A DNA stretch of 64,000 nt from Candidatus Gastranaerophilales bacterium. GTDB taxonomy: Bacteria > Cyanobacteriota > Vampirovibrionia > Gastranaerophilales > Gastranaerophilaceae. Made by a program: the position numbers and the translations under genes. The notes under the pieces are model-generated. The model did not search any database and was not told the origin of the DNA. It saw nothing but the letters and a program-made list of their open reading frames with translations. Where the stretch lies: positions 1 to 64,000 of the forward strand of contig CALUTJ010000016.1 in assembly GCA_944323685.1 (NCBI GenBank), written 5' to 3'. Positions 1-64,000 of the stretch are shown piece by piece; position 1 is the stretch's first letter, and every line of letters begins with the position of its first letter.

Positions 1-341
1 TCAATCTGACAAAATTGATATAAATTTGATGTACAAATTTTACAAATCCATAAAATAATTTTTCAAATTTTTGCACCTAAAAATACATAAAAAAAGCGGC
101 TATTTTTTTATTAAGAAGTGTAACAACGAGGCTTTTATTAAGTTTTATTAAAACGAATTTATGGTTTACCAAAACTATTTGGTAGACGTTTTGTGATGTA
201 TTTTTTATTAAACAAAATACCTCAAAATATGACATAGTTAGTCCGCGAAAGTTGCATTTTATACGCATTAAATAATAGAGGGGTATGAAATTTTACATCT
301 CTAAAAAATAGGAAAAATATGTACAAAAAAGGAGAGAAAAA
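1..341. other. AT-rich gene-free left edge
   Basis: No credible gene is visible. The one open frame here (leftward, about 63 codons) has no ribosome binding site and a low-complexity product. The last 40 bases carry the AGGAGAG-type Shine-Dalgarno of the excisionase-like gene. The accessory element containing the next genes may start here or further left; I found no convincing end repeat. Confidence 0.5.
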
Positions 342-572
342 ATGAAAAAAAATTTCCCACAAATGGAAACCATTAACGAAGCTTCAAAAATTTCGGGACT
401 GGCAAAATACCGTATAAGACAAATGGTCTTACAAAACAAGGTAAAATACGTCAGAGCAGGCAAAAAATACCTAATTAATATCGAAAGCCTGATTGAATAT
501 CTGAATCAAGGCGAAATCACAAACAGCGAAGTAGATACAAGTAAAAGCAATGTAAGAAAGGTTGGTGTATAA
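342..572 (+). CDS. Excisionase-like small HTH protein
   Basis: A 76-residue protein of the MerR/excisionase helix-turn-helix type. Residues about 9-57 show the usual pattern: an N-terminal recognition helix (EASKISGLAKYRIRQM), a short basic wing (VKYVRAGKKYLIN) and a closing helix (SLIEYLNQ). Proteins of this size and fold direct excision by the neighbouring integrase or regulate element genes. A strong AAGGAGAG lies 7-8 bases before the ATG. It overlaps the ribosome binding site of the next gene and is first in a rightward series ending in the integrase, which supports the excisionase role. It could instead be a plain regulator. Confidence 0.75.
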   Translation: MKKNFPQMETINEASKISGLAKYRIRQMVLQNKVKYVRAGKKYLINIESLIEYLNQGEITNSEVDTSKSNVRKVGV

Positions 573-573
573 A

Positions 574-2061
574 ATGAACAACTTGAATTTTCAACAGACA
601 TTACCTTCTATGCCTCAAATTGTACTCAAGATATTAAAACTTTTTATGTCAAAACACACAAAAGCTACTCCTGAAATGATTTTAAATATGTTAATCAGCA
701 AACTGGCTTTTGCAATGACAACAAAGCGTATACAGTACAAAGAAATAGAAAAACCAGGCTTTCCCAATTGGTATGCATTAATTTTTGCTGTATCAGGTTG
801 TGGGAAGGATTCAATTTGTAATGAACTAGACAATCTCATTTTCAAGAACTTTTATTTATGGCTTAACGACAAAGCAGAAGACTATAATAACCAACAAATT
901 GAAAAAATTAAAGAGACAGTTTCAAATAAATTTAAAGGTGATAAATATGAACAAAAAAGAGAAGCACAAATAAATAATGAAATTGAAAAAATCAGACCTT
1001 TTGTTCCCGAGGTTTATAATGGAACAGCTGAAGGAATTTTTGAAGAAGCGAAGGTCCGAAGCATTGCCGATTTTGGCTCAATATTCATTAAAATGTCTGA
1101 ATTTTCAAAATACTTTTTAAATTCAAAAACTGAAGACAAACAATTTTTCTCACTGTTATTTATAGCGTATGAAGGAAAATTCCCGTCAAAATGTACAAAA
1201 GGAGATAAAAGAGAAAAAGATATTACAGGTGTTCCGCTGAACTGTTTGCTAATGTGTGACCCGAGCCTTTTTGAGCAACAAAAAGCACGACAAGATTTAC
1301 TTCTTGATTTACATACAGGTTTCGCAAGACGTGCAGTTTGTTCCTTTGTACCTAAAATTAAGCTTGACATAGACAACAATATTGAAAATACTCTTGATAA
1401 AGAAAAAGCTTTTTTTGAACAAGCCAATAAGCTAAACGAAGAATTTTTCAAAACATTTATACGAATAGAAAATAAAGCTATTTATAAGCTGTCAGATAAA
1501 GCTTTTTTTAGATTAAGAGAATACCGCAATCAATTGTATGAAAAAGCAAATAACACTGAAAATGAGTTATTAAGAAAGCAACTTCTTGACCTTGAATTAA
1601 CATCATTAAAATTATCAACATTATACGCAGCCCTTAACCATATAGACAAAGTTATAAATTTTGAAGATATGGAGCAAGCAATTTCTACTGTTGAATTTTT
1701 AAGTAAAGACTTTGAAGTTTTTTTAAAGTATAAACCCAAATTTGATGATGGCTATGACCGTATTTTTAACTTCTTCGTCAACAATTTAAACAAAGTATTT
1801 AAGAAAACGGAATTAACGCACATATATTTTAAAGAGTTTGGATATTCTAGAAAAGCCTTTAGAAGAGAAATAAATGAGATATTTGACACTCTAGTAGAAA
1901 TAGCACCAACAAAAGGCTACTTCTTTAAAATTGAAAACGGGTCTAAAAATTCAACACTATATTCATTACATAAAATGCCTGAAAATAAACCTCTGAACGG
2001 TGAAGTCAAAGATTTAGACGAATTATTGAACAGACAAACAGGCAAAACAAGTCAAACTTAA
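574..2061 (+). CDS. DUF3987-like P-loop protein of a mobile element
   Basis: About 495 residues from the ATG at 574. An in-frame TTG at 562 lies inside the previous gene and has no ribosome binding site, whereas AGAAAGG at 555-561 fits the ATG. Near residues 74-80 there is a P-loop, SGCGKDS, followed by a long charged helical section and a helicase-like core. This resembles the DUF3987 proteins found beside primases in phages, plasmids and integrative elements, where they probably act in element replication. The last 120 residues look like a winged-helix region. The next gene codes for a primase-like protein, so the two probably form a replication pair. The family match is by pattern only. 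Confidence 0.6.
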   Translation: MNNLNFQQTLPSMPQIVLKILKLFMSKHTKATPEMILNMLISKLAFAMTTKRIQYKEIEKPGFPNWYALIFAVSGCGKDSICNELDNLIFKNFYLWLNDKAEDYNNQQIEKIKETVSNKFKGDKYEQKREAQINNEIEKIRPFVPEVYNGTAEGIFEEAKVRSIADFGSIFIKMSEFSKYFLNSKTEDKQFFSLLFIAYEGKFPSKCTKGDKREKDITGVPLNCLLMCDPSLFEQQKARQDLLLDLHTGFARRAVCSFVPKIKLDIDNNIENTLDKEKAFFEQANKLNEEFFKTFIRIENKAIYKLSDKAFFRLREYRNQLYEKANNTENELLRKQLLDLELTSLKLSTLYAALNHIDKVINFEDMEQAISTVEFLSKDFEVFLKYKPKFDDGYDRIFNFFVNNLNKVFKKTELTHIYFKEFGYSRKAFRREINEIFDTLVEIAPTKGYFFKIENGSKNSTLYSLHKMPENKPLNGEVKDLDELLNRQTGKTSQT

Positions 2062-2168
2062 CCGCTAAATCAATTTTTAGTTTGGCATGTTTTGCCAAAC
2101 TGGAACACTTAGAAAAATATGCGATTATTGAGTTTGTCAAGAATGTCAAGTTTTACGGAAAGGTAAAA

Positions 2169-3077
2169 ATGATAAATTTAACAATTGAGGAATTAGTAAA
2201 ATATTTGGGTATGCCTGAAAAGAAAATTGGTGACGAATACCAATGGCAATGCCCAATTTGCAAAGATACAGGAAGAGATAACTTAAAATTCAACGAGAAA
2301 AAAGGATTGCTTCAATGCTTTGCTGTTAAAGAACATACAAAAGTTATTTTAAAAAACTTATTTAAAAGTAATCAATATAATTTATTTAGCAGCAATAAAA
2401 TAAATATTTCAAAAATAGAGTCTGATACTTATGAAAAATTTCAGCCTATATATACAAAAGAAAAGCAAGAAGAATTTCTGTCATACCTTCTTCAAAGTAG
2501 CAATGAGCTTCAAAATAACACTAAATTTAGCCAATATCTTTTCAATAAAAGAGGAATAAACAAAGAAACAGCAGAAACGGTTGGACTGGGTATAGATGTA
2601 ATTCAAAAACGCTGGGTAATACCCACATTTCAGTATTCTACAGAGGAAACTAGTATAATTTTAGGCTTTGAATATAGACCTCTTGATTTAGGTAAAAAAG
2701 GATTATATAGAGAGAAGAACACGCCCACAGGATTAGCAATGATAAATGCTTACACGCCACAAAAAGAAGTTCTGGCAATAGTTGAAGGGTATTTTGACGG
2801 TTATGCATTACTACAATACCTAAATGAACAAAAACAATCGCAATATTATCATATCGTAACACCATCAAACGGAGTACAAGCACTATCAGGATATATACAA
2901 CAAATAGACTTTACTAAATACAAAAAATATTGGCTTTTTCTTGACAATGACGATGCTGGTAATTCCGTAAGCAATTGTATTTTAGAAATGTATCCGATGT
3001 TTAATGCGTATTCCCTCAAATGCGGATGTAAAGATTTCAATGAGCATTATCTGAAGTGCATAAAGACACAAAGCTGA
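2169..3077 (+). CDS. CHC2 zinc-finger / Toprim DNA primase-like protein
   Basis: About 302 residues. The start is ATG 2169, preceded by GGAAAGG at 2158-2164; an earlier in-frame start at 2082 has no comparable site. The N-terminus carries a zinc-finger pattern (C28-x2-C31, C50, H55), as in DnaG-type CHC2 domains. The middle holds a Toprim core, with the acidic residue in LAIVEGYFDGYALL and the DxD-type pair in YWLFLDNDDAGN. There is no helicase-binding C-terminus as in DnaG, so this is a short element-borne primase or primase-like protein. It probably works with the P-loop protein upstream. Confidence 0.75.
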   Translation: MINLTIEELVKYLGMPEKKIGDEYQWQCPICKDTGRDNLKFNEKKGLLQCFAVKEHTKVILKNLFKSNQYNLFSSNKINISKIESDTYEKFQPIYTKEKQEEFLSYLLQSSNELQNNTKFSQYLFNKRGINKETAETVGLGIDVIQKRWVIPTFQYSTEETSIILGFEYRPLDLGKKGLYREKNTPTGLAMINAYTPQKEVLAIVEGYFDGYALLQYLNEQKQSQYYHIVTPSNGVQALSGYIQQIDFTKYKKYWLFLDNDDAGNSVSNCILEMYPMFNAYSLKCGCKDFNEHYLKCIKTQS

Positions 3078-3082
3078 AACCC

Positions 3083-3119
3083 TTACGCTGCAACGAAATC
3101 GAGGAAAATAACAGCGTAA
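3083..3119. promoter_or_regulatory. Inverted repeat upstream of the integrase
   Basis: A perfect 8-bp inverted repeat, TTACGCTG (3083-3090) and CAGCGTAA (3112-3119), is separated by 21 bases in the gap between the primase and integrase genes. The right arm falls in an 18-bp word that recurs at 10399-10416 with one mismatch. It could be a recombinase or regulator binding site, or an mRNA hairpin in the integrase leader. Confidence 0.4.
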
Positions 3120-3166
3120 TTTACAAAAAATTGTCATAATAAAAATAAAAGGAGAAAACATTAATA

Positions 3167-4546
3167 ATGGCGTTTTATGAGCAAGTTTCAGAATATACAT
3201 ACAGATTAACAGTCTGTCAGGGCTACAACTCAAAAGGTAAAAAATTACGCAAAAGAAAAACAATAAAACTTGATGAAACCTTAACTCAAAAGCAAGCGGA
3301 AAAAGAATTGAACAGACAGCTTGTATTATTTGAACAAGAGGTTCAAAACGGTGAATATCTTGATGGAGAAAAGATAACATTTGAAGAATTTACACAACGC
3401 TGGTTTAAAGATTATGCGGAACTAAACCTGACTCCTACAACACTTGTTGCTTACAAGCAAAAGTTGAATGACAGGATACTTCCTGCAATAGGACATGTAA
3501 AAATAAGCAAGTTGCAGCCGACACACCTGCTGCAATTTTATCAGAACCTGCATGAAGCTGATGTACGATTGGACAGCAAGTACATACCTACAACAAAGCT
3601 TATTGAAACACTACAGCCATTGCCAATTGTACAAATGCAAGAATTGTCAGGGTTATCTGTGAAATCTTGCAGAAGACTTAAAAAAGGGCATATTACTGAT
3701 TATGAAATTGCTAAAAAAATCTGCGAAGCATACAGACTGAATATAAAACATATGTTCACCTGTTCAAAAAACAAACCGCTATCAGAAAAAACTATACGCA
3801 ACCATATGGGAATAATCAGTTCAATCCTATCAACTGCGGTTAAGTGGAATATCATCAAAGATAACCCTATACAAAGAATAGATATGAAAAAAGCACAAAA
3901 ACCAAAAGCTAAGTATTATGATGACAAGCAGGTTGCAGAGATGTTAAAAGCGTTGAATACAGAGCCTTTAATCTTAGCAGCAATGATTTCTTTAGCCATT
4001 GACACAGGGTTAAGAAGAAGTGAGTTGACAGGTTTGACATGGGAGGATATCAATTTTGAGACTTCACAAATAAGTATCAACAAGCAAAGACACTATATCG
4101 TAGGTTACGGAACAATAAAAGACAAACCAAAAACAGACGCAGGGGTGAGAGTCGTAACCGTTTCTCAAACAGTTTTGAACCTGTTAAAACAATACAGAAA
4201 TCAGCAGATACAACAGAGATTGAAACTGGGAACAGCGTGGAAAAATGAGCCGTATGTATTTGTTCTTGAAGACGGAACTGCAATCAACCCAAACCTTCCA
4301 TATAAGTGGTTTATAAAATTTTTAGAAAGACACAACCTGCCTAAGATAACCTTTCACCAGCTCCGCCACACAAACGCAAGTATTATGATTGCTTCCGGAG
4401 AAGATGTTGTAACCGTAAGCGGTCGTCTCGGACATGCAGACAAGAACATCACGCTGAATACTTATTCACATATAATTAAAAGCAAAGAAACACAGGTTGC
4501 GAGTAAGATGGATGAGTTTTATGAAAAGATAATTGTTCATTATTAA
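3167..4546 (+). CDS. Tyrosine recombinase (phage-type integrase) with an internal HTH insert
   Basis: 459 residues with an AGGAGA site before the ATG. Residues 1-65 look like an arm-binding domain and about 70-240 are the core-binding domain. The catalytic domain has the full set: R283 in TGLRRSEL, K322 in KTDAGVR, H397 and R400 in HQLRHT, H423 in LGHAD and the nucleophile Y433 in NTYSH. It should therefore be active in site-specific integration and excision. Residues about 140-198 interrupt the core-binding domain with a Cro/C1-like helix-turn-helix (MQELSGLSVKSCRRLKKG...YEIAKKICEAY). This makes the protein longer than the usual 380-400 residues. Confidence 0.92.
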   Translation: MAFYEQVSEYTYRLTVCQGYNSKGKKLRKRKTIKLDETLTQKQAEKELNRQLVLFEQEVQNGEYLDGEKITFEEFTQRWFKDYAELNLTPTTLVAYKQKLNDRILPAIGHVKISKLQPTHLLQFYQNLHEADVRLDSKYIPTTKLIETLQPLPIVQMQELSGLSVKSCRRLKKGHITDYEIAKKICEAYRLNIKHMFTCSKNKPLSEKTIRNHMGIISSILSTAVKWNIIKDNPIQRIDMKKAQKPKAKYYDDKQVAEMLKALNTEPLILAAMISLAIDTGLRRSELTGLTWEDINFETSQISINKQRHYIVGYGTIKDKPKTDAGVRVVTVSQTVLNLLKQYRNQQIQQRLKLGTAWKNEPYVFVLEDGTAINPNLPYKWFIKFLERHNLPKITFHQLRHTNASIMIASGEDVVTVSGRLGHADKNITLNTYSHIIKSKETQVASKMDEFYEKIIVHY

Positions 4547-4652
4547 TAAAAGAATAAAATCTATTTACTTGTATTGTTATCATTGATATACTTGTAATAT
4601 GACTTTATGTAAAGTCTGATGTTTATACTAATAAAGTAGAAATAAAAATATT

Positions 4653-7085
4653 ATGAATATCGATGATGCTTATGTGAATTTTGAAAAATTATTTTCAAAT
4701 ATATCAACTATTGTTAATAGTATTGATACAGAAGCAGATACACGTTTTAAATTAATTGATGAAATTATTGTTGATGTGTTAGGATGGGAAAAAACTTCGA
4801 TAAAGACAGAGGCCCACATTGAGAATGGTTATATAGATTATTTAATACAAGATAATTGTCGTAACAAATTAATAATTGAAGCAAAAAATATTAATAATGA
4901 TATATGGGATTTAATAGACAAATCGTTCAACGTTTATAAAATATCTGGTCCTGCTTTAAAAAAGGCTTATTCTGGAATGGAACAGGCAAGAAATTATGCT
5001 ATTAATAAAAGTATTTGTATATCAGTTCTTACAAATGGAAATACTTGGATTGCATTCTTAGGAAATCGTACTGACGGGATCAATTGGTATGATGGGAAAG
5101 CAATTGTTTTTCCAAATTTACAATCCATTAAAGATAACTTTGCAAAATTTTATGAGTTTTTTTCAAAACAAGGTGTATTGAATTCTAATTTAATTGCAGA
5201 AATTGGTCGAGAAGAAAAAGGGAAAATAATTCTAACAGAAAAACTAAAATCTGCATATTCTAGAAATCCGATTTTTGTTCAAAAAACAGCTCTATCAAGA
5301 GATATTGAAAAGATATTTGAGGCATTTTTTGACAAAATTACAGATGAAGAAAATACGGAAATGCTTGAAAAATGTTTTGTTGAGTCAAAAGAAAGTAAAG
5401 AAGCTGATGATGTGTTAAAAAATATTTCAGAAAATTTAATTTCAAATATAGAAGAAATTAACAACACTTCATCCTCAAATCAATTATCACAAGAAATTGA
5501 AGAATCAATCAAAACAACAAAAGGAAGAACTGTTATTTTAATCGGAAACAAAGGTTCAGGAAAAACAACCTTTATAAGTAGGTTTTTTAGTTTAGTATTA
5601 GAACCGAGATTGAAAAAACAATGTCTTATTCTAAAGCTAGATGTTGGAATATCCACATGTAATATACATGATATTTCTAATTGGTTGACATATAGATTAT
5701 TAGAAGAGTTAGAGCATGAACTTTTTGCTTCAAATGGCGGTGCACCAACTTTTGATGAATTAAAAGGGATTTTTGCAAGTGATTATCACAAATTAAAAAT
5801 AGGAGAATATAAATATTTATATGATAAAAATGAAGCCGAATTTAATATTAAATTCGGAGAAATCATTCGAGAAAAAAAGAAAAATGCATTTGATTATTTA
5901 ATACAACTCCTTAAACATATAGTTAATGGCAGAAGATTAATGCCATGCATAATTTTTGATAATCTCGATCATCATGATAAAACTTTACAAGATATAGTTT
6001 TCCAATATTCACAGGCTATAAGAAGTGCTGTTCTAAGCTTTACTATATGTCCTATAACAGATCAAACGATATGGTTACATTCTAAAACTGGAGCATTACA
6101 AAGTTTTGTTACTACTGCTTTATATTTACCTTCTCCGCCAACAAAAGATATAATACAACATCGTATTAATTTTATACAAGATAAGTTAGATTACAGTAAA
6201 AATACGAACAATCATGATTATTTTTTAAAAAAAGGTATTCGGTTAAATATTAAAGACTTAGATACTTTTGTTTATTGTCTTAATGAATCATTTATCAACA
6301 CCGATTTTATTTCACGAAGAATTGGACAATTATCTAATTTTGCTGTAAGGAAAAGCCTAGTACTTATGAAAGAAGTAATGACTTCTCCATTAATAAGCAT
6401 AGATGACTTATTTAACAATTATTATACGACTAATAAGGTTAATATAGTTCCCGAAAAATTTGATAAAGCTATTATTGTTGGAAATTACAACTTTTTTAAT
6501 CAGGAAAAAAATAATTATATACTAAATATGTTTGAAACAAATCCAGAAGATTATCAATCACCTCTTTTAAGACTCAGAATTCTTACATATTTAAAAGGTA
6601 AAGAAGAATTATTGCGACGTAATAATCAAGATATTTATCAAGATATTTTTGAAATTATATCGTTTTTTGAGTTACTTAATATTAATGTTAATCTTGTAAA
6701 AGAGACCTTACAGCAATTTATAAATTATGGACTGATAGAATCTATAGATTCAAGCGTAAAAGATATAAATATTATCAATAGTATAAAAATATTACCATCA
6801 GCAAAAGCTCACGTTGATCTAGTTATGAATTCAAGAGCCTACTTAAGTCAAATGGCAATTCGTACTCCTATTATTAAAGGTAAACATTTAACTGATTTAT
6901 CCTACACTATAAATGATAAAGGTAAATTAACTTTTGATGATTGGGAATACATAATAAAAACATTCATAAATTATTGTATTGAACAAGATAATAAACATAT
7001 CACAATACCAAACTCAGTCGAATATAAACATCAAGCAGATTTAATATCTAGATTATTGAATCGTTGGAATAATTCAATAAAATAA
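4653..7085 (+). CDS. PD-(D/E)xK nuclease-P-loop NTPase fusion, defence candidate
   Basis: 810 residues. Residues about 25-170 resemble the N-terminal nuclease domain of type I restriction R subunits: E54, D62 in GYIDYLI and the E76-A-K78 pair in LIIEAK form a PD-(D/E)xK site, followed by Q111 and the strand SVLTNGNTWIAF. A linker leads to a P-loop (GNKGSGKTT, 298-306) and a Walker B (CIIFDNLD, 432-439). The last 300 residues are helical with no recognised fold. No SF2 helicase motifs and no methyltransferase or specificity subunit are nearby, so this is not an HsdR. Known: nuclease-NTPase single proteins on mobile elements often act against phage. Its role here is inferred. AT content is high and no good Shine-Dalgarno is visible. 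Confidence 0.7.
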   Translation: MNIDDAYVNFEKLFSNISTIVNSIDTEADTRFKLIDEIIVDVLGWEKTSIKTEAHIENGYIDYLIQDNCRNKLIIEAKNINNDIWDLIDKSFNVYKISGPALKKAYSGMEQARNYAINKSICISVLTNGNTWIAFLGNRTDGINWYDGKAIVFPNLQSIKDNFAKFYEFFSKQGVLNSNLIAEIGREEKGKIILTEKLKSAYSRNPIFVQKTALSRDIEKIFEAFFDKITDEENTEMLEKCFVESKESKEADDVLKNISENLISNIEEINNTSSSNQLSQEIEESIKTTKGRTVILIGNKGSGKTTFISRFFSLVLEPRLKKQCLILKLDVGISTCNIHDISNWLTYRLLEELEHELFASNGGAPTFDELKGIFASDYHKLKIGEYKYLYDKNEAEFNIKFGEIIREKKKNAFDYLIQLLKHIVNGRRLMPCIIFDNLDHHDKTLQDIVFQYSQAIRSAVLSFTICPITDQTIWLHSKTGALQSFVTTALYLPSPPTKDIIQHRINFIQDKLDYSKNTNNHDYFLKKGIRLNIKDLDTFVYCLNESFINTDFISRRIGQLSNFAVRKSLVLMKEVMTSPLISIDDLFNNYYTTNKVNIVPEKFDKAIIVGNYNFFNQEKNNYILNMFETNPEDYQSPLLRLRILTYLKGKEELLRRNNQDIYQDIFEIISFFELLNINVNLVKETLQQFINYGLIESIDSSVKDINIINSIKILPSAKAHVDLVMNSRAYLSQMAIRTPIIKGKHLTDLSYTINDKGKLTFDDWEYIIKTFINYCIEQDNKHITIPNSVEYKHQADLISRLLNRWNNSIK

Positions 7086-7176
7086 AAAAATAAGTCCAAT
7101 AAGACTACTTTATTTACGAATTCTGAATACACAATTTTAATCCTAGGGCAATGAGTTATTTTACCCCAATTTATTG

Positions 7177-7182
7177 TATAAT
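7177..7182 (+). promoter_or_regulatory. Possible -10 box for the RhuM-family gene
   Basis: TATAAT sits about 28 bases before the ATG in the gap after the nuclease-NTPase gene. No clear -35 hexamer is seen at the usual distance. It suggests the RhuM gene can be transcribed separately from the upstream cargo gene. Confidence 0.35.
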
Positions 7183-7209
7183 AATAAAAATAAATACTTG
7201 GGGGGCATG

Positions 7210-8226
7210 ATGAATAAAGATTTCCAATTTTTAGTCTATAACACACCTAACGACAATATAACTATTAACACAATAGTAAAAGACGAAACCATTTGGCTCA
7301 CACAAAAAGCTATGGCGGAATTGTTCGGTTGTAGCACTGATAACATATCTTTGCATCTTAAAAACATCTATAAAGATGCAGAATTATTGGAAGAAGCAAC
7401 TACCGAGGATTTCTCGGTAGTTCAAAAAGAAGGCAGCCGTGAAGTTTCCAGAAAACTAACATTTTATAACCTCGATGCAATTATTTCTGTTGGTTATCGT
7501 GTAAATTCGGCAAAAGCTACACAATTTAGAATTTGGGCTACGAATATTCTCAAAGAATACATGATTAAAGGTTTTATTCTTGACGATGAAAGATTAACAC
7601 AAGGTAAAACCGCTTTTGGTAAAGACTACTTCAAAGAATTGTTAGAACGTGTACGTTCAATCAGAGCTTCTGAAAGACGTATATGGCAGCAAATTACAGA
7701 TATTTTTGCAGAATGCAGTATTGATTATGATAAAAATTCACCAACTACAAAAGAATTTTATGCAACTATTCAAAACAAATTCCATTTTGCTATAACAGGA
7801 CAAACAGCAGCAGAAATTATTTACAATAAAGCGGATTGCACAAAAGAAAACATGGGACTTACAACATGGAGAAACTCTCCTGATGGAAGAATCTTAAAAT
7901 CGGACACAAAAGTTGCTAAAAACTACCTTGAAGAAAAAGAAATCAGACAACTTGAACGAACCGTTACAGGTTATTTTGATTATATAGAAGACCTTATTGA
8001 AAGAGAGAATACCTTTAATATGGTAGAGTTTGCTAAAAGTGTAAACGAATTTTTGGCTTTTAGAAAATACGATATTCTACCTGACAATAACAAAGGCAAA
8101 ATATCTATGAAACAAGCACAAGACAAAGCAGGTGCGGAATATGATAAATATAATAAGACACAAAAAATAGAATCTGATTTTGACCGAGAAGTTAAACAGT
8201 TAATTCATAAGCAAGATTTAAAGTAA
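7210..8226 (+). CDS. RhuM-family protein
   Basis: About 338 residues. The start is one of two consecutive ATGs (7207 or 7210), just after a run of six G at 7200-7205 serving as ribosome binding site. The N-terminal half carries the family signature: WLTQKAMAELFGCSTDNISLH (residues about 24-44), then FYNLDAIISVGYRVNS and ATQFRIWATNILKEY. RhuM proteins were first named from a Salmonella pathogenicity island and are common in mobile elements and defence islands. Their biochemical activity is not settled; the first part looks like a DNA-binding KilA-N/Bro-like module. It follows the nuclease-NTPase gene with a 120-bp gap and is probably cargo. Confidence 0.85.
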   Translation: MNKDFQFLVYNTPNDNITINTIVKDETIWLTQKAMAELFGCSTDNISLHLKNIYKDAELLEEATTEDFSVVQKEGSREVSRKLTFYNLDAIISVGYRVNSAKATQFRIWATNILKEYMIKGFILDDERLTQGKTAFGKDYFKELLERVRSIRASERRIWQQITDIFAECSIDYDKNSPTTKEFYATIQNKFHFAITGQTAAEIIYNKADCTKENMGLTTWRNSPDGRILKSDTKVAKNYLEEKEIRQLERTVTGYFDYIEDLIERENTFNMVEFAKSVNEFLAFRKYDILPDNNKGKISMKQAQDKAGAEYDKYNKTQKIESDFDREVKQLIHKQDLK

Positions 8227-8369
8227 ATACAATGTCAAAGGGACCCAAATGGGACTAATTTTACAAACAGTCCCTAAAAATTACTGCAAATAAGCAAAAG
8301 TAAAAGTTTCTAAGATTAAATAATAGTATAAGTTACTGCACAAAAATTTAAATCACAAAAATAAAAAAT
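8227..8369. other. AT-rich spacer after the RhuM-family gene
   Basis: No gene or clear signal. Composition is very AT-rich and changes sharply at about 8370 to the GC-rich element that follows. Confidence 0.4.
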
Positions 8370-8373
8370 ATGT

Positions 8374-8524
8374 GTTCGAGCGGATTTGCGGACGGATGGA
8401 GTGAACAAAGTGAGCGAATCTGGGGAGCGAACAGATAAAGCCGGCTTGTGCGAAGCACAAAAGGCGAAACTCTGTGAGCGTGAAGCAAATCCAAGACAGC
8501 CTCGTCTCTCGCTCCATAAAAAAT
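8374..8524 (+). ncRNA. GC-rich candidate structured RNA
   Basis: About 150 bases far richer in GC than their surroundings, with no gene-like reading frame. Pairing segments are GGATTTGC (8382-8389) with GCAAATCC (8485-8492), GGAGCGA (8424-8430) with TCGCTCC (8509-8515), and the hairpin TTGTGC-GAA-GCACAA (8446-8460) extended by GCC (8440-8442) with GGC (8463-8465). The first two pairs interleave, which would be a pseudoknot if both form. A rho-independent terminator follows directly, suggesting a rightward transcript. It matches no RNA family I know (not tRNA, tmRNA, RNase P or SRP), so the RNA call is inference. Confidence 0.4.
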
Positions 8525-8525
8525 A

Positions 8526-8551
8526 AGCACCCGACAGGGTGCTGTTTTTTT
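8526..8551 (+). terminator. Rho-independent terminator after the GC-rich element
   Basis: A perfect 7-bp stem, AGCACCC (8526-8532) and GGGTGCT (8537-8543), with a GACA loop is followed by seven T (8545-8551). It would end rightward transcription of the candidate RNA or of the RhuM-family gene. Confidence 0.85.
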
Positions 8552-8583
8552 ATAATACTTTTATTGAACTTGCGGTAAACGCC

Positions 8584-8616
8584 AAAAGAGCAGGTATAAA
8601 AAACACCTGCTCTTTT
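8584..8616 (-). terminator. Terminator of the GH108 gene
   Basis: A 12-bp perfect stem, AAAAGAGCAGGT (8584-8595) and ACCTGCTCTTTT (8605-8616), lies just downstream of the leftward muramidase-like gene, with a T run on the leftward transcript. It may work in both directions. Confidence 0.8.
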
Positions 8617-8624
8617 AGTAGAAA

Positions 8625-9446
8625 CTAATCCTCTATAAATACATGATTGCCGTTAATAGTTACCCAGCGACCTTTACCTGATAAACCGCTTGATTTACCA
8701 AACACTCTTTGAAGTCTTTGGTTTTTCATTCGTTTATATTTTTCTCTGATTTCATCATCGAGTCTTTGACTTGGGGTTCGTGTATCTATACCAGAGTCAA
8801 TATCAGCGGCATAGCCGGTTGGAGTACCGTTTTTGTTTAACAAATATTGATATTTATTTTTTAATCTTTGTTTCTCTTTTGGGTCGGAAATACTATTGAG
8901 CTTTTTTAAACCTCCTGTATAGTCATCATCAAAAGGTGTTTTGGTATCTGCATAAGAAGGTCTGAAATCCGAGTCTTTTATGAGTTCGTCTGCTCGTTTT
9001 TCTATTCTTTTAACTCTATTTATCCAACCTTGTTTAAACACCTCTTGTCTTGGGTCATCTTTGACTTCTTTAAGATGTTGTTTAAGTCTAATATCGAGCA
9101 TATTGTAAAAATTACCGTTTGCTTGTTTAAACATATTTTTAGCAGTTGTTGGATAAAAATTTACTGCTGTATCAAACAAAATATATGCATCTCGAATATC
9201 ATCTTGTTTGTCAGCTCCTGATTTTAAATAATAGTCTTCATAGTAAATTTTAGCTGCCTCATCTTTTGTAATATATTTGACATCTTTATGCGGCAAATTT
9301 CTTTTTCTTGTATACTCATCCATTGCAATTTGAGATATACCCAAATTTGTCCTTCCTCCTCTGTTATTTTTGTGATTGCTAAAACCACCTTCATCTGCGA
9401 ATACATAATCAAGTAAAGTATAGAATTTTTTATCGTACATTTTCAT
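8625..9446 (-). CDS. GH108-family muramidase-like protein
   Basis: 273 residues. The N-terminus has the GH108 pattern: VFADEGGFSNHKNNRGGRTN (residues 15-34), with E19 of EGG the expected catalytic acid, then FDTAVNF and a GWINRV segment of the peptidoglycan-binding part. GH108 enzymes cut the peptidoglycan glycan strand and are phage endolysins or secretion-linked muramidases. There is no signal peptide, as in holin-dependent endolysins, but no holin gene is recognised. The last 60 residues are basic and end in GRWVTINGNHVFIED, a tail reminiscent of phage head-associated proteins (from memory). AGGA precedes two in-frame ATGs (9446, 9440). A 123-bp copy of the dispersed repeat lies in its leader. 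Confidence 0.8.
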   Translation of the reverse strand: MKMYDKKFYTLLDYVFADEGGFSNHKNNRGGRTNLGISQIAMDEYTRKRNLPHKDVKYITKDEAAKIYYEDYYLKSGADKQDDIRDAYILFDTAVNFYPTTAKNMFKQANGNFYNMLDIRLKQHLKEVKDDPRQEVFKQGWINRVKRIEKRADELIKDSDFRPSYADTKTPFDDDYTGGLKKLNSISDPKEKQRLKNKYQYLLNKNGTPTGYAADIDSGIDTRTPSQRLDDEIREKYKRMKNQRLQRVFGKSSGLSGKGRWVTINGNHVFIED

Positions 9447-9471
9447 TTTTCCTTTCTGTGAATACGATTTT

Positions 9472-9594
9472 ATCTAATCTAGTGTCGCAGTTGCCGACTC
9501 GAGCCTTCGAGCCGTCACTGCTCACCTTTTCAATGTATCACTCCAAAAATTCGTTCACGTCGCTTTGCTCCTTATCACGAATTTTTCTCGGACA
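9472..9594 (-). repeat. Dispersed 179-bp repeat, copy D (internally deleted, 123 bp)
   Basis: Both outer ends match the full copies, but about 56 bp in the middle are missing, exactly the part carrying the GTGAAGCC/GGCTTCAC hairpin. The AAAAATTCGT inverted repeat and the CTCGA/TCGAG module are kept. It lies in the leader of the GH108 gene, between that gene and the LprI-like lipoprotein gene. Confidence 0.95.
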
Positions 9595-9629
9595 TATTAA
9601 ACAGAAAGGTTAAAATAAATTATGAAAAA

Positions 9630-10139
9630 TTATGGTTCATTTGCATATTGTATATAGCTTTTTAACAACAAGGCTCGTTCTTTTACAATATATGCTTTTT
9701 GACCTGCACTGATAGTATAGTATATTGTTCCTGTCTTATAGAAAATAACATTTTCGTTGACATCAAATTCGGATTTTATATAACTTTCCCATTTTTTCTG
9801 TGAATCAGCTATTTTTTCATACTTTTCAGCAGGCAACATTTGTTTTAGAGTCATTAAATTCTTATCAATTTCTTTAAACCAATCCTCTGTTGCTTTAAGT
9901 GCACAATTACCCATTCCTATATTGGAAGTATCTGCAATTTCTATACATTTCTCTTCTTCAATATCAATAGGGTGTTTGTCTGTTTCATGTAATTCAGGTT
10001 CTTTAACAACAGGGTGGTCTTTACAGTATTCTTCACAAGAAGGGTACTGCTGTTGTTCTGTGACAATCTGATTTTCCTGTACTTTAGTACAGCCTGAAGA
10101 AACCAATATTAATGATAATAAAACAAGAATTTTTTTCAT
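9630..10139 (-). CDS. LprI-like lipoprotein (DUF1311)
   Basis: 169 residues with an N-terminal lipoprotein signal (MKKILVLLSLILVSSGC, lipidated Cys17), so probably anchored in the outer or inner membrane. Residues about 65-160 follow the LprI/DUF1311 pattern: an early cysteine (C63), a second one in GMGNCA, a conserved Asp in EIDKNL, and AQ/SQKKW with a following tyrosine. Members include a mycobacterial lysozyme inhibitor and many uncharacterised lipoproteins. It lies directly upstream of the muramidase-like gene on the same strand, which makes an inhibitor role plausible but unproven. Confidence 0.7.
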   Translation of the reverse strand: MKKILVLLSLILVSSGCTKVQENQIVTEQQQYPSCEEYCKDHPVVKEPELHETDKHPIDIEEEKCIEIADTSNIGMGNCALKATEDWFKEIDKNLMTLKQMLPAEKYEKIADSQKKWESYIKSEFDVNENVIFYKTGTIYYTISAGQKAYIVKERALLLKSYIQYANEP

Positions 10140-10172
10140 AAATTTATTTTAACCTACTTTTTATTTATTGCA

Positions 10173-10235
10173 TTATTTTTCATGCAAATAAATTAATAAC
10201 CATTGTGTAACAGTCTCAATTTTTAAATTATCCAT
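10173..10235 (-). CDS. Possible 20-residue leader or microprotein
   Basis: The frame reads MDNLKIETVTQWLLIYLHEK and is preceded by a perfect AGGAGG three bases from the ATG, the strongest Shine-Dalgarno nearby. It ends about 35 bases before the LprI-like gene on the same strand. It could be a leader peptide, a real microprotein or the start of a decayed gene. Confidence 0.3.
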   Translation of the reverse strand: MDNLKIETVTQWLLIYLHEK

Positions 10236-10398
10236 TTTCCTCCTAGTCTAATAGTGAAGTATATATCATTACAAAATACTAATTTATATTGACACATTAC
10301 TTGACATTTGTTAAGTAGTGTAAACTTTTAAAACTCAAATAATCGATTAATACGGGGATTCTTGCAAGCCTGTATCCCTTAACCCCCAAGCAAATGAA

Positions 10399-10416
10399 GG
10401 AAAATAGCAGCGTAAT
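10399..10416. repeat. 18-bp word shared with the integrase leader
   Basis: GGAAAATAGCAGCGTAAT here matches GGAAAATAACAGCGTAAT at 3103-3120 (17 of 18), in the same orientation, with weaker similarity for about 25 bases to the left (CCCTTA, CAA, AAAT). The two copies bracket the integrase, nuclease-NTPase, RhuM, GH108 and LprI-like genes. Confidence 0.5.
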
Positions 10417-10559
10417 GTTAAAATGTTTTATACACGCAGTCTTTATTGTCCTTTAACAAACACTAATTTTCCCTGAGCAAAATACAATAAAAGCTGTATT
10501 GAGGATGCCAGAGTCATATTATATTATTGAAGATATAAATTATTAAAAACATTTTTACC

Positions 10560-11474
10560 ATGTTAAAAAATATCGTTATATTTATAATATTCATAGTTAT
10601 AAGCACAATTCTTGTTATTATTTTTAATCCCCGCTTAGAGAAGAGTGTGAGTTTTTCTTCTTCAAAAAATCTTTCCGTTGATGCTAAAAATAATATCAAT
10701 ACTAAAGAAATAAACCTCAACGCTAAAAATAATATCACACAAGAAAACACTCATAACGTACAACCTGTAGAAAATACAAAACAATCGGTTGCTCAAAATA
10801 CTGTTGAATCCGTAAATAATCTTGTCAGCAGGGAAGAATACATGCAGCAGATGAAAGAGCGTGCAAAGCGTAAGTATGAAGAATTCCTTGCTTTAAAAGC
10901 GCAGGAGGAAAAGGAAAAAACGGTTGTAAAAACCGAACCCGCAAAAAAAGAAGAACCCAAAACTCAACCTCAGCAAAAAACTATCGGGTTTGAAATATTT
11001 GACCCCGAACCTCAAAAAACAGTTTCCAAACCTGCTGCCAAGAAAAATACAAAACCTAAACAGCAGACAACAGTTTCTGCAAAGCAACAGCAAAAGCCGG
11101 TACAAACCGGGGTAAAAAAACAACAAACAACGCCGTCCGAACAGACAAAAACAGCACAGGAACAGTCTATTTCTCTTGAAAAATGGCGCAATCAAATTAA
11201 CTCAAAGATAATAAGCAGTGCTTCAATGCAAATGCCAAATACAATCCCGACGGGGACAAAATATTCTTACAGTTTTTATGTTGACAAAAATAAACATATA
11301 TCCGATGTTCAGGTTTCGGTTGTTAACAACAGCAGCAATCAAGCGGCAAAAAGCGGTATAAACACAATAAAAAATTGTATAAAAATTTACGAAAAAAATT
11401 CGATACTGCAATTCCCTGCCGATGTTTCCATATCAAAAGCAAAAGTTGCGGCTTATATAACAATAACAAGATAA
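10560..11474 (+). CDS. Membrane-anchored TonB/TolA-like protein
   Basis: 304 residues. A single N-terminal membrane helix (residues 4-22) is followed by a long Lys/Gln/Pro/Thr-rich linker (about 60-200) and a C-terminal domain beginning ISLEKWRNQINSKI and containing YSYSFYVDKNKHISDV. This layout matches TonB or TolA proteins, which span the periplasm and contact outer-membrane partners. The C-terminal domain is shared with the next gene. No good ribosome binding site is seen before the ATG. No ExbB/ExbD or TolQ/TolR gene is in the window, so the energy-coupling role is inference. Confidence 0.6.
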   Translation: MLKNIVIFIIFIVISTILVIIFNPRLEKSVSFSSSKNLSVDAKNNINTKEINLNAKNNITQENTHNVQPVENTKQSVAQNTVESVNNLVSREEYMQQMKERAKRKYEEFLALKAQEEKEKTVVKTEPAKKEEPKTQPQQKTIGFEIFDPEPQKTVSKPAAKKNTKPKQQTTVSAKQQQKPVQTGVKKQQTTPSEQTKTAQEQSISLEKWRNQINSKIISSASMQMPNTIPTGTKYSYSFYVDKNKHISDVQVSVVNNSSNQAAKSGINTIKNCIKIYEKNSILQFPADVSISKAKVAAYITITR

Positions 11475-11486
11475 TCCGGTGGAAAA

Positions 11487-12212
11487 ATGAAAAAAACATT
11501 ATCCAATTTTATTATAACCTGCTTTATTTTAATAAATACCTGCCTTATAGCTGTGGCAGTGAATGTAACAGACGCGGAAAATTTTGAAATACCCGAGTAT
11601 ACTATATCACTTCCCGAATTTTTTCAAAAGCAGGAACAAGACCCTGAACAAGAGGAAAAATGGCTGGAAATCGAGTGGAATCAGTGGCGTGCGGATGTGC
11701 AAAACAAAATATTAAACTCAAAATACATGTCAAAACAGCTTCTAAAAGACAACTCTTATGCATACAGTTTTAAAGTAGACAACAAACGCAAGATGTCAGA
11801 AATAGTTGTCTATTTTATCCCGAATTCGACTTTGGAAGTCCGTGCAGGGAGAAAAGATGTAGGCTTGTTCAAAGCGGATGCGCCTTTTTACGCATATTGT
11901 ATTGATAACAATAGTTTTTATAAATTAAAGATATTCCCGGATACACTGTTTTTGGATGGAGGAGAATTTTCTAAACTTGTAAAAAAAGCCAGAATCAGTC
12001 TTGTTGCGGAAAAATATGTCCCCAGAGCGCAATATCTTAAGCTGTCGGCAGAAAACCTGCGCCTTATGTCTAATGACTCAATACTGACCTATCCGCAGGG
12101 TTCACAGAGAAAGGAAGTTTATGTGTCCACTGCGTTGTTTAGCACAAACAACGGCAGTTGGAAAGGCTTTACGGCCTCAGACTATAATGACACAGAACGT
12201 GTAAAACAGTAA
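11487..12212 (+). CDS. Secreted protein sharing a C-terminal TonB/TolA-like domain
   Basis: 241 residues, 12 bases after the previous stop with GGTGG before the ATG. An N-terminal signal sequence (about 1-28) indicates export. Residues about 55-110 repeat the motif of the preceding protein (EWNQWRADVQNKIL, then YAYSFKVDNKRKMSEI), so the two share a domain by duplication. The long hydrophobic anchor and linker of the upstream protein are missing. No enzyme motif is seen. Same operon as its neighbours on spacing and strand. Function unknown. Confidence 0.6.
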   Translation: MKKTLSNFIITCFILINTCLIAVAVNVTDAENFEIPEYTISLPEFFQKQEQDPEQEEKWLEIEWNQWRADVQNKILNSKYMSKQLLKDNSYAYSFKVDNKRKMSEIVVYFIPNSTLEVRAGRKDVGLFKADAPFYAYCIDNNSFYKLKIFPDTLFLDGGEFSKLVKKARISLVAEKYVPRAQYLKLSAENLRLMSNDSILTYPQGSQRKEVYVSTALFSTNNGSWKGFTASDYNDTERVKQ

Positions 12213-12227
12213 AGAATATATATAAGT

Positions 12228-12758
12228 ATGAAAAAGATTTTAAATTTTAAAAAGATAATAGCCTTTGTGTTGTTGTTTGTTTTTTGCACAAACACTCACT
12301 GTTTTGCTTCTAAATTAAAAATGGGACCGGACGGGCCGTATGTGGATAATTCTTCAAATACGCAGCAATCTTCGGCTCAATCTTCTCAAAACAGCCGTTC
12401 AAAAAGCTATAAAGAATATAAAGAAAACTATCTTCCAAGCGTAAATGAATATGCCGAAAGTGATGTTGATGACATCGATGTAAGCGTGCTTGAAGAAGAC
12501 CCTATGAGTGATTTTGCAAACTATACTTCTACGGAAGAAGAAGATAAAAAAGATTTTGAAGCCGTTCAAAAAGCCGAACAGGAAGAAAAACAACAGGTTC
12601 AAGATGCGGAGAAAAAAGAGAAAAGAAACAAAATTATTCAGGGAATAATAATTGTTCTGCTGATAATAGGCGGCATTGTACTTGCAATCCTGTTTGGCGG
12701 AAGCAGCAGCGATGATGACGATGATGAGGAAGACGATTACTATTATTACTATTATTAG
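12228..12758 (+). CDS. Membrane protein with acidic and hexa-tyrosine tail
   Basis: 176 residues, unrecognised. It has a signal-like N-terminus (about 8-27), a Ser/Gln-rich stretch, a charged helical region rich in Glu/Lys, a C-terminal membrane helix (IIQGIIIVLLIIGGIVLAIL, about 138-157) and then SSSDDDDDEEDD followed by six tyrosines at the very end. A basic patch (EKKEKRNK) precedes the helix, so the positive-inside rule places the acidic Tyr tail outside, in conflict with a cleaved signal peptide. It is last in a three-gene set with the two TonB/TolA-like genes. The stop codon lies one base before dispersed repeat copy A. Confidence 0.6.
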   Translation: MKKILNFKKIIAFVLLFVFCTNTHCFASKLKMGPDGPYVDNSSNTQQSSAQSSQNSRSKSYKEYKENYLPSVNEYAESDVDDIDVSVLEEDPMSDFANYTSTEEEDKKDFEAVQKAEQEEKQQVQDAEKKEKRNKIIQGIIIVLLIIGGIVLAILFGGSSSDDDDDEEDDYYYYYY

Positions 12759-12759
12759 A

Positions 12760-12938
12760 TTGTCCGAGAAAAATTCGTGATAAAAAGCAAAGCGATGTGA
12801 ACGAATTTTTGGAGTGACACATTGTTCACATAGTGAAGCCATTTTTCAGGCTTCACCACAGTTCAGCCGAAAAAGAAGGCAAAGGTGAGCAGTGACGGCT
12901 CTAAGGCTCGAGGCGGCAACTGCGACACCAGATTAGAT
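12760..12938 (+). repeat. Dispersed 179-bp repeat, copy A (full)
   Basis: Full-length copy in rightward orientation starting TTGTCCGAG and ending GATTAGAT. It contains a long-range inverted repeat (arms about AAAAATTCGT/ACGAATTTTT), the perfect GTGAAGCC-loop-GGCTTCAC hairpin and a GCAGT...CTCGA/TCGAG...ACTGC module. It fills the gap between two convergent genes: it begins two bases after the last base of the left gene's TAG and ends at the base before the right gene's stop codon. Confidence 0.97.
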
Positions 12939-13826
12939 TTATGTCTTAGAGTGCTGTTTTCTAGTAATAATTAAAAATACTCCGAACAAAATAAGCGCAA
13001 CGCCTATACAAATTCTGACGGTCAATTTTTCATGGAAAAATAACACGCCAAAAAATATTGCGGTCAGCGGTTCTAATGCCCCTAAAATAGCTGTGGTTGT
13101 CGAGCCGATAAGCTTTATTGCAATAGACAGAGTTTCCAGAGAAATTATTGTCGGAAAAAGAGCCAGACCAACCGTACATAAAAACAAAAACGGAGTGTTT
13201 ATCACCTGAAGTTTGGTGCAAAAATCAAGGTTGTAAATATAAACCAGAAGTCCGAATAACATTACATAAAAACTCAATTTGTCCGTTTTCATATGCTTAA
13301 TTGTTTTTACGTTTTTTACCCCGACTATATAAAGCGCATACAATAAAGCCGACAACAAAACGACACCTACTCCGTGAAGGTTAAGAGTCATGCCTGTTTT
13401 GCCGTGATACAAAAGAGCTATGCCGGCAGATGTCAGTATTATGGAAAAAATAACCGTTTTAGTGATTTTTTCGTGAAAAAATAGCGTCATTATTATCGCA
13501 ACAAGCAGCGGGTAAATAAAAAGGATTGTACAGGCAATGCCTGCCTCAATATATTTAAAGGCTTCAAAAAGGGTTAACGAAGAAAAAGAAAAAAACAAAC
13601 CGAAAACAATAAGCCAAACAGCCTCTTTAGGGGTAATTTTCAAGGAGGTTTTTTTGACAAATTTCAACCAGAAAAAATAAACAGCAACAGCAATAGCGTA
13701 TCTGTAAAACAATACAGAGTTAACCCCGATACCCTTTGCAAACATAGGCAGCGCAAAAAGCGGGTTTGTCCCGTAGCTTGCCGCTGCTATTGCGCCGTTT
13801 AGTATACCTGCTGTTCGTCTTTTCAT
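12939..13826 (-). CDS. EamA-family (DMT) transporter
   Basis: About 295 residues from the ATG at 13826, preceded by AAGGA nine bases upstream; an in-frame ATG at 13844 has no such site. Ten hydrophobic segments in two halves of five match the duplicated EamA fold of the drug/metabolite transporter superfamily. Typical features are SYGTNPLF in the first helix and GSTTTAILGALEPLTAIFFG late in the second half. It sits in the inner membrane; the substrate cannot be read from sequence. Its stop codon directly abuts repeat copy A. Confidence 0.85.
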   Translation of the reverse strand: MKRRTAGILNGAIAAASYGTNPLFALPMFAKGIGVNSVLFYRYAIAVAVYFFWLKFVKKTSLKITPKEAVWLIVFGLFFSFSSLTLFEAFKYIEAGIACTILFIYPLLVAIIMTLFFHEKITKTVIFSIILTSAGIALLYHGKTGMTLNLHGVGVVLLSALLYALYIVGVKNVKTIKHMKTDKLSFYVMLFGLLVYIYNLDFCTKLQVINTPFLFLCTVGLALFPTIISLETLSIAIKLIGSTTTAILGALEPLTAIFFGVLFFHEKLTVRICIGVALILFGVFLIITRKQHSKT

Positions 13827-13960
13827 GGCTGTGTATCCTTGCATAATTTATGCAAAAAAGCAGACGAAAATCAATTAAATAACAGACGAATTTTTAATTT
13901 AATTTAATTTTGCTGTTATTAGGTATTACATAATCAGGAAATGCTTGATAAAATGTAACC

Positions 13961-14665
13961 TTAGTTACTTTGTCCCGCTCTGTAACCGCACCACGCAAAG
14001 ACAGCCGGCATGAGTTTGTCTAAATGCAGGTGTTCAACAACCGGAATTTTGGCGACAACTAATGCGCCAAGAGCATCATCCATATTGATAACAGAGTCTT
14101 TCAGAGTTAGTTTTCTGTCAGGCTCTTTATCTTTAGGGTCATTTATTATATTAGAAATAAATGCGGCTAACGGCATACCGGCAATGAGGCTTGTCACAAT
14201 AGCTGCAACTTTAACGGGTTTTGAATCTTTGTATTTAACATTGTCTTCAATAAGTTTCATTGCTCCGCCGACAAGAAGAGTCGGAATAGTGGCGTTCATA
14301 AACTGGAACACGCCTTCTTGCACCTTGCGTTTTTTGTTTGCCTTTTTGTCTGCGGCAATCCCCGTGGCTACGCCGCCTAAGATACTTGCGGTACTCAAGC
14401 CTATTACCTGAGGCAGTTCGTATTTTACTTTAACCAAATCGGTTATTTTTTTTAGACCGTTTTGTTTTTTAGCAAAATAAATCATCGGCAAAAGTGTGGC
14501 TGCGACCGAACCTGATGCAACTATAACCTGTTTTTTTAAATCAGGTTCTTCAACACGGTGGTTACGTTTATATTTCAGCGTAGAGTACACATTCTTTGTG
14601 TGGGAAACCTCCTGAAATGCGCTAAATACACTATGTTTCGGTTTATTGTTAACTGATGATATCAT
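13961..14665 (-). CDS. Unrecognised membrane protein
   Basis: 234 residues with a polar N-terminal 50, then several hydrophobic segments (about 48-65, 86-106, 121-140, 153-172 and near the C-terminus). The middle has glycine-rich helices (GLSTASILGGVATGIAADKK). No family is recognised. It resembles in style the two membrane proteins upstream of lptB (mixed short helices and Lys-rich loops), but no clear alignment can be made by eye. It stands alone, with a divergent promoter region to the YhcH-like gene. Confidence 0.5.
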   Translation of the reverse strand: MISSVNNKPKHSVFSAFQEVSHTKNVYSTLKYKRNHRVEEPDLKKQVIVASGSVAATLLPMIYFAKKQNGLKKITDLVKVKYELPQVIGLSTASILGGVATGIAADKKANKKRKVQEGVFQFMNATIPTLLVGGAMKLIEDNVKYKDSKPVKVAAIVTSLIAGMPLAAFISNIINDPKDKEPDRKLTLKDSVINMDDALGALVVAKIPVVEHLHLDKLMPAVFAWCGYRAGQSN

Positions 14666-14726
14666 AATATTCTATTGCAACTTCGTAGACTAATCATATC
14701 ACATAAAAACCCTAATAAAAAAAATT

Positions 14727-14735
14727 TGCTATAAT
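14727..14735 (+). promoter_or_regulatory. Extended -10 promoter of the YhcH-like gene
   Basis: TGCTATAAT (TG at 14727-14728, TATAAT at 14730-14735) is a perfect extended -10 element about 43 bases before the ATG at 14779. No strong -35 box is seen, as is usual with extended -10 promoters. Confidence 0.55.
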
Positions 14736-14778
14736 CTTAATAAATAATAACAATAGACATAATAAAGGGGACTATAAG

Positions 14779-15231
14779 ATGATAACAGATACTATTCAAA
14801 ATGCTGAAAATTATTATAAATTAGGCGAAAATTTCCAAAAAGGCTTTGAGTTTTTAAAAAATACTGACTTAAAAAATCTCGAAAACGGTAAATACCAAAT
14901 AGACGGTGAAAATGTATTTGTTTCCGTACAGGATTACACTACCAAACCTGAATCTGAAGGTAAATTTGAAGCCCATAAAAAATATGCAGATATTCAGTTT
15001 ATTATTAAGGGTGAAGAAAAAATTGGCTATACAAACATACAAAACTGCACGCCGTCAACTTTCTATGACGACACAAACGATATAGTCTTTTTAGAAAGCA
15101 GCGGTGATTTTATAACAGCAAGGGAAAATACTTTTTTAATCTTTTTGCCTCAGGACGCACATATGCCCTGTATATTAACAGACAGCCCTAGGTACGTTAA
15201 AAAGGCCGTAGTCAAAGTTAAGATATCCTAA
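14779..15231 (+). CDS. YhcH/YjgK/YiaL (EbgC-like, DUF386) protein
   Basis: 150 residues with AAAGGGG upstream. The family pattern is clear: FEAHKKYADIQFIIKGEEKIG (residues about 60-80) and the C-terminal FLIFLPQDAHMPCI, whose histidines belong to the cupin-like metal site. Members act in sugar metabolism as anomerases or isomerase-type accessory proteins (for example beta-galactosidase beta subunit EbgC and sialic-acid YhcH). No sugar operon is next to it, so the substrate is unknown. Confidence 0.88.
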   Translation: MITDTIQNAENYYKLGENFQKGFEFLKNTDLKNLENGKYQIDGENVFVSVQDYTTKPESEGKFEAHKKYADIQFIIKGEEKIGYTNIQNCTPSTFYDDTNDIVFLESSGDFITARENTFLIFLPQDAHMPCILTDSPRYVKKAVVKVKIS

Positions 15232-15309
15232 TACGGCGTGTTAATTTCTTGTAAAAGATATATTTTGCATGTAAAATATTAATGTTAAATATTTACGGAT
15301 AAATACATA

Positions 15310-15411
15310 ATGGAATTTTTCAGAAAAAATCAAAAAGTAATAATAGGAATAATATTTGTTGCGTTTATTTTGTTTGCGCTTGCACCTATATTGATTGCAT
15401 TCGTATCATAA
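15310..15411 (+). CDS. Small single-helix membrane protein
   Basis: 33 residues: a basic start MEFFRKNQKV followed by one hydrophobic helix ending LAPILIAFVS. It lies between the YhcH-like and M23 peptidase genes on the same strand. A weak ACGGAT lies upstream, and a hairpin with T run follows at 15436-15463. Size and composition fit a membrane microprotein, but without comparison it remains a prediction. Confidence 0.5.
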   Translation: MEFFRKNQKVIIGIIFVAFILFALAPILIAFVS

Positions 15412-15435
15412 ATAATCGTTAAACAGTTGGAAGTT

Positions 15436-15463
15436 GTTTGCCGCAATAAATAACGGCAAATTT
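15436..15463 (+). terminator. Weak terminator before the M23 peptidase gene
   Basis: TTTGCCG (15436-15442) and CGGCAAA (15453-15459) form a 7-bp stem followed by TTTTC. It may separate the small membrane protein gene from the peptidase gene. Confidence 0.45.
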
Positions 15464-15479
15464 TCAGGATAAATAATAA

Positions 15480-16622
15480 ATGTCGCATAAAGCACATTCA
15501 AGCATAAACAAAAGCTTTATTGTAACAGCATTAAAAGCTTTTCTTATATTTACAATCATATTCTCTTTTGTGCCTGAGGCCCTGTGTTCTCAAAGCCACA
15601 TCGAAAAAAAGAGAAAAGAAACTCATGCAAAAGTTGTCAGATTAAAACGTCTGGAAAGTATAGAAACAAACAAACTCTACAAAAACCAGCAGCGTCTGGA
15701 AAACGCCACAAAAAAATTGAAATCTACAAAACAAGAGTATAAAGACGCTGAGCAGCAACTTTTGGAAGCCGAAAAAAATCTTAACGAAACTCTCAGTGAT
15801 TTTTCCGCAACGGAAATTTTAGCCAAAAAACGTATAAAACAGATATTCAAAAAACAAAGACGCGGAATGTTCCAGCTTCTGCTCGCAACAACCGATATCA
15901 ACACCTTTTTGGACAGAATTTATTATCAAAACGTTATAACCAAAAAAGACAAGAAAAAGCTGGCTTACCTTAAAGAAAAATCAAGAAGAATTGCACTTTT
16001 GCGCAATCAGATTGAACAGCAAAAAACAATTATTGCTTATTCAATAAAAAGCATAAATGCCCAGCAGCAGTATATTCAAGGTGCAATAAGCCAGAATGAA
16101 TCTTCTATTCAAAGATACAGAACAGACCGTGCTTATTATGAAAAAGCGGAAAGAGAACTCGCCAAACAATCGGAAGCTCTCGGCAGAATGATTAATAAAA
16201 ACACGAAGGGTTCTACCGTAAAAGTTGTCTCCGGCTTTATGAAACCGATTGCCGGCCCTATTACTTCTCCTTTCGGATACAGAACCCACCCGATATTCAA
16301 AAGAACAATATTCCATTCCGGTATTGATATAGGTGGTATTAACGGCGGAAAAATAAGGGCCGCAAACTCGGGTAAAGTTTTGTATTCCGGCTGGTACGGC
16401 GGTTATGGAAAAGTTGTTATATTAGACCACGGTTTAGTAAACGGAAAACCAACAACAACGCTTTATGCACACATGTCGAGCTATGTTGTAAGCCCCGGAC
16501 AAAATGTGTTAAAAGGTCAGGTTATAGGCTATGAAGGTTCTACCGGTTACAGCACGGGGCCTCACTGCCACTTTGAAGTAAGGGTTAACGGACGCCCTCA
16601 AAATCCGTTAAATTACATTTAA
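15480..16622 (+). CDS. M23 (LytM) family peptidase with coiled coil, EnvC/NlpD-like
   Basis: 380 residues. A signal peptide or anchor (about 12-36) is followed by a long coiled coil (about 40-240) and a C-terminal LytM domain (about 260-380). The LytM zinc residues are visible in FHSGIDI (H279, D283) and in GPHCHFEVR (near 361), so the domain could be an active endopeptidase rather than an activator only. The layout is that of EnvC-type septal peptidoglycan factors. A GGAT precedes the ATG. The LptD-like gene follows by 21 bases, suggesting co-transcription of two envelope genes. Confidence 0.88.
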   Translation: MSHKAHSSINKSFIVTALKAFLIFTIIFSFVPEALCSQSHIEKKRKETHAKVVRLKRLESIETNKLYKNQQRLENATKKLKSTKQEYKDAEQQLLEAEKNLNETLSDFSATEILAKKRIKQIFKKQRRGMFQLLLATTDINTFLDRIYYQNVITKKDKKKLAYLKEKSRRIALLRNQIEQQKTIIAYSIKSINAQQQYIQGAISQNESSIQRYRTDRAYYEKAERELAKQSEALGRMINKNTKGSTVKVVSGFMKPIAGPITSPFGYRTHPIFKRTIFHSGIDIGGINGGKIRAANSGKVLYSGWYGGYGKVVILDHGLVNGKPTTTLYAHMSSYVVSPGQNVLKGQVIGYEGSTGYSTGPHCHFEVRVNGRPQNPLNYI

Positions 16623-16643
16623 CAAACATAAAGGTGCACTTTA

Positions 16644-18806
16644 GTGAATAAAAAAATAATTACAATCATCTCTTTAATTATCTTAATGACACCGGCAGGT
16701 TCTGTTTTTGCTGCGGAATCACTTGATACTGTCCAAAACACCTCTGATGTTCAGGCAGAAAATGTTTCTGACAAAGACAATTCGGTTACACAAGATACCG
16801 AACACAAAAAGAAATGGTTTAATTTCTTCGGCAAAAAATCTCAAAAAACAGAACAAGCCGAAGACCAAACAGAAGAAACAAAGGAAGAAAAACCGGCATT
16901 AAAACATGAAGAGGCAGATGCCCTGCTTGATAACACAAAAGGTGATGAAGCTCTTAATGAGGAAAAAGAGACTAAACATAAAAGATTCTTCTCTAAAGCT
17001 GAAAAAAACAGCGAAGCTGATGAAGAAAAAAGTTCGGAAGCAGCTCAAGGCCCTACAACCGATGTGCTTGTTGACAGTGATACAATAGAATATTTCCCCG
17101 AAAGACATGAATTTGAAGCCGTAGGCAATGCTAAAGTTACTTTTCCGACTGAAAAATCTGAGCTTTATGCCGATAAAATTATTTTTAACCACGATACAAA
17201 TTACATAAAAGGTTTTGGCAATGTAGTTTTGATAAAAGAAGGCCAAAAAGTTAACGGTGACTTTATTCAGGTCGATTTAAACGAAGATAACGCCATGATG
17301 ACACATCCGGTTGTAAATCATATGGCAATTAAAATACGGGCTAAAACCGGTATTGTAAACGATGCTCAAACGGAAGCTTTAGACGGTATTGTTACTTTTA
17401 ACGATAAAACCCAGTTTAAATTTACTTCTCGTCCTATTATGGGGTTTGACAACCCGATGATGGATGAAGCTATTCCGAAAAACTTTTATTTTAAAGAAAA
17501 ATATGATAACAAATGGCGTTTAAAAGCTAAGACAATCGTTATTGACAGCTACAAAGACCACGATGTTGCTACACTTAAAAATGCTGATATCTATATACAA
17601 AACACAAAACTCGGTTCTGCCGGCAATTTAAGGCTGTTTACAAACAAAGAACAGCAGTATATTGAAACAAATATGCTGGAACTCGGCTCTTTAAGAAATA
17701 TCGGCGCGTTTGTTTCTCCGGGGTGGGTATTTAAAGCACCGTTCGGCTCAACGTTAAAAGTTGGCCCTGCTTTAACTTACGGGGAGAGCGAAATAGGTGT
17801 CGGCGGTCTTGCAAGATTCTTAAACGGCAGTAACAGAACCGATTTCGGCTGGGCAAGTTCTAACGATAAATTTGTAGTCAGAGGCCGTCAGAGAATCACG
17901 GACAATTTAAGTTTGCAATACGGTATAAATTCTTATATGAATAACGGCTTTATGGGCGGCAGAATGCCGGAATACGGCTTCCAGTTCGACCACCGCAAAA
18001 CCTACGAAATCGAAGATCTTGGCGCTACCTTCACAAACAGATTTATGGCCGGTTTTATGGAAGACTGGGGAGAACGTGATTTTTCGACCACAAAATTTGC
18101 ATGGCAAACTCAGACAAATAAATCTTTCTTTAAATATCAAAATACAGACCAAAAATTCGGAATGGATTTTGGTTTGAGTGTACAATCCCACGTAGCTGCA
18201 TACGGTACCGGTGATACAATGGGCGTACTCAGAGCCGGCCCGTATTTGAGAACACAATACAGATCATGGCAGCAGTATGTTGCGTATTATCAGGGCGGTC
18301 AGGCCGGTGATTCCCCTTTCTACTTTGATAAAAACTTCTACGGTAAATCAAATATTGTTTTGGGTGAATCTTTGAGAATCTGCAAATATCTTACGTTAAT
18401 GTACACTGCAACAATTGCGCTTGCGGATACACCTAACGATAAAATGCTTCAAGAAAACAGATTCTGGGCGGCAATCGGGCCTGATGATTTAAAATTTTTA
18501 ATCGGATATGACGCATACAGACAAAATGCAACAATGGGCTTGATGATGAATGTTGGTGCCGAAAATGCCGAAGTTCAATTCAGACGACTTGTCCTAAACG
18601 ATCCTCAGGCAATCGGCCAGCACGAAAAATCAGAACGACAAAGACGTGCTGAACAAAAGAAAAAAGAAGAACAAGCTCAAAAAGAAAAAGAATCCGATCC
18701 GATGAATCGTTCTGTTAAAGATTACAAAGACTACAATCCTCAGTTTAATATGATGCCGGGCGGTACAATACTACAGCCTTCACTTATCAGACCGCCGGGA
18801 ATGTAG
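16644..18806 (+). CDS. lptD: LptD/OstA-like outer-membrane LPS assembly protein
   Basis: 720 residues beginning with GTG, with AAAGGTG eight bases upstream. A signal peptide (1-24) precedes a strongly charged Glu/Lys region (about 40-140), which contains two short basic-aromatic patches. Residues about 145-290 form the OstA/LptA-like jellyroll (DSDTIEYFPERHEFEAVGNA, then YADKIIF and VNGDFIQVDL). The rest, rich in alternating aromatic strands, looks like an outer-membrane beta-barrel. It is somewhat shorter than proteobacterial LptD and the C-terminal 60 residues are polar rather than a barrel end. Role: placing LPS in the outer leaflet, with LptB and the LptF/G permease coded elsewhere in this window. 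Confidence 0.75.
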   Translation: MNKKIITIISLIILMTPAGSVFAAESLDTVQNTSDVQAENVSDKDNSVTQDTEHKKKWFNFFGKKSQKTEQAEDQTEETKEEKPALKHEEADALLDNTKGDEALNEEKETKHKRFFSKAEKNSEADEEKSSEAAQGPTTDVLVDSDTIEYFPERHEFEAVGNAKVTFPTEKSELYADKIIFNHDTNYIKGFGNVVLIKEGQKVNGDFIQVDLNEDNAMMTHPVVNHMAIKIRAKTGIVNDAQTEALDGIVTFNDKTQFKFTSRPIMGFDNPMMDEAIPKNFYFKEKYDNKWRLKAKTIVIDSYKDHDVATLKNADIYIQNTKLGSAGNLRLFTNKEQQYIETNMLELGSLRNIGAFVSPGWVFKAPFGSTLKVGPALTYGESEIGVGGLARFLNGSNRTDFGWASSNDKFVVRGRQRITDNLSLQYGINSYMNNGFMGGRMPEYGFQFDHRKTYEIEDLGATFTNRFMAGFMEDWGERDFSTTKFAWQTQTNKSFFKYQNTDQKFGMDFGLSVQSHVAAYGTGDTMGVLRAGPYLRTQYRSWQQYVAYYQGGQAGDSPFYFDKNFYGKSNIVLGESLRICKYLTLMYTATIALADTPNDKMLQENRFWAAIGPDDLKFLIGYDAYRQNATMGLMMNVGAENAEVQFRRLVLNDPQAIGQHEKSERQRRAEQKKKEEQAQKEKESDPMNRSVKDYKDYNPQFNMMPGGTILQPSLIRPPGM

Positions 18807-18890
18807 TTATAAGAGTAATACCCACAACGGGCTGATAATATTGCCTCAACAAGTTAATAATAAAGTCCGTAATGTGTAAAAAATTTGTAG

Positions 18891-18896
18891 TATAAT
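18891..18896 (+). promoter_or_regulatory. Possible -10 box for accD-accA
   Basis: A perfect TATAAT lies 51 bases before the accD ATG in the 140-bp gap after the LptD-like gene. The -35 region is weak. Confidence 0.45.
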
Positions 18897-18946
18897 AGAA
18901 AAAAGTCAGACTATAAAATAAGACTTATAAGGGGAATAAATATAAA

Positions 18947-19810
18947 ATGACTCTAAAAGATTGGTTTGAAACCAGAAAAGAAGAACAAATAGCCGCACGT
19001 CCGGTTGACCCTAAAATCGATGATTATGTCGGCAAACTCTGGGTAAAATGTTTCAACTGCAACGCCCAGCTTCCGCGTAAAGAACTGGAACATCACATGA
19101 TGGTTTGTCCCGAATGCGGCTACCACTTTAGAATAAATGCAAGAACAAGAATTGCACAGCTTTTTGATGAAGGTACTTTTCAGGAATATTTTGAAAATAT
19201 CTCGCCCGCTGACCCGCTGGATTTCACTGATACAGAGCCTTATACCCTGCGCCAGCAGAAGGCAAAAGAAAAAACAAATCTCAATGATGCCGTTATTACC
19301 GGTATAGGTAAAGTTGAAGGTGAAGAAATTGCTTGTGCCGTAATGGATTTTGAATACATGGGCGGTTCCATGGGCAGTGTAGTGGGTGAAAAAGTTACAC
19401 GAATCATAGAAGAAGCTATTTCCAAAAAGCTTCCCGTTGTTGCAATAACAGCTTCAGGCGGAGCAAGAATGCAAGAAAGCGCACTTTCCTTAATGCAAAT
19501 GGCTAAAACAAGCTGTGCTGTTGCAAAGCTTAATGAAGCAAGACTCCTTTACATCAACATATTGACAGACCCGACTTATGGCGGTGTTACCGCAAGTTTC
19601 GGTACTATAGGCGATATTATAATTGCAGAACAGGGAGCAAGAATAGGCTTTGCAGGCCGCCGTGTAATTGAACAAACAATAAGACAAAAACTTCCTGCGG
19701 ATTTCCAAACAGCAGAATATCTTATGAAACACGGTCAAATAGATATGATAGCCAAAAGAAGCGAACTGAAATCGCTGCTTGCAAAAATATTAAGACTGCA
19801 TAAACACTAA
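18947..19810 (+). CDS. accD: Acetyl-CoA carboxylase carboxyltransferase subunit beta
   Basis: 287 residues, the usual length. The N-terminal zinc ribbon is present (CFNC near residue 36 and CPEC near 56), followed by the crotonase-type fold with GGSMGSVVGEK and ASGGARMQE, which form the carboxybiotin/acetyl-CoA site. With AccA it moves the carboxyl group from biotin on AccB to acetyl-CoA, giving malonyl-CoA. accA follows 27 bases later. It has AAGGGG upstream at a longish spacing. Confidence 0.97.
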   Translation: MTLKDWFETRKEEQIAARPVDPKIDDYVGKLWVKCFNCNAQLPRKELEHHMMVCPECGYHFRINARTRIAQLFDEGTFQEYFENISPADPLDFTDTEPYTLRQQKAKEKTNLNDAVITGIGKVEGEEIACAVMDFEYMGGSMGSVVGEKVTRIIEEAISKKLPVVAITASGGARMQESALSLMQMAKTSCAVAKLNEARLLYINILTDPTYGGVTASFGTIGDIIIAEQGARIGFAGRRVIEQTIRQKLPADFQTAEYLMKHGQIDMIAKRSELKSLLAKILRLHKH

Positions 19811-19837
19811 AGACGAGATTAATCGGGGATTGGTATT

Positions 19838-20785
19838 ATGAAATTGGATTTTGAAAAACCTATAACAAAAATAGAAGAAAAAATAGAAGAACTTAGAAAA
19901 ATGAGTGAAGAATCGGGTATGGACTTGTCCAAAGAGATTGAAATTTTTGAACAACAATCTCACGAATACAAAAAAGAACTGTATGAAAACCTAAAACCGT
20001 CACAAAAACTGCAAATCGCAAGACACCCTAACCGTCCGAATTTTTTGGATTATGTAAACCTGATAACAAATGATTTTGTCGAAATGCACGGTGACAGAGA
20101 AGGTACTGACGATAGAGCCATCATAGGCGGTGTCGCTAAAATTGATGACCAGCCTGTTATGATAGTCGGTACGGTTAAAGGTAAATCAACAAAAGAAAAC
20201 CTTATTTATAACTTCGGTATGCCGCAGCCTGAAGGGTACAGAAAAGCATTAAGACTTTTTGAACACGCAAACAGATTCTCTCTTCCTATCGTAACTTTGA
20301 TTGATACCCCAGGTGCATATCCTGGTATAAAAGCGGAAGAACACGCTCAAGGTATTGCTATTGCGGTAAACCTTAAAGAAATGGCAAAGCTTGAAGTACC
20401 AATCATTGCAATAATCACAGGTGAAGGCTGCTCCGGCGGTGCATTAGGGTTAGCCGTAGCAAACAAGGTTCTTGTTTTGGAACACGCTTATTATACGGTA
20501 ATCTCTCCTGAAGGTTGTGCTTCAATTCTCTGGAGAGATGCAGCAAAAGCCCCTGAGGCTGCAGAAGCTTTAAAAATCACCGGCCCTGATTTGTTAAAAT
20601 ACAATATAATTGACGGAATTGTTAAAGAACCTCTGGGCGGGGCTCATTACGATTATGAAGCAATGGGAGAAGAACTCAAGAAAGAAATCTTGAAATCTCT
20701 TGACGAGTATAAAGATATGACACCGCAGCAGCTTAAAGATGACCGCTATAGCAAATTCAGACGTATGGGTGTATTTAAAGCGTAA
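19838..20785 (+). CDS. accA: Acetyl-CoA carboxylase carboxyltransferase subunit alpha
   Basis: 315 residues, full length. The N-terminal helix (FEKPITKIEEKIEEL) and core motifs (HGDREGTDDRAIIGG, LIDTPGAYPG, GEGCSGGALG) are those of AccA. It forms an alpha2-beta2 carboxyltransferase with the AccD coded just upstream. GGGGA precedes the ATG. The end of the gene overlaps the first copy of a 29-bp direct repeat that recurs before prmA. Confidence 0.97.
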   Translation: MKLDFEKPITKIEEKIEELRKMSEESGMDLSKEIEIFEQQSHEYKKELYENLKPSQKLQIARHPNRPNFLDYVNLITNDFVEMHGDREGTDDRAIIGGVAKIDDQPVMIVGTVKGKSTKENLIYNFGMPQPEGYRKALRLFEHANRFSLPIVTLIDTPGAYPGIKAEEHAQGIAIAVNLKEMAKLEVPIIAIITGEGCSGGALGLAVANKVLVLEHAYYTVISPEGCASILWRDAAKAPEAAEALKITGPDLLKYNIIDGIVKEPLGGAHYDYEAMGEELKKEILKSLDEYKDMTPQQLKDDRYSKFRRMGVFKA

Positions 20786-20939
20786 GCGGTGTACAGGCTT
20801 GAAGGGCTTTCAAGAACTGAAAGACCGAAAAGCCGAACAATCAAAAGCCGCCGTTGTGAAGTTAACGCAGTTAACGAAACGGACGAATCTTTGATTCGAC
20901 AGGCGGAAAAAAAGCGTAAGCGGTGTACAGGCTTGAAGG
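20777..20939. repeat. 29-bp direct repeats framing 105 bp between accA and prmA
   Basis: The sequence starting AAAGCGTAAGCGG and ending CTTGAAGG occurs at 20777-20805 and again, identically, at 20911-20939. The 105 bases between hold GTTAAC twice, the short hairpin GAATC-TTT-GATTC and GC-rich stretches, and no gene. The first copy covers the last codons and stop of accA and the second supplies the AAGGAG site of prmA. Confidence 0.9.
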
Positions 20940-20948
20940 AGCAATATA

Positions 20949-21860
20949 TTGAAAGATTATTTTGAAGTTTCCGTAAAAATTAACCCGTGTGCAATTGAGC
21001 TTGTGACGGAAATTTTCTTTGAACGCTTTGAATGCGAGGGCGTTGTTCAGGCAGAAGAAAAGTACAAAGATTTAGAGCTTATTGAAACAACCGATAACAT
21101 TGCCAAAGGTTATATAAAATGTGAAGAAAACGATTTTTCCGTTGCGGAAATTCAAAAAATCTTTGACCATGCAAAAGAAGAACTTAAAGAAGAAGGCTTT
21201 ACTGACGAAGAACTGGGCGAATGGACTGTCAGCGCAAAAAAAATAATTAATCAGGACTGGTCACAAAAATGGAAAGAACACTGGAAACCGACCAAAGCCT
21301 CCGAGCATGTTGTTATATGTCCTTCGTGGGAGGAATGCAGCAAAAAAGATGATGAAATCCTTATAACTTTAGACCCCGGTTCAGCTTTCGGAACAGGTAC
21401 ACACGCTACAACTCAGCTTTGTATTCGTGCAATCGAAAAATACATAAAACACGGGGATGAGGTAGCTGATATAGGTACGGGTTCAGGGATTCTTGCCATA
21501 ACGGCAATAAAGTTCGGCGCAAGCCATGCGATAGGCATAGATAATGACCCGCTTGTTATTGATGTTGCAAAAGATAATGCACAGATAAACGGGGTGTTTA
21601 ATAAGATTGATTTTGCTTACGGAACGGCTGACAGCTTAACAGAACAATACGATTTTGTCTGCGCTAACATTTTGCATAATATTTTGGCCGAAATCATGGG
21701 CGATTTAAAAAAGATTATGAAACCTCAGGCTAAAATGGTTATGAGCGGTATTTTAGATGAGAAAAAACAAATTGTTCTTGATGCAATAAACGAGCATCAA
21801 TTAAAGGTTGTCGAAATTATACAGCAGGAACAGTGGGTTGCCATTGTTGTTCAAAAATAA
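20949..21860 (+). CDS. prmA: Ribosomal protein L11 methyltransferase
   Basis: 303 residues starting with TTG at 20949, with AAGGAG at 20935-20940 in the second 29-bp repeat. The N-terminal 120 residues match the L11-binding part (WSQKWKEHWKP), followed by a class I SAM-dependent methyltransferase fold with DPGSAFGTGTHATT, ADIGTGSGILAI and the NILHNIL motif. It trimethylates ribosomal protein L11. It follows accA on the same strand and may share its transcript. Confidence 0.95.
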   Translation: MKDYFEVSVKINPCAIELVTEIFFERFECEGVVQAEEKYKDLELIETTDNIAKGYIKCEENDFSVAEIQKIFDHAKEELKEEGFTDEELGEWTVSAKKIINQDWSQKWKEHWKPTKASEHVVICPSWEECSKKDDEILITLDPGSAFGTGTHATTQLCIRAIEKYIKHGDEVADIGTGSGILAITAIKFGASHAIGIDNDPLVIDVAKDNAQINGVFNKIDFAYGTADSLTEQYDFVCANILHNILAEIMGDLKKIMKPQAKMVMSGILDEKKQIVLDAINEHQLKVVEIIQQEQWVAIVVQK

Positions 21861-21866
21861 ATCCAA

Positions 21867-22808
21867 TTAACAAAATGAAAAGAACAAATCTTCAAAAATC
21901 AAACGTTGTCTGATATATGATTCCAATTCTTTTTTGGCATGCTGTATTTTTAAAATATCTTTTCTGATTTTTTGTACAAGAATTTTATTTTCAAGATTTG
22001 CTTTCATCATCTGCGCTAAATAATACTCCAGGCAATCCATTACATATTCTGCTGAGTATCCCTTTGCGTTCATTGCATCTTCCAGTCTTTGGACAGCATC
22101 TAAAACATCAACTTTTTTTATGTTGGGATAATCCTCCATAACATCTTTTAAAAATTCTGTATCGTAATTTTGTGCATTGTAAGAAGGGACATAAAAACAC
22201 TGAGAACGCGAAATTATTGTTTCTATAATATCTTCTTTATCTTCTGTCAAAAACAAAAACAAGGTTCTCTCAGGAGGTTCTTCAATGGATTTTAAAAGCG
22301 AATTAGGGGCTTCACCATCCAGCACTTTTCGATTCAACGGTCTTGGCAGCCAGAGTTCCTGAGGGAATTTGAACTTTAAATCCTCAAATTCTTTGAGGTG
22401 TTTCCGTTCAAAATCAACTGGCTCCGTTAATTCAGAGTCGCAAAAAATAAACACTCTGTAATAATCAGACGAATTAACAAGGCTGTTGTTTATCATAAGC
22501 GTCTGCTTTATGGAAATAACCTTGCTCGATGTGTCATCAGAAGGTTTGTTGTCGTTTTTGGTTATCGTAAGGACAGCAGGGTGCTGGTTGTTTCTTATCC
22601 AGCTGCAATTTAAGCAGTCGCAATTGTATTCTCCGTCTTTTTGGCAGTTCAAGAGTCTTGCTATTTCCATTGCAAGATAGTACTGGGCGATTATATCCTG
22701 CCCGTAAAGCACAAGTGACTGTGCAAAGCTGCGGTTTTTGTTGTTTAAGGCAGCTTCAAAATAGTTTGTAAAGTATTCGTATTTTCTTTTAAAAATCGGG
22801 TGGAACAT
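21867..22808 (-). CDS. holB: DNA polymerase III subunit delta'
   Basis: 313 residues. The N-terminal AAA+ fold has a degenerate P-loop (LVLYGQDIIAQYYL), as expected for delta', and the zinc-module cysteines (CQ...YNCDCLNC near residue 55-67). The SRC-type segment is seen as IISRSQCF. It is part of the clamp loader with delta and DnaX. The start has AGAGG upstream, seven bases after the holA stop, so the two clamp-loader genes are co-transcribed. It is convergent with prmA. Confidence 0.88.
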   Translation of the reverse strand: MFHPIFKRKYEYFTNYFEAALNNKNRSFAQSLVLYGQDIIAQYYLAMEIARLLNCQKDGEYNCDCLNCSWIRNNQHPAVLTITKNDNKPSDDTSSKVISIKQTLMINNSLVNSSDYYRVFIFCDSELTEPVDFERKHLKEFEDLKFKFPQELWLPRPLNRKVLDGEAPNSLLKSIEEPPERTLFLFLTEDKEDIIETIISRSQCFYVPSYNAQNYDTEFLKDVMEDYPNIKKVDVLDAVQRLEDAMNAKGYSAEYVMDCLEYYLAQMMKANLENKILVQKIRKDILKIQHAKKELESYIRQRLIFEDLFFSFC

Positions 22809-22815
22809 ATAACCT

Positions 22816-23787
22816 CTAATTCAGCAATGCAAGTTCAACCGGCAGTTCATAAAAAGACATCTCGCCCGTTTTTACTCTGTATTCAGCCTCAAGCAGATTT
22901 TTTCTTATTTTTATAAGCCTGTCCATAGGCACTTTGCGTAATTTTTCGAGATGTTTTTTTACGATAAACTCCGGCAGATGATTTTTAGCTGCAATTTCCA
23001 TGGGGCTTTTGTTTACGGAATCGACCTTAATGCTTGCCATTTTAGAAAAATTTGTCTGTAACACGGCAAGGATTTCCAGATAATGTTTGTTTGTACAGAG
23101 TTTTTGAAATTCAAGCAAGGCTTTATCTTTTTCGCCTTTTAAAATATAATCGGTCAGGACAAAAATATCTTCGCTTGAAGTACAAATATTTTGAATATCC
23201 TCTTTTTTAACGGCTTTTGTCGGATATATTGCCAGTTTGAGTTTATCGAGTTCGGAATTTATAACCCGCAGGTTTGTACCTAGTCTGTCTATCAAAAATT
23301 GGACAACATCAGAAGTCATAATCAAATCTTTTTGTTTTGCCTGTTTTTGAATCCATACGGGAAGCTCTTTGCTATAGGTTTTCCATTCCGGAAATTCGGT
23401 CATTGTTGTATGTTTAGCAAGAATTTTGTAGAGTTTTCTTCTTGTATCAATTTTTTTGGTTGATTCGCGCTCGAGTTTACAGACAAAAACTATATTCAGT
23501 GTATCCGGAACGGTTTGAAGTGTTTCTTCTATTTGTTTAAGCTCTTTATCCTCAAAATTAATCTTACCTTTTGTATCGAAAAAATATTTTTCGCAGTTTA
23601 TAACAGCCAGAATACTGCCGAACATTAAAGCCGGGGTACGCAGTATATCCATAAGTTCGGGGAATTTAGGATTGTCATACACACGGTAGTTTGTGGACAA
23701 AAAAGCTTTGTCCACAAGTTTGTCTTTGAGCTTATTCAGCTCGGCTTCCATTAAAAAATCTTCCTGTCCGTGATAAAAATACAGCAT
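22816..23787 (-). CDS. holA: DNA polymerase III subunit delta
   Basis: 323 residues, normal length. Characteristic segments are the N-terminal LYFYHGQEDFLMEAEL, the middle TTMTEFPEWKTYS.LPVWIQKQAK and the lid region LGTNLRVINSELDKL. The delta subunit opens the sliding clamp for loading. The start codon has no clear Shine-Dalgarno; TATAAT lies directly before the ATG, so a start a few codons later (Met13) cannot be excluded. Confidence 0.9.
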   Translation of the reverse strand: MLYFYHGQEDFLMEAELNKLKDKLVDKAFLSTNYRVYDNPKFPELMDILRTPALMFGSILAVINCEKYFFDTKGKINFEDKELKQIEETLQTVPDTLNIVFVCKLERESTKKIDTRRKLYKILAKHTTMTEFPEWKTYSKELPVWIQKQAKQKDLIMTSDVVQFLIDRLGTNLRVINSELDKLKLAIYPTKAVKKEDIQNICTSSEDIFVLTDYILKGEKDKALLEFQKLCTNKHYLEILAVLQTNFSKMASIKVDSVNKSPMEIAAKNHLPEFIVKKHLEKLRKVPMDRLIKIRKNLLEAEYRVKTGEMSFYELPVELALLN

Positions 23788-23818
23788 GATTATATTGTAA
23801 CACGCTTAAAATTTATAC

Positions 23819-23852
23819 AAAAAAGATGCGCACAATGTACGCATCTTTTTAT
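23819..23852 (-). terminator. Terminator of the ROK kinase gene
   Basis: AAAAAGATGCG and CGCATCTTTTT form an 11-bp perfect stem around CACAATGTA. T runs on both strands allow use in either direction; the main user is the leftward ROK kinase gene. Confidence 0.85.
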
Positions 23853-23865
23853 ATAATTTTTTAAA

Positions 23866-24825
23866 TTAGTTGTCAATTAAAAGGCTTGCACCGATTAGAC
23901 CCGCGGTATTGCCCAATTCAGCCGGAACAACTTCAACGGCAGCACCCTGAATAGGCATTGCTCTGTCTTTTAATGTTTTTTTCAACGGCTCAAAAAGAAT
24001 ATCGCCGGCTTCTGCAACCCCGCCGCCTATTACAATTCTTTCAGGGTTTAAAAGGTTAACAACGCTTGATAAACCGATACCAAGATATTCTCCCATTCTT
24101 TCAAAAATCTTTTTAGCGACAACATCGCCCTGCTGTGCGGCCTGACAAACAATTGCGGGTGTGATTGCAGAAGTAGAGCCTGCTATTTCTCTAAATTTTG
24201 CACTCTTGCCGCCTCGTACATAGTCTTTTGCCATTGCAACGATTGAAGGGCCTGAAACGTAAGCTTCAAAACATCCGGTATCTCCGCAGCCGCAAAGATG
24301 ACCGTTGTGCATTTCCATTTTAATATGTCCGATTTCGCCTGCTGCGTTGCTTGCACCGCGTACGAGTTTTCCGTTAATGACAAGCCCTGAGCCGATACCG
24401 GTACCTACAGTGATACAAATAAGGTTTTTACAGCCTGCACCCGCACCGTAGTTTAACTCGGCAAGAGCCATACAGCGTACATCGTTATCCACTTTTACTG
24501 GGACGTTAAATTCCTTTTGCATAATTTCGGCGATAGGAACATCTATCCAGCCCGGAATATTAGGCAAAATTCTTACAACACCGTTATCACAGTCAATTTG
24601 TCCGGGGAAACCGAAGCCGATGCCCTCGATATCGTTTGTTGTGATTTCCGCTTCTTTAAGCAAATCTTTTATACATTGTGTAATATTGCTTATAGTGTAT
24701 TCATATCCCATTTCAGCACGTGTTGGTACTGTTTTGGGGTGCGAAATTTCACCGTCTTTATTAACAAGTGCGATTTTAACGTTTGTTCCGCCAATATCAA
24801 CGCCAACTCTGAATTTTTCAAACAT
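23866..24825 (-). CDS. ROK-family glucokinase
   Basis: 319 residues. The ATP-binding motif GVDIGGTNVKIAL starts at residue 8. The sugar-binding GHIKMEM and the ROK zinc motif CGCGDTGCFEAY (near 175) are present, and so is the late GGGVAEAGD segment. Members phosphorylate glucose or related hexoses with ATP in the cytosol. The zinc site argues for an active kinase rather than a ROK repressor, and there is no N-terminal HTH. GGGGATAGAG precedes the start. No sugar transport gene is adjacent, so glucose is the default substrate guess. Confidence 0.9.
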   Translation of the reverse strand: MFEKFRVGVDIGGTNVKIALVNKDGEISHPKTVPTRAEMGYEYTISNITQCIKDLLKEAEITTNDIEGIGFGFPGQIDCDNGVVRILPNIPGWIDVPIAEIMQKEFNVPVKVDNDVRCMALAELNYGAGAGCKNLICITVGTGIGSGLVINGKLVRGASNAAGEIGHIKMEMHNGHLCGCGDTGCFEAYVSGPSIVAMAKDYVRGGKSAKFREIAGSTSAITPAIVCQAAQQGDVVAKKIFERMGEYLGIGLSSVVNLLNPERIVIGGGVAEAGDILFEPLKKTLKDRAMPIQGAAVEVVPAELGNTAGLIGASLLIDN

Positions 24826-24903
24826 AGTTTCTCTATCCCCGTCTAATTTTATGTGTCAATGACATTATAATATCACGAGCAAAAATAATTTTTAAACAGA
24901 AAA

Positions 24904-25350
24904 TTAATAAGTTCTGAATATTTTTCGGTTTAACTGACGGCGTAACTTATTAAAATCTGTCACCTGCTGCAATATATTGTCTTTTGTTTGCGAAACTATT
25001 TCTCTAAAGTTTTTGAGAGTATTCAGTGTTTCCGAAAAATCAAACTGGTGTTTCGGGCTTGTAAAATTATAATGCCCTACTTTTAAGTTTGAATTTACGA
25101 AAAAGTTGCTATTTTCATCACTTGTAATATTAATTGTCAGTTCTTTTGTGTTTCTTAACTTATCGACAAATCGCTGCCACATTGTTTTGGGGGCGGGTTG
25201 TCCAATTCTTTTATTTGCTTTATCAAAATTCCTTACTGATTCAAACATTAAACTTGCCCAATCTTCACCGTATTTTTTGATACAATTTTGTTTTGCGAGT
25301 TTTGTTATATAAACCTGTGTCGGTTTGTGTTGAATTCTTAGAATGCTCAT
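24904..25350 (-). CDS. Unrecognised small soluble protein
   Basis: 148 residues, basic, with AAGGAAA upstream. No signal peptide or membrane helix. The N-terminal half is helical (QVYITKLAKQNCIKKYGEDW), the middle is Asn/Ser-rich and strand-like, and the end is again helical and basic. No family is recognised. It lies between the ROK kinase and the large pseudo-AAA protease genes on the same strand, with 90 bp to the latter. Confidence 0.45.
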   Translation of the reverse strand: MSILRIQHKPTQVYITKLAKQNCIKKYGEDWASLMFESVRNFDKANKRIGQPAPKTMWQRFVDKLRNTKELTINITSDENSNFFVNSNLKVGHYNFTSPKHQFDFSETLNTLKNFREIVSQTKDNILQQVTDFNKLRRQLNRKIFRTY

Positions 25351-25440
25351 TTTATTTCCTTAAAAATAATGTCTGTACGAAAAATATAACATACCGGCAT
25401 TATTTTTTTTGTTAGTTTATTAAATTATATTTACAAATAA

Positions 25441-28400
25441 TTATTCCGCTTTATGACATTTTACGCCGCGTTTTGTTGCTGCAATAACTTCGAGTATGGT
25501 TTTGTCCAAAAGCTCAAACTCTTTTTGTTTTTCGGCAGGTTGTTTGGCTCTCCAGTCATTGAGCATTTTGACAAACTCTTCTCTTTGGATAATGCATTCG
25601 CCTGTACCGACTTTAGAAGAATATTTTTTTACAAACTCTTTGTTAAAGTCCTCATATACCTCTGTTATTGCGTCAGACACAAGCTGGGCATTTGTCAGCA
25701 TGACATCGATATCTTTGTTGAGATTATCTTTATCTTTTTCTGAAATAACCCACATCCCGTCTATTGACTTTTTACCGAAATGCTTGCCCTGCCCCATAAG
25801 ACCTGCTGCCATGGTAGCGGTATGTGTAGCATTTTGCATATCCACAGTAATTCCCCAGCTGCCGTCCTGTCCAAAGAAATGTTTTTCACACGAGTTGCCG
25901 CCAAAATCCGTTACAAGACCGCTAAAGATTTTTTCAAATGACCACTCGGGGTTTAGTTCGTCACTGAAATATACAGCCCCGCCGTATGTACCTCTCGGGT
26001 CTAATGTAATAAAGTTAACATAGTCGCCGGCATGGTCGGGTCTGTTTTCCTTTTTAGCAAGCTCTTCCATAATAATACCGTTTGTTGCGTGTCCGCATTC
26101 ATGGGATGTAACAAGCTGCTTAGCGTAAGACGGATCTTGTGCGCTTGCAGGACGTCCGGTGGTTAATTGCAAATACGCCTCAGTAAAGTCAGCTTTTGCA
26201 ATATTTTTGTGTTTTCTTTCTTTTGCGACATTTTTGGCTTTGTCAAGGAGTGTAAGAATTTCTATATAAGAACACCGTTCAGTAAGCAGGTTTATGTGCT
26301 CTTTTATTTGTTTTTGTTCTTGTTCATCGCCGGCAAGTTTAATGCCTTTTTTCTTTATGTAGTAATTTACTATTTCATTTCTGGCATATTTATTTCTGGC
26401 CGGTGATTCAACTTCTATCTGGTCAATAAATTTGAAAGATTTGGAAGTCGCATCACCTATATATCTCGGGTCATTCATAGAGCCCATTACAACGATATTC
26501 ATCCCCTGTTCCTGAGCTTTATTCATTTCTCTGATAAGCTGTGACATTGCTTTTTCGTGGTATTCGGAGAGGTTTTCGCCGTATGAAAAATATTCAAAGT
26601 TTTCAATATAAAGTATTGCTGATTTTTTAGGGTTTGTTTCCGCCTGAGTTTTAACCATGTTAAAAAGTTTTTTCATAGAAGCTTCGGGGCTTAAGTTGCC
26701 GCCGCCAAAAAGGTCAACGTCTTTTGTACCGAAATCAACCGCATTGATTTCAATATAAGGAATTTTTGCTTCCCCTGCAATTGCCTGAGCCGTATATTTT
26801 CTGCCTGCGCCGACAGAACCGTCCTGTGAATAAATGACAAAACCTTTTGTACCCATAGATTTGTCTTTTATTCTTTCAACAATAGATTGAGCTTCTTTTT
26901 TAGTGGCAGGCGAGCCTACCATATCTTTCAGCTTTATACCTGTATCAAAAACAACTTTTACTGCGTTGTCGTTTTCAACGGGTTTAAAGATTTCTTTAGC
27001 CTCTTTTATATAGTTTTGAACATCGCTCAAACCGATATTTTGTTTATCAATATAATAAGAAGAAACAAGCTCAAGCACTTTTTGGGCTTTTTCGGGGTAG
27101 TTGCCCGAAAGCTGGTTTGCCGCTTCTACACATTTTTCAAGCGCGGGTTTGGAAAAATTCTTTTTGATTTTTGACATAAGTTCCGGAACCTCTTTAAACG
27201 CTTTTTGCGCCTGTTCCATATTCATTAAAGGCATGGAAACTTCGCCGAAATCATCAAAAAATCCTTCCAGATATTCATCGTTATAATCTTTATAATATTT
27301 ATCTTTATCCGCAACCATAACAAATTTTACGTTTTTAGGCGCATTAATAAAGATTTCTACATTATATTCATCAACAGCAAGTCTGTTAAGTTCATCATCC
27401 ATAATATCCATAACAACAATATAGTTGTTTTGTTTATCTTTGCCGAACTCTTTCAGTTTATTCGAAATATAGCCGTTATCTATAAATCCTTCGTTATTGA
27501 GATTGAGGATTTTTGTATTGTTTTTGTTCAGTTTACCGAATCCGTCTTTGCTTTCTTCAAAAAGATGCAGGAAGCTGTTAACAAGATGTGACGGATAATT
27601 GTTTTTGTCATGCAAAATGGCCATATTTGTGCCTACGGCAAGGTTTTTCCAGATGTTTTTTGCTTTGTCGTCATAAAATTTTATATGCGGGCGCTTGTTT
27701 AGCGGTCGTTTGTCTATATAGACTGCATCTTTAAGGGCGTTTCTAAATGGCAGGGTAATTTCTCTTTTCATCCGGTCACTGTTAGGCATCATCGCGGCAG
27801 AGAAAAGAGTACAATCATGGACAAGTCCGTCGCCTTCTACCATACCTTCATCCGCGTTAAGTTTGTTATCCTGTTTGTAGACACTGTAAATGTCGTTTAA
27901 AAATTGTTTGGCTATAGGTCTGTTTTTGGCGTCACTTGGCGGCAATACTTTAAATACTTTAGGTTGTTCGGCAAGTTTTTCGTCCAGAATTTTTAATTCG
28001 TTTTCAATAACCGGTTTTATAAGATCTCTTTTTTCTTTCTTTTTAAAGACATCCTTACCCATATCGTTTTCAAAAAATACATAAGCATCGTAAGCAGATT
28101 CGTCAGCATAGCTTACTTCACCGGAATTCAGGGCATCTATAAAATTGTTGATTTTTTCAAGACCGGCTCTTAAAACATGTATACGATCAACTTCGGCATG
28201 TCCGTATTCTTTGGCTATTTTTTGTGAATCATTCAATAACTCCTGAGCAGGGTCATTCATGTTGTTCAATATTATCGCTATTTTCTCTGTGCCTCCTGTT
28301 TTTTCAGCACCGTCTTTTTTTTGACCGAAACTTACAAAATAACTGTGCAGCAATGACGGGGACGGCGACGGCAAATGAGGCGACGCCACGGGGGGCTGAG

Positions 28401-28488
28401 TTTGTGTATTTTCTGTAGTGTTATCTTTTTGTGCAGATTTATTAAAAATATTTTTTGTATTTAAATTAACGTTAATTTTTTCAATCAT
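25441..28488 (-). CDS. FtsH-type (M41) metalloprotease with degenerate AAA domains
   Basis: 1015 residues. The C-terminal third is a peptidase M41 domain: the zinc motif HECGH at 796-800 and the third ligand D883 in VDMQNAT are kept. Before it lies an FtsH-like AAA module whose key residues are lost: the P-loop reads GSVGAGRK (Arg where Lys is expected), the Walker B reads ILYIENFE and no arginine-finger RPGR motif is seen. An earlier region (about 275-400) looks like a second decayed AAA domain. There are no membrane helices, unlike FtsH. The N-terminus has a Pro-rich linker and the tag VSFGQKK. GAGAGGG precedes the start. Likely a protease without ATP-driven unfolding, or a regulator; the function is unknown. 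Confidence 0.75.
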   Translation of the reverse strand: MIEKINVNLNTKNIFNKSAQKDNTTENTQTQPPVASPHLPSPSPSLLHSYFVSFGQKKDGAEKTGGTEKIAIILNNMNDPAQELLNDSQKIAKEYGHAEVDRIHVLRAGLEKINNFIDALNSGEVSYADESAYDAYVFFENDMGKDVFKKKEKRDLIKPVIENELKILDEKLAEQPKVFKVLPPSDAKNRPIAKQFLNDIYSVYKQDNKLNADEGMVEGDGLVHDCTLFSAAMMPNSDRMKREITLPFRNALKDAVYIDKRPLNKRPHIKFYDDKAKNIWKNLAVGTNMAILHDKNNYPSHLVNSFLHLFEESKDGFGKLNKNNTKILNLNNEGFIDNGYISNKLKEFGKDKQNNYIVVMDIMDDELNRLAVDEYNVEIFINAPKNVKFVMVADKDKYYKDYNDEYLEGFFDDFGEVSMPLMNMEQAQKAFKEVPELMSKIKKNFSKPALEKCVEAANQLSGNYPEKAQKVLELVSSYYIDKQNIGLSDVQNYIKEAKEIFKPVENDNAVKVVFDTGIKLKDMVGSPATKKEAQSIVERIKDKSMGTKGFVIYSQDGSVGAGRKYTAQAIAGEAKIPYIEINAVDFGTKDVDLFGGGNLSPEASMKKLFNMVKTQAETNPKKSAILYIENFEYFSYGENLSEYHEKAMSQLIREMNKAQEQGMNIVVMGSMNDPRYIGDATSKSFKFIDQIEVESPARNKYARNEIVNYYIKKKGIKLAGDEQEQKQIKEHINLLTERCSYIEILTLLDKAKNVAKERKHKNIAKADFTEAYLQLTTGRPASAQDPSYAKQLVTSHECGHATNGIIMEELAKKENRPDHAGDYVNFITLDPRGTYGGAVYFSDELNPEWSFEKIFSGLVTDFGGNSCEKHFFGQDGSWGITVDMQNATHTATMAAGLMGQGKHFGKKSIDGMWVISEKDKDNLNKDIDVMLTNAQLVSDAITEVYEDFNKEFVKKYSSKVGTGECIIQREEFVKMLNDWRAKQPAEKQKEFELLDKTILEVIAATKRGVKCHKAE

Positions 28489-28827
28489 AATAACCCTCTC
28501 AAAATGATTCGATATAAATTTAAAATGGCATAATAAAATTTTTTGTCAGTAAACAGGCTAAATATTACAAACTCGATACAATTCAAATCATCTAATCTAG
28601 TGTCGCAGTTGCCGACTCGAGCCTTCGAGCCGTCACTGCTCACCTTTGCCTTCTTTTTCGGCTGAACTGTGGTGAAGCCTGAAAAATGGCTTCACTATGT
28701 GAACAATGTGTCACTCCAAAAATTCGTTCACGTCGCGTTGCTCCTTATCACGAATTTTTCTCGGACAAATTAATAGCGGCGATTATTTTTTCATTTAAAC
28801 TCTGTTGCGGCTGAGGTAAATTGTAAT
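28489..28827. other. Spacer with repeat copy C
   Basis: The 339-bp gap between two leftward genes holds the ribosome binding site and probable promoter of the large protease gene and the full repeat copy C. The remaining bases (28770-28827) show nothing further. Confidence 0.5.
28590..28768 (-). repeat. Dispersed 179-bp repeat, copy C (full)
   Basis: Full-length copy in leftward orientation, identical in length to copies A and B with only scattered substitutions. All three inverted-repeat modules are intact. It lies about 100 bp upstream of the protease gene and about 60 bp downstream of the BaiN-like gene. Confidence 0.97.
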
Positions 28828-30069
28828 TTACAAAACATTACCGGCCGCTAAACCTGCAATATATCCTGTAGACCAGCAGTTTTGCAGGTTAAAACCGCCT
28901 GTCAGTCCGTCTATATCAAGTATTTCTCCGCAAAAGTATAAATTTTCAACTATTTTTGATTCCATTGTTTTAGAATCCACCTCTTTTAAATCAACGCCGC
29001 CGGCAGTGACTATTTCTTCGCCCTTTACCGTTGCTATAGCGTTAAAAGTAAGTGAGGTCAGGTTCTTTGCAATATTTTCTCTGTCTTTTTTGCTGAGCTG
29101 ACCTGCTTTTATGTCATGTTTTATATTCTCTTTTTGTAATATAGCCGCTGCAAGATTTTTAGGAACAAAGCAGCTGACAATATTTAAAATATCTTTTTGC
29201 GCATTGTTTTTGAGCTTTAAAATTAAAAGAGAGTCAAACTCTTTGTACTCTTGTCCGACCGGATTTAGAACGATTTTTAAAGGGTTATTTTTGTCAAAAT
29301 TTATATATGCACAATAAGAGGATATTTTATATATTAATGGCCCTGAGATTCCGTTATGCGTGAACAAAAAATCTCCGGCAGCAGCATTTGAAGGAAGTTT
29401 TAGTTTTTTATTTTCAAAAAATACCTGTGCAAAAATGTTTTTCAGGCTTATTCCGCTAAGAGTTTCAAACTCTTTTTCCCGTGTAATCATTGCGCTTAAA
29501 GACGGTTTCAGCTCTGTTATATGATGCCCCAGACTTTTTGCCAGATTATGACCGTTGCCTTTTCCGCCTGTTGCTATAACAAGCTTATTTACAAAATGTT
29601 TTCCTTTGTCTGTTGTAAGTTCAAACCCGTTTTGTAATTTTTTTACACTCAAGACCTTTGCAAACGTCTTTTTTATATTTTTTTTCTTGTCAAGCTGTTT
29701 GAGCAGGGCGTTTTTTACGTCTTTAGAAGAATTAGTTTCGGGGAATATTCTTAAATCTTCTTGAATATATGTATTTATCCCTATTCTGTTGAAAAAATCA
29801 ACGGTATTTCGGGTAGAAAATTTTGAAAAAACACTGTACAAAAATTTTTCGCCTCTGGGGTAAAACTTTGCCAGCTCTTTAAAATTAAATTCCGCATAAG
29901 CAAGATTGCAGCGCCCGCCTCCTGTTGGCAGCAACGTGTTCAGGATAATATTTTTGTCAAATATAAGAATATTGTTCTCAATGTTTTGTGATGCACATAA
30001 AGCACACATTATTCCGGCAGGGCCGCCGCCAACAATACCGATTGTATTGCCAGTTGCTGTTTCAGTCAT
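28828..30069 (-). CDS. BaiN/HI0933-like flavoprotein oxidoreductase
   Basis: 413 residues. The N-terminal FAD-binding motif is GIVGGGPAGIMCA (near 11-23), then the family motif TGGGRCN (50-56), VIATGGKGNGHNLAKSLGH and the C-terminal GGVDLKEVDSKTMESK and TGGFNLQNCWSTGYIAG. The family (YhiN, BaiN) comprises FAD-dependent reductases of uncertain substrate; BaiN acts on bile-acid intermediates in gut clostridia. The start overlaps the end of folK by eight bases, so both are translated from one message. Confidence 0.88.
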   Translation of the reverse strand: MTETATGNTIGIVGGGPAGIMCALCASQNIENNILIFDKNIILNTLLPTGGGRCNLAYAEFNFKELAKFYPRGEKFLYSVFSKFSTRNTVDFFNRIGINTYIQEDLRIFPETNSSKDVKNALLKQLDKKKNIKKTFAKVLSVKKLQNGFELTTDKGKHFVNKLVIATGGKGNGHNLAKSLGHHITELKPSLSAMITREKEFETLSGISLKNIFAQVFFENKKLKLPSNAAAGDFLFTHNGISGPLIYKISSYCAYINFDKNNPLKIVLNPVGQEYKEFDSLLILKLKNNAQKDILNIVSCFVPKNLAAAILQKENIKHDIKAGQLSKKDRENIAKNLTSLTFNAIATVKGEEIVTAGGVDLKEVDSKTMESKIVENLYFCGEILDIDGLTGGFNLQNCWSTGYIAGLAAGNVL

Positions 30070-30574
30070 CTGAATACCCCCTTGTGCCGTAAAGACAGAC
30101 TTCTTCTACGTCATCGAGTTCATCATATAAATCTGGCACTGACTTTTTTAAAACAGGATGAACAAAATCAGGGATAAGCTCCAGCAATGGTACAAGCACA
30201 AAGGCTCTTTCATGCATTCTAGGGTGCGGAACGGTTAAAATACCGGTATTAATTATTTGGTTGTCATAAAAAATAATGTCTATATCAACAGGCCTTTCAC
30301 CCCAGCGTTGTTCACGGCTTCTGTCCCTGCCCAGCATTTTTTCTATGCTAAGACATTTCAGCAGCAAATCCTGCGCGCTTAAATCGGTTTTAATTTCGAC
30401 AACCATATTCAAAAACCAGTTCTGGTCTTTAACACCCCATGGCTCTGTTTCGTAAAGGGCAGATGCTCTTATTAATTTAATATTTTCGGCAAGACTAAGC
30501 AGACTGACCGCCTGTTGTACGGTTGTTAGTCTGTTTTTTGAATTTGCACCTAAACACAAATAAGCTATTGCCAT
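30062..30574 (-). CDS. folK: 6-hydroxymethyl-7,8-dihydropterin pyrophosphokinase
   Basis: 170 residues, normal length. Motifs AYLCLGAN (start), ETEPWGV, FLNMVVEI, and the metal-binding RPVDIDIIFYDN with PHPRMHERAFVLVPL are diagnostic. It transfers pyrophosphate to the pterin in folate synthesis. No Shine-Dalgarno is visible; TATAAT lies nine bases before the ATG, suggesting a leaderless or nearly leaderless message. No other folate gene is in the window. It is divergent from efp. Confidence 0.93.
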   Translation of the reverse strand: MAIAYLCLGANSKNRLTTVQQAVSLLSLAENIKLIRASALYETEPWGVKDQNWFLNMVVEIKTDLSAQDLLLKCLSIEKMLGRDRSREQRWGERPVDIDIIFYDNQIINTGILTVPHPRMHERAFVLVPLLELIPDFVHPVLKKSVPDLYDELDDVEEVCLYGTRGYSDD

Positions 30575-30737
30575 AAATAAATATTATAATTTTTTATGGT
30601 TAATTACAATTTTAAACGCTTTCATGCAGCAAAATTCTTTATAATTGTTAAAAATTGGGTTAAAAATTAGCGGTGCACATTGCTTATTGGTTAGTTTTTA
30701 TGTTAAGATTCTATACATTAGTATATGAGGAAAATCT

Positions 30738-31295
30738 ATGATATCAGTAAATGATTTAAAAACAGGCTTAACACTTGAGTTAGACAACGGCTTGTGGTCA
30801 GTTGTTGAATTTTTACACGTAAAACCCGGTAAAGGTGCAGCTTTTGTAAGAACAAAGCTCAAAAACGTAGAAACAGGCAACGTTGTTGAAAAAACCTTCA
30901 GAGCAGGTGAAAAAGTTGCTAAAGCTACTCTTGATAAACGTGAAATGCAGTATCTTTACAAAGAAGGCTCTGATTACGTTATGATGGATACTGAAAACTA
31001 CGAACAGCTTTCTGTTCCCGAAGTTCACATCGGTGACGGCGTAAAATACCTTAAAGAAAACATGAACGTACAAATTCTTTTGCATGACGGCAAAATCGTC
31101 GGTTTGGATATCCCTAACCACGTTGAACTCGAAGTTGTTGATACTCCTCCGTCAGAAAAAGGCAATACTTCTCAAGGCGGTACAAAACCTGCTAAACTTG
31201 AAACAGGTGCTGTTGTTAATGTTCCTTTCTTTATTGCTAACGGTGATAAAATCAGAGTTGATACAAGAACAAACGAATACCTCGACAGAGTATAA
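30738..31295 (+). CDS. efp: Elongation factor P
   Basis: 185 residues in three beta-barrel domains. The tip loop is PGKGAAFVR with K32, the residue that is modified in many bacteria. No EpmA/EpmC or rhamnosyltransferase (EarP, normally with Arg) is nearby. EF-P relieves stalling at polyproline stretches. AGGAAA precedes the ATG. accB follows after 53 bp, an arrangement also common in cyanobacteria. Confidence 0.97.
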   Translation: MISVNDLKTGLTLELDNGLWSVVEFLHVKPGKGAAFVRTKLKNVETGNVVEKTFRAGEKVAKATLDKREMQYLYKEGSDYVMMDTENYEQLSVPEVHIGDGVKYLKENMNVQILLHDGKIVGLDIPNHVELEVVDTPPSEKGNTSQGGTKPAKLETGAVVNVPFFIANGDKIRVDTRTNEYLDRV

Positions 31296-31348
31296 TATTG
31301 CGCTGCCGGTATTCAAACACGATAAAAGCTTAGTAAAAGGATGTTACT

Positions 31349-31804
31349 ATGAATTTTGAATTAGATTATATTGAAAAATTAGTCAAAATGGTGTCTGACA
31401 GTGATTTGACAGAACTTACGCTTGAAGATAACGAGCAGGCTATTGTTATAAGAAAAGAAAAAGAGGTCGTACAGGCACAGGTAATGCCTCAGGTAATGAC
31501 AGCTGCGGCTGCCGCTCCTGCTCCGGCTCCTGCTGCACCTGCCGAAGAAAAGAAAGAAGAAGCTCCAAAAGGCAAACCGATTACCTCGCCTATGGTAGGT
31601 ACTTTCTACATGGCTGCTTCTCCGGGTGCAAAACCTTTTGTTGAAGTCGGTCAAACAGTTTCTGCCGGTCAGGTTGTCTGCATTATTGAGGCAATGAAAC
31701 TTATGAACGAAATCGAATCTGAAGTTTCCGGTAAAGTTACGCAAATCTGCGTAAAAGACGGTGAAGCCGTTGAATACGGTCAGGTTTTGATGTATGTAGA
31801 ATAA
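31349..31804 (+). CDS. accB: Biotin carboxyl carrier protein of acetyl-CoA carboxylase
   Basis: 151 residues. An N-terminal helical domain is followed by an Ala/Pro linker (about 51-65) and the biotinyl domain with [10 protein letters not shown], whose K117 carries biotin. AAAGGAT precedes the ATG. It works with AccC coded just downstream and with AccA/AccD coded 11 kb to the left. BioF and BioD for making its cofactor are also in this window. Confidence 0.97.
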
Positions 31805-31845
31805 CAAATTTACATTGTAACTTTACAAAATATAAAAAAATTATG

Positions 31846-31901
31846 ATAAATTCCCAAGTTTGAGATAAAATTAAACTATCTATCAGACTTAGGGAATTTA
31901 T
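31846..31901 (+). promoter_or_regulatory. Inverted repeat over the accC ribosome binding site
   Basis: ATAAATTCCCAAGT (31846-31859) pairs with ACTTAGGGAATTTAT (31887-31901) with one bulged A. The right arm contains AGGGA, the only plausible Shine-Dalgarno of accC, so a folded mRNA would hide it. As DNA it could equally be an operator. Confidence 0.5.
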
Positions 31902-31907
31902 TTTATT

Positions 31908-33281
31908 ATGATAAAAAAAGTTTTAATCGCTAACAGAGGCGAAATTGCCGTCAGAATAATCAGAGCATGTAAAGAATTGGGTATAAAAACAGTTGCCGTA
32001 TATTCTCAGGCAGATGCCGACTCTTTGCATGTCAGCCTTGCTGATGAAGCCTATTGTATAGGCCCTGCTCAAAGCGCAAAAAGTTATTTAAACATACCTG
32101 CTATTATTTCTGTAGCTTTAACAAGCGGTGCAGATGCCATTCACCCCGGTTACGGATTTATGTCGGAGCGTTCCGACTTTGTTGATATATGCTGTGACCA
32201 CGGTATAAAATTTATCGGCCCTTCTGCTGAAGCAATGCGCAAAATGGGGGACAAAGCCACTGCGAGAAAAACCATGACCGCCAACGGTGTGCCTGTTACT
32301 CCGGGAACCGACCTTGTTGATGACATTGACGCTGCAAAAGAATTTGCGGCAAAGGCAAAATATCCTGTTATTGTCAAAGCTACTGCGGGCGGTGGCGGAA
32401 AAGGCATGAGAATTGCAAATTCTCCGGAAGAACTGGAAGAGGCAATTACTCTCTGTCAAACGGAAGCACAAAATGCTTTTGGCAATGCCGGTGTTTATCT
32501 TGAAAAATATATTATTAACCCGCGCCACATTGAGGTGCAAATAATTGCAGACAGCTACGGCAATGTTGTACACCTCGGTGAACGTGATTGCTCGGTACAA
32601 AGAAGACATCAAAAACTTCTTGAAGAAGCACCTTCTCCCGCAATTGACGAAAAAACAAGAAAAGCAATGGGGGCAGCTGCTGTTACCGCTGCAAAAGTTA
32701 TCGGTTATGAAGGTGCCGGCACAATAGAATTCTTGCTTGACCATGACGGCAGCTGGTATTTTATGGAAATGAATACACGTATTCAGGTTGAACACTGTGT
32801 ATCGGAAATGATTTCCAGCGTTGATCTTGTTAAAGAACAAATCAGAGTTGCCGCAGGCGAAAAACTCTCATTTACACAGGATGATATAGAACTTCGCGGC
32901 CACGCTATTGAATGTCGTATAAACGCAGAAGATGCAGACAAAAACTTTATGCCGTGCCCCGGAGAAATTAAAGGCTACATTGCCCCGGGCGGTTTTGGTG
33001 TCAGAGTTGATTCTCACTCTTATACGGGGTACAAAATCCCGCCATATTACGATTCAATGATAGGCAAACTAATCTGCTGGGGCAGAGATAGAGAAGATGC
33101 CAGAAAGAGAATGCTGCGTGCGCTTGACGAATACGTTATAACAGGGATTAAGACTACCATTCCGTATCATAAAAAAATTCTTACAAATGATGTATTCATT
33201 TCAGGCAACTTCAATACAGGGTTTATTGCAGAACACATGACACCTAAAAAAGAAGAAACTGAAGAGGAAGTTAAAGTATAA
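31908..33281 (+). CDS. accC: Biotin carboxylase subunit of acetyl-CoA carboxylase
   Basis: 457 residues. The N-terminal [18 protein letters not shown], the ATP-grasp glycine loop [10 protein letters not shown] (near 160), the HIEVQ and [14 protein letters not shown] segments and the catalytic MNTRIQVEH are all intact. It carboxylates biotin on AccB with ATP and bicarbonate. The 103-bp gap to accB holds an inverted repeat over its ribosome binding site. Confidence 0.97.
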
Positions 33282-33283
33282 AA

Positions 33284-33320
33284 AAGAAAAAAGCCTGTGT
33301 TTTGCAGGCTTTTTCTTTTT
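33284..33320. terminator. Bidirectional terminator between accC and the SNF2 gene
   Basis: AAAAGCCTG and CAGGCTTTT form a stem with loop TGTTTTG, flanked by A-rich sequence on the left and T-rich on the right. It can serve both convergent genes. Confidence 0.9.
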
Positions 33321-33321
33321 G

Positions 33322-36300
33322 TTAATCCAGTGAGAATATGTCTTTCAAATCTTCATAAGTCAATGATTTGCCGATGTTTCTGTCAACAGATATTACGCTG
33401 TCAACCAAATCTCTTTTTCGCGATTTAAGTTTTTGGATTTTTTCTTCAACCGTACCTTTGGTAATCATCCTGTATACAAATACTTTTTTGGTCTGACCGA
33501 TACGATAGGCTCTGTCTGTTGCCTGATCTTCAACAGCAGGATTCCACCACGGGTCATAATGGATTACGTAGTCTGCACCTGTTAAGTTCAACCCCGTACC
33601 GCCGGCTTTTAAGCTGATTAAGAAAATCGGTATTGTCGGGTCGGAGTTGAAACGCTCAACAACCTCCTGACGGTCTTTTGTGCTACCCGTCAGGTATTCG
33701 TGTTTAATACCTTCTTTAGTCAGCCATTCTTTAATGATATCGAGCATATCCACAAACTGACTGAATAAAAGCACTCTGTGTTTTTCCGCAATTATTTCTT
33801 CCAGCATTACTTTTAGCTGTTCAAATTTGCCTGATTGTTTTATGCCTTTAATATTTTCTTTGTCGTAAAGTCTGGGGTGGCAGCAAATTTGTCTTAAGCG
33901 CAGCAATGCAGAGAAAATAGACATTCTGCTTTTTTCAATACCCTTTTCTTCAATGGATTTAAAGAGTTCTTCTCTTGTAGAATCCATAACTTCAAGATAA
34001 AAGTCTTTTTGTTCAGGTGTAAGTTCGCAGTAAGCAACGTTTTCGATTTTATCAGGCAAATCTTTGGCAACGTCACGTTTCATACGGCGCAAGATGAACG
34101 GATAAATCTGTGATTTCAAACGTTTTTCAACAGTTTTGTCTTCACGCTCCATAATAGGAGTGACATATCTGTAATTAAATTCGCTCTTGTCAAATAAAAA
34201 TCCGGGCATAAGGAAGTCAAAAATTGACCACAATTCTTCGAGTTTGTTCTCGATAGGCGTGCCTGAAAGCGCAAGTTTGTGCTTGCAATTAAGCTGTTTT
34301 ACGCTTTGTGCCGTCATAGATTCCGCATTTTTGATATTTTGCGATTCATCCAGTATAACGTATCTGAATTCATACTTTTTAAGTTTTGCAATATCACGTC
34401 TGATAAGAGCATAACTCGTTATAACAACATCATACTTAGGAATTTCTTTAAACAAATCGTTTCTTTCGGTTCCGCTGAGTTTCAGGCAGCTAAGTCCCGG
34501 AGCAAATTTTTCGATTTCGTTTTCCCAGTTAAATACAACCGAGGTCGGACATATAACGAGGTTAGGCGCTTTTTTGTTTTTTTCTTTTGCTTTTTGAAGC
34601 AGCGCCAGTGCTTGCAGGGTTTTACCAAGACCCATATCATCGGCAAGAATACCGTTCAAGCCGTATTGATACAAGAACCACAGCCAGCCGAAACCTCTTG
34701 TCTGGTATTCACGAAATTCTGCCTTAATTCCTTTAGGCAAACTCGGTACATCCATTGTTGAGAAGGTTGAAATCTGTTTCCAGAATTTGTTGAACCGCCT
34801 GCTCATTTTTAGTTTTAATCCGAGGTTTTCCATTTCTGAAATCAAGCCGGCACGATAAGTTTTTACAATGTATTTGTTGTCATCGTTTTTATAGACATCA
34901 AAGGTGTTGAACGCTCTCATCAATGAATAAATATCCATTGTCGGAACTTCCGCAAAACCGAGGTTTCTTATTCTTACATATTTGCTGTTGTCAATTGTAA
35001 GCGCATATACATCGTCAAACGGAATGATTTCTTCGCCCACACGTCCGTACAATTCAAGTTCAAAACTGTCCGTGGAATCAATTGCAAAATCAATATCAGC
35101 ACAGAGTTCAAACGGGTCTTTTGTAAGTTTAAAGAAGGACATATCATCTTTTTCTTCAAACTTCCAGCCGTCGCCTGCCTGCTGAATATAGTAGTTGTAA
35201 AAATCAATTGCGTTTTCTTTTTCAAGCGCAAGGTTATTGGTCTGCATGGGGGCAAATTTACAGGCAAGAAGCATATTGTAAGCGGCTTCTTCGTGCTGAG
35301 GATTGCGTTTTACCCAGTAGAGCAAATCTTCTTTAGGCTTTTTAATTGTCACATAAGGCGTTTTTTCCGTATGTTTGGAATAAGGCACCCTTGTACCGTC
35401 GTATTCAAATTCCAGCTCTGCTTTTAAAGAACCGTCATAATCAAGCCCCAGAGTAACAACATTAACAGGAGGTTTTTGTTCGAGGAACAGTTTTTCGATA
35501 GTTTCCGAAACAGTAACCTTCATAACTTTTTTGAGCTTGGGCAGCTCTTCATACAGAAATTTTGCACCGTCAGCGTCTTTTACATCAGTAAAGCTTGCTT
35601 TAATTAAACTTTGCGGCAATGCGGAAACAGGCGTTGTTGTCGGGAAAATAACATTTTTGTATCTGCCCCATTTTAACTGACGTGAAAAATATCTGATTTC
35701 TTCAAACGGATAAGAGTCGCTTCCGTCAGGTCTTTCCCACGACAGAGAAAGCAAAACATTGCCTACCATAGAGAAGTTTACTGATAGCGCAAGTTCCCAT
35801 TCCTTATCATCAAATCTTAAGCGTTCTTTTGTTTTTCCGTCTATGACTTCTTCGGCTTTTGACAAAAGCTGGAAAAATCCGTCAAATTTGTTAATAGGTA
35901 CATCATACCAGCCTGCTTTTTTATCAAGACGCGAACGCTGCAAAAGAAGCTGGAAGATTGCAATATCAATTTTTTCCTCTTCGTTTAAGATAAAGGATTT
36001 ATCAGTTCTTTGAAGTTCAATAATGGCTCTTAAAATAGCTTCCAAATCTCTTATAACTTTGCCTGTTTCTCTGTCCATAACAAGTATGGAAAAGAAGTTT
36101 TGTCTTCTTTTGGGATTAAAATGGAACACATAGCGCCCTGTTGGGGCATCTACAGGCGGTACATATTCATCCGGATATTCTGTTTTTATTTTATGTACGC
36201 GTTCAAGGTACTCATCATAGACTTTGTCTTCTATTACCTTTAATCCGACTGCTATAGCATGTTTGCACCATTCTTCCTTTAAAGGACAGCTGCAATCTGC

Positions 36301-36498
36301 TTTTACACCGTTTTTGGTGAAGGTCAGGCTTGTTTCGTAAGCATCTTTAAAATTGCCTTTTACAACAGCATCAACACCGGCTATTTTGGTATCATATGAA
36401 AGAACTATGTCCTTTTGATAACCCTCATAGCCCCTTCTCCAACTGCCGGGGGTAGCTTTATCTTTGATGTATTTGTAGTTAAACTTGCAAACGCTCAT
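33322..36498 (-). CDS. SNF2-family helicase-like ATPase with SWIM zinc finger
   Basis: 1058 residues. The N-terminus has a SWIM zinc finger (CSC...WCKH, about 68-80). The middle 400 residues lack a clear fold by eye and match the position of the helicase-associated domain. The C-terminal SNF2 ATPase has motif I DDMGLGKT (about 620), motif II DESQ (about 719; DEAH or DEAQ in most), SGTPIENKLEEL, and the second RecA lobe with SQFVDMLDII, LISLKAGGTGLNLT and DQATDRAYRIGQ. Such HepA/SWF-type proteins remodel protein-DNA complexes; the target is unknown. It stands alone and shows no sign of transfer. Confidence 0.92.
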   Translation of the reverse strand: MSVCKFNYKYIKDKATPGSWRRGYEGYQKDIVLSYDTKIAGVDAVVKGNFKDAYETSLTFTKNGVKADCSCPLKEEWCKHAIAVGLKVIEDKVYDEYLERVHKIKTEYPDEYVPPVDAPTGRYVFHFNPKRRQNFFSILVMDRETGKVIRDLEAILRAIIELQRTDKSFILNEEEKIDIAIFQLLLQRSRLDKKAGWYDVPINKFDGFFQLLSKAEEVIDGKTKERLRFDDKEWELALSVNFSMVGNVLLSLSWERPDGSDSYPFEEIRYFSRQLKWGRYKNVIFPTTTPVSALPQSLIKASFTDVKDADGAKFLYEELPKLKKVMKVTVSETIEKLFLEQKPPVNVVTLGLDYDGSLKAELEFEYDGTRVPYSKHTEKTPYVTIKKPKEDLLYWVKRNPQHEEAAYNMLLACKFAPMQTNNLALEKENAIDFYNYYIQQAGDGWKFEEKDDMSFFKLTKDPFELCADIDFAIDSTDSFELELYGRVGEEIIPFDDVYALTIDNSKYVRIRNLGFAEVPTMDIYSLMRAFNTFDVYKNDDNKYIVKTYRAGLISEMENLGLKLKMSRRFNKFWKQISTFSTMDVPSLPKGIKAEFREYQTRGFGWLWFLYQYGLNGILADDMGLGKTLQALALLQKAKEKNKKAPNLVICPTSVVFNWENEIEKFAPGLSCLKLSGTERNDLFKEIPKYDVVITSYALIRRDIAKLKKYEFRYVILDESQNIKNAESMTAQSVKQLNCKHKLALSGTPIENKLEELWSIFDFLMPGFLFDKSEFNYRYVTPIMEREDKTVEKRLKSQIYPFILRRMKRDVAKDLPDKIENVAYCELTPEQKDFYLEVMDSTREELFKSIEEKGIEKSRMSIFSALLRLRQICCHPRLYDKENIKGIKQSGKFEQLKVMLEEIIAEKHRVLLFSQFVDMLDIIKEWLTKEGIKHEYLTGSTKDRQEVVERFNSDPTIPIFLISLKAGGTGLNLTGADYVIHYDPWWNPAVEDQATDRAYRIGQTKKVFVYRMITKGTVEEKIQKLKSRKRDLVDSVISVDRNIGKSLTYEDLKDIFSLD

Positions 36499-36843
36499 TA
36501 TTTTTTTATATGTAAGTAAACAAAAAATTGTTTAAACAAAAGAAAAACATTCGACCAACAAATCAGCCAACCACTCTTTTGCTCAAATAAACAACAGCAG
36601 CAAAAAACCTTTTATATGCTGCTAATAAAAATTATACACAAAATTTTTAAAATAACAATAGTTATTTTGGGGAACTTATGCAGCAAATTCCACAGATGCT
36701 GTAAAAGCCCGTTATTCTGAGGACTTCGAAGAAGCTTTTTTATTAAGATACTTCGTTAACGCTCAGTATGACGCTGTTTTGAAAATTTTTGGTGGAATTT
36801 GCTATATACATCCCTATTTTTGATTTTAGAGTTGCTGTAATTT
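36499..36843. other. Spacer with a nested inverted-repeat element
   Basis: The 345-bp gap between tgt (ending leftward) and the SNF2 gene holds the promoter region of the latter and the palindromic element at 36682-36803. No gene is seen. Confidence 0.5.
36682..36803. repeat. 122-bp nested inverted-repeat (MITE/REP-like) element
   Basis: Perfect 12-bp terminal inverted repeats, AGCAAATTCCAC (36682-36693) and GTGGAATTTGCT (36792-36803), enclose a second pair (CGTTATTCTGAG and CTCAGTATGACG, two mismatches) and a third (GAAG/CTTC). The inner ATTCTGAGG...CTTCG...CTCAGTATGACG phrase resembles palindromes scattered in many bacterial genomes. It codes for nothing. Only one copy is in this window. 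Confidence 0.6.
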
Positions 36844-37965
36844 TTATTTAGCAAAAAGTCTGCACATTTTTTCCTTGTAAAATTCTTCGTACCTGTCTTC
36901 AAGTATGGCTTTTCTTGCATCTTTAACAAGGTCTATTAAAAATTGGATATTGTGAATGCTTAAAAGTATCGCTGCGGTTGCTTCCCCTGCTCGATAAAGG
37001 TGTCTTATATATGCCTTTGTATGATTTCGGCAGGCGTAACAGCGGCAATTTGCATCAAGCGGCGAAGAATCTTTTTCAAACTCTTTATTTTTGATGATTT
37101 TTCTTCCTTCTGATGTAAAAAAAGAACCGTGGCGGGCATTCCTTGTCGGAAGCACACAATCAAACATATCAACACCGCGCAATATTCCGTCAAGTAAATC
37201 CTCAGGGGTTCCAACCCCCATAAGATATCTCGGTTTTTCTCTAGGAAGCAGAGGAGCAGTAAGTCCTACAAAATGGTTTTTAACGTCTGCCGGTTCGCCT
37301 ACGCTTACACCGCCTATCGCATAGCCTACTGCATCAAATGTTGAAATAACTCTTGCGCTTTCTTTTCTTAAATCATCGTAAAATGCTCCCTGAACAATGG
37401 GGAAAAGCGCCTGATCATCGCGGGTGTGAGCATTAAAACAGCGTTCCAGCCAGCGGTGTGTACGCTCCATTGCAAGTTTTGCTTCTTCATACGTGCACGG
37501 ATACGGGGCACATTCATCAAAAGCCATTGCAATATCAGCACCAATATCCTGCTGAATTTCCATTGAAATTTCGGGGTTTATAAAGTACTCGGTGCCTGTT
37601 TTGGTATCCTTAAATTTTACACCGTCTTCCGTTATGTTTCTTAAATCAGCAAGGCTGAACACCTGAAACCCTCCGGAATCAGTGAGTATAGGCTTGTCCC
37701 AGTTCATCCATTTATGCAGTCCGCCGAATTCTTTGATGAGTTTATTACCTGGCCGCAAAGACAGATGATAGGAATTGCCCAAAATAATTTGCGCCCCTGT
37801 ATCTTTGAGATGGTCATTTGTCATCATTTTGACCGCTGAATTTGTACCTACGGGCATAAATATGGGCGTTTCGATATCCCCGTGAGGTGTATGCAAAAGA
37901 CCGGCGCGTGCTCCGGTCTTTTGGTCTTCTTTTAATAATTCATAGCTGAAAAAGTCGCTTTTCAT
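36844..37965 (-). CDS. tgt: Queuine / preQ1 tRNA-guanine transglycosylase
   Basis: About 373 residues from the ATG at 37965, which overlaps the ndk stop codon (TAATG); an ATG at 38007 lies within ndk. The nucleophile region TDSGGFQVFSL, GGVSVGE, MGVGTPEDLL and the zinc ligands CRCYAC...H are all present. It exchanges the wobble guanine in GUN-anticodon tRNAs for preQ1. No other queuosine genes are in the window. Translational coupling to ndk is likely. Confidence 0.96.
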   Translation of the reverse strand: MKSDFFSYELLKEDQKTGARAGLLHTPHGDIETPIFMPVGTNSAVKMMTNDHLKDTGAQIILGNSYHLSLRPGNKLIKEFGGLHKWMNWDKPILTDSGGFQVFSLADLRNITEDGVKFKDTKTGTEYFINPEISMEIQQDIGADIAMAFDECAPYPCTYEEAKLAMERTHRWLERCFNAHTRDDQALFPIVQGAFYDDLRKESARVISTFDAVGYAIGGVSVGEPADVKNHFVGLTAPLLPREKPRYLMGVGTPEDLLDGILRGVDMFDCVLPTRNARHGSFFTSEGRKIIKNKEFEKDSSPLDANCRCYACRNHTKAYIRHLYRAGEATAAILLSIHNIQFLIDLVKDARKAILEDRYEEFYKEKMCRLFAK

Positions 37966-38423
37966 TATTTCATATCTTCCCAGACGTAATCCATCATTGT
38001 TTTCCAATCTCTACAGAGTTCTTCGGGTTTGAAATAAATATTTATTTCTCTTTCTGCGCTTTCGCAAGAGTCGGAACCGTGGATTGTGTTACATTCTTTT
38101 GTTTGTGCAAAATCAGCTCTGATTGTACCCACCTGCGCATCGTTAGGTACGGTTGAACCCATCATATGGCGCATACCTTCTATTACGTTTTTTCCTTCAA
38201 CAACCATTGCCACAATCGGGCCTGATGTAATGTAGTTGATTAAATCCTGATAAAAAGGTTTGCCTTTGTGTTCTGCATAGTGCTGTTCTGCAATTTCAAG
38301 GGTAGGTTGAAGCATTTTTAAGCCAACAATTTTGTAGCCTTTGTGTTCAATTCTTCTGATAATGTTGCCGATTAATCCTCTTTTTACTCCGTCCGGCTTG
38401 ATTGCAACAAATGTCTTGTCCAT
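37965..38423 (-). CDS. ndk: Nucleoside diphosphate kinase
   Basis: About 152 residues from the ATG at 38423, which has a strong GGAGG upstream; a longer in-frame start adds 15 residues not seen in the family. KTFVAIKPDGVKRG begins the protein and the phosphorylated histidine is in NTIHGSDS near the end. It balances NTP and dNTP pools. Together with tgt in one message. Confidence 0.96.
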   Translation of the reverse strand: MDKTFVAIKPDGVKRGLIGNIIRRIEHKGYKIVGLKMLQPTLEIAEQHYAEHKGKPFYQDLINYITSGPIVAMVVEGKNVIEGMRHMMGSTVPNDAQVGTIRADFAQTKECNTIHGSDSCESAEREINIYFKPEELCRDWKTMMDYVWEDMK

Positions 38424-38714
38424 TAATGTCCTCCAGTATTCTAAAACCGCTTTAAACGCTGTAATCAACCCTTAATGCCTGTTTTAAGCGCGTTCAAGTC
38501 TATTGAAGCATAAAAAACCTTTTTAATCAAACGTTAAGTTTTTAGCAGTGTCTGATTTCAAGACAACACACAGCAACTGATGTATATATCATATACGGTT
38601 ATTTTAAAACCAAACAAAAATAAATGTTACAAATATATTAAATATATCAAAAATGTTTAGTATTTTATCTGTCCTTTAAGTACAATAAATACAACAGATT
38701 AAAAAGGAATCGTT

Positions 38715-39995
38715 ATGGATAGATTTGTCGGAATTATAGGTATTGTAGTTATTTTAGCAATTGCTTACGGACTTTCTAATAACAGAAAAGCAATTTCTCT
38801 AAAAACCATAATCCCCGGATTTATCCTACAGGTGCTTCTGGCTGTTTTTGTTTTAAAAGTTCCTATCGGACAAAAGATTTTTCATTACATTGGAATGTTT
38901 ATACAAAAGATTCTTGATTTTTCAAATGAAGGCGGAAACTTTGTATTCGGCGTATTGACTAACAGTCCGGCGCGTATGGAAGAGTTATTCGGAGCCGGAA
39001 CAGGTTTTATATTTGCGCTTAAATTGATTCCGACAATTATATTTATACTTATTCTGGTTAATATACTTTATTATTACGGAATAATGCAGCGTGTGGTTGA
39101 GTTTTGCGCCAAAATAATGTACAGACTTATGAATGTATCAGGTGCGGAGTCTTTATCAAACATTGCCTCTGCATTTGTCGGACAGGTAGAGGCGCAAATT
39201 ATGATTAAGCCATACCTTGCAACAATGACTATGTCAGAACTTTTGGCTTCCATGACAGGTTCTATGGCGTGTATTGCAGGCGGTGTTATGGCAATGTATG
39301 TCGGTATGGGAATACCTGCGGAATATTTGCTTGCCGCTTCTATCATGGCAGCTCCGGGGGCGCTTGTTATTTCTAAAATAGTTTATCCAGAAACGGAAGA
39401 ATCACAAACCAAAAACGAAGTTAAGGTAGAAATTAAAAAAACACATGTAAATCTCATTGATTCCATTGCCCATGGCGCATCAGACGGTATGAAAGTTTCT
39501 ATTAACGTTATTGCCATGCTTATTGCACTTACGGCTTTAATATCAATGGTGGATTGGTTTTTAGGGCATCTCGGGCTGTTTCTTGTTAAATATCTGCATA
39601 TGAATCTTGCGTTTATTCATATTGATTTAGCACACCTTTCTCTAAAGGAAATTCTCGGAGCAATATTCTCGTTATTTGCAATAGTTATGGGGGTTCCTCT
39701 TGATGAAGCCGTAAATGTAGGTTCTTTAATGGGGACAAAGCTTGTATTTAACGAATTCATTGCATATCTTGATTTAACGGCTTTAAAACCGATATTGAGT
39801 GCGAAAAGTATAATTGTTGCCACATTTGCTCTTTGCGGTTTTGCAAACCTCGGGTCTATTGCTATACAAATCGGCGGAATCGGCGAACTTGCACCGAACA
39901 GAAGAAAAGATTTGGCCAAATTGGGCGTGAAAGCTCTTATCTGCGGAACGCTGGCTTCTTATCTTTCTGCCTGCATTGCCGGTATTTTACTGTAA
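38715..39995 (+). CDS. CNT-family (NupC-like) nucleoside transporter
   Basis: 426 residues with many membrane helices. Family motifs include the gate region GAGTGFIFALKLIP, the FVGQVEAQIMIKPYL segment (the QxE-type nucleoside-binding pocket), TGSMACIAGGVMAMYVGMG and CGFANLGSIAIQIGG. Concentrative nucleoside transporters import nucleosides with Na+ or H+. AAAGGA precedes the ATG. It is divergent from ndk, an interesting functional neighbour. Which nucleosides it uses cannot be read from sequence. Confidence 0.93.
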   Translation: MDRFVGIIGIVVILAIAYGLSNNRKAISLKTIIPGFILQVLLAVFVLKVPIGQKIFHYIGMFIQKILDFSNEGGNFVFGVLTNSPARMEELFGAGTGFIFALKLIPTIIFILILVNILYYYGIMQRVVEFCAKIMYRLMNVSGAESLSNIASAFVGQVEAQIMIKPYLATMTMSELLASMTGSMACIAGGVMAMYVGMGIPAEYLLAASIMAAPGALVISKIVYPETEESQTKNEVKVEIKKTHVNLIDSIAHGASDGMKVSINVIAMLIALTALISMVDWFLGHLGLFLVKYLHMNLAFIHIDLAHLSLKEILGAIFSLFAIVMGVPLDEAVNVGSLMGTKLVFNEFIAYLDLTALKPILSAKSIIVATFALCGFANLGSIAIQIGGIGELAPNRRKDLAKLGVKALICGTLASYLSACIAGILL

Positions 39996-40008
39996 ATTCA
40001 AAAAATAT

Positions 40009-41082
40009 ATGGACATAAAAGTACTTTTAACTAAATTTCATTACAAAAAAAAATACACGCCTGTTGAAGCAATAGGGGCGTCTTTTGTTTATGCCCTGCT
40101 GGCGTTTCCTTCGTTGTGTTATTTAATAACCGTTAAAATCCGTAATTTTTTATACAGAAAAAAAATCTTAAAAGGCTTTAAACCGCTGCTTTATACAATT
40201 TCTGTGGGCAATCTGACAACGGGCGGAACGGGGAAAACTCCGATTACTGCCGAAATAGCAAATTATTTTGTTAAAAAAGGTGAATATCCTGCCATACTGT
40301 CACGCGGTTACGGCGGAGAGCTTTCTAACAAAGAGGTTAATGTAATATCAGACGGCGAAAAAATAAACTATGAGGCCAAACAATCCGGAGATGAACCCTA
40401 CTGGCTTGCGCAGCACTGCAAAGGGGCCGCCGTTTTGACCTGTTCAAACAGAGCAAAAGCAGCGCAGTTTGCCAAAAAAGAACTCCACTGCACAAAACTT
40501 ATTTTAGACGACGGATTCCAGCATCAAAAACTTGAGCGTGATTTAAACATACTGGTAGTGGATAGTGAAAAACAATTTTCAAACGGATGTGTATTGCCTC
40601 TCGGGGCGCTTAGAGAGCCGATGACCGAAATAAAAAGAGCGGATAAAATTATCGTTGTTAACAAGAACTTTAATGACAAAAAAGCCCGTACTTTTGCAAG
40701 ATATTTAAGAAAAAAATACAATAAACCTTCTTTTGTGTGTTCAATGGAACCTGATGAAATATACAACATTGTTACTGGAAAACCTCTTGATGAAACAAAA
40801 GCTGTAATTGCCTTCAGCGCAATAGCACAGCCCGAGCAGTTTTATAAATATTTAAGAAGATTCGACATTATGGAAACCAGGGATTTCCCCGATCATCATA
40901 TCTACAGTGAATCTGATTTGAGAGAGCTCGGGGGTATAAAAAACAAATATGGCGCGGAAGCAATGATTACAACAGAAAAAGACGCTGTAAAATTAAAAGA
41001 TATTGCAACGGATAAAGATGAGATTTATGCGCTTAAGCTCAAACCCTCACTGGATTTGAAAGGGCTGCTTGATGAACAGTAA
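40009..41082 (+). CDS. lpxK: Tetraacyldisaccharide 4'-kinase
   Basis: About 357 residues from the ATG at 40009; an in-frame TTG at 39976 lies inside the transporter gene. The P-loop GNLTTGGTGKTP (near 65) and the downstream SRGYGGE, DEPYWLAQ and LDDGFQHQKLERD motifs are those of LpxK. It phosphorylates the lipid A precursor at the inner membrane. This shows that the organism makes lipid A. The heptosyltransferase-like gene overlaps its end by 11 bases. Confidence 0.95.
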   Translation: MDIKVLLTKFHYKKKYTPVEAIGASFVYALLAFPSLCYLITVKIRNFLYRKKILKGFKPLLYTISVGNLTTGGTGKTPITAEIANYFVKKGEYPAILSRGYGGELSNKEVNVISDGEKINYEAKQSGDEPYWLAQHCKGAAVLTCSNRAKAAQFAKKELHCTKLILDDGFQHQKLERDLNILVVDSEKQFSNGCVLPLGALREPMTEIKRADKIIVVNKNFNDKKARTFARYLRKKYNKPSFVCSMEPDEIYNIVTGKPLDETKAVIAFSAIAQPEQFYKYLRRFDIMETRDFPDHHIYSESDLRELGGIKNKYGAEAMITTEKDAVKLKDIATDKDEIYALKLKPSLDLKGLLDEQ

Positions 41083-42151
41083 CAATAAAAAAATAAAAAT
41101 TCTTGTTATGCGTTACCGTTTTATAGGTGATACGCTGCTTACGGTGCCGTTTTTAAGAAATTTAAGATACGCTTATCCCGAGGCGCAAATTGATATGCTG
41201 GTTGCGCCCGTATCTGGTGAAATTATTGAAAAATGCCCCTATGTTGATAATTTTATTTACTTTGATACAACAAAAAAACACCGTTACGAAAATAAAGAAG
41301 GTCAGAAAAAGAAAACTTTTTGGACATATGTAAAACTGCTGCGCGAACAAAAATATGACAAAGCTTATGTGCTCAAACGTTCTTTTTCCAGCGCTTTTCT
41401 TGCTTTTGCAGCAGGCATAAAAGAGAGAATAGGGTTTGATACTGAAGGCAGAGGCTTTTTGCTTACAAAAAGAGTTAAGTATGAAGAAAACCGTCACGAG
41501 ATAGACTGTTTTTTAGATGTTTTAAAAGCTGACGGAATTGAAGTTAAAAACAATTATCTTGAAAACCGGATTGATGAAGAGGAATCCGCTCAAATGCGCG
41601 AGTTTTTAAACAAAAGCATTGCACCGGAGAATCAGCAATTGAAAAAAGTCATAGTACACGCGACAAGCGGCAACCGCAAAAAGGAATGGGATAAACAAAA
41701 ATGGGCGCAGGTTGTAACATGGCTTGCTAATGAAAAAAATGCGCAGGTACTTTTTAACGGGACAAAAAACGATTCTCAAACATATGAAGAAATAATGTCT
41801 TATGTAAGAGAAGACTTAAAAGTGCAGCCGCTAAACCTCTGCGGCAATTTCAACCTGCGGCAGACTCTGGCTTTTACAAGTGAGTGTGATTTAATAGTCG
41901 GCTGTGACAGCGGAAATTTACATATAGCAGCTTCTGTCGGAGTACCGGTTGTTGCAATATTCGGGCCGATGAACCCTGTCAAATGGAAACCGGCAACAGA
42001 AAAATCGATTGTTGTAAAAACCGATTTACCCTGTCAGCCCTGCGGACTAAAAAAGGGGCATAAATGCGGCAGAGATTATCAGTGTTTGAGAGATATTAGT
42101 GTTGATACGGTTAAATCAGCAATAAATAATTTGTCCGAGAAAAATTCGTGA
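41072..42151 (+). CDS. Glycosyltransferase family 9 (heptosyltransferase-like)
   Basis: About 359 residues from the ATG at 41072, overlapping lpxK. N-terminal ILVMRYRFIGDTLLTVPFLR and C-terminal CDLIVGCDSGNLHIAASVGVPVVAIFGPMNPVKW are typical of GT9 enzymes, which add heptose or related sugars to the LPS core. Near the end, CQPCGLKKGHKCGRDYQCL adds a cysteine cluster common in this family. The last six residues (LSEKNS) and the stop come from dispersed repeat copy B, so the original C-terminus was altered. Confidence 0.9.
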   Translation: MNSNNKKIKILVMRYRFIGDTLLTVPFLRNLRYAYPEAQIDMLVAPVSGEIIEKCPYVDNFIYFDTTKKHRYENKEGQKKKTFWTYVKLLREQKYDKAYVLKRSFSSAFLAFAAGIKERIGFDTEGRGFLLTKRVKYEENRHEIDCFLDVLKADGIEVKNNYLENRIDEEESAQMREFLNKSIAPENQQLKKVIVHATSGNRKKEWDKQKWAQVVTWLANEKNAQVLFNGTKNDSQTYEEIMSYVREDLKVQPLNLCGNFNLRQTLAFTSECDLIVGCDSGNLHIAASVGVPVVAIFGPMNPVKWKPATEKSIVVKTDLPCQPCGLKKGHKCGRDYQCLRDISVDTVKSAINNLSEKNS

Positions 42152-42309
42152 TAAGGAGCAAGGCGACGTGAACGAATTTTTGGAGTGTCCCATTGTTCAC
42201 ATAGTGAAGCCATTTTTCAGGCTTCACCACAGTTCAGCCGAAAAAGAAGGCAAAGGTGAGCAGTGACGGCTCGAAGGCTCGAGGCGGCAACTGCGACACT
42301 AGATTAGAT
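42131..42309 (+). repeat. Dispersed 179-bp repeat, copy B (full)
   Basis: Full-length rightward copy. Its first 21 bases are read as the final codons and stop of the upstream GT9 gene. All three inverted-repeat modules are intact. The rest of the gap to the next gene (42310-42441) is AT-rich with no clear signal. Confidence 0.97.
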
Positions 42310-42441
42310 TATTATGATTTTAATATCCTCATACAAAAGGTGTAGTTTTTCATTTTCAGGTTTAATTTTTTAAAAATTTACCCGTTATTTTATATGTGAG
42401 CGTTATTTTTACACAGATAATATACGGATAAATAAAAACTT

Positions 42442-42801
42442 ATGACTGAATCTTTGTACGGACAAGAAGCTTTTTTAAAAGTCGGAAATTATAACACAGA
42501 TGTGTTTGAAGCGGTTAATGAAGCGAAAGATTATATAGCGAACAATGATTGTCCGTTTTTAAGTATTGATATTTCAGGGTTAAATGTGATAGATGCTCTA
42601 AAGGTGTGTGTATTGGCTTCTACTTATCATTTTGCAAAATACTGTTCCGGCCGCATAAGATGGTTCGTAAAAGACAGAAAAATAAAAGATCAAATTGAAA
42701 TGCTTAAGCTTGATAATATAGAAATAGAGATAAAAGCATCAAAAAGAAATTATGCGGATTTTGGTGAAACACCGTTAAGAAACTTAAGACTTTGCCGTTA
42801 A
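42442..42801 (+). CDS. STAS-like small protein upstream of dnaA
   Basis: 119 residues. The pattern FLSIDISGLNVIDALKVCVLAS, then GRIRWFVKDRKIKDQIEMLKLDNI, resembles the STAS fold of anti-sigma factor antagonists (strand, D.SG.., helix, strand, helix). The conserved phosphorylatable Ser/Thr after the Asp is replaced (VIDALKV), so it may not be a phospho-switch. No kinase or phosphatase partner is adjacent. It ends 40 bases before dnaA on the same strand. Confidence 0.5.
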   Translation: MTESLYGQEAFLKVGNYNTDVFEAVNEAKDYIANNDCPFLSIDISGLNVIDALKVCVLASTYHFAKYCSGRIRWFVKDRKIKDQIEMLKLDNIEIEIKASKRNYADFGETPLRNLRLCR

Positions 42802-42841
42802 TTTTGAGACTTGATTTTATTTTGATGTAAAATAAAATATT

Positions 42842-44224
42842 ATGAGTCAGGAAAATATTATAGAAGTTTGGAATGCGGTTTTAAATATTTTAGAGAAACA
42901 AATCTCTGAATCAACTTTTTCTACATGGATTTTGCCCTTAGAACCGCAATATTTTGACGATAACTGCTTTGTAATCCATACTGGGCAGGCTTTTGCCGTA
43001 AATCTTTTGAGAGGCAACCACTACAATCAGATATCAAATGCGATAAAAACCGTACTTAATAAAGAACTTGAGATTAAAATTATCTTTGATGAAGAGCTTC
43101 AAAAAAAGATAGAAAAAAAATCAAAAGCCCGTGTTGCAGCCGCTCAAGCCGCAGAACAAACTCAAAAGCCGAAATATGACAGCCTGACACAGATGCAGTC
43201 ATCTAATTTAAACTTAAAATATAAGTTTGAAAATTTTGTAGTCGGTTCAAACAACAAACTTGCATATGTAGCTGCCAATACTGTTGCACAAAAACCCGGA
43301 GAAAAATATAATCCGCTTTATATATACGGCGGCCCCGGACTTGGCAAAACACATATAATGCAGGCAATTGGCCATTATATAATAAAAAATCGTCCTGATT
43401 TAAAAGTACTTTTTATAACTGCGGAAGAATTTGTCAATGATGTTGTTAACGCCCTTGCAAGAGGCGATGAAAAAACCAAAAACATGAATAAATTCCGCAA
43501 AAAATACAGAGAGGTTGATGTTCTTTTAATCGACGATATACAGCTTGTTGCCGGTAAAACAAGAACGGAAGAAGAGGTTTTTAACACATTTAATACGCTT
43601 CACGGTGCAGGCAAACAGATTGTGCTGACATCGGACAGAACCCCAAAGGAGATTCCGTCACTTTCAGACAGGCTTGTCAGCAGATTTGAATGGGGGTTGA
43701 TGGCTGATATACAGCCTCCGGATATCGAAACTAGAATGGCTATTTTAGCCAATCTGGCAAAAGATTCCAATATAGAGGTGCCAAACAACATTATAGAGTT
43801 TCTGGCAACTGTTTATGCAAGCAATATAAGAGAGCTTGAAGGTGCATTTAACCGTGTAACTGCTTATGCCAGTATCAACGAAACTCCGCTGACAATTGAA
43901 AATGTCAAAAAAATTATAAACTATCAGGAAAAAGAAAATACGTATACTTTTGAGGGGATAGTTGATGAAGTTGCAGCTTATTACAATGTTTCGTCAAAAG
44001 ATATAAAGGGCTCAAGCCGCAGCGCAAAAATTGCACAGGCAAGGCAGGCTGCTATTTATCTTTGCAGGGAGCTGACAAAACAGAGTCTGCCTGCAATAGG
44101 TGATTTTTTTGATAAAAAGCACACAACTATTCTGTATTCATATGACAAAATGAAAGAAGAGTTAAAAACAAACAACTCTCTTGCACATAGTCTGGCAATG
44201 ATTGAAAAGCAGTTGAGTCAGTAA
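42842..44224 (+). CDS. dnaA: Chromosomal replication initiator DnaA
   Basis: 460 residues. Domain I (about 1-80) and a short charged linker lead to the AAA+ domain III with GGPGLGKTH (near 165) and LLIDDIQ, and domain IV with the DnaA signature around FFDKKHTTILYSYDKM (near 417). It binds the origin and opens it. No Shine-Dalgarno is seen before the ATG. Neither dnaN nor an obvious cluster of DnaA boxes is beside it, so this may not be the origin itself. Confidence 0.97.
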   Translation: MSQENIIEVWNAVLNILEKQISESTFSTWILPLEPQYFDDNCFVIHTGQAFAVNLLRGNHYNQISNAIKTVLNKELEIKIIFDEELQKKIEKKSKARVAAAQAAEQTQKPKYDSLTQMQSSNLNLKYKFENFVVGSNNKLAYVAANTVAQKPGEKYNPLYIYGGPGLGKTHIMQAIGHYIIKNRPDLKVLFITAEEFVNDVVNALARGDEKTKNMNKFRKKYREVDVLLIDDIQLVAGKTRTEEEVFNTFNTLHGAGKQIVLTSDRTPKEIPSLSDRLVSRFEWGLMADIQPPDIETRMAILANLAKDSNIEVPNNIIEFLATVYASNIRELEGAFNRVTAYASINETPLTIENVKKIINYQEKENTYTFEGIVDEVAAYYNVSSKDIKGSSRSAKIAQARQAAIYLCRELTKQSLPAIGDFFDKKHTTILYSYDKMKEELKTNNSLAHSLAMIEKQLSQ

Positions 44225-44235
44225 TGTTATAAAAA

Positions 44236-44274
44236 CGTCCGCTGCTGTTTGATTAATAAACAGCAAAACGGACG
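44236..44274 (-). terminator. Terminator between dnaA and the CMD-domain gene
   Basis: CGTCCG (44236-44241) pairs with CGGACG (44269-44274), with an inner CTGTTT/AAACAG stem. On the leftward strand it is followed by a T run, so it ends the CMD-domain gene; it may also act on dnaA. Confidence 0.75.
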
Positions 44275-44298
44275 CTGTAAATTTTTAAATATTTGATA

Positions 44299-45138
44299 TT
44301 ATTTTTTTAATTCCTGTTTTAAATAAGCAAGTGCGTGCAATGCATTAGGTGTGCCGGTATATGGCATGCACTGGATTATAGCAGCTGCAATTGTTTCAGC
44401 GGAATTTCCAGCTTTTAAATTGCCTTTTATGTGACTTTTTAATGTAATATCATCGTCTTGTGCCACAAGCACGGCCAGAGCCAGAATCTCGCGTGTTTTT
44501 ATATCAAGCCCTTTTCTCGTATAAAAATCGCCGAAACAAACTTCCGTCAGGAATCTTGCGGCTTCGTCCCCCATATTTTGAGGCAGCCCTTTCATTGCCT
44601 GTTTTATTTCATCGCCGTAGAGTTTTTCTTGAATTTCTTTACCTTTCTGGTAACGTTCATTTTCCGCAACTGTAGTGCCTGACTCCAGCGGGGTTTTTAT
44701 TCCTCTTTCTTTAAACACCTCATTCAATACTCCGAGAGCGTTCAAAGTTTTTGGAAAACCGATAAACGGAGCACACTGATAAATTGCTTCTCTTACTTCA
44801 ATCGGAGTGTTACCCGCATTAAGCGCACCGTTTATGTGTGCTTTAAGCTGGGGCAGAGTTTGCATTGTTGTCAAACACACGACAGTAATAAGCTCCCGTG
44901 TTTTTATATCTAAATCACCGACAGTAAAAACTTCTCCGAATATATATTTTTGAAGAATCTGCATCATTTCCACATCATTGCCTTCTGTTGCCATATTTGA
45001 ACCGAAGAGCTTTTGCATATTTTCATTACAAATTTGAGTTCTTGTCATATTTTTGTCCTTCTTTTCAATAGGTGCCGCAATTGTTACAGCACCCTGCATT
45101 ACAAACATTGCCAAAATCAAAGCTAATATCTTTTTCAT
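44299..45138 (-). CDS. Exported carboxymuconolactone decarboxylase-like protein (two CMD domains)
   Basis: 279 residues with a signal peptide (about 1-21). Two tandem CMD/AhpD-like domains follow (about 50-145 and 180-275), each with the pattern GDLDIKTRELITV or GLDIKTREILAL, H-x-NGALNAGN or H-x-KGNLKAGN, and QC.P. It lacks the CxxC of AhpD. Two-domain CMD proteins are often decarboxylases or peroxide-related enzymes; here the signal peptide is less usual. It lies three bases after the Dxs-like gene and is surely co-transcribed. Confidence 0.85.
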   Translation of the reverse strand: MKKILALILAMFVMQGAVTIAAPIEKKDKNMTRTQICNENMQKLFGSNMATEGNDVEMMQILQKYIFGEVFTVGDLDIKTRELITVVCLTTMQTLPQLKAHINGALNAGNTPIEVREAIYQCAPFIGFPKTLNALGVLNEVFKERGIKTPLESGTTVAENERYQKGKEIQEKLYGDEIKQAMKGLPQNMGDEAARFLTEVCFGDFYTRKGLDIKTREILALAVLVAQDDDITLKSHIKGNLKAGNSAETIAAAIIQCMPYTGTPNALHALAYLKQELKK

Positions 45139-45141
45139 CGT

Positions 45142-46890
45142 TTACAAAATTCCTTTTATGTCTGACACAATGAGTTCTTTAGTTAAATGATAGCGGTTGT
45201 AGAGTTCTTCTAACGGAACGCGGTCAGTAAACTCTTTTTTAGAGCCGAAATTGAGAACCTTCATTGAGGAATTGCCGTAGAATCTTGTAATTTTTTCGCC
45301 AAAACCGCCGTCAAGTTCGCCGTCTTCAAGTGTTATTACAACGCTGTGATCTTTCTTCAGTGTTTCAAGCATATCAAAGTCAACTCCGGTGAGGAATCTC
45401 GGGTTAATCAAAGTTGCGTCAATGTTCAATTGGGTTTTGAGTTCTTCTTTAACCTGGCGTCCTAATCCAAAGAAATTGCCTGCGGCTATGATTGCAACCT
45501 TTTCGCCTTTTTCAACAAGTTTGTATTTGTTAAGCTGCGAATAATCAGTGTTGTCTGCTGTTTCGTAAGAAACAACATCAGTTGACGGAACTCTGATAAA
45601 CACTGTGTGTTCGTTCTGGTTATATGACCACTCGAGCATTGCAAGATATTCTTCTTTTGACACGGGTGAAAGATAAACAATATTTGGAATATTGCTTATT
45701 AAAGGAATATCAAACGTACAAAGGTGAGTCATGTCCGCATTTGATATTCCGCCCCAGTAGATAAGAACCGTTGCGGGAGAGTTATTTAAAGCAAGATCCT
45801 GTGACATCTGGTCATAGGTTCTTTGCACAAAAGAACTCATTAGCGCAAGCACCGGCTTAGCTCCGTTTTGAGCAAGCCCTGAAGCGTAAGCTATTGCATG
45901 TTCTTCTGCAATACCGACATCGGTATAATTTTTGCCCATTTTGTTGCGAAATTCCGGATTAAATTCGAAAACACCGGGAGTTGCCGCAGTGACTGCTATA
46001 ACAGGTTCGCCTTTTTGCTTTTTATCAAGCAAAAAGTCTTTTGTTATTGAATTATAAGTTTCTGCCTGAACAGAAGCTTCTTTGTTGTTTAAAAAGCCCG
46101 GCGTTGTCCAGTGATAAGTTTCTTTATCAACTACGGCAGGTTCATAGCCTTTACCTTTTAAGGTGTGGATATGTACGACTGTCGGATGATTTGTGTCTTT
46201 TACTTTTTTGAATACGTCAATAAGTTTTTCTGTATTATTGCCTTCTTCAACGTAGTAATAATCAAACCCGATAGCTTTAAACACGTTGTTTTGTGCCTGT
46301 CCGTTTGTGTTTCTGAGTTCGGCAAGATTTTTGTACAACCCGCCGTAATTCGGAGCAATAGACATTTCATTATCATTAACAATGATAATGATGTTGCTGT
46401 CTAATTCCGCTGCATTGTTAAAACCTTCATAAGCTTCTCCGCCGCTTAATGAGCCGTCGCCGATAAGTGCGATAACGTTATAATTGTCGCCTTTTAAATC
46501 TCTTGCTTTGGCAACACCTGTTGCAAGACTTACGGAGGTGGAAGTGTGACCGATAACAAAATGGTCGTGTTCGCTTTCTTTAGGGTTAGAATAACCTGAA
46601 ATTTCTTGCAAACGTGAAGAATCCACAAAACCGTGTTTTCTGCCAGTAAGCATTTTATGCGGATAAATCTGATGGGATACGTCAAAAATGAATTTGTCCT
46701 TTGGCGAATCAAACACATAATGCATTGCTATTGTAGCTTCCGCTATACCTAAATCAGGGCCTAAATGTCCGCCTATTGTGTTAACACGATTGAGAATTGC
46801 CTCTCTGATATCCTGTGCAAGTGTGTTCATCTCTTGCAGGGAAAGAGTTTTTACATCTTGTGGTGAATTAATTTTTTCTAAAACAGTCAT
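45142..46890 (-). CDS. Short Dxs-like thiamine-diphosphate enzyme
   Basis: 582 residues with AAGGAG upstream. The order SHQIYPHKMLTGR, GHTSTSVSLATG, thiamine motif GDGSLSGG...NDNEMSI and the C-terminal pyrimidine half (IAEEHAIAYASGLA, VFIRVPSTD) is that of 1-deoxy-D-xylulose-5-phosphate synthase. It is 40-60 residues shorter than most Dxs, and the ends of several motifs differ, matching a divergent short branch of the family. It could be the organism's Dxs for isoprenoid synthesis or a related ketolase. No other MEP-pathway gene is in the window. Confidence 0.8.
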   Translation of the reverse strand: MTVLEKINSPQDVKTLSLQEMNTLAQDIREAILNRVNTIGGHLGPDLGIAEATIAMHYVFDSPKDKFIFDVSHQIYPHKMLTGRKHGFVDSSRLQEISGYSNPKESEHDHFVIGHTSTSVSLATGVAKARDLKGDNYNVIALIGDGSLSGGEAYEGFNNAAELDSNIIIIVNDNEMSIAPNYGGLYKNLAELRNTNGQAQNNVFKAIGFDYYYVEEGNNTEKLIDVFKKVKDTNHPTVVHIHTLKGKGYEPAVVDKETYHWTTPGFLNNKEASVQAETYNSITKDFLLDKKQKGEPVIAVTAATPGVFEFNPEFRNKMGKNYTDVGIAEEHAIAYASGLAQNGAKPVLALMSSFVQRTYDQMSQDLALNNSPATVLIYWGGISNADMTHLCTFDIPLISNIPNIVYLSPVSKEEYLAMLEWSYNQNEHTVFIRVPSTDVVSYETADNTDYSQLNKYKLVEKGEKVAIIAAGNFFGLGRQVKEELKTQLNIDATLINPRFLTGVDFDMLETLKKDHSVVITLEDGELDGGFGEKITRFYGNSSMKVLNFGSKKEFTDRVPLEELYNRYHLTKELIVSDIKGIL

Positions 46891-46980
46891 TTATTATCTC
46901 CTTATAAATTTCTATCCTGTGATAATAAATATTGTACACTCTGATAGCTGCTATCAGGCAAGCCCCTGTTTTATTTTTGA

Positions 46981-47817
46981 TTAATCTATTAAAAGAAATG
47001 ATTTTAGTTTTCTTGCATTTTTATTTTTGTCAGAAGTTATTTCAAAATTTTTATATTGAGGGTTGTCCGTACCCTTGTAATTTAAAGAAGTAGAGCCGCC
47101 GCCGTCAAAGTTCATTGCCTTTTCAAGTCCGAGGTCTTCGCAGATTTTATAAAGCCCCGGCAAGGTCAATTTGTGATAAATGTTGGCAATAATAATATAC
47201 ACATCACCGTCTTTTATGCCGATTGCTGTTCTCGCGCATTTTTTAAGAGCTGTAATAGAGTCTCTTGTTACGTTTCCGTCTTTGTCTTTCATCACAAAAT
47301 ACTCTCTTGACAACCTTAAATCCGGATAAATCATAGGCCCTGCCTGTATAGAGTGTTTTATCTGACATCTGAATGGCGGTTTGGCGTTGTGTGCAGCAAT
47401 ATCATATTTTGTTTGTCCGTGACAGTCTAATACTCTGAACTCTGTTCTGTTTAAGACAAGATTTAAATAAGGCTTGATGCTGCTGTTTGTCATAAGACTG
47501 TTATTTGTAGTCGGGTCGAGTACTGTTTTTCCGTCTATTACTACATAAGAGCTTGTTTTTTTGTTATTGGGGTCAAAATATCCGGCATTAATAACAAGTT
47601 CTGCGCCGGTTTTGGCAAAAATATCTTTGTTAAACGCCAATGATTTTGTTATGTAAGGTCTTATATTTGCATTTCTTTCTTTAGGAATTCTTATTATGTA
47701 AAGTCCGTTGTCATTAGTAATTTCTATTTTTTCAGAGCCTCTGCCGGCAGGGCAGGCGCCGGTTGCAAAAATCATCGCACTGCAAAGCAGGCATAGTAAT
47801 GTTATTAATTTTTTCAT
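46981..47817 (-). CDS. Exported phosphodiester glycosidase (NAGPA/DUF2233-like)
   Basis: 278 residues with a signal peptide (about 1-19) and GGAGG upstream. Motifs ELVINAGYFDPNNKKTSSYVV (split here as INAGYFD with the following Lys-rich loop), RTAIGIKDGDVYIIIA and AMNFDGGGSTSLNYKG are those of the phosphodiester alpha-N-acetylglucosaminidase fold. It probably acts in the periplasm on a sugar phosphodiester. It lies 20 bases after the LptF/G gene on the same strand, suggesting a link to surface glycans. Confidence 0.85.
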   Translation of the reverse strand: MKKLITLLCLLCSAMIFATGACPAGRGSEKIEITNDNGLYIIRIPKERNANIRPYITKSLAFNKDIFAKTGAELVINAGYFDPNNKKTSSYVVIDGKTVLDPTTNNSLMTNSSIKPYLNLVLNRTEFRVLDCHGQTKYDIAAHNAKPPFRCQIKHSIQAGPMIYPDLRLSREYFVMKDKDGNVTRDSITALKKCARTAIGIKDGDVYIIIANIYHKLTLPGLYKICEDLGLEKAMNFDGGGSTSLNYKGTDNPQYKNFEITSDKNKNARKLKSFLLID

Positions 47818-47837
47818 TAAGATTCCTCCGAAAGATT

Positions 47838-48962
47838 TTATAAATCTTTAATCTTTTTAAATATGAAAATGGCTATTAAAATAGCTATCGGCTGTATTGT
47901 TGATGTCAGATAGGGGCTTAGTATACCTTTTTCCGCACACATATCAAAAAACGGCAGTGTAATATAATAACCGAAAACGATACCTATGCCTATTACAAAG
48001 TTGACCAGTTTTTGTTCACGCGGTCTGGAAAATCCCAAAAGACAGCCCAAAATCGCAAACAAAACACATATTGCGGAATGGAAATATCTTTGCAGGTATT
48101 TATTCAGCATAAATCTGTATTCGTCATTAAGGTTTTCATCTTTAAGCATTTTTATGTATTCGGTAATTTCCGAGTTATTTAACTCACGTTCTTTCTTTGT
48201 GGAGTACGACATTATTTTAAATGCTTTATCTGCTCGGTAACCCGAGAGAACTTTTACATCAGGGATATTGCTAATGCTCTTGAAAACACCGTCTTTTGTA
48301 AGTTCGTATTTTTTTACGTTATGAACAACCCATTCGCCTTTTTTATAAACAGCATAATCCGATTGCAAAATACTGCTTAATACACTCGTATCCGTATACT
48401 GCGAGGAATCAAAATTCAGAATAAGCGGTTTGCTTATCATATCCCGATAATATCTCGGCACAACAATAATTTTTTCCAGCTGTTCATTAGGAGCTTTTAC
48501 TGTATAAACAAAATGAGTTTCATAAGATTCGTTTTTTAAATCATTAATCCTTTTTTCACTGTAAGGAATCAATGTATTGTATAAGGAAAAACATATTACC
48601 GAGATAAAAATACTTAAAATGATTATAGGATAAACAATTCTCCAAAAAGTAAGCCCTATACCTCTTAATACAGTAAGTTCCGAGTCTTTACTGAGTTTGT
48701 CAAATGTGAATAACGTTCCCAGAAGCAAACCGACCGGCAGTGCTTTACCTACAATTTTGGGGACTTCATAAATTAAAAGCTGTAGCCCGACCCACGGTGT
48801 GTATACACCGGCCATTGTTCTTTTGATGACTTTTAAAAGAGTTTCCGGAGCTATCCACACAACAACAAACAGGAAAATACAAACAAGCGTAGCCGCAAAA
48901 ACCTGTTTTGTAATATATCCGTCAAAAATCTTAAAGGGTAAAGATATTTTAGGCATTTTCAT
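47838..48962 (-). CDS. LptF/LptG-family LPS export permease
   Basis: 374 residues: membrane helices near the N-terminus, a periplasmic beta-jellyroll middle (about 130-270) and three more helices at the end, the YjgP/YjgQ layout. Motifs LPVGLLLGTLFTFDKLSKDSEL (split: GLLLGTLF and DSELTVLRGIG) are typical. With LptB it extracts LPS from the inner membrane. Only one permease gene is seen, so it may form a homodimer or a second gene lies elsewhere. Its ATG overlaps the lptB stop (TAATG). Confidence 0.92.
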   Translation of the reverse strand: MKMPKISLPFKIFDGYITKQVFAATLVCIFLFVVVWIAPETLLKVIKRTMAGVYTPWVGLQLLIYEVPKIVGKALPVGLLLGTLFTFDKLSKDSELTVLRGIGLTFWRIVYPIIILSIFISVICFSLYNTLIPYSEKRINDLKNESYETHFVYTVKAPNEQLEKIIVVPRYYRDMISKPLILNFDSSQYTDTSVLSSILQSDYAVYKKGEWVVHNVKKYELTKDGVFKSISNIPDVKVLSGYRADKAFKIMSYSTKKERELNNSEITEYIKMLKDENLNDEYRFMLNKYLQRYFHSAICVLFAILGCLLGFSRPREQKLVNFVIGIGIVFGYYITLPFFDMCAEKGILSPYLTSTIQPIAILIAIFIFKKIKDL

Positions 48963-49687
48963 TACAGAGTAAAGTCCTTTCCTAAGTAGAATTGTTTTGC
49001 GACAGGGTCGTTAGCAACCTCAACACTGCGTCCCTGAATTTTTATTTTACCGTCAAAAATTACATAAGCCCTATCTGTGATAGAAAGTGTCGCTTTAGGG
49101 TTATGGTCTGTAATAAGTACGCCTAGACCCTTTTCTTCGGAGAGCTTTCTGATATTGTCTTTAATTTCTCCGATTGCAATAGGGTCAATACCGGTAAAAG
49201 GTTCGTCAAGCAAAATAAATTCAGGACTTGCCGCAAGCGCTCTTGCAAGCTCTACCCTTCTTCTTTCACCGCCTGAAAGTGAAATAGCCGAAAATTTTCT
49301 TTTTTCTTTCATGCCGAATTCTTCAAGCAAATCTTCGAGTTTTTGTTTTTTCTCTTCAGGTGTAAGTTTGTCGTTCATCTGTAAAACGAGTTTTATGTTG
49401 TCTTCTACGGAAAGTTTTCTGAAAATAGAAGCTTCCTGAGGCAAATAACCAATACCTTCTTTGGCGCGGATATTCATTGGTACATCGGTTAAATCTTTAT
49501 CACCTAAAAACACCTTGCCGCCGTTGGCCTTGACAAGTCCTACAACCATGTAGAATGTTGTGGTTTTTCCTGCACCGTTAGGCCCGAGCAAACCTACAAC
49601 TTCACCTTGATTTACCTCAAAACTTATATCGTTAACAACGGTTCTGTCACCGTAAATTTTTACAAGATTTTTTGCCGTAATTTTCAT
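48962..49687 (-). CDS. lptB: LPS export ABC transporter ATP-binding protein
   Basis: 241 residues. Walker A GPNGAGKTT (near 35), Q-loop YLPQEASIFRKL, ABC signature LSGGERRRVELARAL and Walker B ILLDEPFTGID match LptB closely. It powers LPS transport with the permease coded just downstream. AGGTGG precedes the ATG. Two paralogous membrane proteins are coded immediately upstream on the same strand. Confidence 0.96.
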   Translation of the reverse strand: MKITAKNLVKIYGDRTVVNDISFEVNQGEVVGLLGPNGAGKTTTFYMVVGLVKANGGKVFLGDKDLTDVPMNIRAKEGIGYLPQEASIFRKLSVEDNIKLVLQMNDKLTPEEKKQKLEDLLEEFGMKEKRKFSAISLSGGERRRVELARALAASPEFILLDEPFTGIDPIAIGEIKDNIRKLSEEKGLGVLITDHNPKATLSITDRAYVIFDGKIKIQGRSVEVANDPVAKQFYLGKDFTL

Positions 49688-49749
49688 ATTAAAATTTCCA
49701 CCTTTATATCTAAAAAGGATACCACAAATCGGGGGAATTTTTAAATATT

Positions 49750-50451
49750 TTATGCTTTTTTATCTAAATTTTGCGGTTGAGCGTTTGAAATTGCCGGCGT
49801 TTTTTCTTCGGTATTATTTTCCGGTTTAAGACGGAATACCTTCATAATAGGGTGCAAAATTAAATGGCTTATTTCCGGTGCGAGAATTGTCAACCCGACA
49901 ACCGAGCCTATAATAGAACTGAATTCTATTGAACCTTTGGCCAGATCAAACATTTTATCCTGTTTTTCAAGAGTCTTTTTGTGAATACCGCTTTTTTTGT
50001 CGGCGCCGATTAAATAATCAAGCAGTTTTGCATTGTTATCTCTGGGGTTAACAAGATCCTCTGTTATTAAATCAAGAAATTTTTTGTTTTTAGCAAGTCT
50101 TCTCTCTTCGGGGGTCATATAGGCAAGGTGGTGATAAGCCAGCATCTGCTTTGCATTTTTAAAAGCAGGCATTCCTTCTTTTTTAAATATTTTTTGAGCA
50201 AGTTTAAAACCGCCGTTTTTAAATATCGGAGGAATTATTGCCAGATAAATTCCAAAGCACAGCAACTGATACAAAAATTCTTTTGTGGCTGCGTATTTTC
50301 TTGTTTCTTTGTCGGTATTTCGGTCAATCAAAGTGAAGGCGGGTCTGCCTACTGCTTTCAGTCCTGTTTCTATTTTTACGCAGGAATCTGTATTTTGTGC
50401 AATGGTCTGGAAAGTATTGCTTGTAATGACGTTAACAAAAGATCCCAGCAT
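49750..50451 (-). CDS. Unrecognised membrane protein, paralogue of its upstream neighbour
   Basis: 233 residues with GGAGG before the ATG. It shares with the gene before it the pattern RPAFTLIDRNTDKETRKYAA...E...FGIYLA (about 35-75), then several hydrophobic segments including a long helix near 185-205 (GSIEFSSIIGSVVGLTILAPEI) and a Pro/Asn-rich tail. No known family is recognised. It lies 62 bases upstream of lptB on the same strand. Confidence 0.55.
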   Translation of the reverse strand: MLGSFVNVITSNTFQTIAQNTDSCVKIETGLKAVGRPAFTLIDRNTDKETRKYAATKEFLYQLLCFGIYLAIIPPIFKNGGFKLAQKIFKKEGMPAFKNAKQMLAYHHLAYMTPEERRLAKNKKFLDLITEDLVNPRDNNAKLLDYLIGADKKSGIHKKTLEKQDKMFDLAKGSIEFSSIIGSVVGLTILAPEISHLILHPIMKVFRLKPENNTEEKTPAISNAQPQNLDKKA

Positions 50452-50452
50452 A

Positions 50453-51013
50453 CTAACCTCCTACCTTCATTCCGTAATTTCGCATACTTGTTATGCGTAC
50501 CGTATCGAGCAGATTTTTGCTGTTTTCGCTGAGTTTTGGTGAATAAACCTGCATTGCCGGCAGAGGATTTGCGTTTTCTTTTATATCAAGTTTGGAATCT
50601 GTTTTTGGGTCTTTTTTGTTAAAGAATTTAGAAACACCGTCCATAATCGGTTTTAAAGTTAAATTGCATAAAACCGGAATGATTATACCGGCTGTCAAAC
50701 ATACACTCAGCAATGACAAACCGTTTTTAACTTTTTTGGGGCTTGCTCCTGTTTTTTTTGCCAGCGGAACCGCCAGAGGCAAAACGAGTTTGTGAGTAGC
50801 TATATAAGAACCGAAGGCAATAGCTTCCGTTAAACCTTCTCTAAAAGCCGCATATTTTTTGGATTTCGGGTCGGATTTTTTATCCATCATTGTAAAAGTA
50901 GGACGCATAACCCCTTTAAACATAGCGATTGCCAGTACCGCATACAAAGCATCGTTATGTTTGCCCAGTGATATACATATGTCTTTTAGTTTGTTATAAA
51001 GAAAACTGCTCAT
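50453..51013 (-). CDS. Unrecognised membrane protein, paralogue of its downstream neighbour
   Basis: 186 residues. The shared pattern is RPTFTMMDKKSDPKSKKYAA..E...FGSYIA (about 36-75), followed by hydrophobic segments (LVLPLAVPLAKK; LLSVCLTAGIIIPVLC) and a tail with LDIKENANPLPAMQV. It ends two bases before the next gene begins, whose ribosome binding site overlaps its last codons. A tandem duplicate, function unknown. Confidence 0.55.
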   Translation of the reverse strand: MSSFLYNKLKDICISLGKHNDALYAVLAIAMFKGVMRPTFTMMDKKSDPKSKKYAAFREGLTEAIAFGSYIATHKLVLPLAVPLAKKTGASPKKVKNGLSLLSVCLTAGIIIPVLCNLTLKPIMDGVSKFFNKKDPKTDSKLDIKENANPLPAMQVYSPKLSENSKNLLDTVRITSMRNYGMKVGG

Positions 51014-51116
51014 TATAAAATAATCTTTCTTATAAAAGGTTATTTGCTTTAAGTTGAAAAATAAATATTTGTGCTACCAACTGATTTAGGTTGTAACATT
51101 TTGTCACAATATAAAT

Positions 51117-52274
51117 CTAACAATTTGTTATCGTTGCTTTGATTATGTCAGGTACTGCATCAAGTTCATCATATTTAATATCCGCTCTTAAAGAAATTCT
51201 TATCCTTGCGCTGTTAGGTGCTACTGTCGGGTGACGTACGGGCAAAAGGTAATATCCGTTGTTTATTAACTCTTTTGATACATTAACTGCGGTCTGATTT
51301 TCTCCGAGAATAACCGGCACAATGTGGCTGCACCCTGTAGTTTGTAAGTTCAAAGCGGAAAGCTTTTCTCTTAATCTGACAGAAGTTTTTATAAGTTCTT
51401 TTCGTTCGTGTTTTAAATTCGGAATAACTTCCGTTATCACATAATACGAAAATGCAATGTTTATCTCCGGAATCGCTGTTGAAAAAATCAACGGGCGGCA
51501 TTTGTTAATCAAATAGTTAACCAAAACTTCGTGCCCTGTGCAAAATGCTCCCATCGACCCGATTGCCTTGCCAAAAGTACCTACGATTAAATCAATATCG
51601 TGTATACAGTTTTGTTCTTCCGCAATCCCTAGCCCCCTGTTTCCGTACACGCCGAAAGCGTGTGCTTCATCAACAATAAGAATTGCCCCGTATTTGTTTT
51701 TTAATTCAATCAGCCTGTTTAAATCGGCGATATCACCATCCATGCTAAAAACAGATTCCGTAACAATTATTGCAGTTTCATAATCGTTTCTGTTTTTTTG
51801 CAAAAGTTCTTCAAGATGTTCATAATCGAGATGTTTATACCTGAACATAGCTGCTCCGGAAAGTTTTATGCCGTCCAATATGCTTGCGTGGTTGAGTTTG
51901 TCACAAAAAACAGCGTCTTTTTTTGTGAGCAATGCTGACATAATCCCTGCATTTGCGTGATATCCGCTGTTAAAAATAAGTGCCTTTTCTTTTCTGTACA
52001 ATGCGGCAAGCAGACATTCAAGTTTTGCATACACATAAGAGCTGCCGGTTAGCAGTCTTGAAGAAGCCGAGCCCATTGAAAAATCTGCAATTTTTAAAAA
52101 GTTTTTTAGTATTTTTCTGTCTTCTGCTATGCCCAGATAGTCGTTAGAAGACAGGTTAAGATATTTTTTATTATCTTCAAAAATGTATTTCCCTGCTTTT
52201 TTTAGCGAGATAAGTTTTCTGTCGCAAAAATTTTGTTTGAGTTCCTGCAATTCTTTTTTATATCTTTCAAACAT
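51117..52274 (-). CDS. bioF: 8-amino-7-oxononanoate synthase
   Basis: About 385 residues from the ATG at 52274 (AGGGA upstream); an earlier in-frame start lies inside the 4-TM gene. N-terminal LNLSSNDYLGIA, SRLLTGSS, FNSGYHANAG, DKLNHASILDG and the PLP lysine in GTFGKAIGSMGAF (near 237), with C-terminal RHPTVAPNSARIRISL, match BioF rather than serine palmitoyltransferase. It joins pimeloyl thioester and alanine in biotin synthesis. It is the last gene of a five-gene leftward cluster; bioD lies 10 kb away. Confidence 0.88.
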   Translation of the reverse strand: MFERYKKELQELKQNFCDRKLISLKKAGKYIFEDNKKYLNLSSNDYLGIAEDRKILKNFLKIADFSMGSASSRLLTGSSYVYAKLECLLAALYRKEKALIFNSGYHANAGIMSALLTKKDAVFCDKLNHASILDGIKLSGAAMFRYKHLDYEHLEELLQKNRNDYETAIIVTESVFSMDGDIADLNRLIELKNKYGAILIVDEAHAFGVYGNRGLGIAEEQNCIHDIDLIVGTFGKAIGSMGAFCTGHEVLVNYLINKCRPLIFSTAIPEINIAFSYYVITEVIPNLKHERKELIKTSVRLREKLSALNLQTTGCSHIVPVILGENQTAVNVSKELINNGYYLLPVRHPTVAPNSARIRISLRADIKYDELDAVPDIIKATITNC

Positions 52275-52276
52275 AA

Positions 52277-52681
52277 TTAATTCCCTGTAAAATTGATGAT
52301 AATCCAAAATGCGGGAATAAGCCCCGCAATAAGCGTTAAAATTTGTATATTTGTATAAAAATGTACTTTCTCATAGGTTGCAAAGCGCCCTATGAGAAAT
52401 GGCAAAAACAAAAACACAAGAAAAATTACGCTGTATATTTCTTGCCCCGAAAGCAGGTTGCATATGCAAAACCATATTATTGAAATAAAATAAATTGCAA
52501 ACAGCACGCAAATTGCAACAGAAAAATATGCAAAAAATTTAACTGCGTTTTCATTTTTATAAAGAGCAATTTTGCCGACAACAAACCCTGTTATCAAAAG
52601 CAAATTTGATACAATCAGCAAGGTAAGCGGCAAAGGCATTAGTTTTAAAATATTTAAAACATTGATTATGTCAGACTGCAT
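52277..52681 (-). CDS. Four-helix membrane protein
   Basis: 134 residues with four hydrophobic segments (about 15-35, 45-75, 80-100 and 112-132) and little else. The ATG overlaps the stop of the hydrolase gene before it (TGATG). No family is recognised. Its place in the middle of a tight cluster suggests a role in the same pathway, but none can be named. Confidence 0.6.
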   Translation of the reverse strand: MQSDIINVLNILKLMPLPLTLLIVSNLLLITGFVVGKIALYKNENAVKFFAYFSVAICVLFAIYFISIIWFCICNLLSGQEIYSVIFLVFLFLPFLIGRFATYEKVHFYTNIQILTLIAGLIPAFWIIINFTGN

Positions 52682-53571
52682 CAGACACCTGCGCTTTCTT
52701 TGACATGTTCAGCCTCCGGAGCATAATCAGACAGGCTGTTTAAAAAGTCTATTGAAGTTTTAAACACGTAATCTCTCTGGTTATCCATAACAACAAGGTG
52801 GTAGCTGTCTTCGAGTTCTATATATTTTTTGATTTTTGATTTTATGTTGTTATAAACAAACTTTGAACCTTTTGTACTGGTTAAATCGTCCTGTTTTGCG
52901 TGCATCAAAAGCACCGGTGCAGTGACTTTAGACATATTTTTGCGTGCAAATTTTGACAGCTTTAAAAGCTCGTAAATACAAGACATCGGGTAGTTATCAA
53001 GAGCCTCTGTATTTCTTTTTTGAAGTGCCGCTATTTTTTTTCTCAAGACCTCATTTTTTAACCCGTAGGGTTCTCTTTCCGGGAAAGAGTAATAGTATCT
53101 GAGGATTGTATGCAGCCCCAGCGGCATGAAAAAGTTGTACCACGGAATTGTCCAGCCGTCTAAATACAAAGTTGTGGAAAGAGAAACAATCCCTTTTACC
53201 TCTTTGTGCTCTGCTGCAATGGTCAGTGCCAACACACCGCCCATACAAAGCCCGCCCATGTAGACTTCTTTGTATTTTTCAGCAAGAGCTTTGTAATGGT
53301 CTACTGAATCGTTGTACCAGTCCTGCCAGCGTACGGTTTTTATGTTAACAGGGCTTGTTCCGTGTCCCGGCAGACAGTAGCAAAATACGTCAAAATCAGC
53401 CTCAAACAGAGCTCTGCCCATTTTTTTCATCTCAAACGGGCTGCCTGTCATTCCGTGAAATAACAGTATAGCTCTTTTGCATTGGTTTTTGTGTATAAAT
53501 TCAAAATCTAAGCTCTGTCCCAAAGTTTTACCCTTACAAAATATTTCAGGCTTTTTCCATATATCTTTCAA
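52681..53571 (-). CDS. Alpha/beta hydrolase with a cysteine nucleophile motif
   Basis: 296 residues starting with TTG at 53571, supported by GGAG seven bases upstream. Features of the carboxylesterase/monoacylglycerol-lipase type: oxyanion motif LFHGMTGSPFEM, acid in HAKQDDLTS (near 227) and histidine in DSYHLVV (near 256). The nucleophile elbow reads GGLCMGG, with Cys near 108 where Ser is usual, as in dienelactone hydrolases. There is no signal peptide. It overlaps the aminotransferase gene by 26 bases. In front of bioF it could act as a pimeloyl-ester hydrolase, but this is inference. Confidence 0.82.
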   Translation of the reverse strand: MKDIWKKPEIFCKGKTLGQSLDFEFIHKNQCKRAILLFHGMTGSPFEMKKMGRALFEADFDVFCYCLPGHGTSPVNIKTVRWQDWYNDSVDHYKALAEKYKEVYMGGLCMGGVLALTIAAEHKEVKGIVSLSTTLYLDGWTIPWYNFFMPLGLHTILRYYYSFPEREPYGLKNEVLRKKIAALQKRNTEALDNYPMSCIYELLKLSKFARKNMSKVTAPVLLMHAKQDDLTSTKGSKFVYNNIKSKIKKYIELEDSYHLVVMDNQRDYVFKTSIDFLNSLSDYAPEAEHVKESAGV

Positions 53572-54943
53572 ACAATTGCTCCATAAGTTCTAAAGCCATA
53601 TCAATCTCTTCATCGGATATGTAAAGCTGAGGAACAATTGTAATAATGTTTTTAAAATACCCGCCGTTATTGAGGATAAGGCCGCATTTTTTGCCGTTAT
53701 AAGTCAAATCACCCTTAAGACCTGCTTCTATGATTTCATCGCAGAGTTCTCTGGCCGGAGTATATCCGTCATTTTCCGTAACTTCAACACTCAGCGCAAA
53801 ACCGAGACCGTTTACTGTTCCGATATTTTTATATTTCTTTTCAAGAACTTTTAATCCGTCTAAGAATTTTTTCCCTTTGCGTGCAATTTCTTTTTCTAAA
53901 GTTTCTCTTTCCTCTTCAAATATGCACATAACCTCATAACCTGCACGTGTGCCTATCGGATTTGCGGCATATGTTGAGTGTGTTCTGCCGGCAGGGAATA
54001 CTTTAGGGTTAATCAATTCTTCTTTTGCCCACATGCCGGCAAGCGGATTCATACCGTTTGTGATTGATTTAGCAAAAGTCATTGCATCCGGTTTTGCGCC
54101 AAAGTGTTCCATTGCCCAGAGTTTGCCGGTTCTAAAGCAGCCCATTTGAACTTCATCAACCATAAAGAGAATATTATACTCGTCAAGAACTTCTTTGAGT
54201 GCTTTAAAATAGCCTTTAGGCGGAACGATATATCCGCCGGTACCGAGGAGCGGTTCTGCTATAAAACCGCCAAATTCGCAATCTTTTGTTTTGGGGTCGT
54301 AAACTCCGTTGTATTCGCTTTCAAAAAGTTTTGCGAACTGTTTAACGCAGTACATTCCGCAAGTTTCACAGTTTTTGCCGTAATGGCAGCGAAAACAATA
54401 CGGAAAAGGAACAAAATGTGCGGTGTCTGAAATATGCCCGAAATGTTCTCTGTATCTGTAGCTTGAAGTTACCGCGGTTGTACCGATTGTTCTGCCGTGA
54501 TAACCGCCCATAAACGCGAACATTCTGGGCTTTTTGGTGTAATTGCGGATTAACTTTAACATATCTTCGTTAACCTGCGCACCGCCTACGTTGAATTGAA
54601 CACGGCCTTTTATACCGTATCTGTCAAGGTTTGCTTTTGCAATTTTTTGTGCCAGCAAAGCTTTGTAGTCGTACAAAAATCTTGAAGAAATTTGAGGCAT
54701 TGTTTGATACTGGTCAAGTACGGCATTTAGAACTCTTTTGTTTTTATACCCGAGGTTGCAGCTGGAATACCACATTTGTAAATCCAGATACGGCGTGTCT
54801 TTGCTATCGTACATATAAGAGCCTTCGCAGTCTCTGAATATGGTTTGTTCATCGTGGTAGTGAACGGTATCTCCCCAGGAGCAATATTCTTTATCTATTG
54901 CTTTAATTTCCTCATCTGACAACCGCATTTTTGTGCAGGGCAT
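53546..54943 (-). CDS. Class III PLP-dependent aminotransferase
   Basis: 465 residues with GGAGAGAG upstream. Conserved: YHGRTIGTTAVTSS, the Asp of FMVDEVQMGCFRTGKLWAMEHF and the PLP lysine in TFAKSITNGM (near 290). It belongs with GabT, acetylornithine and lysine-6 aminotransferases. A cysteine-rich stretch, FPYCFRCHYGKNCETCGMYC (split around 175-195), is a feature of part of this group. It is not a typical BioA. The exact amino donor and acceptor are unknown. It starts 17 bases after the HAD gene in the same cluster. Confidence 0.85.
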   Translation of the reverse strand: MPCTKMRLSDEEIKAIDKEYCSWGDTVHYHDEQTIFRDCEGSYMYDSKDTPYLDLQMWYSSCNLGYKNKRVLNAVLDQYQTMPQISSRFLYDYKALLAQKIAKANLDRYGIKGRVQFNVGGAQVNEDMLKLIRNYTKKPRMFAFMGGYHGRTIGTTAVTSSYRYREHFGHISDTAHFVPFPYCFRCHYGKNCETCGMYCVKQFAKLFESEYNGVYDPKTKDCEFGGFIAEPLLGTGGYIVPPKGYFKALKEVLDEYNILFMVDEVQMGCFRTGKLWAMEHFGAKPDAMTFAKSITNGMNPLAGMWAKEELINPKVFPAGRTHSTYAANPIGTRAGYEVMCIFEEERETLEKEIARKGKKFLDGLKVLEKKYKNIGTVNGLGFALSVEVTENDGYTPARELCDEIIEAGLKGDLTYNGKKCGLILNNGGYFKNIITIVPQLYISDEEIDMALELMEQLFERYMEKA

Positions 54944-54960
54944 TTTTCTCTCTCCTTAAT

Positions 54961-55608
54961 TTACAAAAGTTTTATATAATCTTTTATTTCTTTAAAAGAA
55001 TTAAATTCTATCATGTTATCAATTTTAGTATTTTTACAATACTCCAACAGTCTGCCCTTCGCAAATAAAAAATCGGCATTTTTAGAAGCGCAAAAGTCGG
55101 ACATTCCGTCCCCTGCGTACAATACACGTTTTGTAACAATTCTGTTTGTTTTTATTACATTACACTTGCAAACACCCGAGCGGGGCGTACAGGATTGGTC
55201 ATAATTCGGAAAAAATGTTTGGAATTTTCCGTCTTTTATTTTTAATACGTTTGAAAATATTTTTATATCCGAAATATTGTAGTTTTTTAAAATCCGTTCT
55301 ATAAAGTAATCAAACCCGTCAGAAACTATATAAAAATCAATATCTTGTGATTTTATATAATTCAGAAAATCAACAAAAGTTTCATCAATTTCTATGGAGT
55401 CGGCAAAATTGTCTAAAAGATTATAATCGACATTTGCAAAAAGCTGCATTTGTTTTTCAATACATTCTTTAGAGCCTATTTTACCTTGCAGCCATTCTTT
55501 TTCGGATTCAAGCCATTTATCTCCGGCGTAAACCCGCAAAAATTTATTCAGTGTATCTTCCTTTGTAATAGTGCCGTCAAAATCACAAAAGAATTGATAA
55601 TTTTTCAT
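54961..55608 (-). CDS. HAD-family phosphatase (MtnX/SerB-like)
   Basis: 215 residues with AAAGGA upstream. HAD motif I is FFCDFDGTIT (residues 7-16), motif II is IVSDGFD, and motif III/IV is LYAGDGMSDFCASK. The helical cap matches the MtnX subgroup (methylthioribulose-type phosphatases) rather than phosphoserine phosphatase. First gene of the five-gene leftward cluster. Its substrate may be made or used by the next enzymes. Repeat copy E lies in its leader. Confidence 0.85.
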   Translation of the reverse strand: MKNYQFFCDFDGTITKEDTLNKFLRVYAGDKWLESEKEWLQGKIGSKECIEKQMQLFANVDYNLLDNFADSIEIDETFVDFLNYIKSQDIDFYIVSDGFDYFIERILKNYNISDIKIFSNVLKIKDGKFQTFFPNYDQSCTPRSGVCKCNVIKTNRIVTKRVLYAGDGMSDFCASKNADFLFAKGRLLEYCKNTKIDNMIEFNSFKEIKDYIKLL

Positions 55609-55649
55609 AAAAAATCCTTTAGATTGTCCTATTGTAAAACAAACAAGAT

Positions 55650-55785
55650 ATCTAATCTAGTGTCGCAGTTGCCGCCTCGAGCCTTCGAGCCGTCACTGCT
55701 CACCTTTGCCTTCTTTTTCGGCTGAACTGTGGTGAAGCCTGAAAAATGGCTTCACTATGTGAACAATGTGTCACTCCAAAAATTC
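55650..55785 (-). repeat. Dispersed 179-bp repeat, copy E (truncated, 136 bp)
   Basis: Starts like the full leftward copies but breaks off after CCAAAAATTC, losing the outer arm of the AAAAATTCGT inverted repeat and the TTGTCCGAG end. The other two modules are intact. It lies in the divergent gap between the HAD gene and prfA. Confidence 0.95.
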
Positions 55786-55858
55786 TGATATAAGGTCTTT
55801 TACAAAAATTCTGCTTGCGTTATTATAAAATAACAAGCAGATAGGGACTACGCACACT

Positions 55859-56941
55859 ATGAAAGATATGTTAGATAAAATTCTTCAAATTGAAGAAAAA
55901 TATGTTGAACTCGGTAAGATACTCTCTGACCCCGATGTTATAGCTGATTATGAAAAATTCAGAGATTTATCAAAACAAAGAAAAGCAATGGAAGAAACCG
56001 TTGAGGTTTATCATCAGTGGAAAGACAATACTGATGCAATTGAAGATGCAAAAGAACTTTTGAAATCCGAAAACGACCCCGAGATGAAACAGTATCTCCA
56101 TGGAGAAATTGACTCTAACGAGGCAAAAAATAAAGAACTTGAAGAAAGAATGAAAGTTTTGCTTCTTCCTCGCGACCCTATGGATGACAAGGATATTATG
56201 CTTGAAATCAGAGGCGGTGCCGGCGGTGACGAGGCTAACATATTTGCCGGCGACCTTATGAGAATGTATCTGCGCTACGCTGACAAACAGGGCTGGCAAT
56301 CACAAATTTTGAGCAAAACCGATTGCGAGGCAGGCGGCGTTTCAGAAGTCATTATCTCTATTAAAGGGGACAGCATTTATTCTAAATTAAAATATGAGTC
56401 CGGCGTTCACCGTGTTCAGCGTGTTCCGCAAACGGAATCTCAAGGCAGGGTGCACACTTCTACTGCGACTGTCGCTGTTATGCCGGAGGTTGATGATGTG
56501 GAAATTGAATTGAACCCCAATGACCTTGAAATTTCTACGGCTCGTTCAGGCGGTGCGGGCGGTCAAAACGTAAACAAAGTAGAAACCGCTGTCAGAGTGT
56601 TCCACAAACCGTCGGGGATTATGATTTTCTGTACGGAAGAACGTTCACAGCTTCAAAACAAAGAACGCGCTTTGCAGATTTTGAAAGCTAAATTATATGA
56701 TATCGAAACTCAAAAACAAATGAAGGAAATCACTGACCTCAGACGCTCTCAGGTTGGAACAGGCGACAGGTCTGAACGTATCAGAACTTATAACTTCCCT
56801 CAGGGACGTCTTACGGATCACCGTATAAACCAGAACCTTAATGTTTGGACCGTTATTGACGGTGATTTAGACGAGTTGATTAATCTTCTTATGGAACACG
56901 ACCAGAAACTTAAACTTGAAAAACTTGCCGAAATCAATTAA
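55859..56941 (+). CDS. prfA: Peptide chain release factor 1
   Basis: 360 residues. The catalytic GGQ is at 234-236 ([11 protein letters not shown]) and the stop-codon motif is PQT at 190-192, the PxT form that marks RF1 (UAA/UAG) rather than RF2. GGGA precedes the ATG; a second ATG three codons later is possible. era follows after 12 bases. Confidence 0.96.
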
Positions 56942-56953
56942 CGGGGAAGACTT

Positions 56954-57841
56954 ATGAAAGATTTTAAATCCGGTTTTGTAGCTGTTATAGGTCGTCCTAA
57001 TGTAGGTAAATCAACGCTGCTTAATACTATAATCGGTCAAAAAATTGTTATAGCAACAGACAAAGCTCAAACAACCCGCAAAAGGATTAAAGGTATTTTT
57101 ACTAACAACGAAGGTCAGATTGTTTTTATTGATACTCCGGGGATTCATAAACCGATAGATAAACTCGGTGAATTTCTTATGGACGAGGCAAAGTGTTCCA
57201 TACCTGATGCGGATTTGATTCTGTTTATTGTTGATGTATCCGAGCCGGCCGGAGCAGGTGATAAGTGGATTGTTGAAAATCTGCTTAAAAAGACAAGTAT
57301 ACCTGTTATCATTGTGCTTAACAAAGTTGATAAAATAAAAGACCCTTTAAAAAAAGAACAAAACATACTTACATATAAAATGCTGTTTGAAACAAATCTT
57401 CCTACCGCAAGAATTTCTGCACAGACAGGAAGAAATATTGACACGCTTATTTCAACGATAATGCGCAAACTGCCTGAAGGCGCACCTATTTATGACGAAG
57501 ATGATTTAACAGATGAAAGTATGCGCTCGATTGCACAGGAGATTATAAGAGAAAAAATTCTTTTGAATACTAAAGACGAAATCCCTCACAGCGTTGCAGT
57601 TATTATAGAAAAATATGAAGAAAAAGAAGATATTGACCGTATCAGTGCGATTATTCACGTTGAACATGACAGCCAGAAGGGCATAATGATAGGTAAAAAA
57701 GGGTCGATGCTCAAAAAAATCGGTACACAGGCACGGCTTGAACTTGAAAAAATGTTAGACAAAAAAGTTTTTCTTGAGCTTAATGTTAAGGTTTCAAAAG
57801 ATTGGCGCAAAAAGACTCCGGATTTGGAAAACTGGGTCTAG
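56954..57841 (+). CDS. era: GTPase Era
   Basis: 295 residues. G1 GRPNVGKST (near 13), G3 DTPGIHK, G4 NKVD, and a C-terminal KH domain with GKKGSMLKKIGTQAR. It binds 16S rRNA and assists small-subunit assembly. GGGGAAG precedes the ATG. Co-transcribed with prfA and convergent with the GH13 gene. Confidence 0.96.
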   Translation: MKDFKSGFVAVIGRPNVGKSTLLNTIIGQKIVIATDKAQTTRKRIKGIFTNNEGQIVFIDTPGIHKPIDKLGEFLMDEAKCSIPDADLILFIVDVSEPAGAGDKWIVENLLKKTSIPVIIVLNKVDKIKDPLKKEQNILTYKMLFETNLPTARISAQTGRNIDTLISTIMRKLPEGAPIYDEDDLTDESMRSIAQEIIREKILLNTKDEIPHSVAVIIEKYEEKEDIDRISAIIHVEHDSQKGIMIGKKGSMLKKIGTQARLELEKMLDKKVFLELNVKVSKDWRKKTPDLENWV

Positions 57842-57854
57842 AGGCATTACTTTT

Positions 57855-60179
57855 TTACTTTTTAACTTTATAGATTTTAAATTCGGAAGGCTGAAGTTCG
57901 CCAAAGTGCAGGCTGTTTTCGGGTTTTGAAAACTTAATTTCCTCAAAACTTCCGCCGCCGGTTTTTTCCGTATCTTTATAAACAAACTCTGAAACTATTG
58001 AGTAGTCACACGGCATTTGGACTGTTTTGTCGTAAACTTTTTGTCCTTCTTTTATGTAAGTGTTTGAAAATCCGTCATCATGGTTTTCAGTAACTTTTTC
58101 TGTCGGAGCATTGTAATTTGCCACTACAAGCAGTGATTCTTTAAGCGGGTCTTTTGAGATAAGCCAGCAGACAAAACCGTCATCATCCTGATTGACAATC
58201 TCGGCTTCGCCTTCTCTTGTTAAAACATTTTTCAGGGCAAATTCATTAATTGCATTGAATTTGTTAAAAAATTTGTAATTTTTGGCTCTGGGCATAGATA
58301 TTTCAGAGCCGATAACGCTTTCAATTCCGGTTTTTGTGAAGGATTCATCTCCGTCTATAAACATAACCGGTCTTTGTGCGTTTCTGCCGCCGGGTAGAAA
58401 CTTATACTTAAACCACTTGAACAAGGCGCCTTCTTCTCCGAGTTGACCGGGGTACTGGTCAATTGCTCTGAATTCGCCGTCTTGATTGTTATAACTTTTT
58501 AAAATAGAGAGGTTTCCGTAAATCGTATCAGGGTGTGCAATATTAAACTGCTCAAGCTCCTGGTTGTCATAAACAATCGCCTGCGGATTTTTAGAGAACT
58601 GTGAAATTATGTCATTTCCCCACAGTACATCAAAAGCCATATCCTCGTGATATTCTTTATAGTATTTGTCCCACAACATATATTCAGCTAATGTCGAAAA
58701 ATGAGGTACTGTTTCTTTCAAAGCTTTGTTTGCTTCTCCCAGTACGGTTCTCGGGGCGCGATAGCTTATCGGGGTGTTATCTTTTTCGGAAACTTCATCA
58801 ACAATATGGTCAATATGGTCAACTCTGAAACCGTCAAAATTGTAATCTTTTTGCAGGGTTTTGAGATAATCTATGTACAAATCAATGACAGGTTTGTTAT
58901 ATTCGCCTGATTCAAGATAAACAAAATAATATGGCGTCTGGCAGTCAAGATTTGCAAAGTGGGTTACGTCATTGCCTTTAAAGTCAAAATGTTTAAAGAC
59001 AGGATAGTCGCCGGTTTCTGACATTTTATCAAAAACCGGAGTACCGGCAGAACACCACGCGCCGCCGGGTGCCGGCCAGAGATTTTCTTTTATAAGAGTC
59101 TGGATTGTTTCACCCTGTTTTGTAATATCGTTTTCAGATAATTTTTCAGAAGGTTTAAAACCGTTTAGCTCGGAAGTTATCGCTTTCACTCTTGTATGCA
59201 GCTCAATTTGAGAGTTTCTTTTTGTCATTTCATCGGAAAACTTTTTTTTCTTGGGCGCAATTATTTCATCAAAACGGTTGTAAATAGTTTGATAGTGTTC
59301 GGAAAGGTCGTTTGAACCTTTTTTGAGTGTGGATTTGTAAATATCTCTTACAATTTCGGCATCTTCTTTATCAAACTCTTCTTTAACAGTTTCAAATGCT
59401 TTATCAACCTCATTTTCTATTCTGGCAATAAGTTCGTTTATATCGTACCAGCGTGCAATAGAGGGATTAGCCAGAACCATTTTGGAAAATCTGCCTGTCT
59501 GCGGCAGTACGTCATAAATAACACAATGACCTGCAAGTTGTGCAAGTTTTATAAAAAGCTGAACCTGTTGTTTTGTATCAAGTCCGATATTTTTTGTTAT
59601 TTTTTTATCTTCCAAAAGCGGGCTGACTTCACTGCTTACGGGAAGATACGCACAGCCGAATTCTCTCGGGTGGAAAGGAATAAGATAAATAGTTGTACCG
59701 AGAACGCCTTTTTCCGGCAGACCTGAAGGTAAAATAAGCACCTGTCTTAACCAGTCAATGAGTTTGCCGGTATCCTGTGTATTATTTCCGTTACCAAGCC
59801 CCGCAAGGTTGATTAGTTTTATATTATGCTGCTCTTTTTTTAGCCAGTTTCCGTTTCTAAAGTCAGCTCTTTGTGCGGGGGAAATTTTGTCATTTTCAAA
59901 GTTAAAAGTATTTTCTTCTTCAGAAAATACACCGTTTTGTTTCCATTTTATTTCCAGCCCGTACAAAACTTCCGCAGGAGAAAGTTCTTCTAAAGCTTTG
60001 ATGTAGGGGTATGGCAAATATCCGTTTTCTTCTATAATAGATTTTAGTTTTGTCTTTTTGGCTTCTTCAAGTGAGTCAACCTCATACAATTCTTTTAATT
60101 TTGTATAGATTTCATTAATATTTTTATCAATTCTTTCTTCTTTCTTGCCGTTTTTAAGATTTTTCAAAAAAGAAAACAT
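57855..60179 (-). CDS. Divergent GH13 (alpha-amylase family) protein
   Basis: 774 residues with AAGGGG upstream and no signal peptide, so cytosolic. The (beta/alpha)8 catalytic elements are visible: strand-3 region YDVLPQTGR (222-230; the usual Asn-His pair is changed), nucleophile D454 in GFRVDHIDH and acid E499 in LAEYM. An N-terminal region of about 150 residues and a large helical insert between strands 3 and 4 (about 245-365) are not typical. It probably acts on glycogen-like glucan or trehalose/sucrose-type substrates; the changed region I leaves activity uncertain. Confidence 0.75.
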   Translation of the reverse strand: MFSFLKNLKNGKKEERIDKNINEIYTKLKELYEVDSLEEAKKTKLKSIIEENGYLPYPYIKALEELSPAEVLYGLEIKWKQNGVFSEEENTFNFENDKISPAQRADFRNGNWLKKEQHNIKLINLAGLGNGNNTQDTGKLIDWLRQVLILPSGLPEKGVLGTTIYLIPFHPREFGCAYLPVSSEVSPLLEDKKITKNIGLDTKQQVQLFIKLAQLAGHCVIYDVLPQTGRFSKMVLANPSIARWYDINELIARIENEVDKAFETVKEEFDKEDAEIVRDIYKSTLKKGSNDLSEHYQTIYNRFDEIIAPKKKKFSDEMTKRNSQIELHTRVKAITSELNGFKPSEKLSENDITKQGETIQTLIKENLWPAPGGAWCSAGTPVFDKMSETGDYPVFKHFDFKGNDVTHFANLDCQTPYYFVYLESGEYNKPVIDLYIDYLKTLQKDYNFDGFRVDHIDHIVDEVSEKDNTPISYRAPRTVLGEANKALKETVPHFSTLAEYMLWDKYYKEYHEDMAFDVLWGNDIISQFSKNPQAIVYDNQELEQFNIAHPDTIYGNLSILKSYNNQDGEFRAIDQYPGQLGEEGALFKWFKYKFLPGGRNAQRPVMFIDGDESFTKTGIESVIGSEISMPRAKNYKFFNKFNAINEFALKNVLTREGEAEIVNQDDDGFVCWLISKDPLKESLLVVANYNAPTEKVTENHDDGFSNTYIKEGQKVYDKTVQMPCDYSIVSEFVYKDTEKTGGGSFEEIKFSKPENSLHFGELQPSEFKIYKVKK

Positions 60180-60279
60180 GATTTACCCCTTATAAATATC
60201 ACTCTGGGGGTATAATAACATAATCAAAAACCATAATAAATAAACCGTAATGACTAAATTTGTCCGCAAAATGTAAAGA

Positions 60280-61236
60280 TTATCTTTTTTTAGTGTAATT
60301 TAACACTGTTCTTTCGCTTATACCGAGGTTTTGGGCTATTTCTTTAATTTTTATTCCGTTTTTGCGCTGTTCTTGAACCTGTTGTTGAAGTTTTTGTTTG
60401 TGTTGTTCAAAAGCGTCTTTGAGGTTTAATTTATCAAGCAGCCTTAAAAATGCGGATTCTGATATTTGTAATTCTTTTGCAACAGCATATTTGCCTTTTC
60501 CCTCTTTTATTTTTTGTAATATAAATTCTCGCTGATTTTCTGTTTTTTCAGGCATTAAATTATATTTTTGTATATATCTGCTGCAAGTTTGTACATGAAC
60601 ATTTGCTTCTTTAGCAATATCTTTTATTTTTACGGAACAGTTTAAAGCCTTTTTTACTTGTTCAAGTATTTTTTCTTCTTTTCTTTTTGACATAAAAACG
60701 CCGTATTTAGGTCGTTTGGTGCTTACATTTTTTAGAGGAACACCCATTAATTGTGCAAGCTCTTTGTTTGAAAGTTCAGACATATACAAATTTTTTAATC
60801 GTTCTTTTTTCAACTGTCTGAGTCCGTTTGGAGTATTTAATTTTATCCATTTTATTATCCAATATTTTTTTACCCCGAGAGCTTGATGCATTTGTTCAAT
60901 TGTTGCATTTTTTTCAATCAGCTTAGGGATTTCCGTATCAAGATTTACTTGAGCGCCTTTAACAGAGTCTTTAGTACGGTTTATCTTTGTATTTACGTTA
61001 AATTGATTAATTGGAGAGTTTGCCGTTAATTTTTGATATAACCCGAAAGCCTTGGCCAAATTGCAAAGTCTGGGAATACTTATACAATACTTTTGTGCAA
61101 TTTTTTCGGCCGGCACACCTGAATCAAGTTCTTTTATCAGGTCTGTTTTGGATATAAAACCGCTGTCGGATAATTTTTTTGAAGTAAAACTTACATATTT
61201 TTGTTGAAACGGATAGGAAATTGTACTTATATACAT
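60280..61236 (-). CDS. Protein of about six tandem helix-turn-helix units
   Basis: 318 residues. After an N-terminal tag (KYVSFTSKK, 13-21) come about six HTH-like units near 31-68, 102-140, 143-178, 187-227, 234-272 and 282-316. Their shared pattern is a (K)xIAxxxxISxxxxxxxxKxxxL frame, for example IKEIAQNLGISERTVLNYTKK at the end. No catalytic (DDE) domain is present, so it is not a normal transposase. It could bind a long DNA site as a multi-HTH regulator, or derive from invertase-type HTH repeats. The ribosome binding site is weak. Function unknown. Confidence 0.6.
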   Translation of the reverse strand: MYISTISYPFQQKYVSFTSKKLSDSGFISKTDLIKELDSGVPAEKIAQKYCISIPRLCNLAKAFGLYQKLTANSPINQFNVNTKINRTKDSVKGAQVNLDTEIPKLIEKNATIEQMHQALGVKKYWIIKWIKLNTPNGLRQLKKERLKNLYMSELSNKELAQLMGVPLKNVSTKRPKYGVFMSKRKEEKILEQVKKALNCSVKIKDIAKEANVHVQTCSRYIQKYNLMPEKTENQREFILQKIKEGKGKYAVAKELQISESAFLRLLDKLNLKDAFEQHKQKLQQQVQEQRKNGIKIKEIAQNLGISERTVLNYTKKR

Positions 61237-61314
61237 AAAATTCTTTTCTTTCGGCTAACAATTACATTAAAAACCCAAAAATAAAAATTTGACGATTTTT
61301 GAATAAAATTTTAC

Positions 61315-61357
61315 AAAAAAACACCTCTCTTTTTAATTTGAGAGGCGTTTTTATTTT
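61315..61357 (-). terminator. Terminator of the DegT-family gene
   Basis: ACACCTCTC (61321-61329) pairs with GAGAGGCGT (61340-61348); T runs follow on both strands. It lies just downstream of the leftward DegT-family gene. Confidence 0.85.
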
Positions 61358-61375
61358 TAAGTATACATAAATTTA

Positions 61376-62500
61376 TTAGCAGCAAGCTTTAGATTTGCAC
61401 TTTGCAATTGCATCTTTAACTTTTTCTACAATTTCTTTTTGCTCTTCTAAAGTTAATTCAGCAAACATCGGCAAGCTCATAACATGCTGTGTATCATATT
61501 CCGTATGCGGCAAATCGCCGAGTTTGTAGCCAAGGTGAGCATGAACTTTTTGCATATGCAGCGGAATCGGATAATAAAGCATTGCGCCTACGCCGTTTTC
61601 TTGAAGCATTTTTTGAACTTCATCTCTGTGAGGAACTTTTATTGTGTACTGGTGGTATACGCAGTATGTGTCAGGAAGTTCTTTAGGTGTTTGTACATCA
61701 GGACAGTCTTTAAAGAGTTCTGTGTATCTGTGAGAAACTTCGCGACGCATTTTGTTCCATTCATCGATGTATTTCATTTTTACTCTTAAGATAGCAGATT
61801 GAATTTCATCAAGACGGCTGTTAACCCCGATTTCATCGTGGTGGTATCTTACGGCACCGCCGTGGTTTCTTAAAGCGACCATTCTGTCTTTAAGGTAATC
61901 GCTGTTTGTTACAGCCATACCGCCGTCACCCATACCGCCTAAGTTTTTGGTCGGGAAGAAACTGTAGCAGCCGATATCGCCGAAAGAACCTACTTTTTTG
62001 CCTTTATATTCGGCACCGATAGCCTGACAGCAATCTTCGATTACGTAAAGGTTGTGACGTTTTGCAATATCCATGATTGCATCCATATCAGCAGGTTGTC
62101 CGTAAAGGTGTACAGGCATGATTGCTTTTGTACGCGGAGTTATTTTAGATTCGATTTGAGTTACATCCATATTAAAGGTATCGGGGTCGATATCAACAAA
62201 AACAGGTGTAGCTCCAACAATTTCAACAGATTCCGTAGTCGCAACAAAGGTAAATGCTACAGTGATAACTTCATCACCCGCACCTATATCAAGTGCTCTT
62301 AATGCAAGGTGCAAAGCGTCAGTACCGGAGTTAAGTCCGATAGCGTGTTTTGTTCCGAGATATTGTGCAAATTCCTGTTCCAAAGCTTTTGTATTCGGGC
62401 CTAAGATATAAGCGCCTGAACGCAATACATCAACAACAGCTTTTTCAATTTCTGCCCCTGTTTGTTTGTATTGTCTTTTTAAATCAACTATAGGAATCAT
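61376..62500 (-). CDS. DegT/DnrJ/EryC1/StrS-family aminotransferase
   Basis: 374 residues with GGAGAG upstream. LGPNTKALEQEFAQYLGTKHAIGLNSGTDAL (split: EQEFAQYLG, LNSGTDAL), EDCCQAIGAEYKGKKVG and the PLP lysine in FFPTKNLGGMGDGG (near 186) are typical. These enzymes make amino sugars for surface glycans (UDP- or dTDP-keto-sugar transamination). The protein ends KCKSKACC, an unusual cysteine tail. No dehydratase or glycosyltransferase gene is adjacent. Confidence 0.93.
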   Translation of the reverse strand: MIPIVDLKRQYKQTGAEIEKAVVDVLRSGAYILGPNTKALEQEFAQYLGTKHAIGLNSGTDALHLALRALDIGAGDEVITVAFTFVATTESVEIVGATPVFVDIDPDTFNMDVTQIESKITPRTKAIMPVHLYGQPADMDAIMDIAKRHNLYVIEDCCQAIGAEYKGKKVGSFGDIGCYSFFPTKNLGGMGDGGMAVTNSDYLKDRMVALRNHGGAVRYHHDEIGVNSRLDEIQSAILRVKMKYIDEWNKMRREVSHRYTELFKDCPDVQTPKELPDTYCVYHQYTIKVPHRDEVQKMLQENGVGAMLYYPIPLHMQKVHAHLGYKLGDLPHTEYDTQHVMSLPMFAELTLEEQKEIVEKVKDAIAKCKSKACC

Positions 62501-62600
62501 AAAAAACTCTCCTTTTCCACATACGTCTTCCTAACTATTCTTTAATTTTACCACTGACTAAAAATGCCTTTATAAAATCTTTACAAGTATTTCAGGCTAA

Positions 62601-63323
62601 TTATAAAGACAAATTGAGTTTGGGGATTTTTATTCTAAACACACCTTCTATATCAAGACTGTTTATAAAAATGTTGATAAGAGTACCTGGTTTTACGTTT
62701 TTAAAATCTTCAATGTCGGGAATTATTCCGAGAATATTTGTGTCAGAATACTCTTCTATAAGTTTTGGTGCGGTTTTTATCGCAATATCGCTGGTACCCC
62801 GCGGGTATCTGTTGATTATAACCCCTGCTACATCTATACCTGCTTGTTTTGCTGCGTTTATCGTCAACAGGGTGTGATTTATTGTCCCGAGGTCAGGTCT
62901 GGCAACAATCAAAAGCGGTATATCAAACATTTTAGCCACATCAATCATCAAGACCTCTTTTGCCACAGGCACCATCAAACCGCCTGCACCTTCAACAAGA
63001 AGGATGTCACAGTTTTCTTTTATGGAGTTATATTCCTGTTTTACCGTATCCATATCAATTTCAACGCCGTCAAGTTCTGCCGCGATGTAAGGAGAGGTAG
63101 GGGCTTTTAAAAGATATGAGCAAAGTGTTTCTATATAAAAATCAAATTGTTTTACATAAGCCAGATCAGGCGAAACAAGAAAGCCGTTTTTTACTTCAGC
63201 GCCGCTTTGAAAAGGCTTGTAAACTCCGGATTTATAGCCCAGTGACTGCATTACCGCAGCAAGACCGGCTGTTACGACAGTTTTTCCTACATCTGTATCC
63301 GTTCCTGTAACAAAAATCTGCAT
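62601..63323 (-). CDS. bioD: Dethiobiotin synthetase
   Basis: 240 residues with AAAGGA upstream. Start VTGTDTDVGKTVVTAGL (P-loop), then KPFQSGAE, VEGAGGLMVPV and NRYPRG are typical. It closes the ureido ring of dethiobiotin with ATP and CO2. bioF lies 10 kb to the left; bioA and bioB are not in the window. It follows the pseudouridine synthase gene by four bases. Confidence 0.95.
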   Translation of the reverse strand: MQIFVTGTDTDVGKTVVTAGLAAVMQSLGYKSGVYKPFQSGAEVKNGFLVSPDLAYVKQFDFYIETLCSYLLKAPTSPYIAAELDGVEIDMDTVKQEYNSIKENCDILLVEGAGGLMVPVAKEVLMIDVAKMFDIPLLIVARPDLGTINHTLLTINAAKQAGIDVAGVIINRYPRGTSDIAIKTAPKLIEEYSDTNILGIIPDIEDFKNVKPGTLINIFINSLDIEGVFRIKIPKLNLSL

Positions 63324-63327
63324 AGGG

Positions 63328-64000
63328 CTACTTTTCCTTTGATTGTTGTTTTTCCAGCTTTTGAATGTATTTTAATAAGTCAGAAATTTCCCGCGGTTTT
63401 ATATATTTAAACTGTCCTTTTTTTAAACCCTGAATATTTATTGTTCCGTGAGAAATTCTCTTTAATGATATAACGGGAAAGCCTAAAGCGTCCAGCATTT
63501 TTCTTATTTGTCTGTTCATTCCCTGATACAGAACTATTTGAAGGATAGTATTTTTCCCTTCATAATCAAGTATCATTGCGTCAGCGTAAGCCGTTTTACC
63601 TTTTTCAATCTCCATACCTTTTGCCATTTGCAACAGGTGCTGCGTGTTCATCCTGCCTTCTGCCGCTACTCGGTACACTTTGGGGATTTTAACGGAAGGA
63701 TGGGTCATTTTGTTTATAAAATCACCGTCATTAGTCATTATTAAAAGACCGGTTGAATCTTTATCCAGACGGCCTACGGGCTTGAGGTCTTTTACTTCGT
63801 CCGGAAGAATATCGTATATTGTTTTTCTCCCTTTTTCATCACTCATAGTTGTGATATAGCCGGCGGGTTTGTAATACTTTATATAAACAGGGACAGTTTG
63901 TCTAAGAGGTTGATTTTTTACGGTTATCTTATCTTTTTTTGTAACAAGAAAACCCATCTCTTGAATTGTCGTGCCGTTAACCTTTACAAAGCCTTGTTCA
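63328..64000 (-). CDS. RsuA/RluB-family pseudouridine synthase (5' end outside window)
   Basis: The reading frame stays open to the right edge. The first visible residues, EQGFVKVNGTTIQEMGFLVT, are the end of an S4 RNA-binding domain, so the ATG at 63957 is internal and the gene starts beyond 64000. Catalytic motif VGRLDKDSTGLLI contains the active Asp, followed by KVYRV and GMNRQIRKMLDALGFPV. The family makes pseudouridine in 16S or 23S rRNA; which site cannot be told from this part. Confidence 0.93.
   Translation of the reverse strand, partial: EQGFVKVNGTTIQEMGFLVTKKDKITVKNQPLRQTVPVYIKYYKPAGYITTMSDEKGRKTIYDILPDEVKDLKPVGRLDKDSTGLLIMTNDGDFINKMTHPSVKIPKVYRVAAEGRMNTQHLLQMAKGMEIEKGKTAYADAMILDYEGKNTILQIVLYQGMNRQIRKMLDALGFPVISLKRISHGTINIQGLKKGQFKYIKPREISDLLKYIQKLEKQQSKEK

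Follow-up and report, generated by a model that had tools for sequence, protein, structure and literature searches.

Bacteria commonly carry small palindromic repeats in high copy number, and to our knowledge several families of them have no known moving enzyme, with clean empty sites being hard to find. The small dispersed repeats of Nostoc, an account of which is attributed to Elhai et al. in 2008, reportedly include very small hairpin repeats nested in one another. Members of the IS200/IS605 family carry subterminal hairpins, have no terminal inverted repeats, produce no target duplication, insert 3' of a short motif and show strand asymmetry (PMC6006769). REPs, REPINs and BIMEs, which are linked to RAYT proteins, are high-copy intergenic hairpins that are apparently mobile (PMC3116915, PMC3733652), although no dedicated transposase is known for the CGTC REPs (PMC3733652). 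The pneumococcal BOX is modular, with constant ends, optional middle modules and a predicted RNA fold; it is present at 125 copies in one genome, and terminal inverted repeats and target duplications have been reported for it (PMC3049150).

Here we analyze a repeat found in a stretch of 64,000 nucleotides (the window) from the draft genome of Candidatus Gastranaerophilales bacterium (2.31 Mb, 44 contigs). By description, it resembles the Nostoc repeats, which have nested hairpins and come from the same phylum as the host. With IS200/IS605 it shares subterminal hairpins on one strand, the lack of terminal inverted repeats, seamless joints, and a motif at one flank with a related motif at the other end. 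It differs in that most carriers lack a Y1 transposase and TnpB is nearly absent, in that its motif is six bases long and loose with no 4-base Watson-Crick guide found, and in that about 137 copies exist without an autonomous partner. Like the REP, REPIN and BIME sequences it forms high-copy intergenic hairpins and is apparently mobile, but it is larger, has two unlike hairpins plus modules, and has no GTAG or CGTC tag at the hairpin foot; in addition, the RAYTs of this genus have REPs of their own. The best structural analogue is the pneumococcal BOX, which the element matches in its modularity, constant ends, optional middle modules, predicted RNA fold and high copy number, but not in terminal inverted repeats or target duplications. 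A limited search of open papers found no description of the element family. Small modular repeats are a known kind; what sets this element apart is the combination of seamless insertion, no recognizable enzyme and swappable hairpins.

Results

Copies in the Window and Anatomy of the Element

An earlier note on this DNA reported five copies in the window. All five are present, with ends shifted by about one base. The full copies are real, but their exact length is 178 bp, the 179 bp given previously including one flanking base. The strand assigned to each copy is that of the folding 'R' strand (TGTCCGAG...GATTAGAT), which was chosen as reference because the folding evidence sits on that strand. 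The copies, and the parts of copy A, are as follows.

9472..9594, minus strand: copy D, the 123-bp base form, which has no middle module; covariance-model match at 9472-9594
12755..12760, plus strand: TTAGAT, the target motif abutting the 5' end of copy A (R strand; flank consensus WTARWT)
12761..12938, plus strand: copy A, 178-bp form consisting of the base element plus the middle module, R strand on the plus strand
12769..12810, plus strand: hairpin A of copy A, near the 5' end, with a covarying stem of AAAAATTCGT (12769-12778) and ACGAATTTTT (12801-12810)
12826..12880 (approximate ends), plus strand: optional middle module M2 of copy A, absent from copy D
12838..12847 and 12869..12880, plus strand: covarying M2 stem of copy A, GCCATTTTTC with GAAAAAGAAGGC
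12889..12923, plus strand: hairpin B of copy A, GCAGT (12889-12893) with ACTGC (12919-12923), tip variable
12923..12938, plus strand: invariant 3' end of copy A, CGACACYAGATTAGAT; its final hexamer is similar to the target motif
28590..28767, minus strand: copy B, 178-bp form
42132..42309, plus strand: copy C, 178-bp form; the upstream glycosyltransferase ORF ends inside it
55650..55785, minus strand: copy E, 136 bp, missing the R-strand 5' end through into hairpin A

On the R strand the base form (123 bp in copy D, about 110–127 bp overall) runs in the order 5'-TGTCCGAG, hairpin A, GAGTG, TTGAAAAGGTGAG, hairpin B, CGACACTAGATTAGAT-3', and the ends of the strand read 5'-TGTCCGAG ... CACTAGATTAGAT-3'. 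The long form contains an extra middle hairpin module of 55–56 bp between the same two anchors as the base form. No terminal inverted repeats were found in the element. As stated before, the element is GC-richer than its surroundings (0.46–0.48, compared to 0.30–0.37 for the flanks and 0.36 for the window). Genes neighboring the copies in the window are unrelated, encoding an M41-like protease, GH108, a phosphatase, an EamA transporter, an HI0933-like protein and GT9. Copy A starts 2 nt past the TAG stop of the ORF at 12228-12758. The description of the element as always lying outside genes is close to the mark, since it is overwhelmingly intergenic, but does not hold strictly: a glycosyltransferase family 9 ORF (41069-42151) enters copy C by 20 bases at its 3' end and ends on the element's TGA, copy C thereby supplying the last codons and the stop. 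No terminator-like site was found around copy B, and a terminator role was rejected on this basis.

The Repeat Family and Its Distribution

A search for the left-end pattern, allowing up to 3 mismatches, gave 137 matches genome-wide compared to 0 for a reversed-pattern control, and the 40 scored full-length matches in the host genome were 95–100% identical; the repeat is therefore not a product of chance. The full genome, searched for further copies, thus yielded about 137 rather than none, confirming the initial observation and revealing a family larger than first noted. Among 77 copies examined in the host genome, 52 were of the long form and 18 of the base form.

Of the 22 further species in the genus, a single one gave no DNA-level match. 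Copy number among species ranges from one or none up to about 137; G012, which belongs to the genus, has no more than one copy. Repeat-bearing relatives with names are almost all 'Candidatus Gastranaerophilales bacterium' MAGs. Applied across the order, the covariance model detected the element in 52 of 241 genomes and 11 of 50 genera, nearly all of one family, with two weak matches falling in other families; diverged versions occur in relatives from about eight genera of one family. A class-wide sample contained the element in 39 of 289 genomes, every one in the same family. The statement that no known family matches also stands: no match to a known IS was found, no Rfam family scored above its gathering cut-off, and collections of phages, plasmids and viruses gave no match at the sensitivity used, for which reason a phage or plasmid origin was rejected.

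Empty Sites and the Target of Insertion

Clean empty sites were found by comparison of the sister genomes G006 and G016, which have 92–98% DNA identity over syntenic stretches. Of the sites for which both flanks could be matched, six carried the element in one genome and not in the other, three in each direction, and seven were scored as shared, although one shared call (L273) is a loose pattern match unlike the element in sequence, so that the truly shared sites number at least six. Joining the two flanks reproduced the empty allele with zero indels in all six polymorphic cases, the ends of the element being exact, and insertion is therefore seamless, with neither target duplication nor deletion. 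The hexamers at the 5' flank and at the 3' end clearly differ at four of the six polymorphic sites, indicating that the resemblance between flank and end is not a disguised duplication. The earlier note had considered a mobile non-autonomous element, and the mobile part of that suggestion is borne out by the clean empty sites. Judged from the aligned sequences, the element is mobile, and the six polymorphic sites would represent gains or precise losses. For copy B, synteny with more distant species was too poor for empty sites to be read.

The 5' flank of the R strand has the consensus WTARWT over 77 copies, with the sequence beyond it near background. Position −4 carries 1.59 bits, with A in 94% of copies, and A is found at −4 in all six polymorphic sites. 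The 3' end of the element, TTAGA[T/A], is nearly invariant at the positions that match the flank motif. Exactly two bases separate the element from a TAA or TAG stop in 10 of 76 host-genome copies, and never from a TGA stop; insertion just past TAA/TAG follows from the TAR that the target motif contains, together with selection against gene disruption. The element contains no Watson-Crick complement of at least 4 bases to TTAGAT that could act as a guide; known guides use non-canonical pairs. At L213:17200-18120 of G006 and in the matching stretch of G016, another, longer structured repeat family (CAGACTC...GAGTCTG and TTCATTTCTTTCTCTTTT...AAAAGAGAAAGAAA) has repeatedly been used as a landing site.

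The R strand was co-directional with both neighboring genes rather than opposite to both at a ratio of 28:11 in the host genome (p=0.009) and 28:16 in other genomes. In other genomes, 72 of 106 copies had a positive GC skew on the R strand, and the regional GC skew gave 24:12; in the host genome the count was 39 of 76 copies, which is no bias. The evidence for a replication-strand bias is mixed. Because some of the copies in other genomes are orthologous, the strand-bias p-values are optimistic.

Covariation of the Stems

The check for covariation that had been proposed was also performed, and the two subterminal stems covary very strongly. In an alignment of 95 distinct sequences that was fitted to the covariance model, 95.9% of cells over 19 pairs were standard pairs and two-sided changes were found in 14 of the 19; an unfitted MAFFT alignment agreed, with two-sided changes in 9 of 19 pairs. 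None of 500 shuffles matched the observed covariation, and slid-stem controls reached at most 0.062, compared to 0.325 for the real stems. Hairpin A exhibited two-sided changes in 9 of its 10 pairs, and its various stems include AAAAATTCGT/ACGAATTTTT, AAAATTTTGC/GCAAAATTTT and CAAAATTTTA/TAAAATTTTG, each of them perfect. In the stem of the middle module, all three tested pairs covary (24 distinct copies). The middle hairpin described earlier, GTGAAGCC/GGCTTCAC, exists but is particular to the version in this genome, and the stem that covaries is a different one, pairing G[C/A]C..TTTT[T/G]C with G[A/C]AAAA..G[G/T]C. Conserved unpaired GATAAG lies opposite GTGAR and AAAAGGTGAG.

Mismatches within the stems of the R strand were G.T in 21 cases and A.C in 7 (p=0.013, the counts not being independent), and this excess suggests that the R strand is the strand that folds. 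With respect to the structured RNA also put forward in the earlier note, these data indicate that the fold matters, but covariation in a hairpin-ended mobile element is not by itself proof of a functional RNA.

Gain and Exchange of Modules

Copy D had been interpreted as having lost the middle hairpin and copy E as having lost the outer pair, from which it was concluded that loss is modular. Our analysis indicates instead that copy D is the base form, which is common in sister species, that copies A–C carry an added module, and that copy E is a truncation at one end; rather than modular loss, there is gain and swapping of modules. At one orthologous site (L205 compared to L262), the copy in G006 is of the base form and that in G016 also bears the tip hairpin, the two being otherwise identical, and from this difference in module content at the same site it follows that modules are gained or swapped in place. 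Additional modules in relatives comprise a hairpin within the tip of hairpin A and a block of about 70 bases preceding hairpin A. Modules M2 and M4 also occur alone; both the middle module and the tip hairpin were found independently of the element, and the tip hairpin was in addition lodged at the tip of the middle module and at those of other hairpin repeats. A copy in G003 is a mosaic, one half being 78% and the other 97% identical to the host-genome consensus.

A small hairpin module, CTCTC-stem-GGCAGAGTG, was observed alone and also within the hairpin tips of a number of unrelated repeats (L083:4695, L085:6104, L104:5203, L251:1199 and L265:4816). This module may be a mobile element of its own that targets hairpin tips.

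Search for a Mobilizing Enzyme

Y1 transposase (PF01797) was not found in most high-copy genomes, among them G006, G016, G018, G222, G131, G218, G128 and G195. The host genome has one intact RAYT-like gene. The RAYT genes that are present lie between their own GTAGG...CCTAC REPs, which are distinct from the element; the loci (L239, L242-L245, L248, L251, L060 and L061) have these flanks or GGTGGGC...GCCCACC, the latter flanking two RAYT pseudogene copies of the host genome. The RAYT genes with their flanking palindromes are a separate REP system. The element was absent from the seven RAYT loci of other genomes, and RAYT was rejected as the mobilizer, since most carriers have no RAYT and the RAYTs that exist come with REPs of their own. 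At L239, a direct tandem repeat with GATTAGGAACCCC units lies 3' of the RAYT gene.

TnpB (PF07282) turned up in a single genome among the 23 of the genus, and the idea of a TnpB guide RNA was rejected for this reason. No RVT_1 match was obtained in the copy-rich genomes G000, G017, G018 and G009; reverse transcriptases are patchy and do not track the element, and those at L331, L332 and L336 in relatives look retron-like and are not associated with it. A search for Y2 transposases gave no match in carriers, but none in control genomes either. In approximately 2.3 Mb of loci, we found no autonomous long form in which the ends enclose a gene. MAGs lose plasmids and repeats, so it is possible that the enzyme is encoded on an unbinned replicon.

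Discussion

The reading that we favor, with somewhat better than even confidence, is that the element is non-autonomous, ends in hairpins, is built with interchangeable hairpin modules and is moved by a trans-acting enzyme in the form of a folded single strand. The R strand would fold into two subterminal hairpins, and the trans-acting enzyme would recognize both on single-stranded DNA, making one cut past the TTAGAT at the 3' end of the element and another past the matching WTARWT of the 5' flank. Rejoining of the strand 3' of another WTARWT-like site would then give seamless joints without target duplication. Extra modules, at fixed internal positions, are exchanged from copy to copy, probably through recombination or through the insertion of hairpins with a mobility of their own. 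The seamless joints, the one-sided motif echoed at the other end, the unlike hairpins on one strand and some strand bias are consistent with the logic of HUH Y1 transposition. We claim this logic of single-strand transposition, not membership, because Y1 is lacking in most carriers and the RAYTs have REPs of their own. The single-stranded intermediate, along with the type of nuclease and the source of the enzyme, is what we infer. A more tentative and rather doubtful proposal is that of a new class of seamless single-strand hairpin elements without a Y1, Y2, TnpB or RT partner, in which the enzyme would be host-derived or novel and mobile modules would insert at hairpin tips.

The strong covariation, the R-strand preference for G.T, the conserved unpaired motifs and the moderate bias to co-directional placement with genes are also what would be expected if the R strand were a functional RNA with a host role (a 5'-UTR switch, a regulator or an mRNA-stability element) whose copies spread because they are useful. 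This explanation is unlikely, given that the window neighbors are unrelated, that one third of co-directional sites carry the opposite orientation, that sister genomes differ in their copies, with empty sites, that no Rfam family matches, and that one member of the genus (G012) has at most one copy. The polymorphic sites, the unrelated neighbors and the range in copy number from one or none to about 137 fit a selfish element better than a host-useful RNA. RNA-like covariation and sense bias might also arise from RNA-mediated spread, the R-strand RNA being inserted and then copied by a reverse transcriptase, but four copy-rich genomes gave no RVT_1 match, the reverse transcriptases found elsewhere look retron-like, and antisense copies are common, so that we regard such spread as very unlikely.

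A folded-strand substrate, seamless joints and a short motif common to target and element end could point to a strand-selective recombinase (integron-integrase-like or another tyrosine recombinase) integrating the folded strand at TTARAT-like sites; the target, however, is loose and genome-wide and the consensus has no evident attC-type R/L boxes, making this improbable. The presence of an intact RAYT-like gene in the host, and the fact that REPs are likewise high-copy with hairpins, raise the question of a REP/BIME-type repeat moved by the resident RAYT, to which we assign quite a low probability: the idea is largely refuted by the different GTAGG...CCTAC palindromes that flank the RAYTs and by the absence of PF01797 from most high-copy genomes, and the element lacks a GTAG tag. 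We find it hardly credible that the element is a remnant of an IS200/IS605 element and supplies TnpB with RNA in trans, since TnpB is confined to 1 of the 23 genus genomes, despite the TAM-like 5' flank and structured 3' end. Small size, high copy number and hairpins are shared with ordinary MITEs of DDE transposases, but an element that lacks terminal inverted repeats and showed target duplication at none of six sites has a negligible chance of being one, and a DDE-type MITE was rejected on these two grounds.

With the ends, target, empty sites and fold of the element all defined here, the enzyme can be sought in a concrete way. In the 2.3-Mb genome of an abundant, little-studied gut lineage, the element accounts for as many as about 140 additional folded structures.

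Follow-up and report, generated by a model that had tools for sequence, protein, structure and literature searches.

On the minus strand of a 64,000-nucleotide stretch from Candidatus Gastranaerophilales (the window: positions 1 to 64,000 of contig CALUTJ010000016.1, GenBank assembly GCA_944323685.1) lies a gene for a predicted soluble M41-type protease, which reads from an ATG start with zero internal stops and whose features are collected in Table 1. Gastranaerophilales are gut bacteria related to cyanobacteria. The genome measures 2.3 Mb and is 99.7% complete. Besides ClpC and ClpB it encodes two further M41 proteins; one is a canonical FtsH, and in the other, which is soluble and of AAA-M41 type, the motifs GPPGTGKT, FIDEAD and HEAGH are intact.

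Table 1. Coordinates of the protease gene and its features in the window
Feature	Position	Strand	Residues	Basis or remark
Whole gene	25441–28488	minus	1015 aa	HSP100-like N-domain and D1, FtsH-like D2, M41 peptidase
Leader, disordered and fast-evolving	28291–28488	minus	1–66	pLDDT 32–53; dN/dS 0.16–0.68
Leader motif YFVSFGQKK	28315–28341	minus	50–58	Phe54 invariant in 53-row alignment A2
HSP100/ClpC N-domain-like region	27919–28290	minus	67–190	profile against PDB ClpC N-domains; fold
Degenerate HSP100-type AAA D1	26974–27732	minus	253–505	P-loop lost
Degenerate FtsH-type AAA D2	26155–26973	minus	506–778	Pfam AAA, FtsH fold, dN/dS
Degenerate P-loop GSVGAGRK	26797–26820	minus	557–564	Lys to Arg, 70/70
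Degenerate Walker B YIENFE	26593–26610	minus	627–632	
Arginine-finger region KSFKF, finger lost	26428–26442	minus	683–687	
M41 peptidase domain	25444–26154	minus	779–1015	profile and fold match to FtsH structures
Zinc-binding motif HECGH	26089–26103	minus	796–800	H796, E797, H800 each 70/70
Conserved Glu868	25885–25887	minus	868	70/70
Asp883, expected third zinc ligand	25840–25842	minus	883	70/70

A sequence-only reading had described the product as an FtsH-type metalloprotease with an intact zinc site, a degenerate ATPase and no membrane helices, and our analysis bears out each of these points. The D2 and M41 domains match FtsH structures by profile (E 1e-41) and, in the predicted model, fold as FtsH does, the correspondence beginning at about residue 506 (Foldseek E 2e-19) and giving a VIA-align Z of 26.3 against FtsH structure 3kds_F (3.5 Å over 414 residues). 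Pfam AAA is reached with 38 bits (cut-off 21.2), and Peptidase_M41 scores 28.9 bits in hmmscan (cut-off 29.9) and 31.7, above the cut-off, in the genome search; the NCBIfam FtsH model TIGR01241 gives 75.1 bits and its curated cut-off of 600 is not reached. The peptidase is M41, and no Lon peptidase domain is present in the protein. It shares with FtsH, YME1 and AFG3L2 the fold and order of D2 and M41, the HExxH motif and the downstream Glu and Asp, but differs from FtsH in lacking the catalytic residues of Walker A and B and the arginine finger, lysines standing at the finger sites where KSFKF replaces the RPGRF of FtsH. It also carries no membrane helix, its highest 19-residue hydropathy being 0.77 compared to 2.87 for the FtsH of the same genome. 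The pore motif is likewise changed: FVG in the genome's own FtsH and YVG in ATPase-intact relatives, it is absent from the family rows examined, as would be expected if threading had been given up.

The region upstream of D2, previously noted as a second, decayed AAA-like module, is real and has lost its P-loop beyond recognition, but it is more than merely AAA-like, corresponding to an N-domain and D1 of the HSP100/Clp type. When residues 64–505 were modelled alone, AlphaFold returned a pLDDT of 92 and a pTM of 0.86 (pLDDT 84 for the full-length protein), and all of the top 50 PDB hits to this N-terminal half in Foldseek (50/50) were ClpC, ClpB, ClpA or Hsp104. The D1 model aligns with Hsp104 D1 at a VIA-align Z of 19.2 (2.7 Å over 233 residues), the N-domain has a profile match to ClpC N-domains in the PDB (E 9e-5), and the D1 lid resembles the PDKAIDL lid of Clp proteins. 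The best-scoring Pfam family is Clp_N, yet it is found in only 5 of 53 members (best E 0.005), and hhalign of the N-terminal half against ClpC and ClpB of the same genome is weak (probability 22, E 0.001), so that the HSP100 link rests on the fold and on the PDB profile hits. Since the upstream region is HSP100/Clp-derived, the protein as predicted from sequence and model is a fusion of an HSP100 N-domain and D1 to an FtsH D2 and M41 domain, with both ATPase modules degenerate and the protease site intact. From ClpC, ClpB and Hsp104, whose N-domain and D1 fold it shares, it is set apart by the lost D1 P-loop, by a D2 of FtsH type and by a peptidase that is fused rather than supplied separately as ClpP.

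The loss of ATPase residues is a property of the family, as comparison with homologues shows. In an alignment of 70 orthologues from Candidatus Gastranaerophilales genomes, Arg replaces the P-loop Lys throughout, and no sequence (0/70) retains the canonical Asp-Glu Walker B; the Asp position holds E in 54, D in 9, N in 5 and K in 2, and the Glu position N in 63, K in 4, H in 2 and D in 1, with Glu itself in 0/70. Position 683, at the finger site, is Lys in 61/70 and Arg in none, and position 686 is Lys in 64/70 and Arg in one. By comparison, H796, E797, H800, E868 and D883 are all invariant. The recurrence of the same substitutions beside an intact zinc site in 70 orthologues makes a pattern far beyond chance. 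Selection on the degenerate D2 is purifying, with dN/dS of 0.03–0.08 across seven species pairs, close to the value for the peptidase domain, and the leader evolves faster than D2 in the same pairs.

The orthologues form one clade, which is separated with 100/100 support from both FtsH and the ATPase-intact relatives; the branching order among the outside relatives is unsure, because several of those branches are long. The gene is present in 22 of 23 genomes searched from its genus (its own genome counted), and extends beyond the genus to further genera of the family and to a second family of the order, the weaker matches in this genus, family and order search being mostly canonical FtsH. Altogether, 112 relatives were confirmed within genome contigs. 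In a class-wide sample, about one third of the genomes in the same family have the full-length form, which all the other orders sampled lack; in a phylum sample this form is confined to the same family. The protease family is thus lineage-specific, as had been suspected.

There are homologues whose Walker motifs are normal, a finding that the earlier reading would have taken to show that the present copy is simply decaying, but they constitute a separate and more distant set within the same order. Simple decay of this copy is refuted by the family-wide loss and the purifying selection. One soluble relative from another family (L031) has normal D2 motifs and scores above the Pfam cut-off for AAA_lid_9, the Clp D1 lid. 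Given this lid, and relatives with intact D2 motifs in the same order, the fusion and the loss of D1 probably came before the loss of D2, and these ATPase-intact relatives offer a natural series for tracing how the losses followed one another, D1 before D2. A soluble M41 relative from another family of the order (L033) combines a GSGKS P-loop with YINDFD in place of Walker B, and its finger region reads KKGVFE; judging from these motifs, a separate or intermediate loss of ATPase function is possible there.

FtsH is membrane-anchored and is a textbook case of a protease dependent on its motor, the proteolysis of proteins normally requiring ATP. The reading we favour, with a probability of about 0.6, is that the window protein is a soluble, lineage-specific zinc protease in which a dead double-AAA ring sits over an active chamber that cuts unfolded proteins without ATP. 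Cutting of this kind is probable because both motors lack catalytic residues and the cleavage site is fully kept, and that the protein works without threading, as first proposed from the sequence, is what we infer to be the best account of it. The protein would assemble as a ring in the cytoplasm, with its two dead AAA layers acting as static scaffold, pore and filter above the zinc-protease chamber; the N-domain may select unfolded or disordered substrates, which would then diffuse into the chamber and be cleaved with no ATP-driven threading.

The nearest precedent is LonC of M. taiwanensis (MtaLonC), an AAA+ protease whose AAA module has lost Walker, sensor and arginine-finger residues while its peptidase is kept, and which is hexameric, has no ATPase activity, still binds nucleotide and degrades only unfolded proteins, independently of ATP (PMC3391209). 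LonC belongs to the Lon family, with a different peptidase fold and chemistry, whereas in the window protein two degenerate AAA modules, one of them HSP100-derived, are joined to an M41 zinc peptidase. The plastid FtsHi proteins are FtsH relatives that have also lost one of two activities, but in the converse sense, the zinc motif being lost and the AAA+ module kept (PMC8197885, PMC9020784). We infer that the window protein is best explained as an FtsH-type counterpart of LonC. Besides the normal dependence of FtsH proteolysis on ATP, two features of the protein sit less easily with this account: the invariance of G560 and G562 in the P-loop means that a nucleotide or other phosphate ligand might still bind, and the retention of pore-region Phe594 in 52/70 orthologues suggests that some grip on substrates may remain.

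The first of these features leads to an alternative that we consider unlikely, in which the dead D2 binds ATP, ADP or a phosphate ligand without hydrolysis and so gates the cleavage of a few specific substrates, making the protein a processing protease. R563 is as invariant as the two glycines (70/70), the sequence flanking the P-loop is almost constant within the genus, and the LonC hexamer binds six nucleotides in spite of lacking ATPase activity (PMC3391209); against this, the P-loop Lys is gone, the loop preceding the P-loop carries a 3-residue insertion relative to FtsH, and the data point to no ligand that could be named.

Motor function might instead be supplied from outside, if the protein were a subunit of mixed rings driven by an ATPase-competent FtsH, the soluble AAA-M41 paralogue or ClpC, on the pattern of plastid FtsH12 and FtsHi. 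The genome does encode FtsH, the Walker-intact paralogue (L148:12290-14560 minus, G000 contig C1, without a membrane helix), ClpC and ClpB, and FtsH family members are known to form mixed rings (PMC9020784, PMC8197885). However, only about half of the genus members with the window gene also have the paralogue, and no conserved operon partner emerged from the 80 loci compared, the commonest neighbour being a gene that reads as enolase-like (13 loci). Gene order around the protease varies even between orthologues that are 96% identical (window 21867-36498 versus L034-L112), and none of 12 tested window neighbours (0/12) occurs in the fetched flanks of such an orthologue (L034). The absent paralogue and the unconserved neighbourhood both weaken the mixed ring, as do the membrane anchor of FtsH, which the window protein lacks, and the fact that D1 is dead too; we regard it as distinctly improbable. 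The suggestion that a partner controls the protease finds no support, given the missing paralogue and the unconserved neighbourhood.

Within the otherwise fast-evolving and disordered leader, the invariant Phe54 marks a short motif, similar forms of which recur elsewhere in the genome. Among 503 proteins taken from sampled stretches of the genome, 15 have the pattern [VI][SNT]F[GKTS][GAS] within their N-terminal 70 residues, compared to 6/1883 internal windows (odds ratio 9.6), and the nominal p of 9e-7 is indicative only, since the pattern was picked after examples had been seen, gene starts were assigned by a crude method, and the pattern does not cover the VSFGQ of the window protein itself. 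N-termini with a (V/I)(S/N)F(G/K/T)(G/A/S) motif are also found at L148, L155, L160, L161 and L169, and among the proteins that carry it or a close variant are kinase-like, AAA, GNAT-like and helix-turn-helix ones, along with several that match nothing in Pfam; the paralogue at L148 has KVSFGGKR. In the window, a protein with several helix-turn-helix matches (60280-61236, minus strand) bears YVSFTSKK. From its sequence and distribution, the motif may act as a sorting or binding signal peculiar to the lineage. Were it a sorting signal that took the protease out of the cytoplasm, the loss of ATPase function would be explained, because ATP is absent there, and both the constancy of Phe54 and the N-terminal enrichment speak for such a role. 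No secretion machinery is linked to the motif, however, and its presence on a helix-turn-helix protein, as well as on an ATPase-intact soluble paralogue, favours a role in the cytoplasm, so that we think export very improbable. That the gene is a decaying or pseudogenised FtsH paralogue, a view for which only the departure of its motifs from those of functional FtsH can be cited, is practically negligible and is ruled out by full-length ORFs, the substitutions shared by 70 orthologues, the invariant zinc site and the low dN/dS of D2.

Other origins were considered and rejected. A flagged TAA is the ordinary C-terminal stop in the copies inspected, which disposes of read-through or an alternative code; there are no relatives among viral contigs that would indicate a phage origin, and no PADLOC model matched that would indicate a defence system.

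Our searches of the open-licence literature turned up neither an HSP100-FtsH fusion nor an M41 protease with dead motors, and no earlier report on Gastranaerophilales FtsH or on a pseudo-ATPase M41 protein, LonC and FtsHi being the nearest. A family that keeps its protease and discards both motors would reveal which roles AAA rings play beyond generating force, and would stand beside LonC as an independent path to quality control that needs no energy. Taken at its widest, and tentatively, at somewhat less than even odds, the family may represent a new, energy-independent class of chambered protease, an HSP100-FtsH fusion specific to gut Gastranaerophilales, whose tandem pair of AAA+ motors now serves as a static gate, conserved by selection, above an active M41 zinc chamber, and which is sorted within the cell by an undescribed N-terminal (V/I)(S/N)F(G/K) motif.

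Elsewhere in the window, the left end (562-8226) resembles on visual inspection an integrated mobile element, with integrase-, primase- and restriction-like ORFs.
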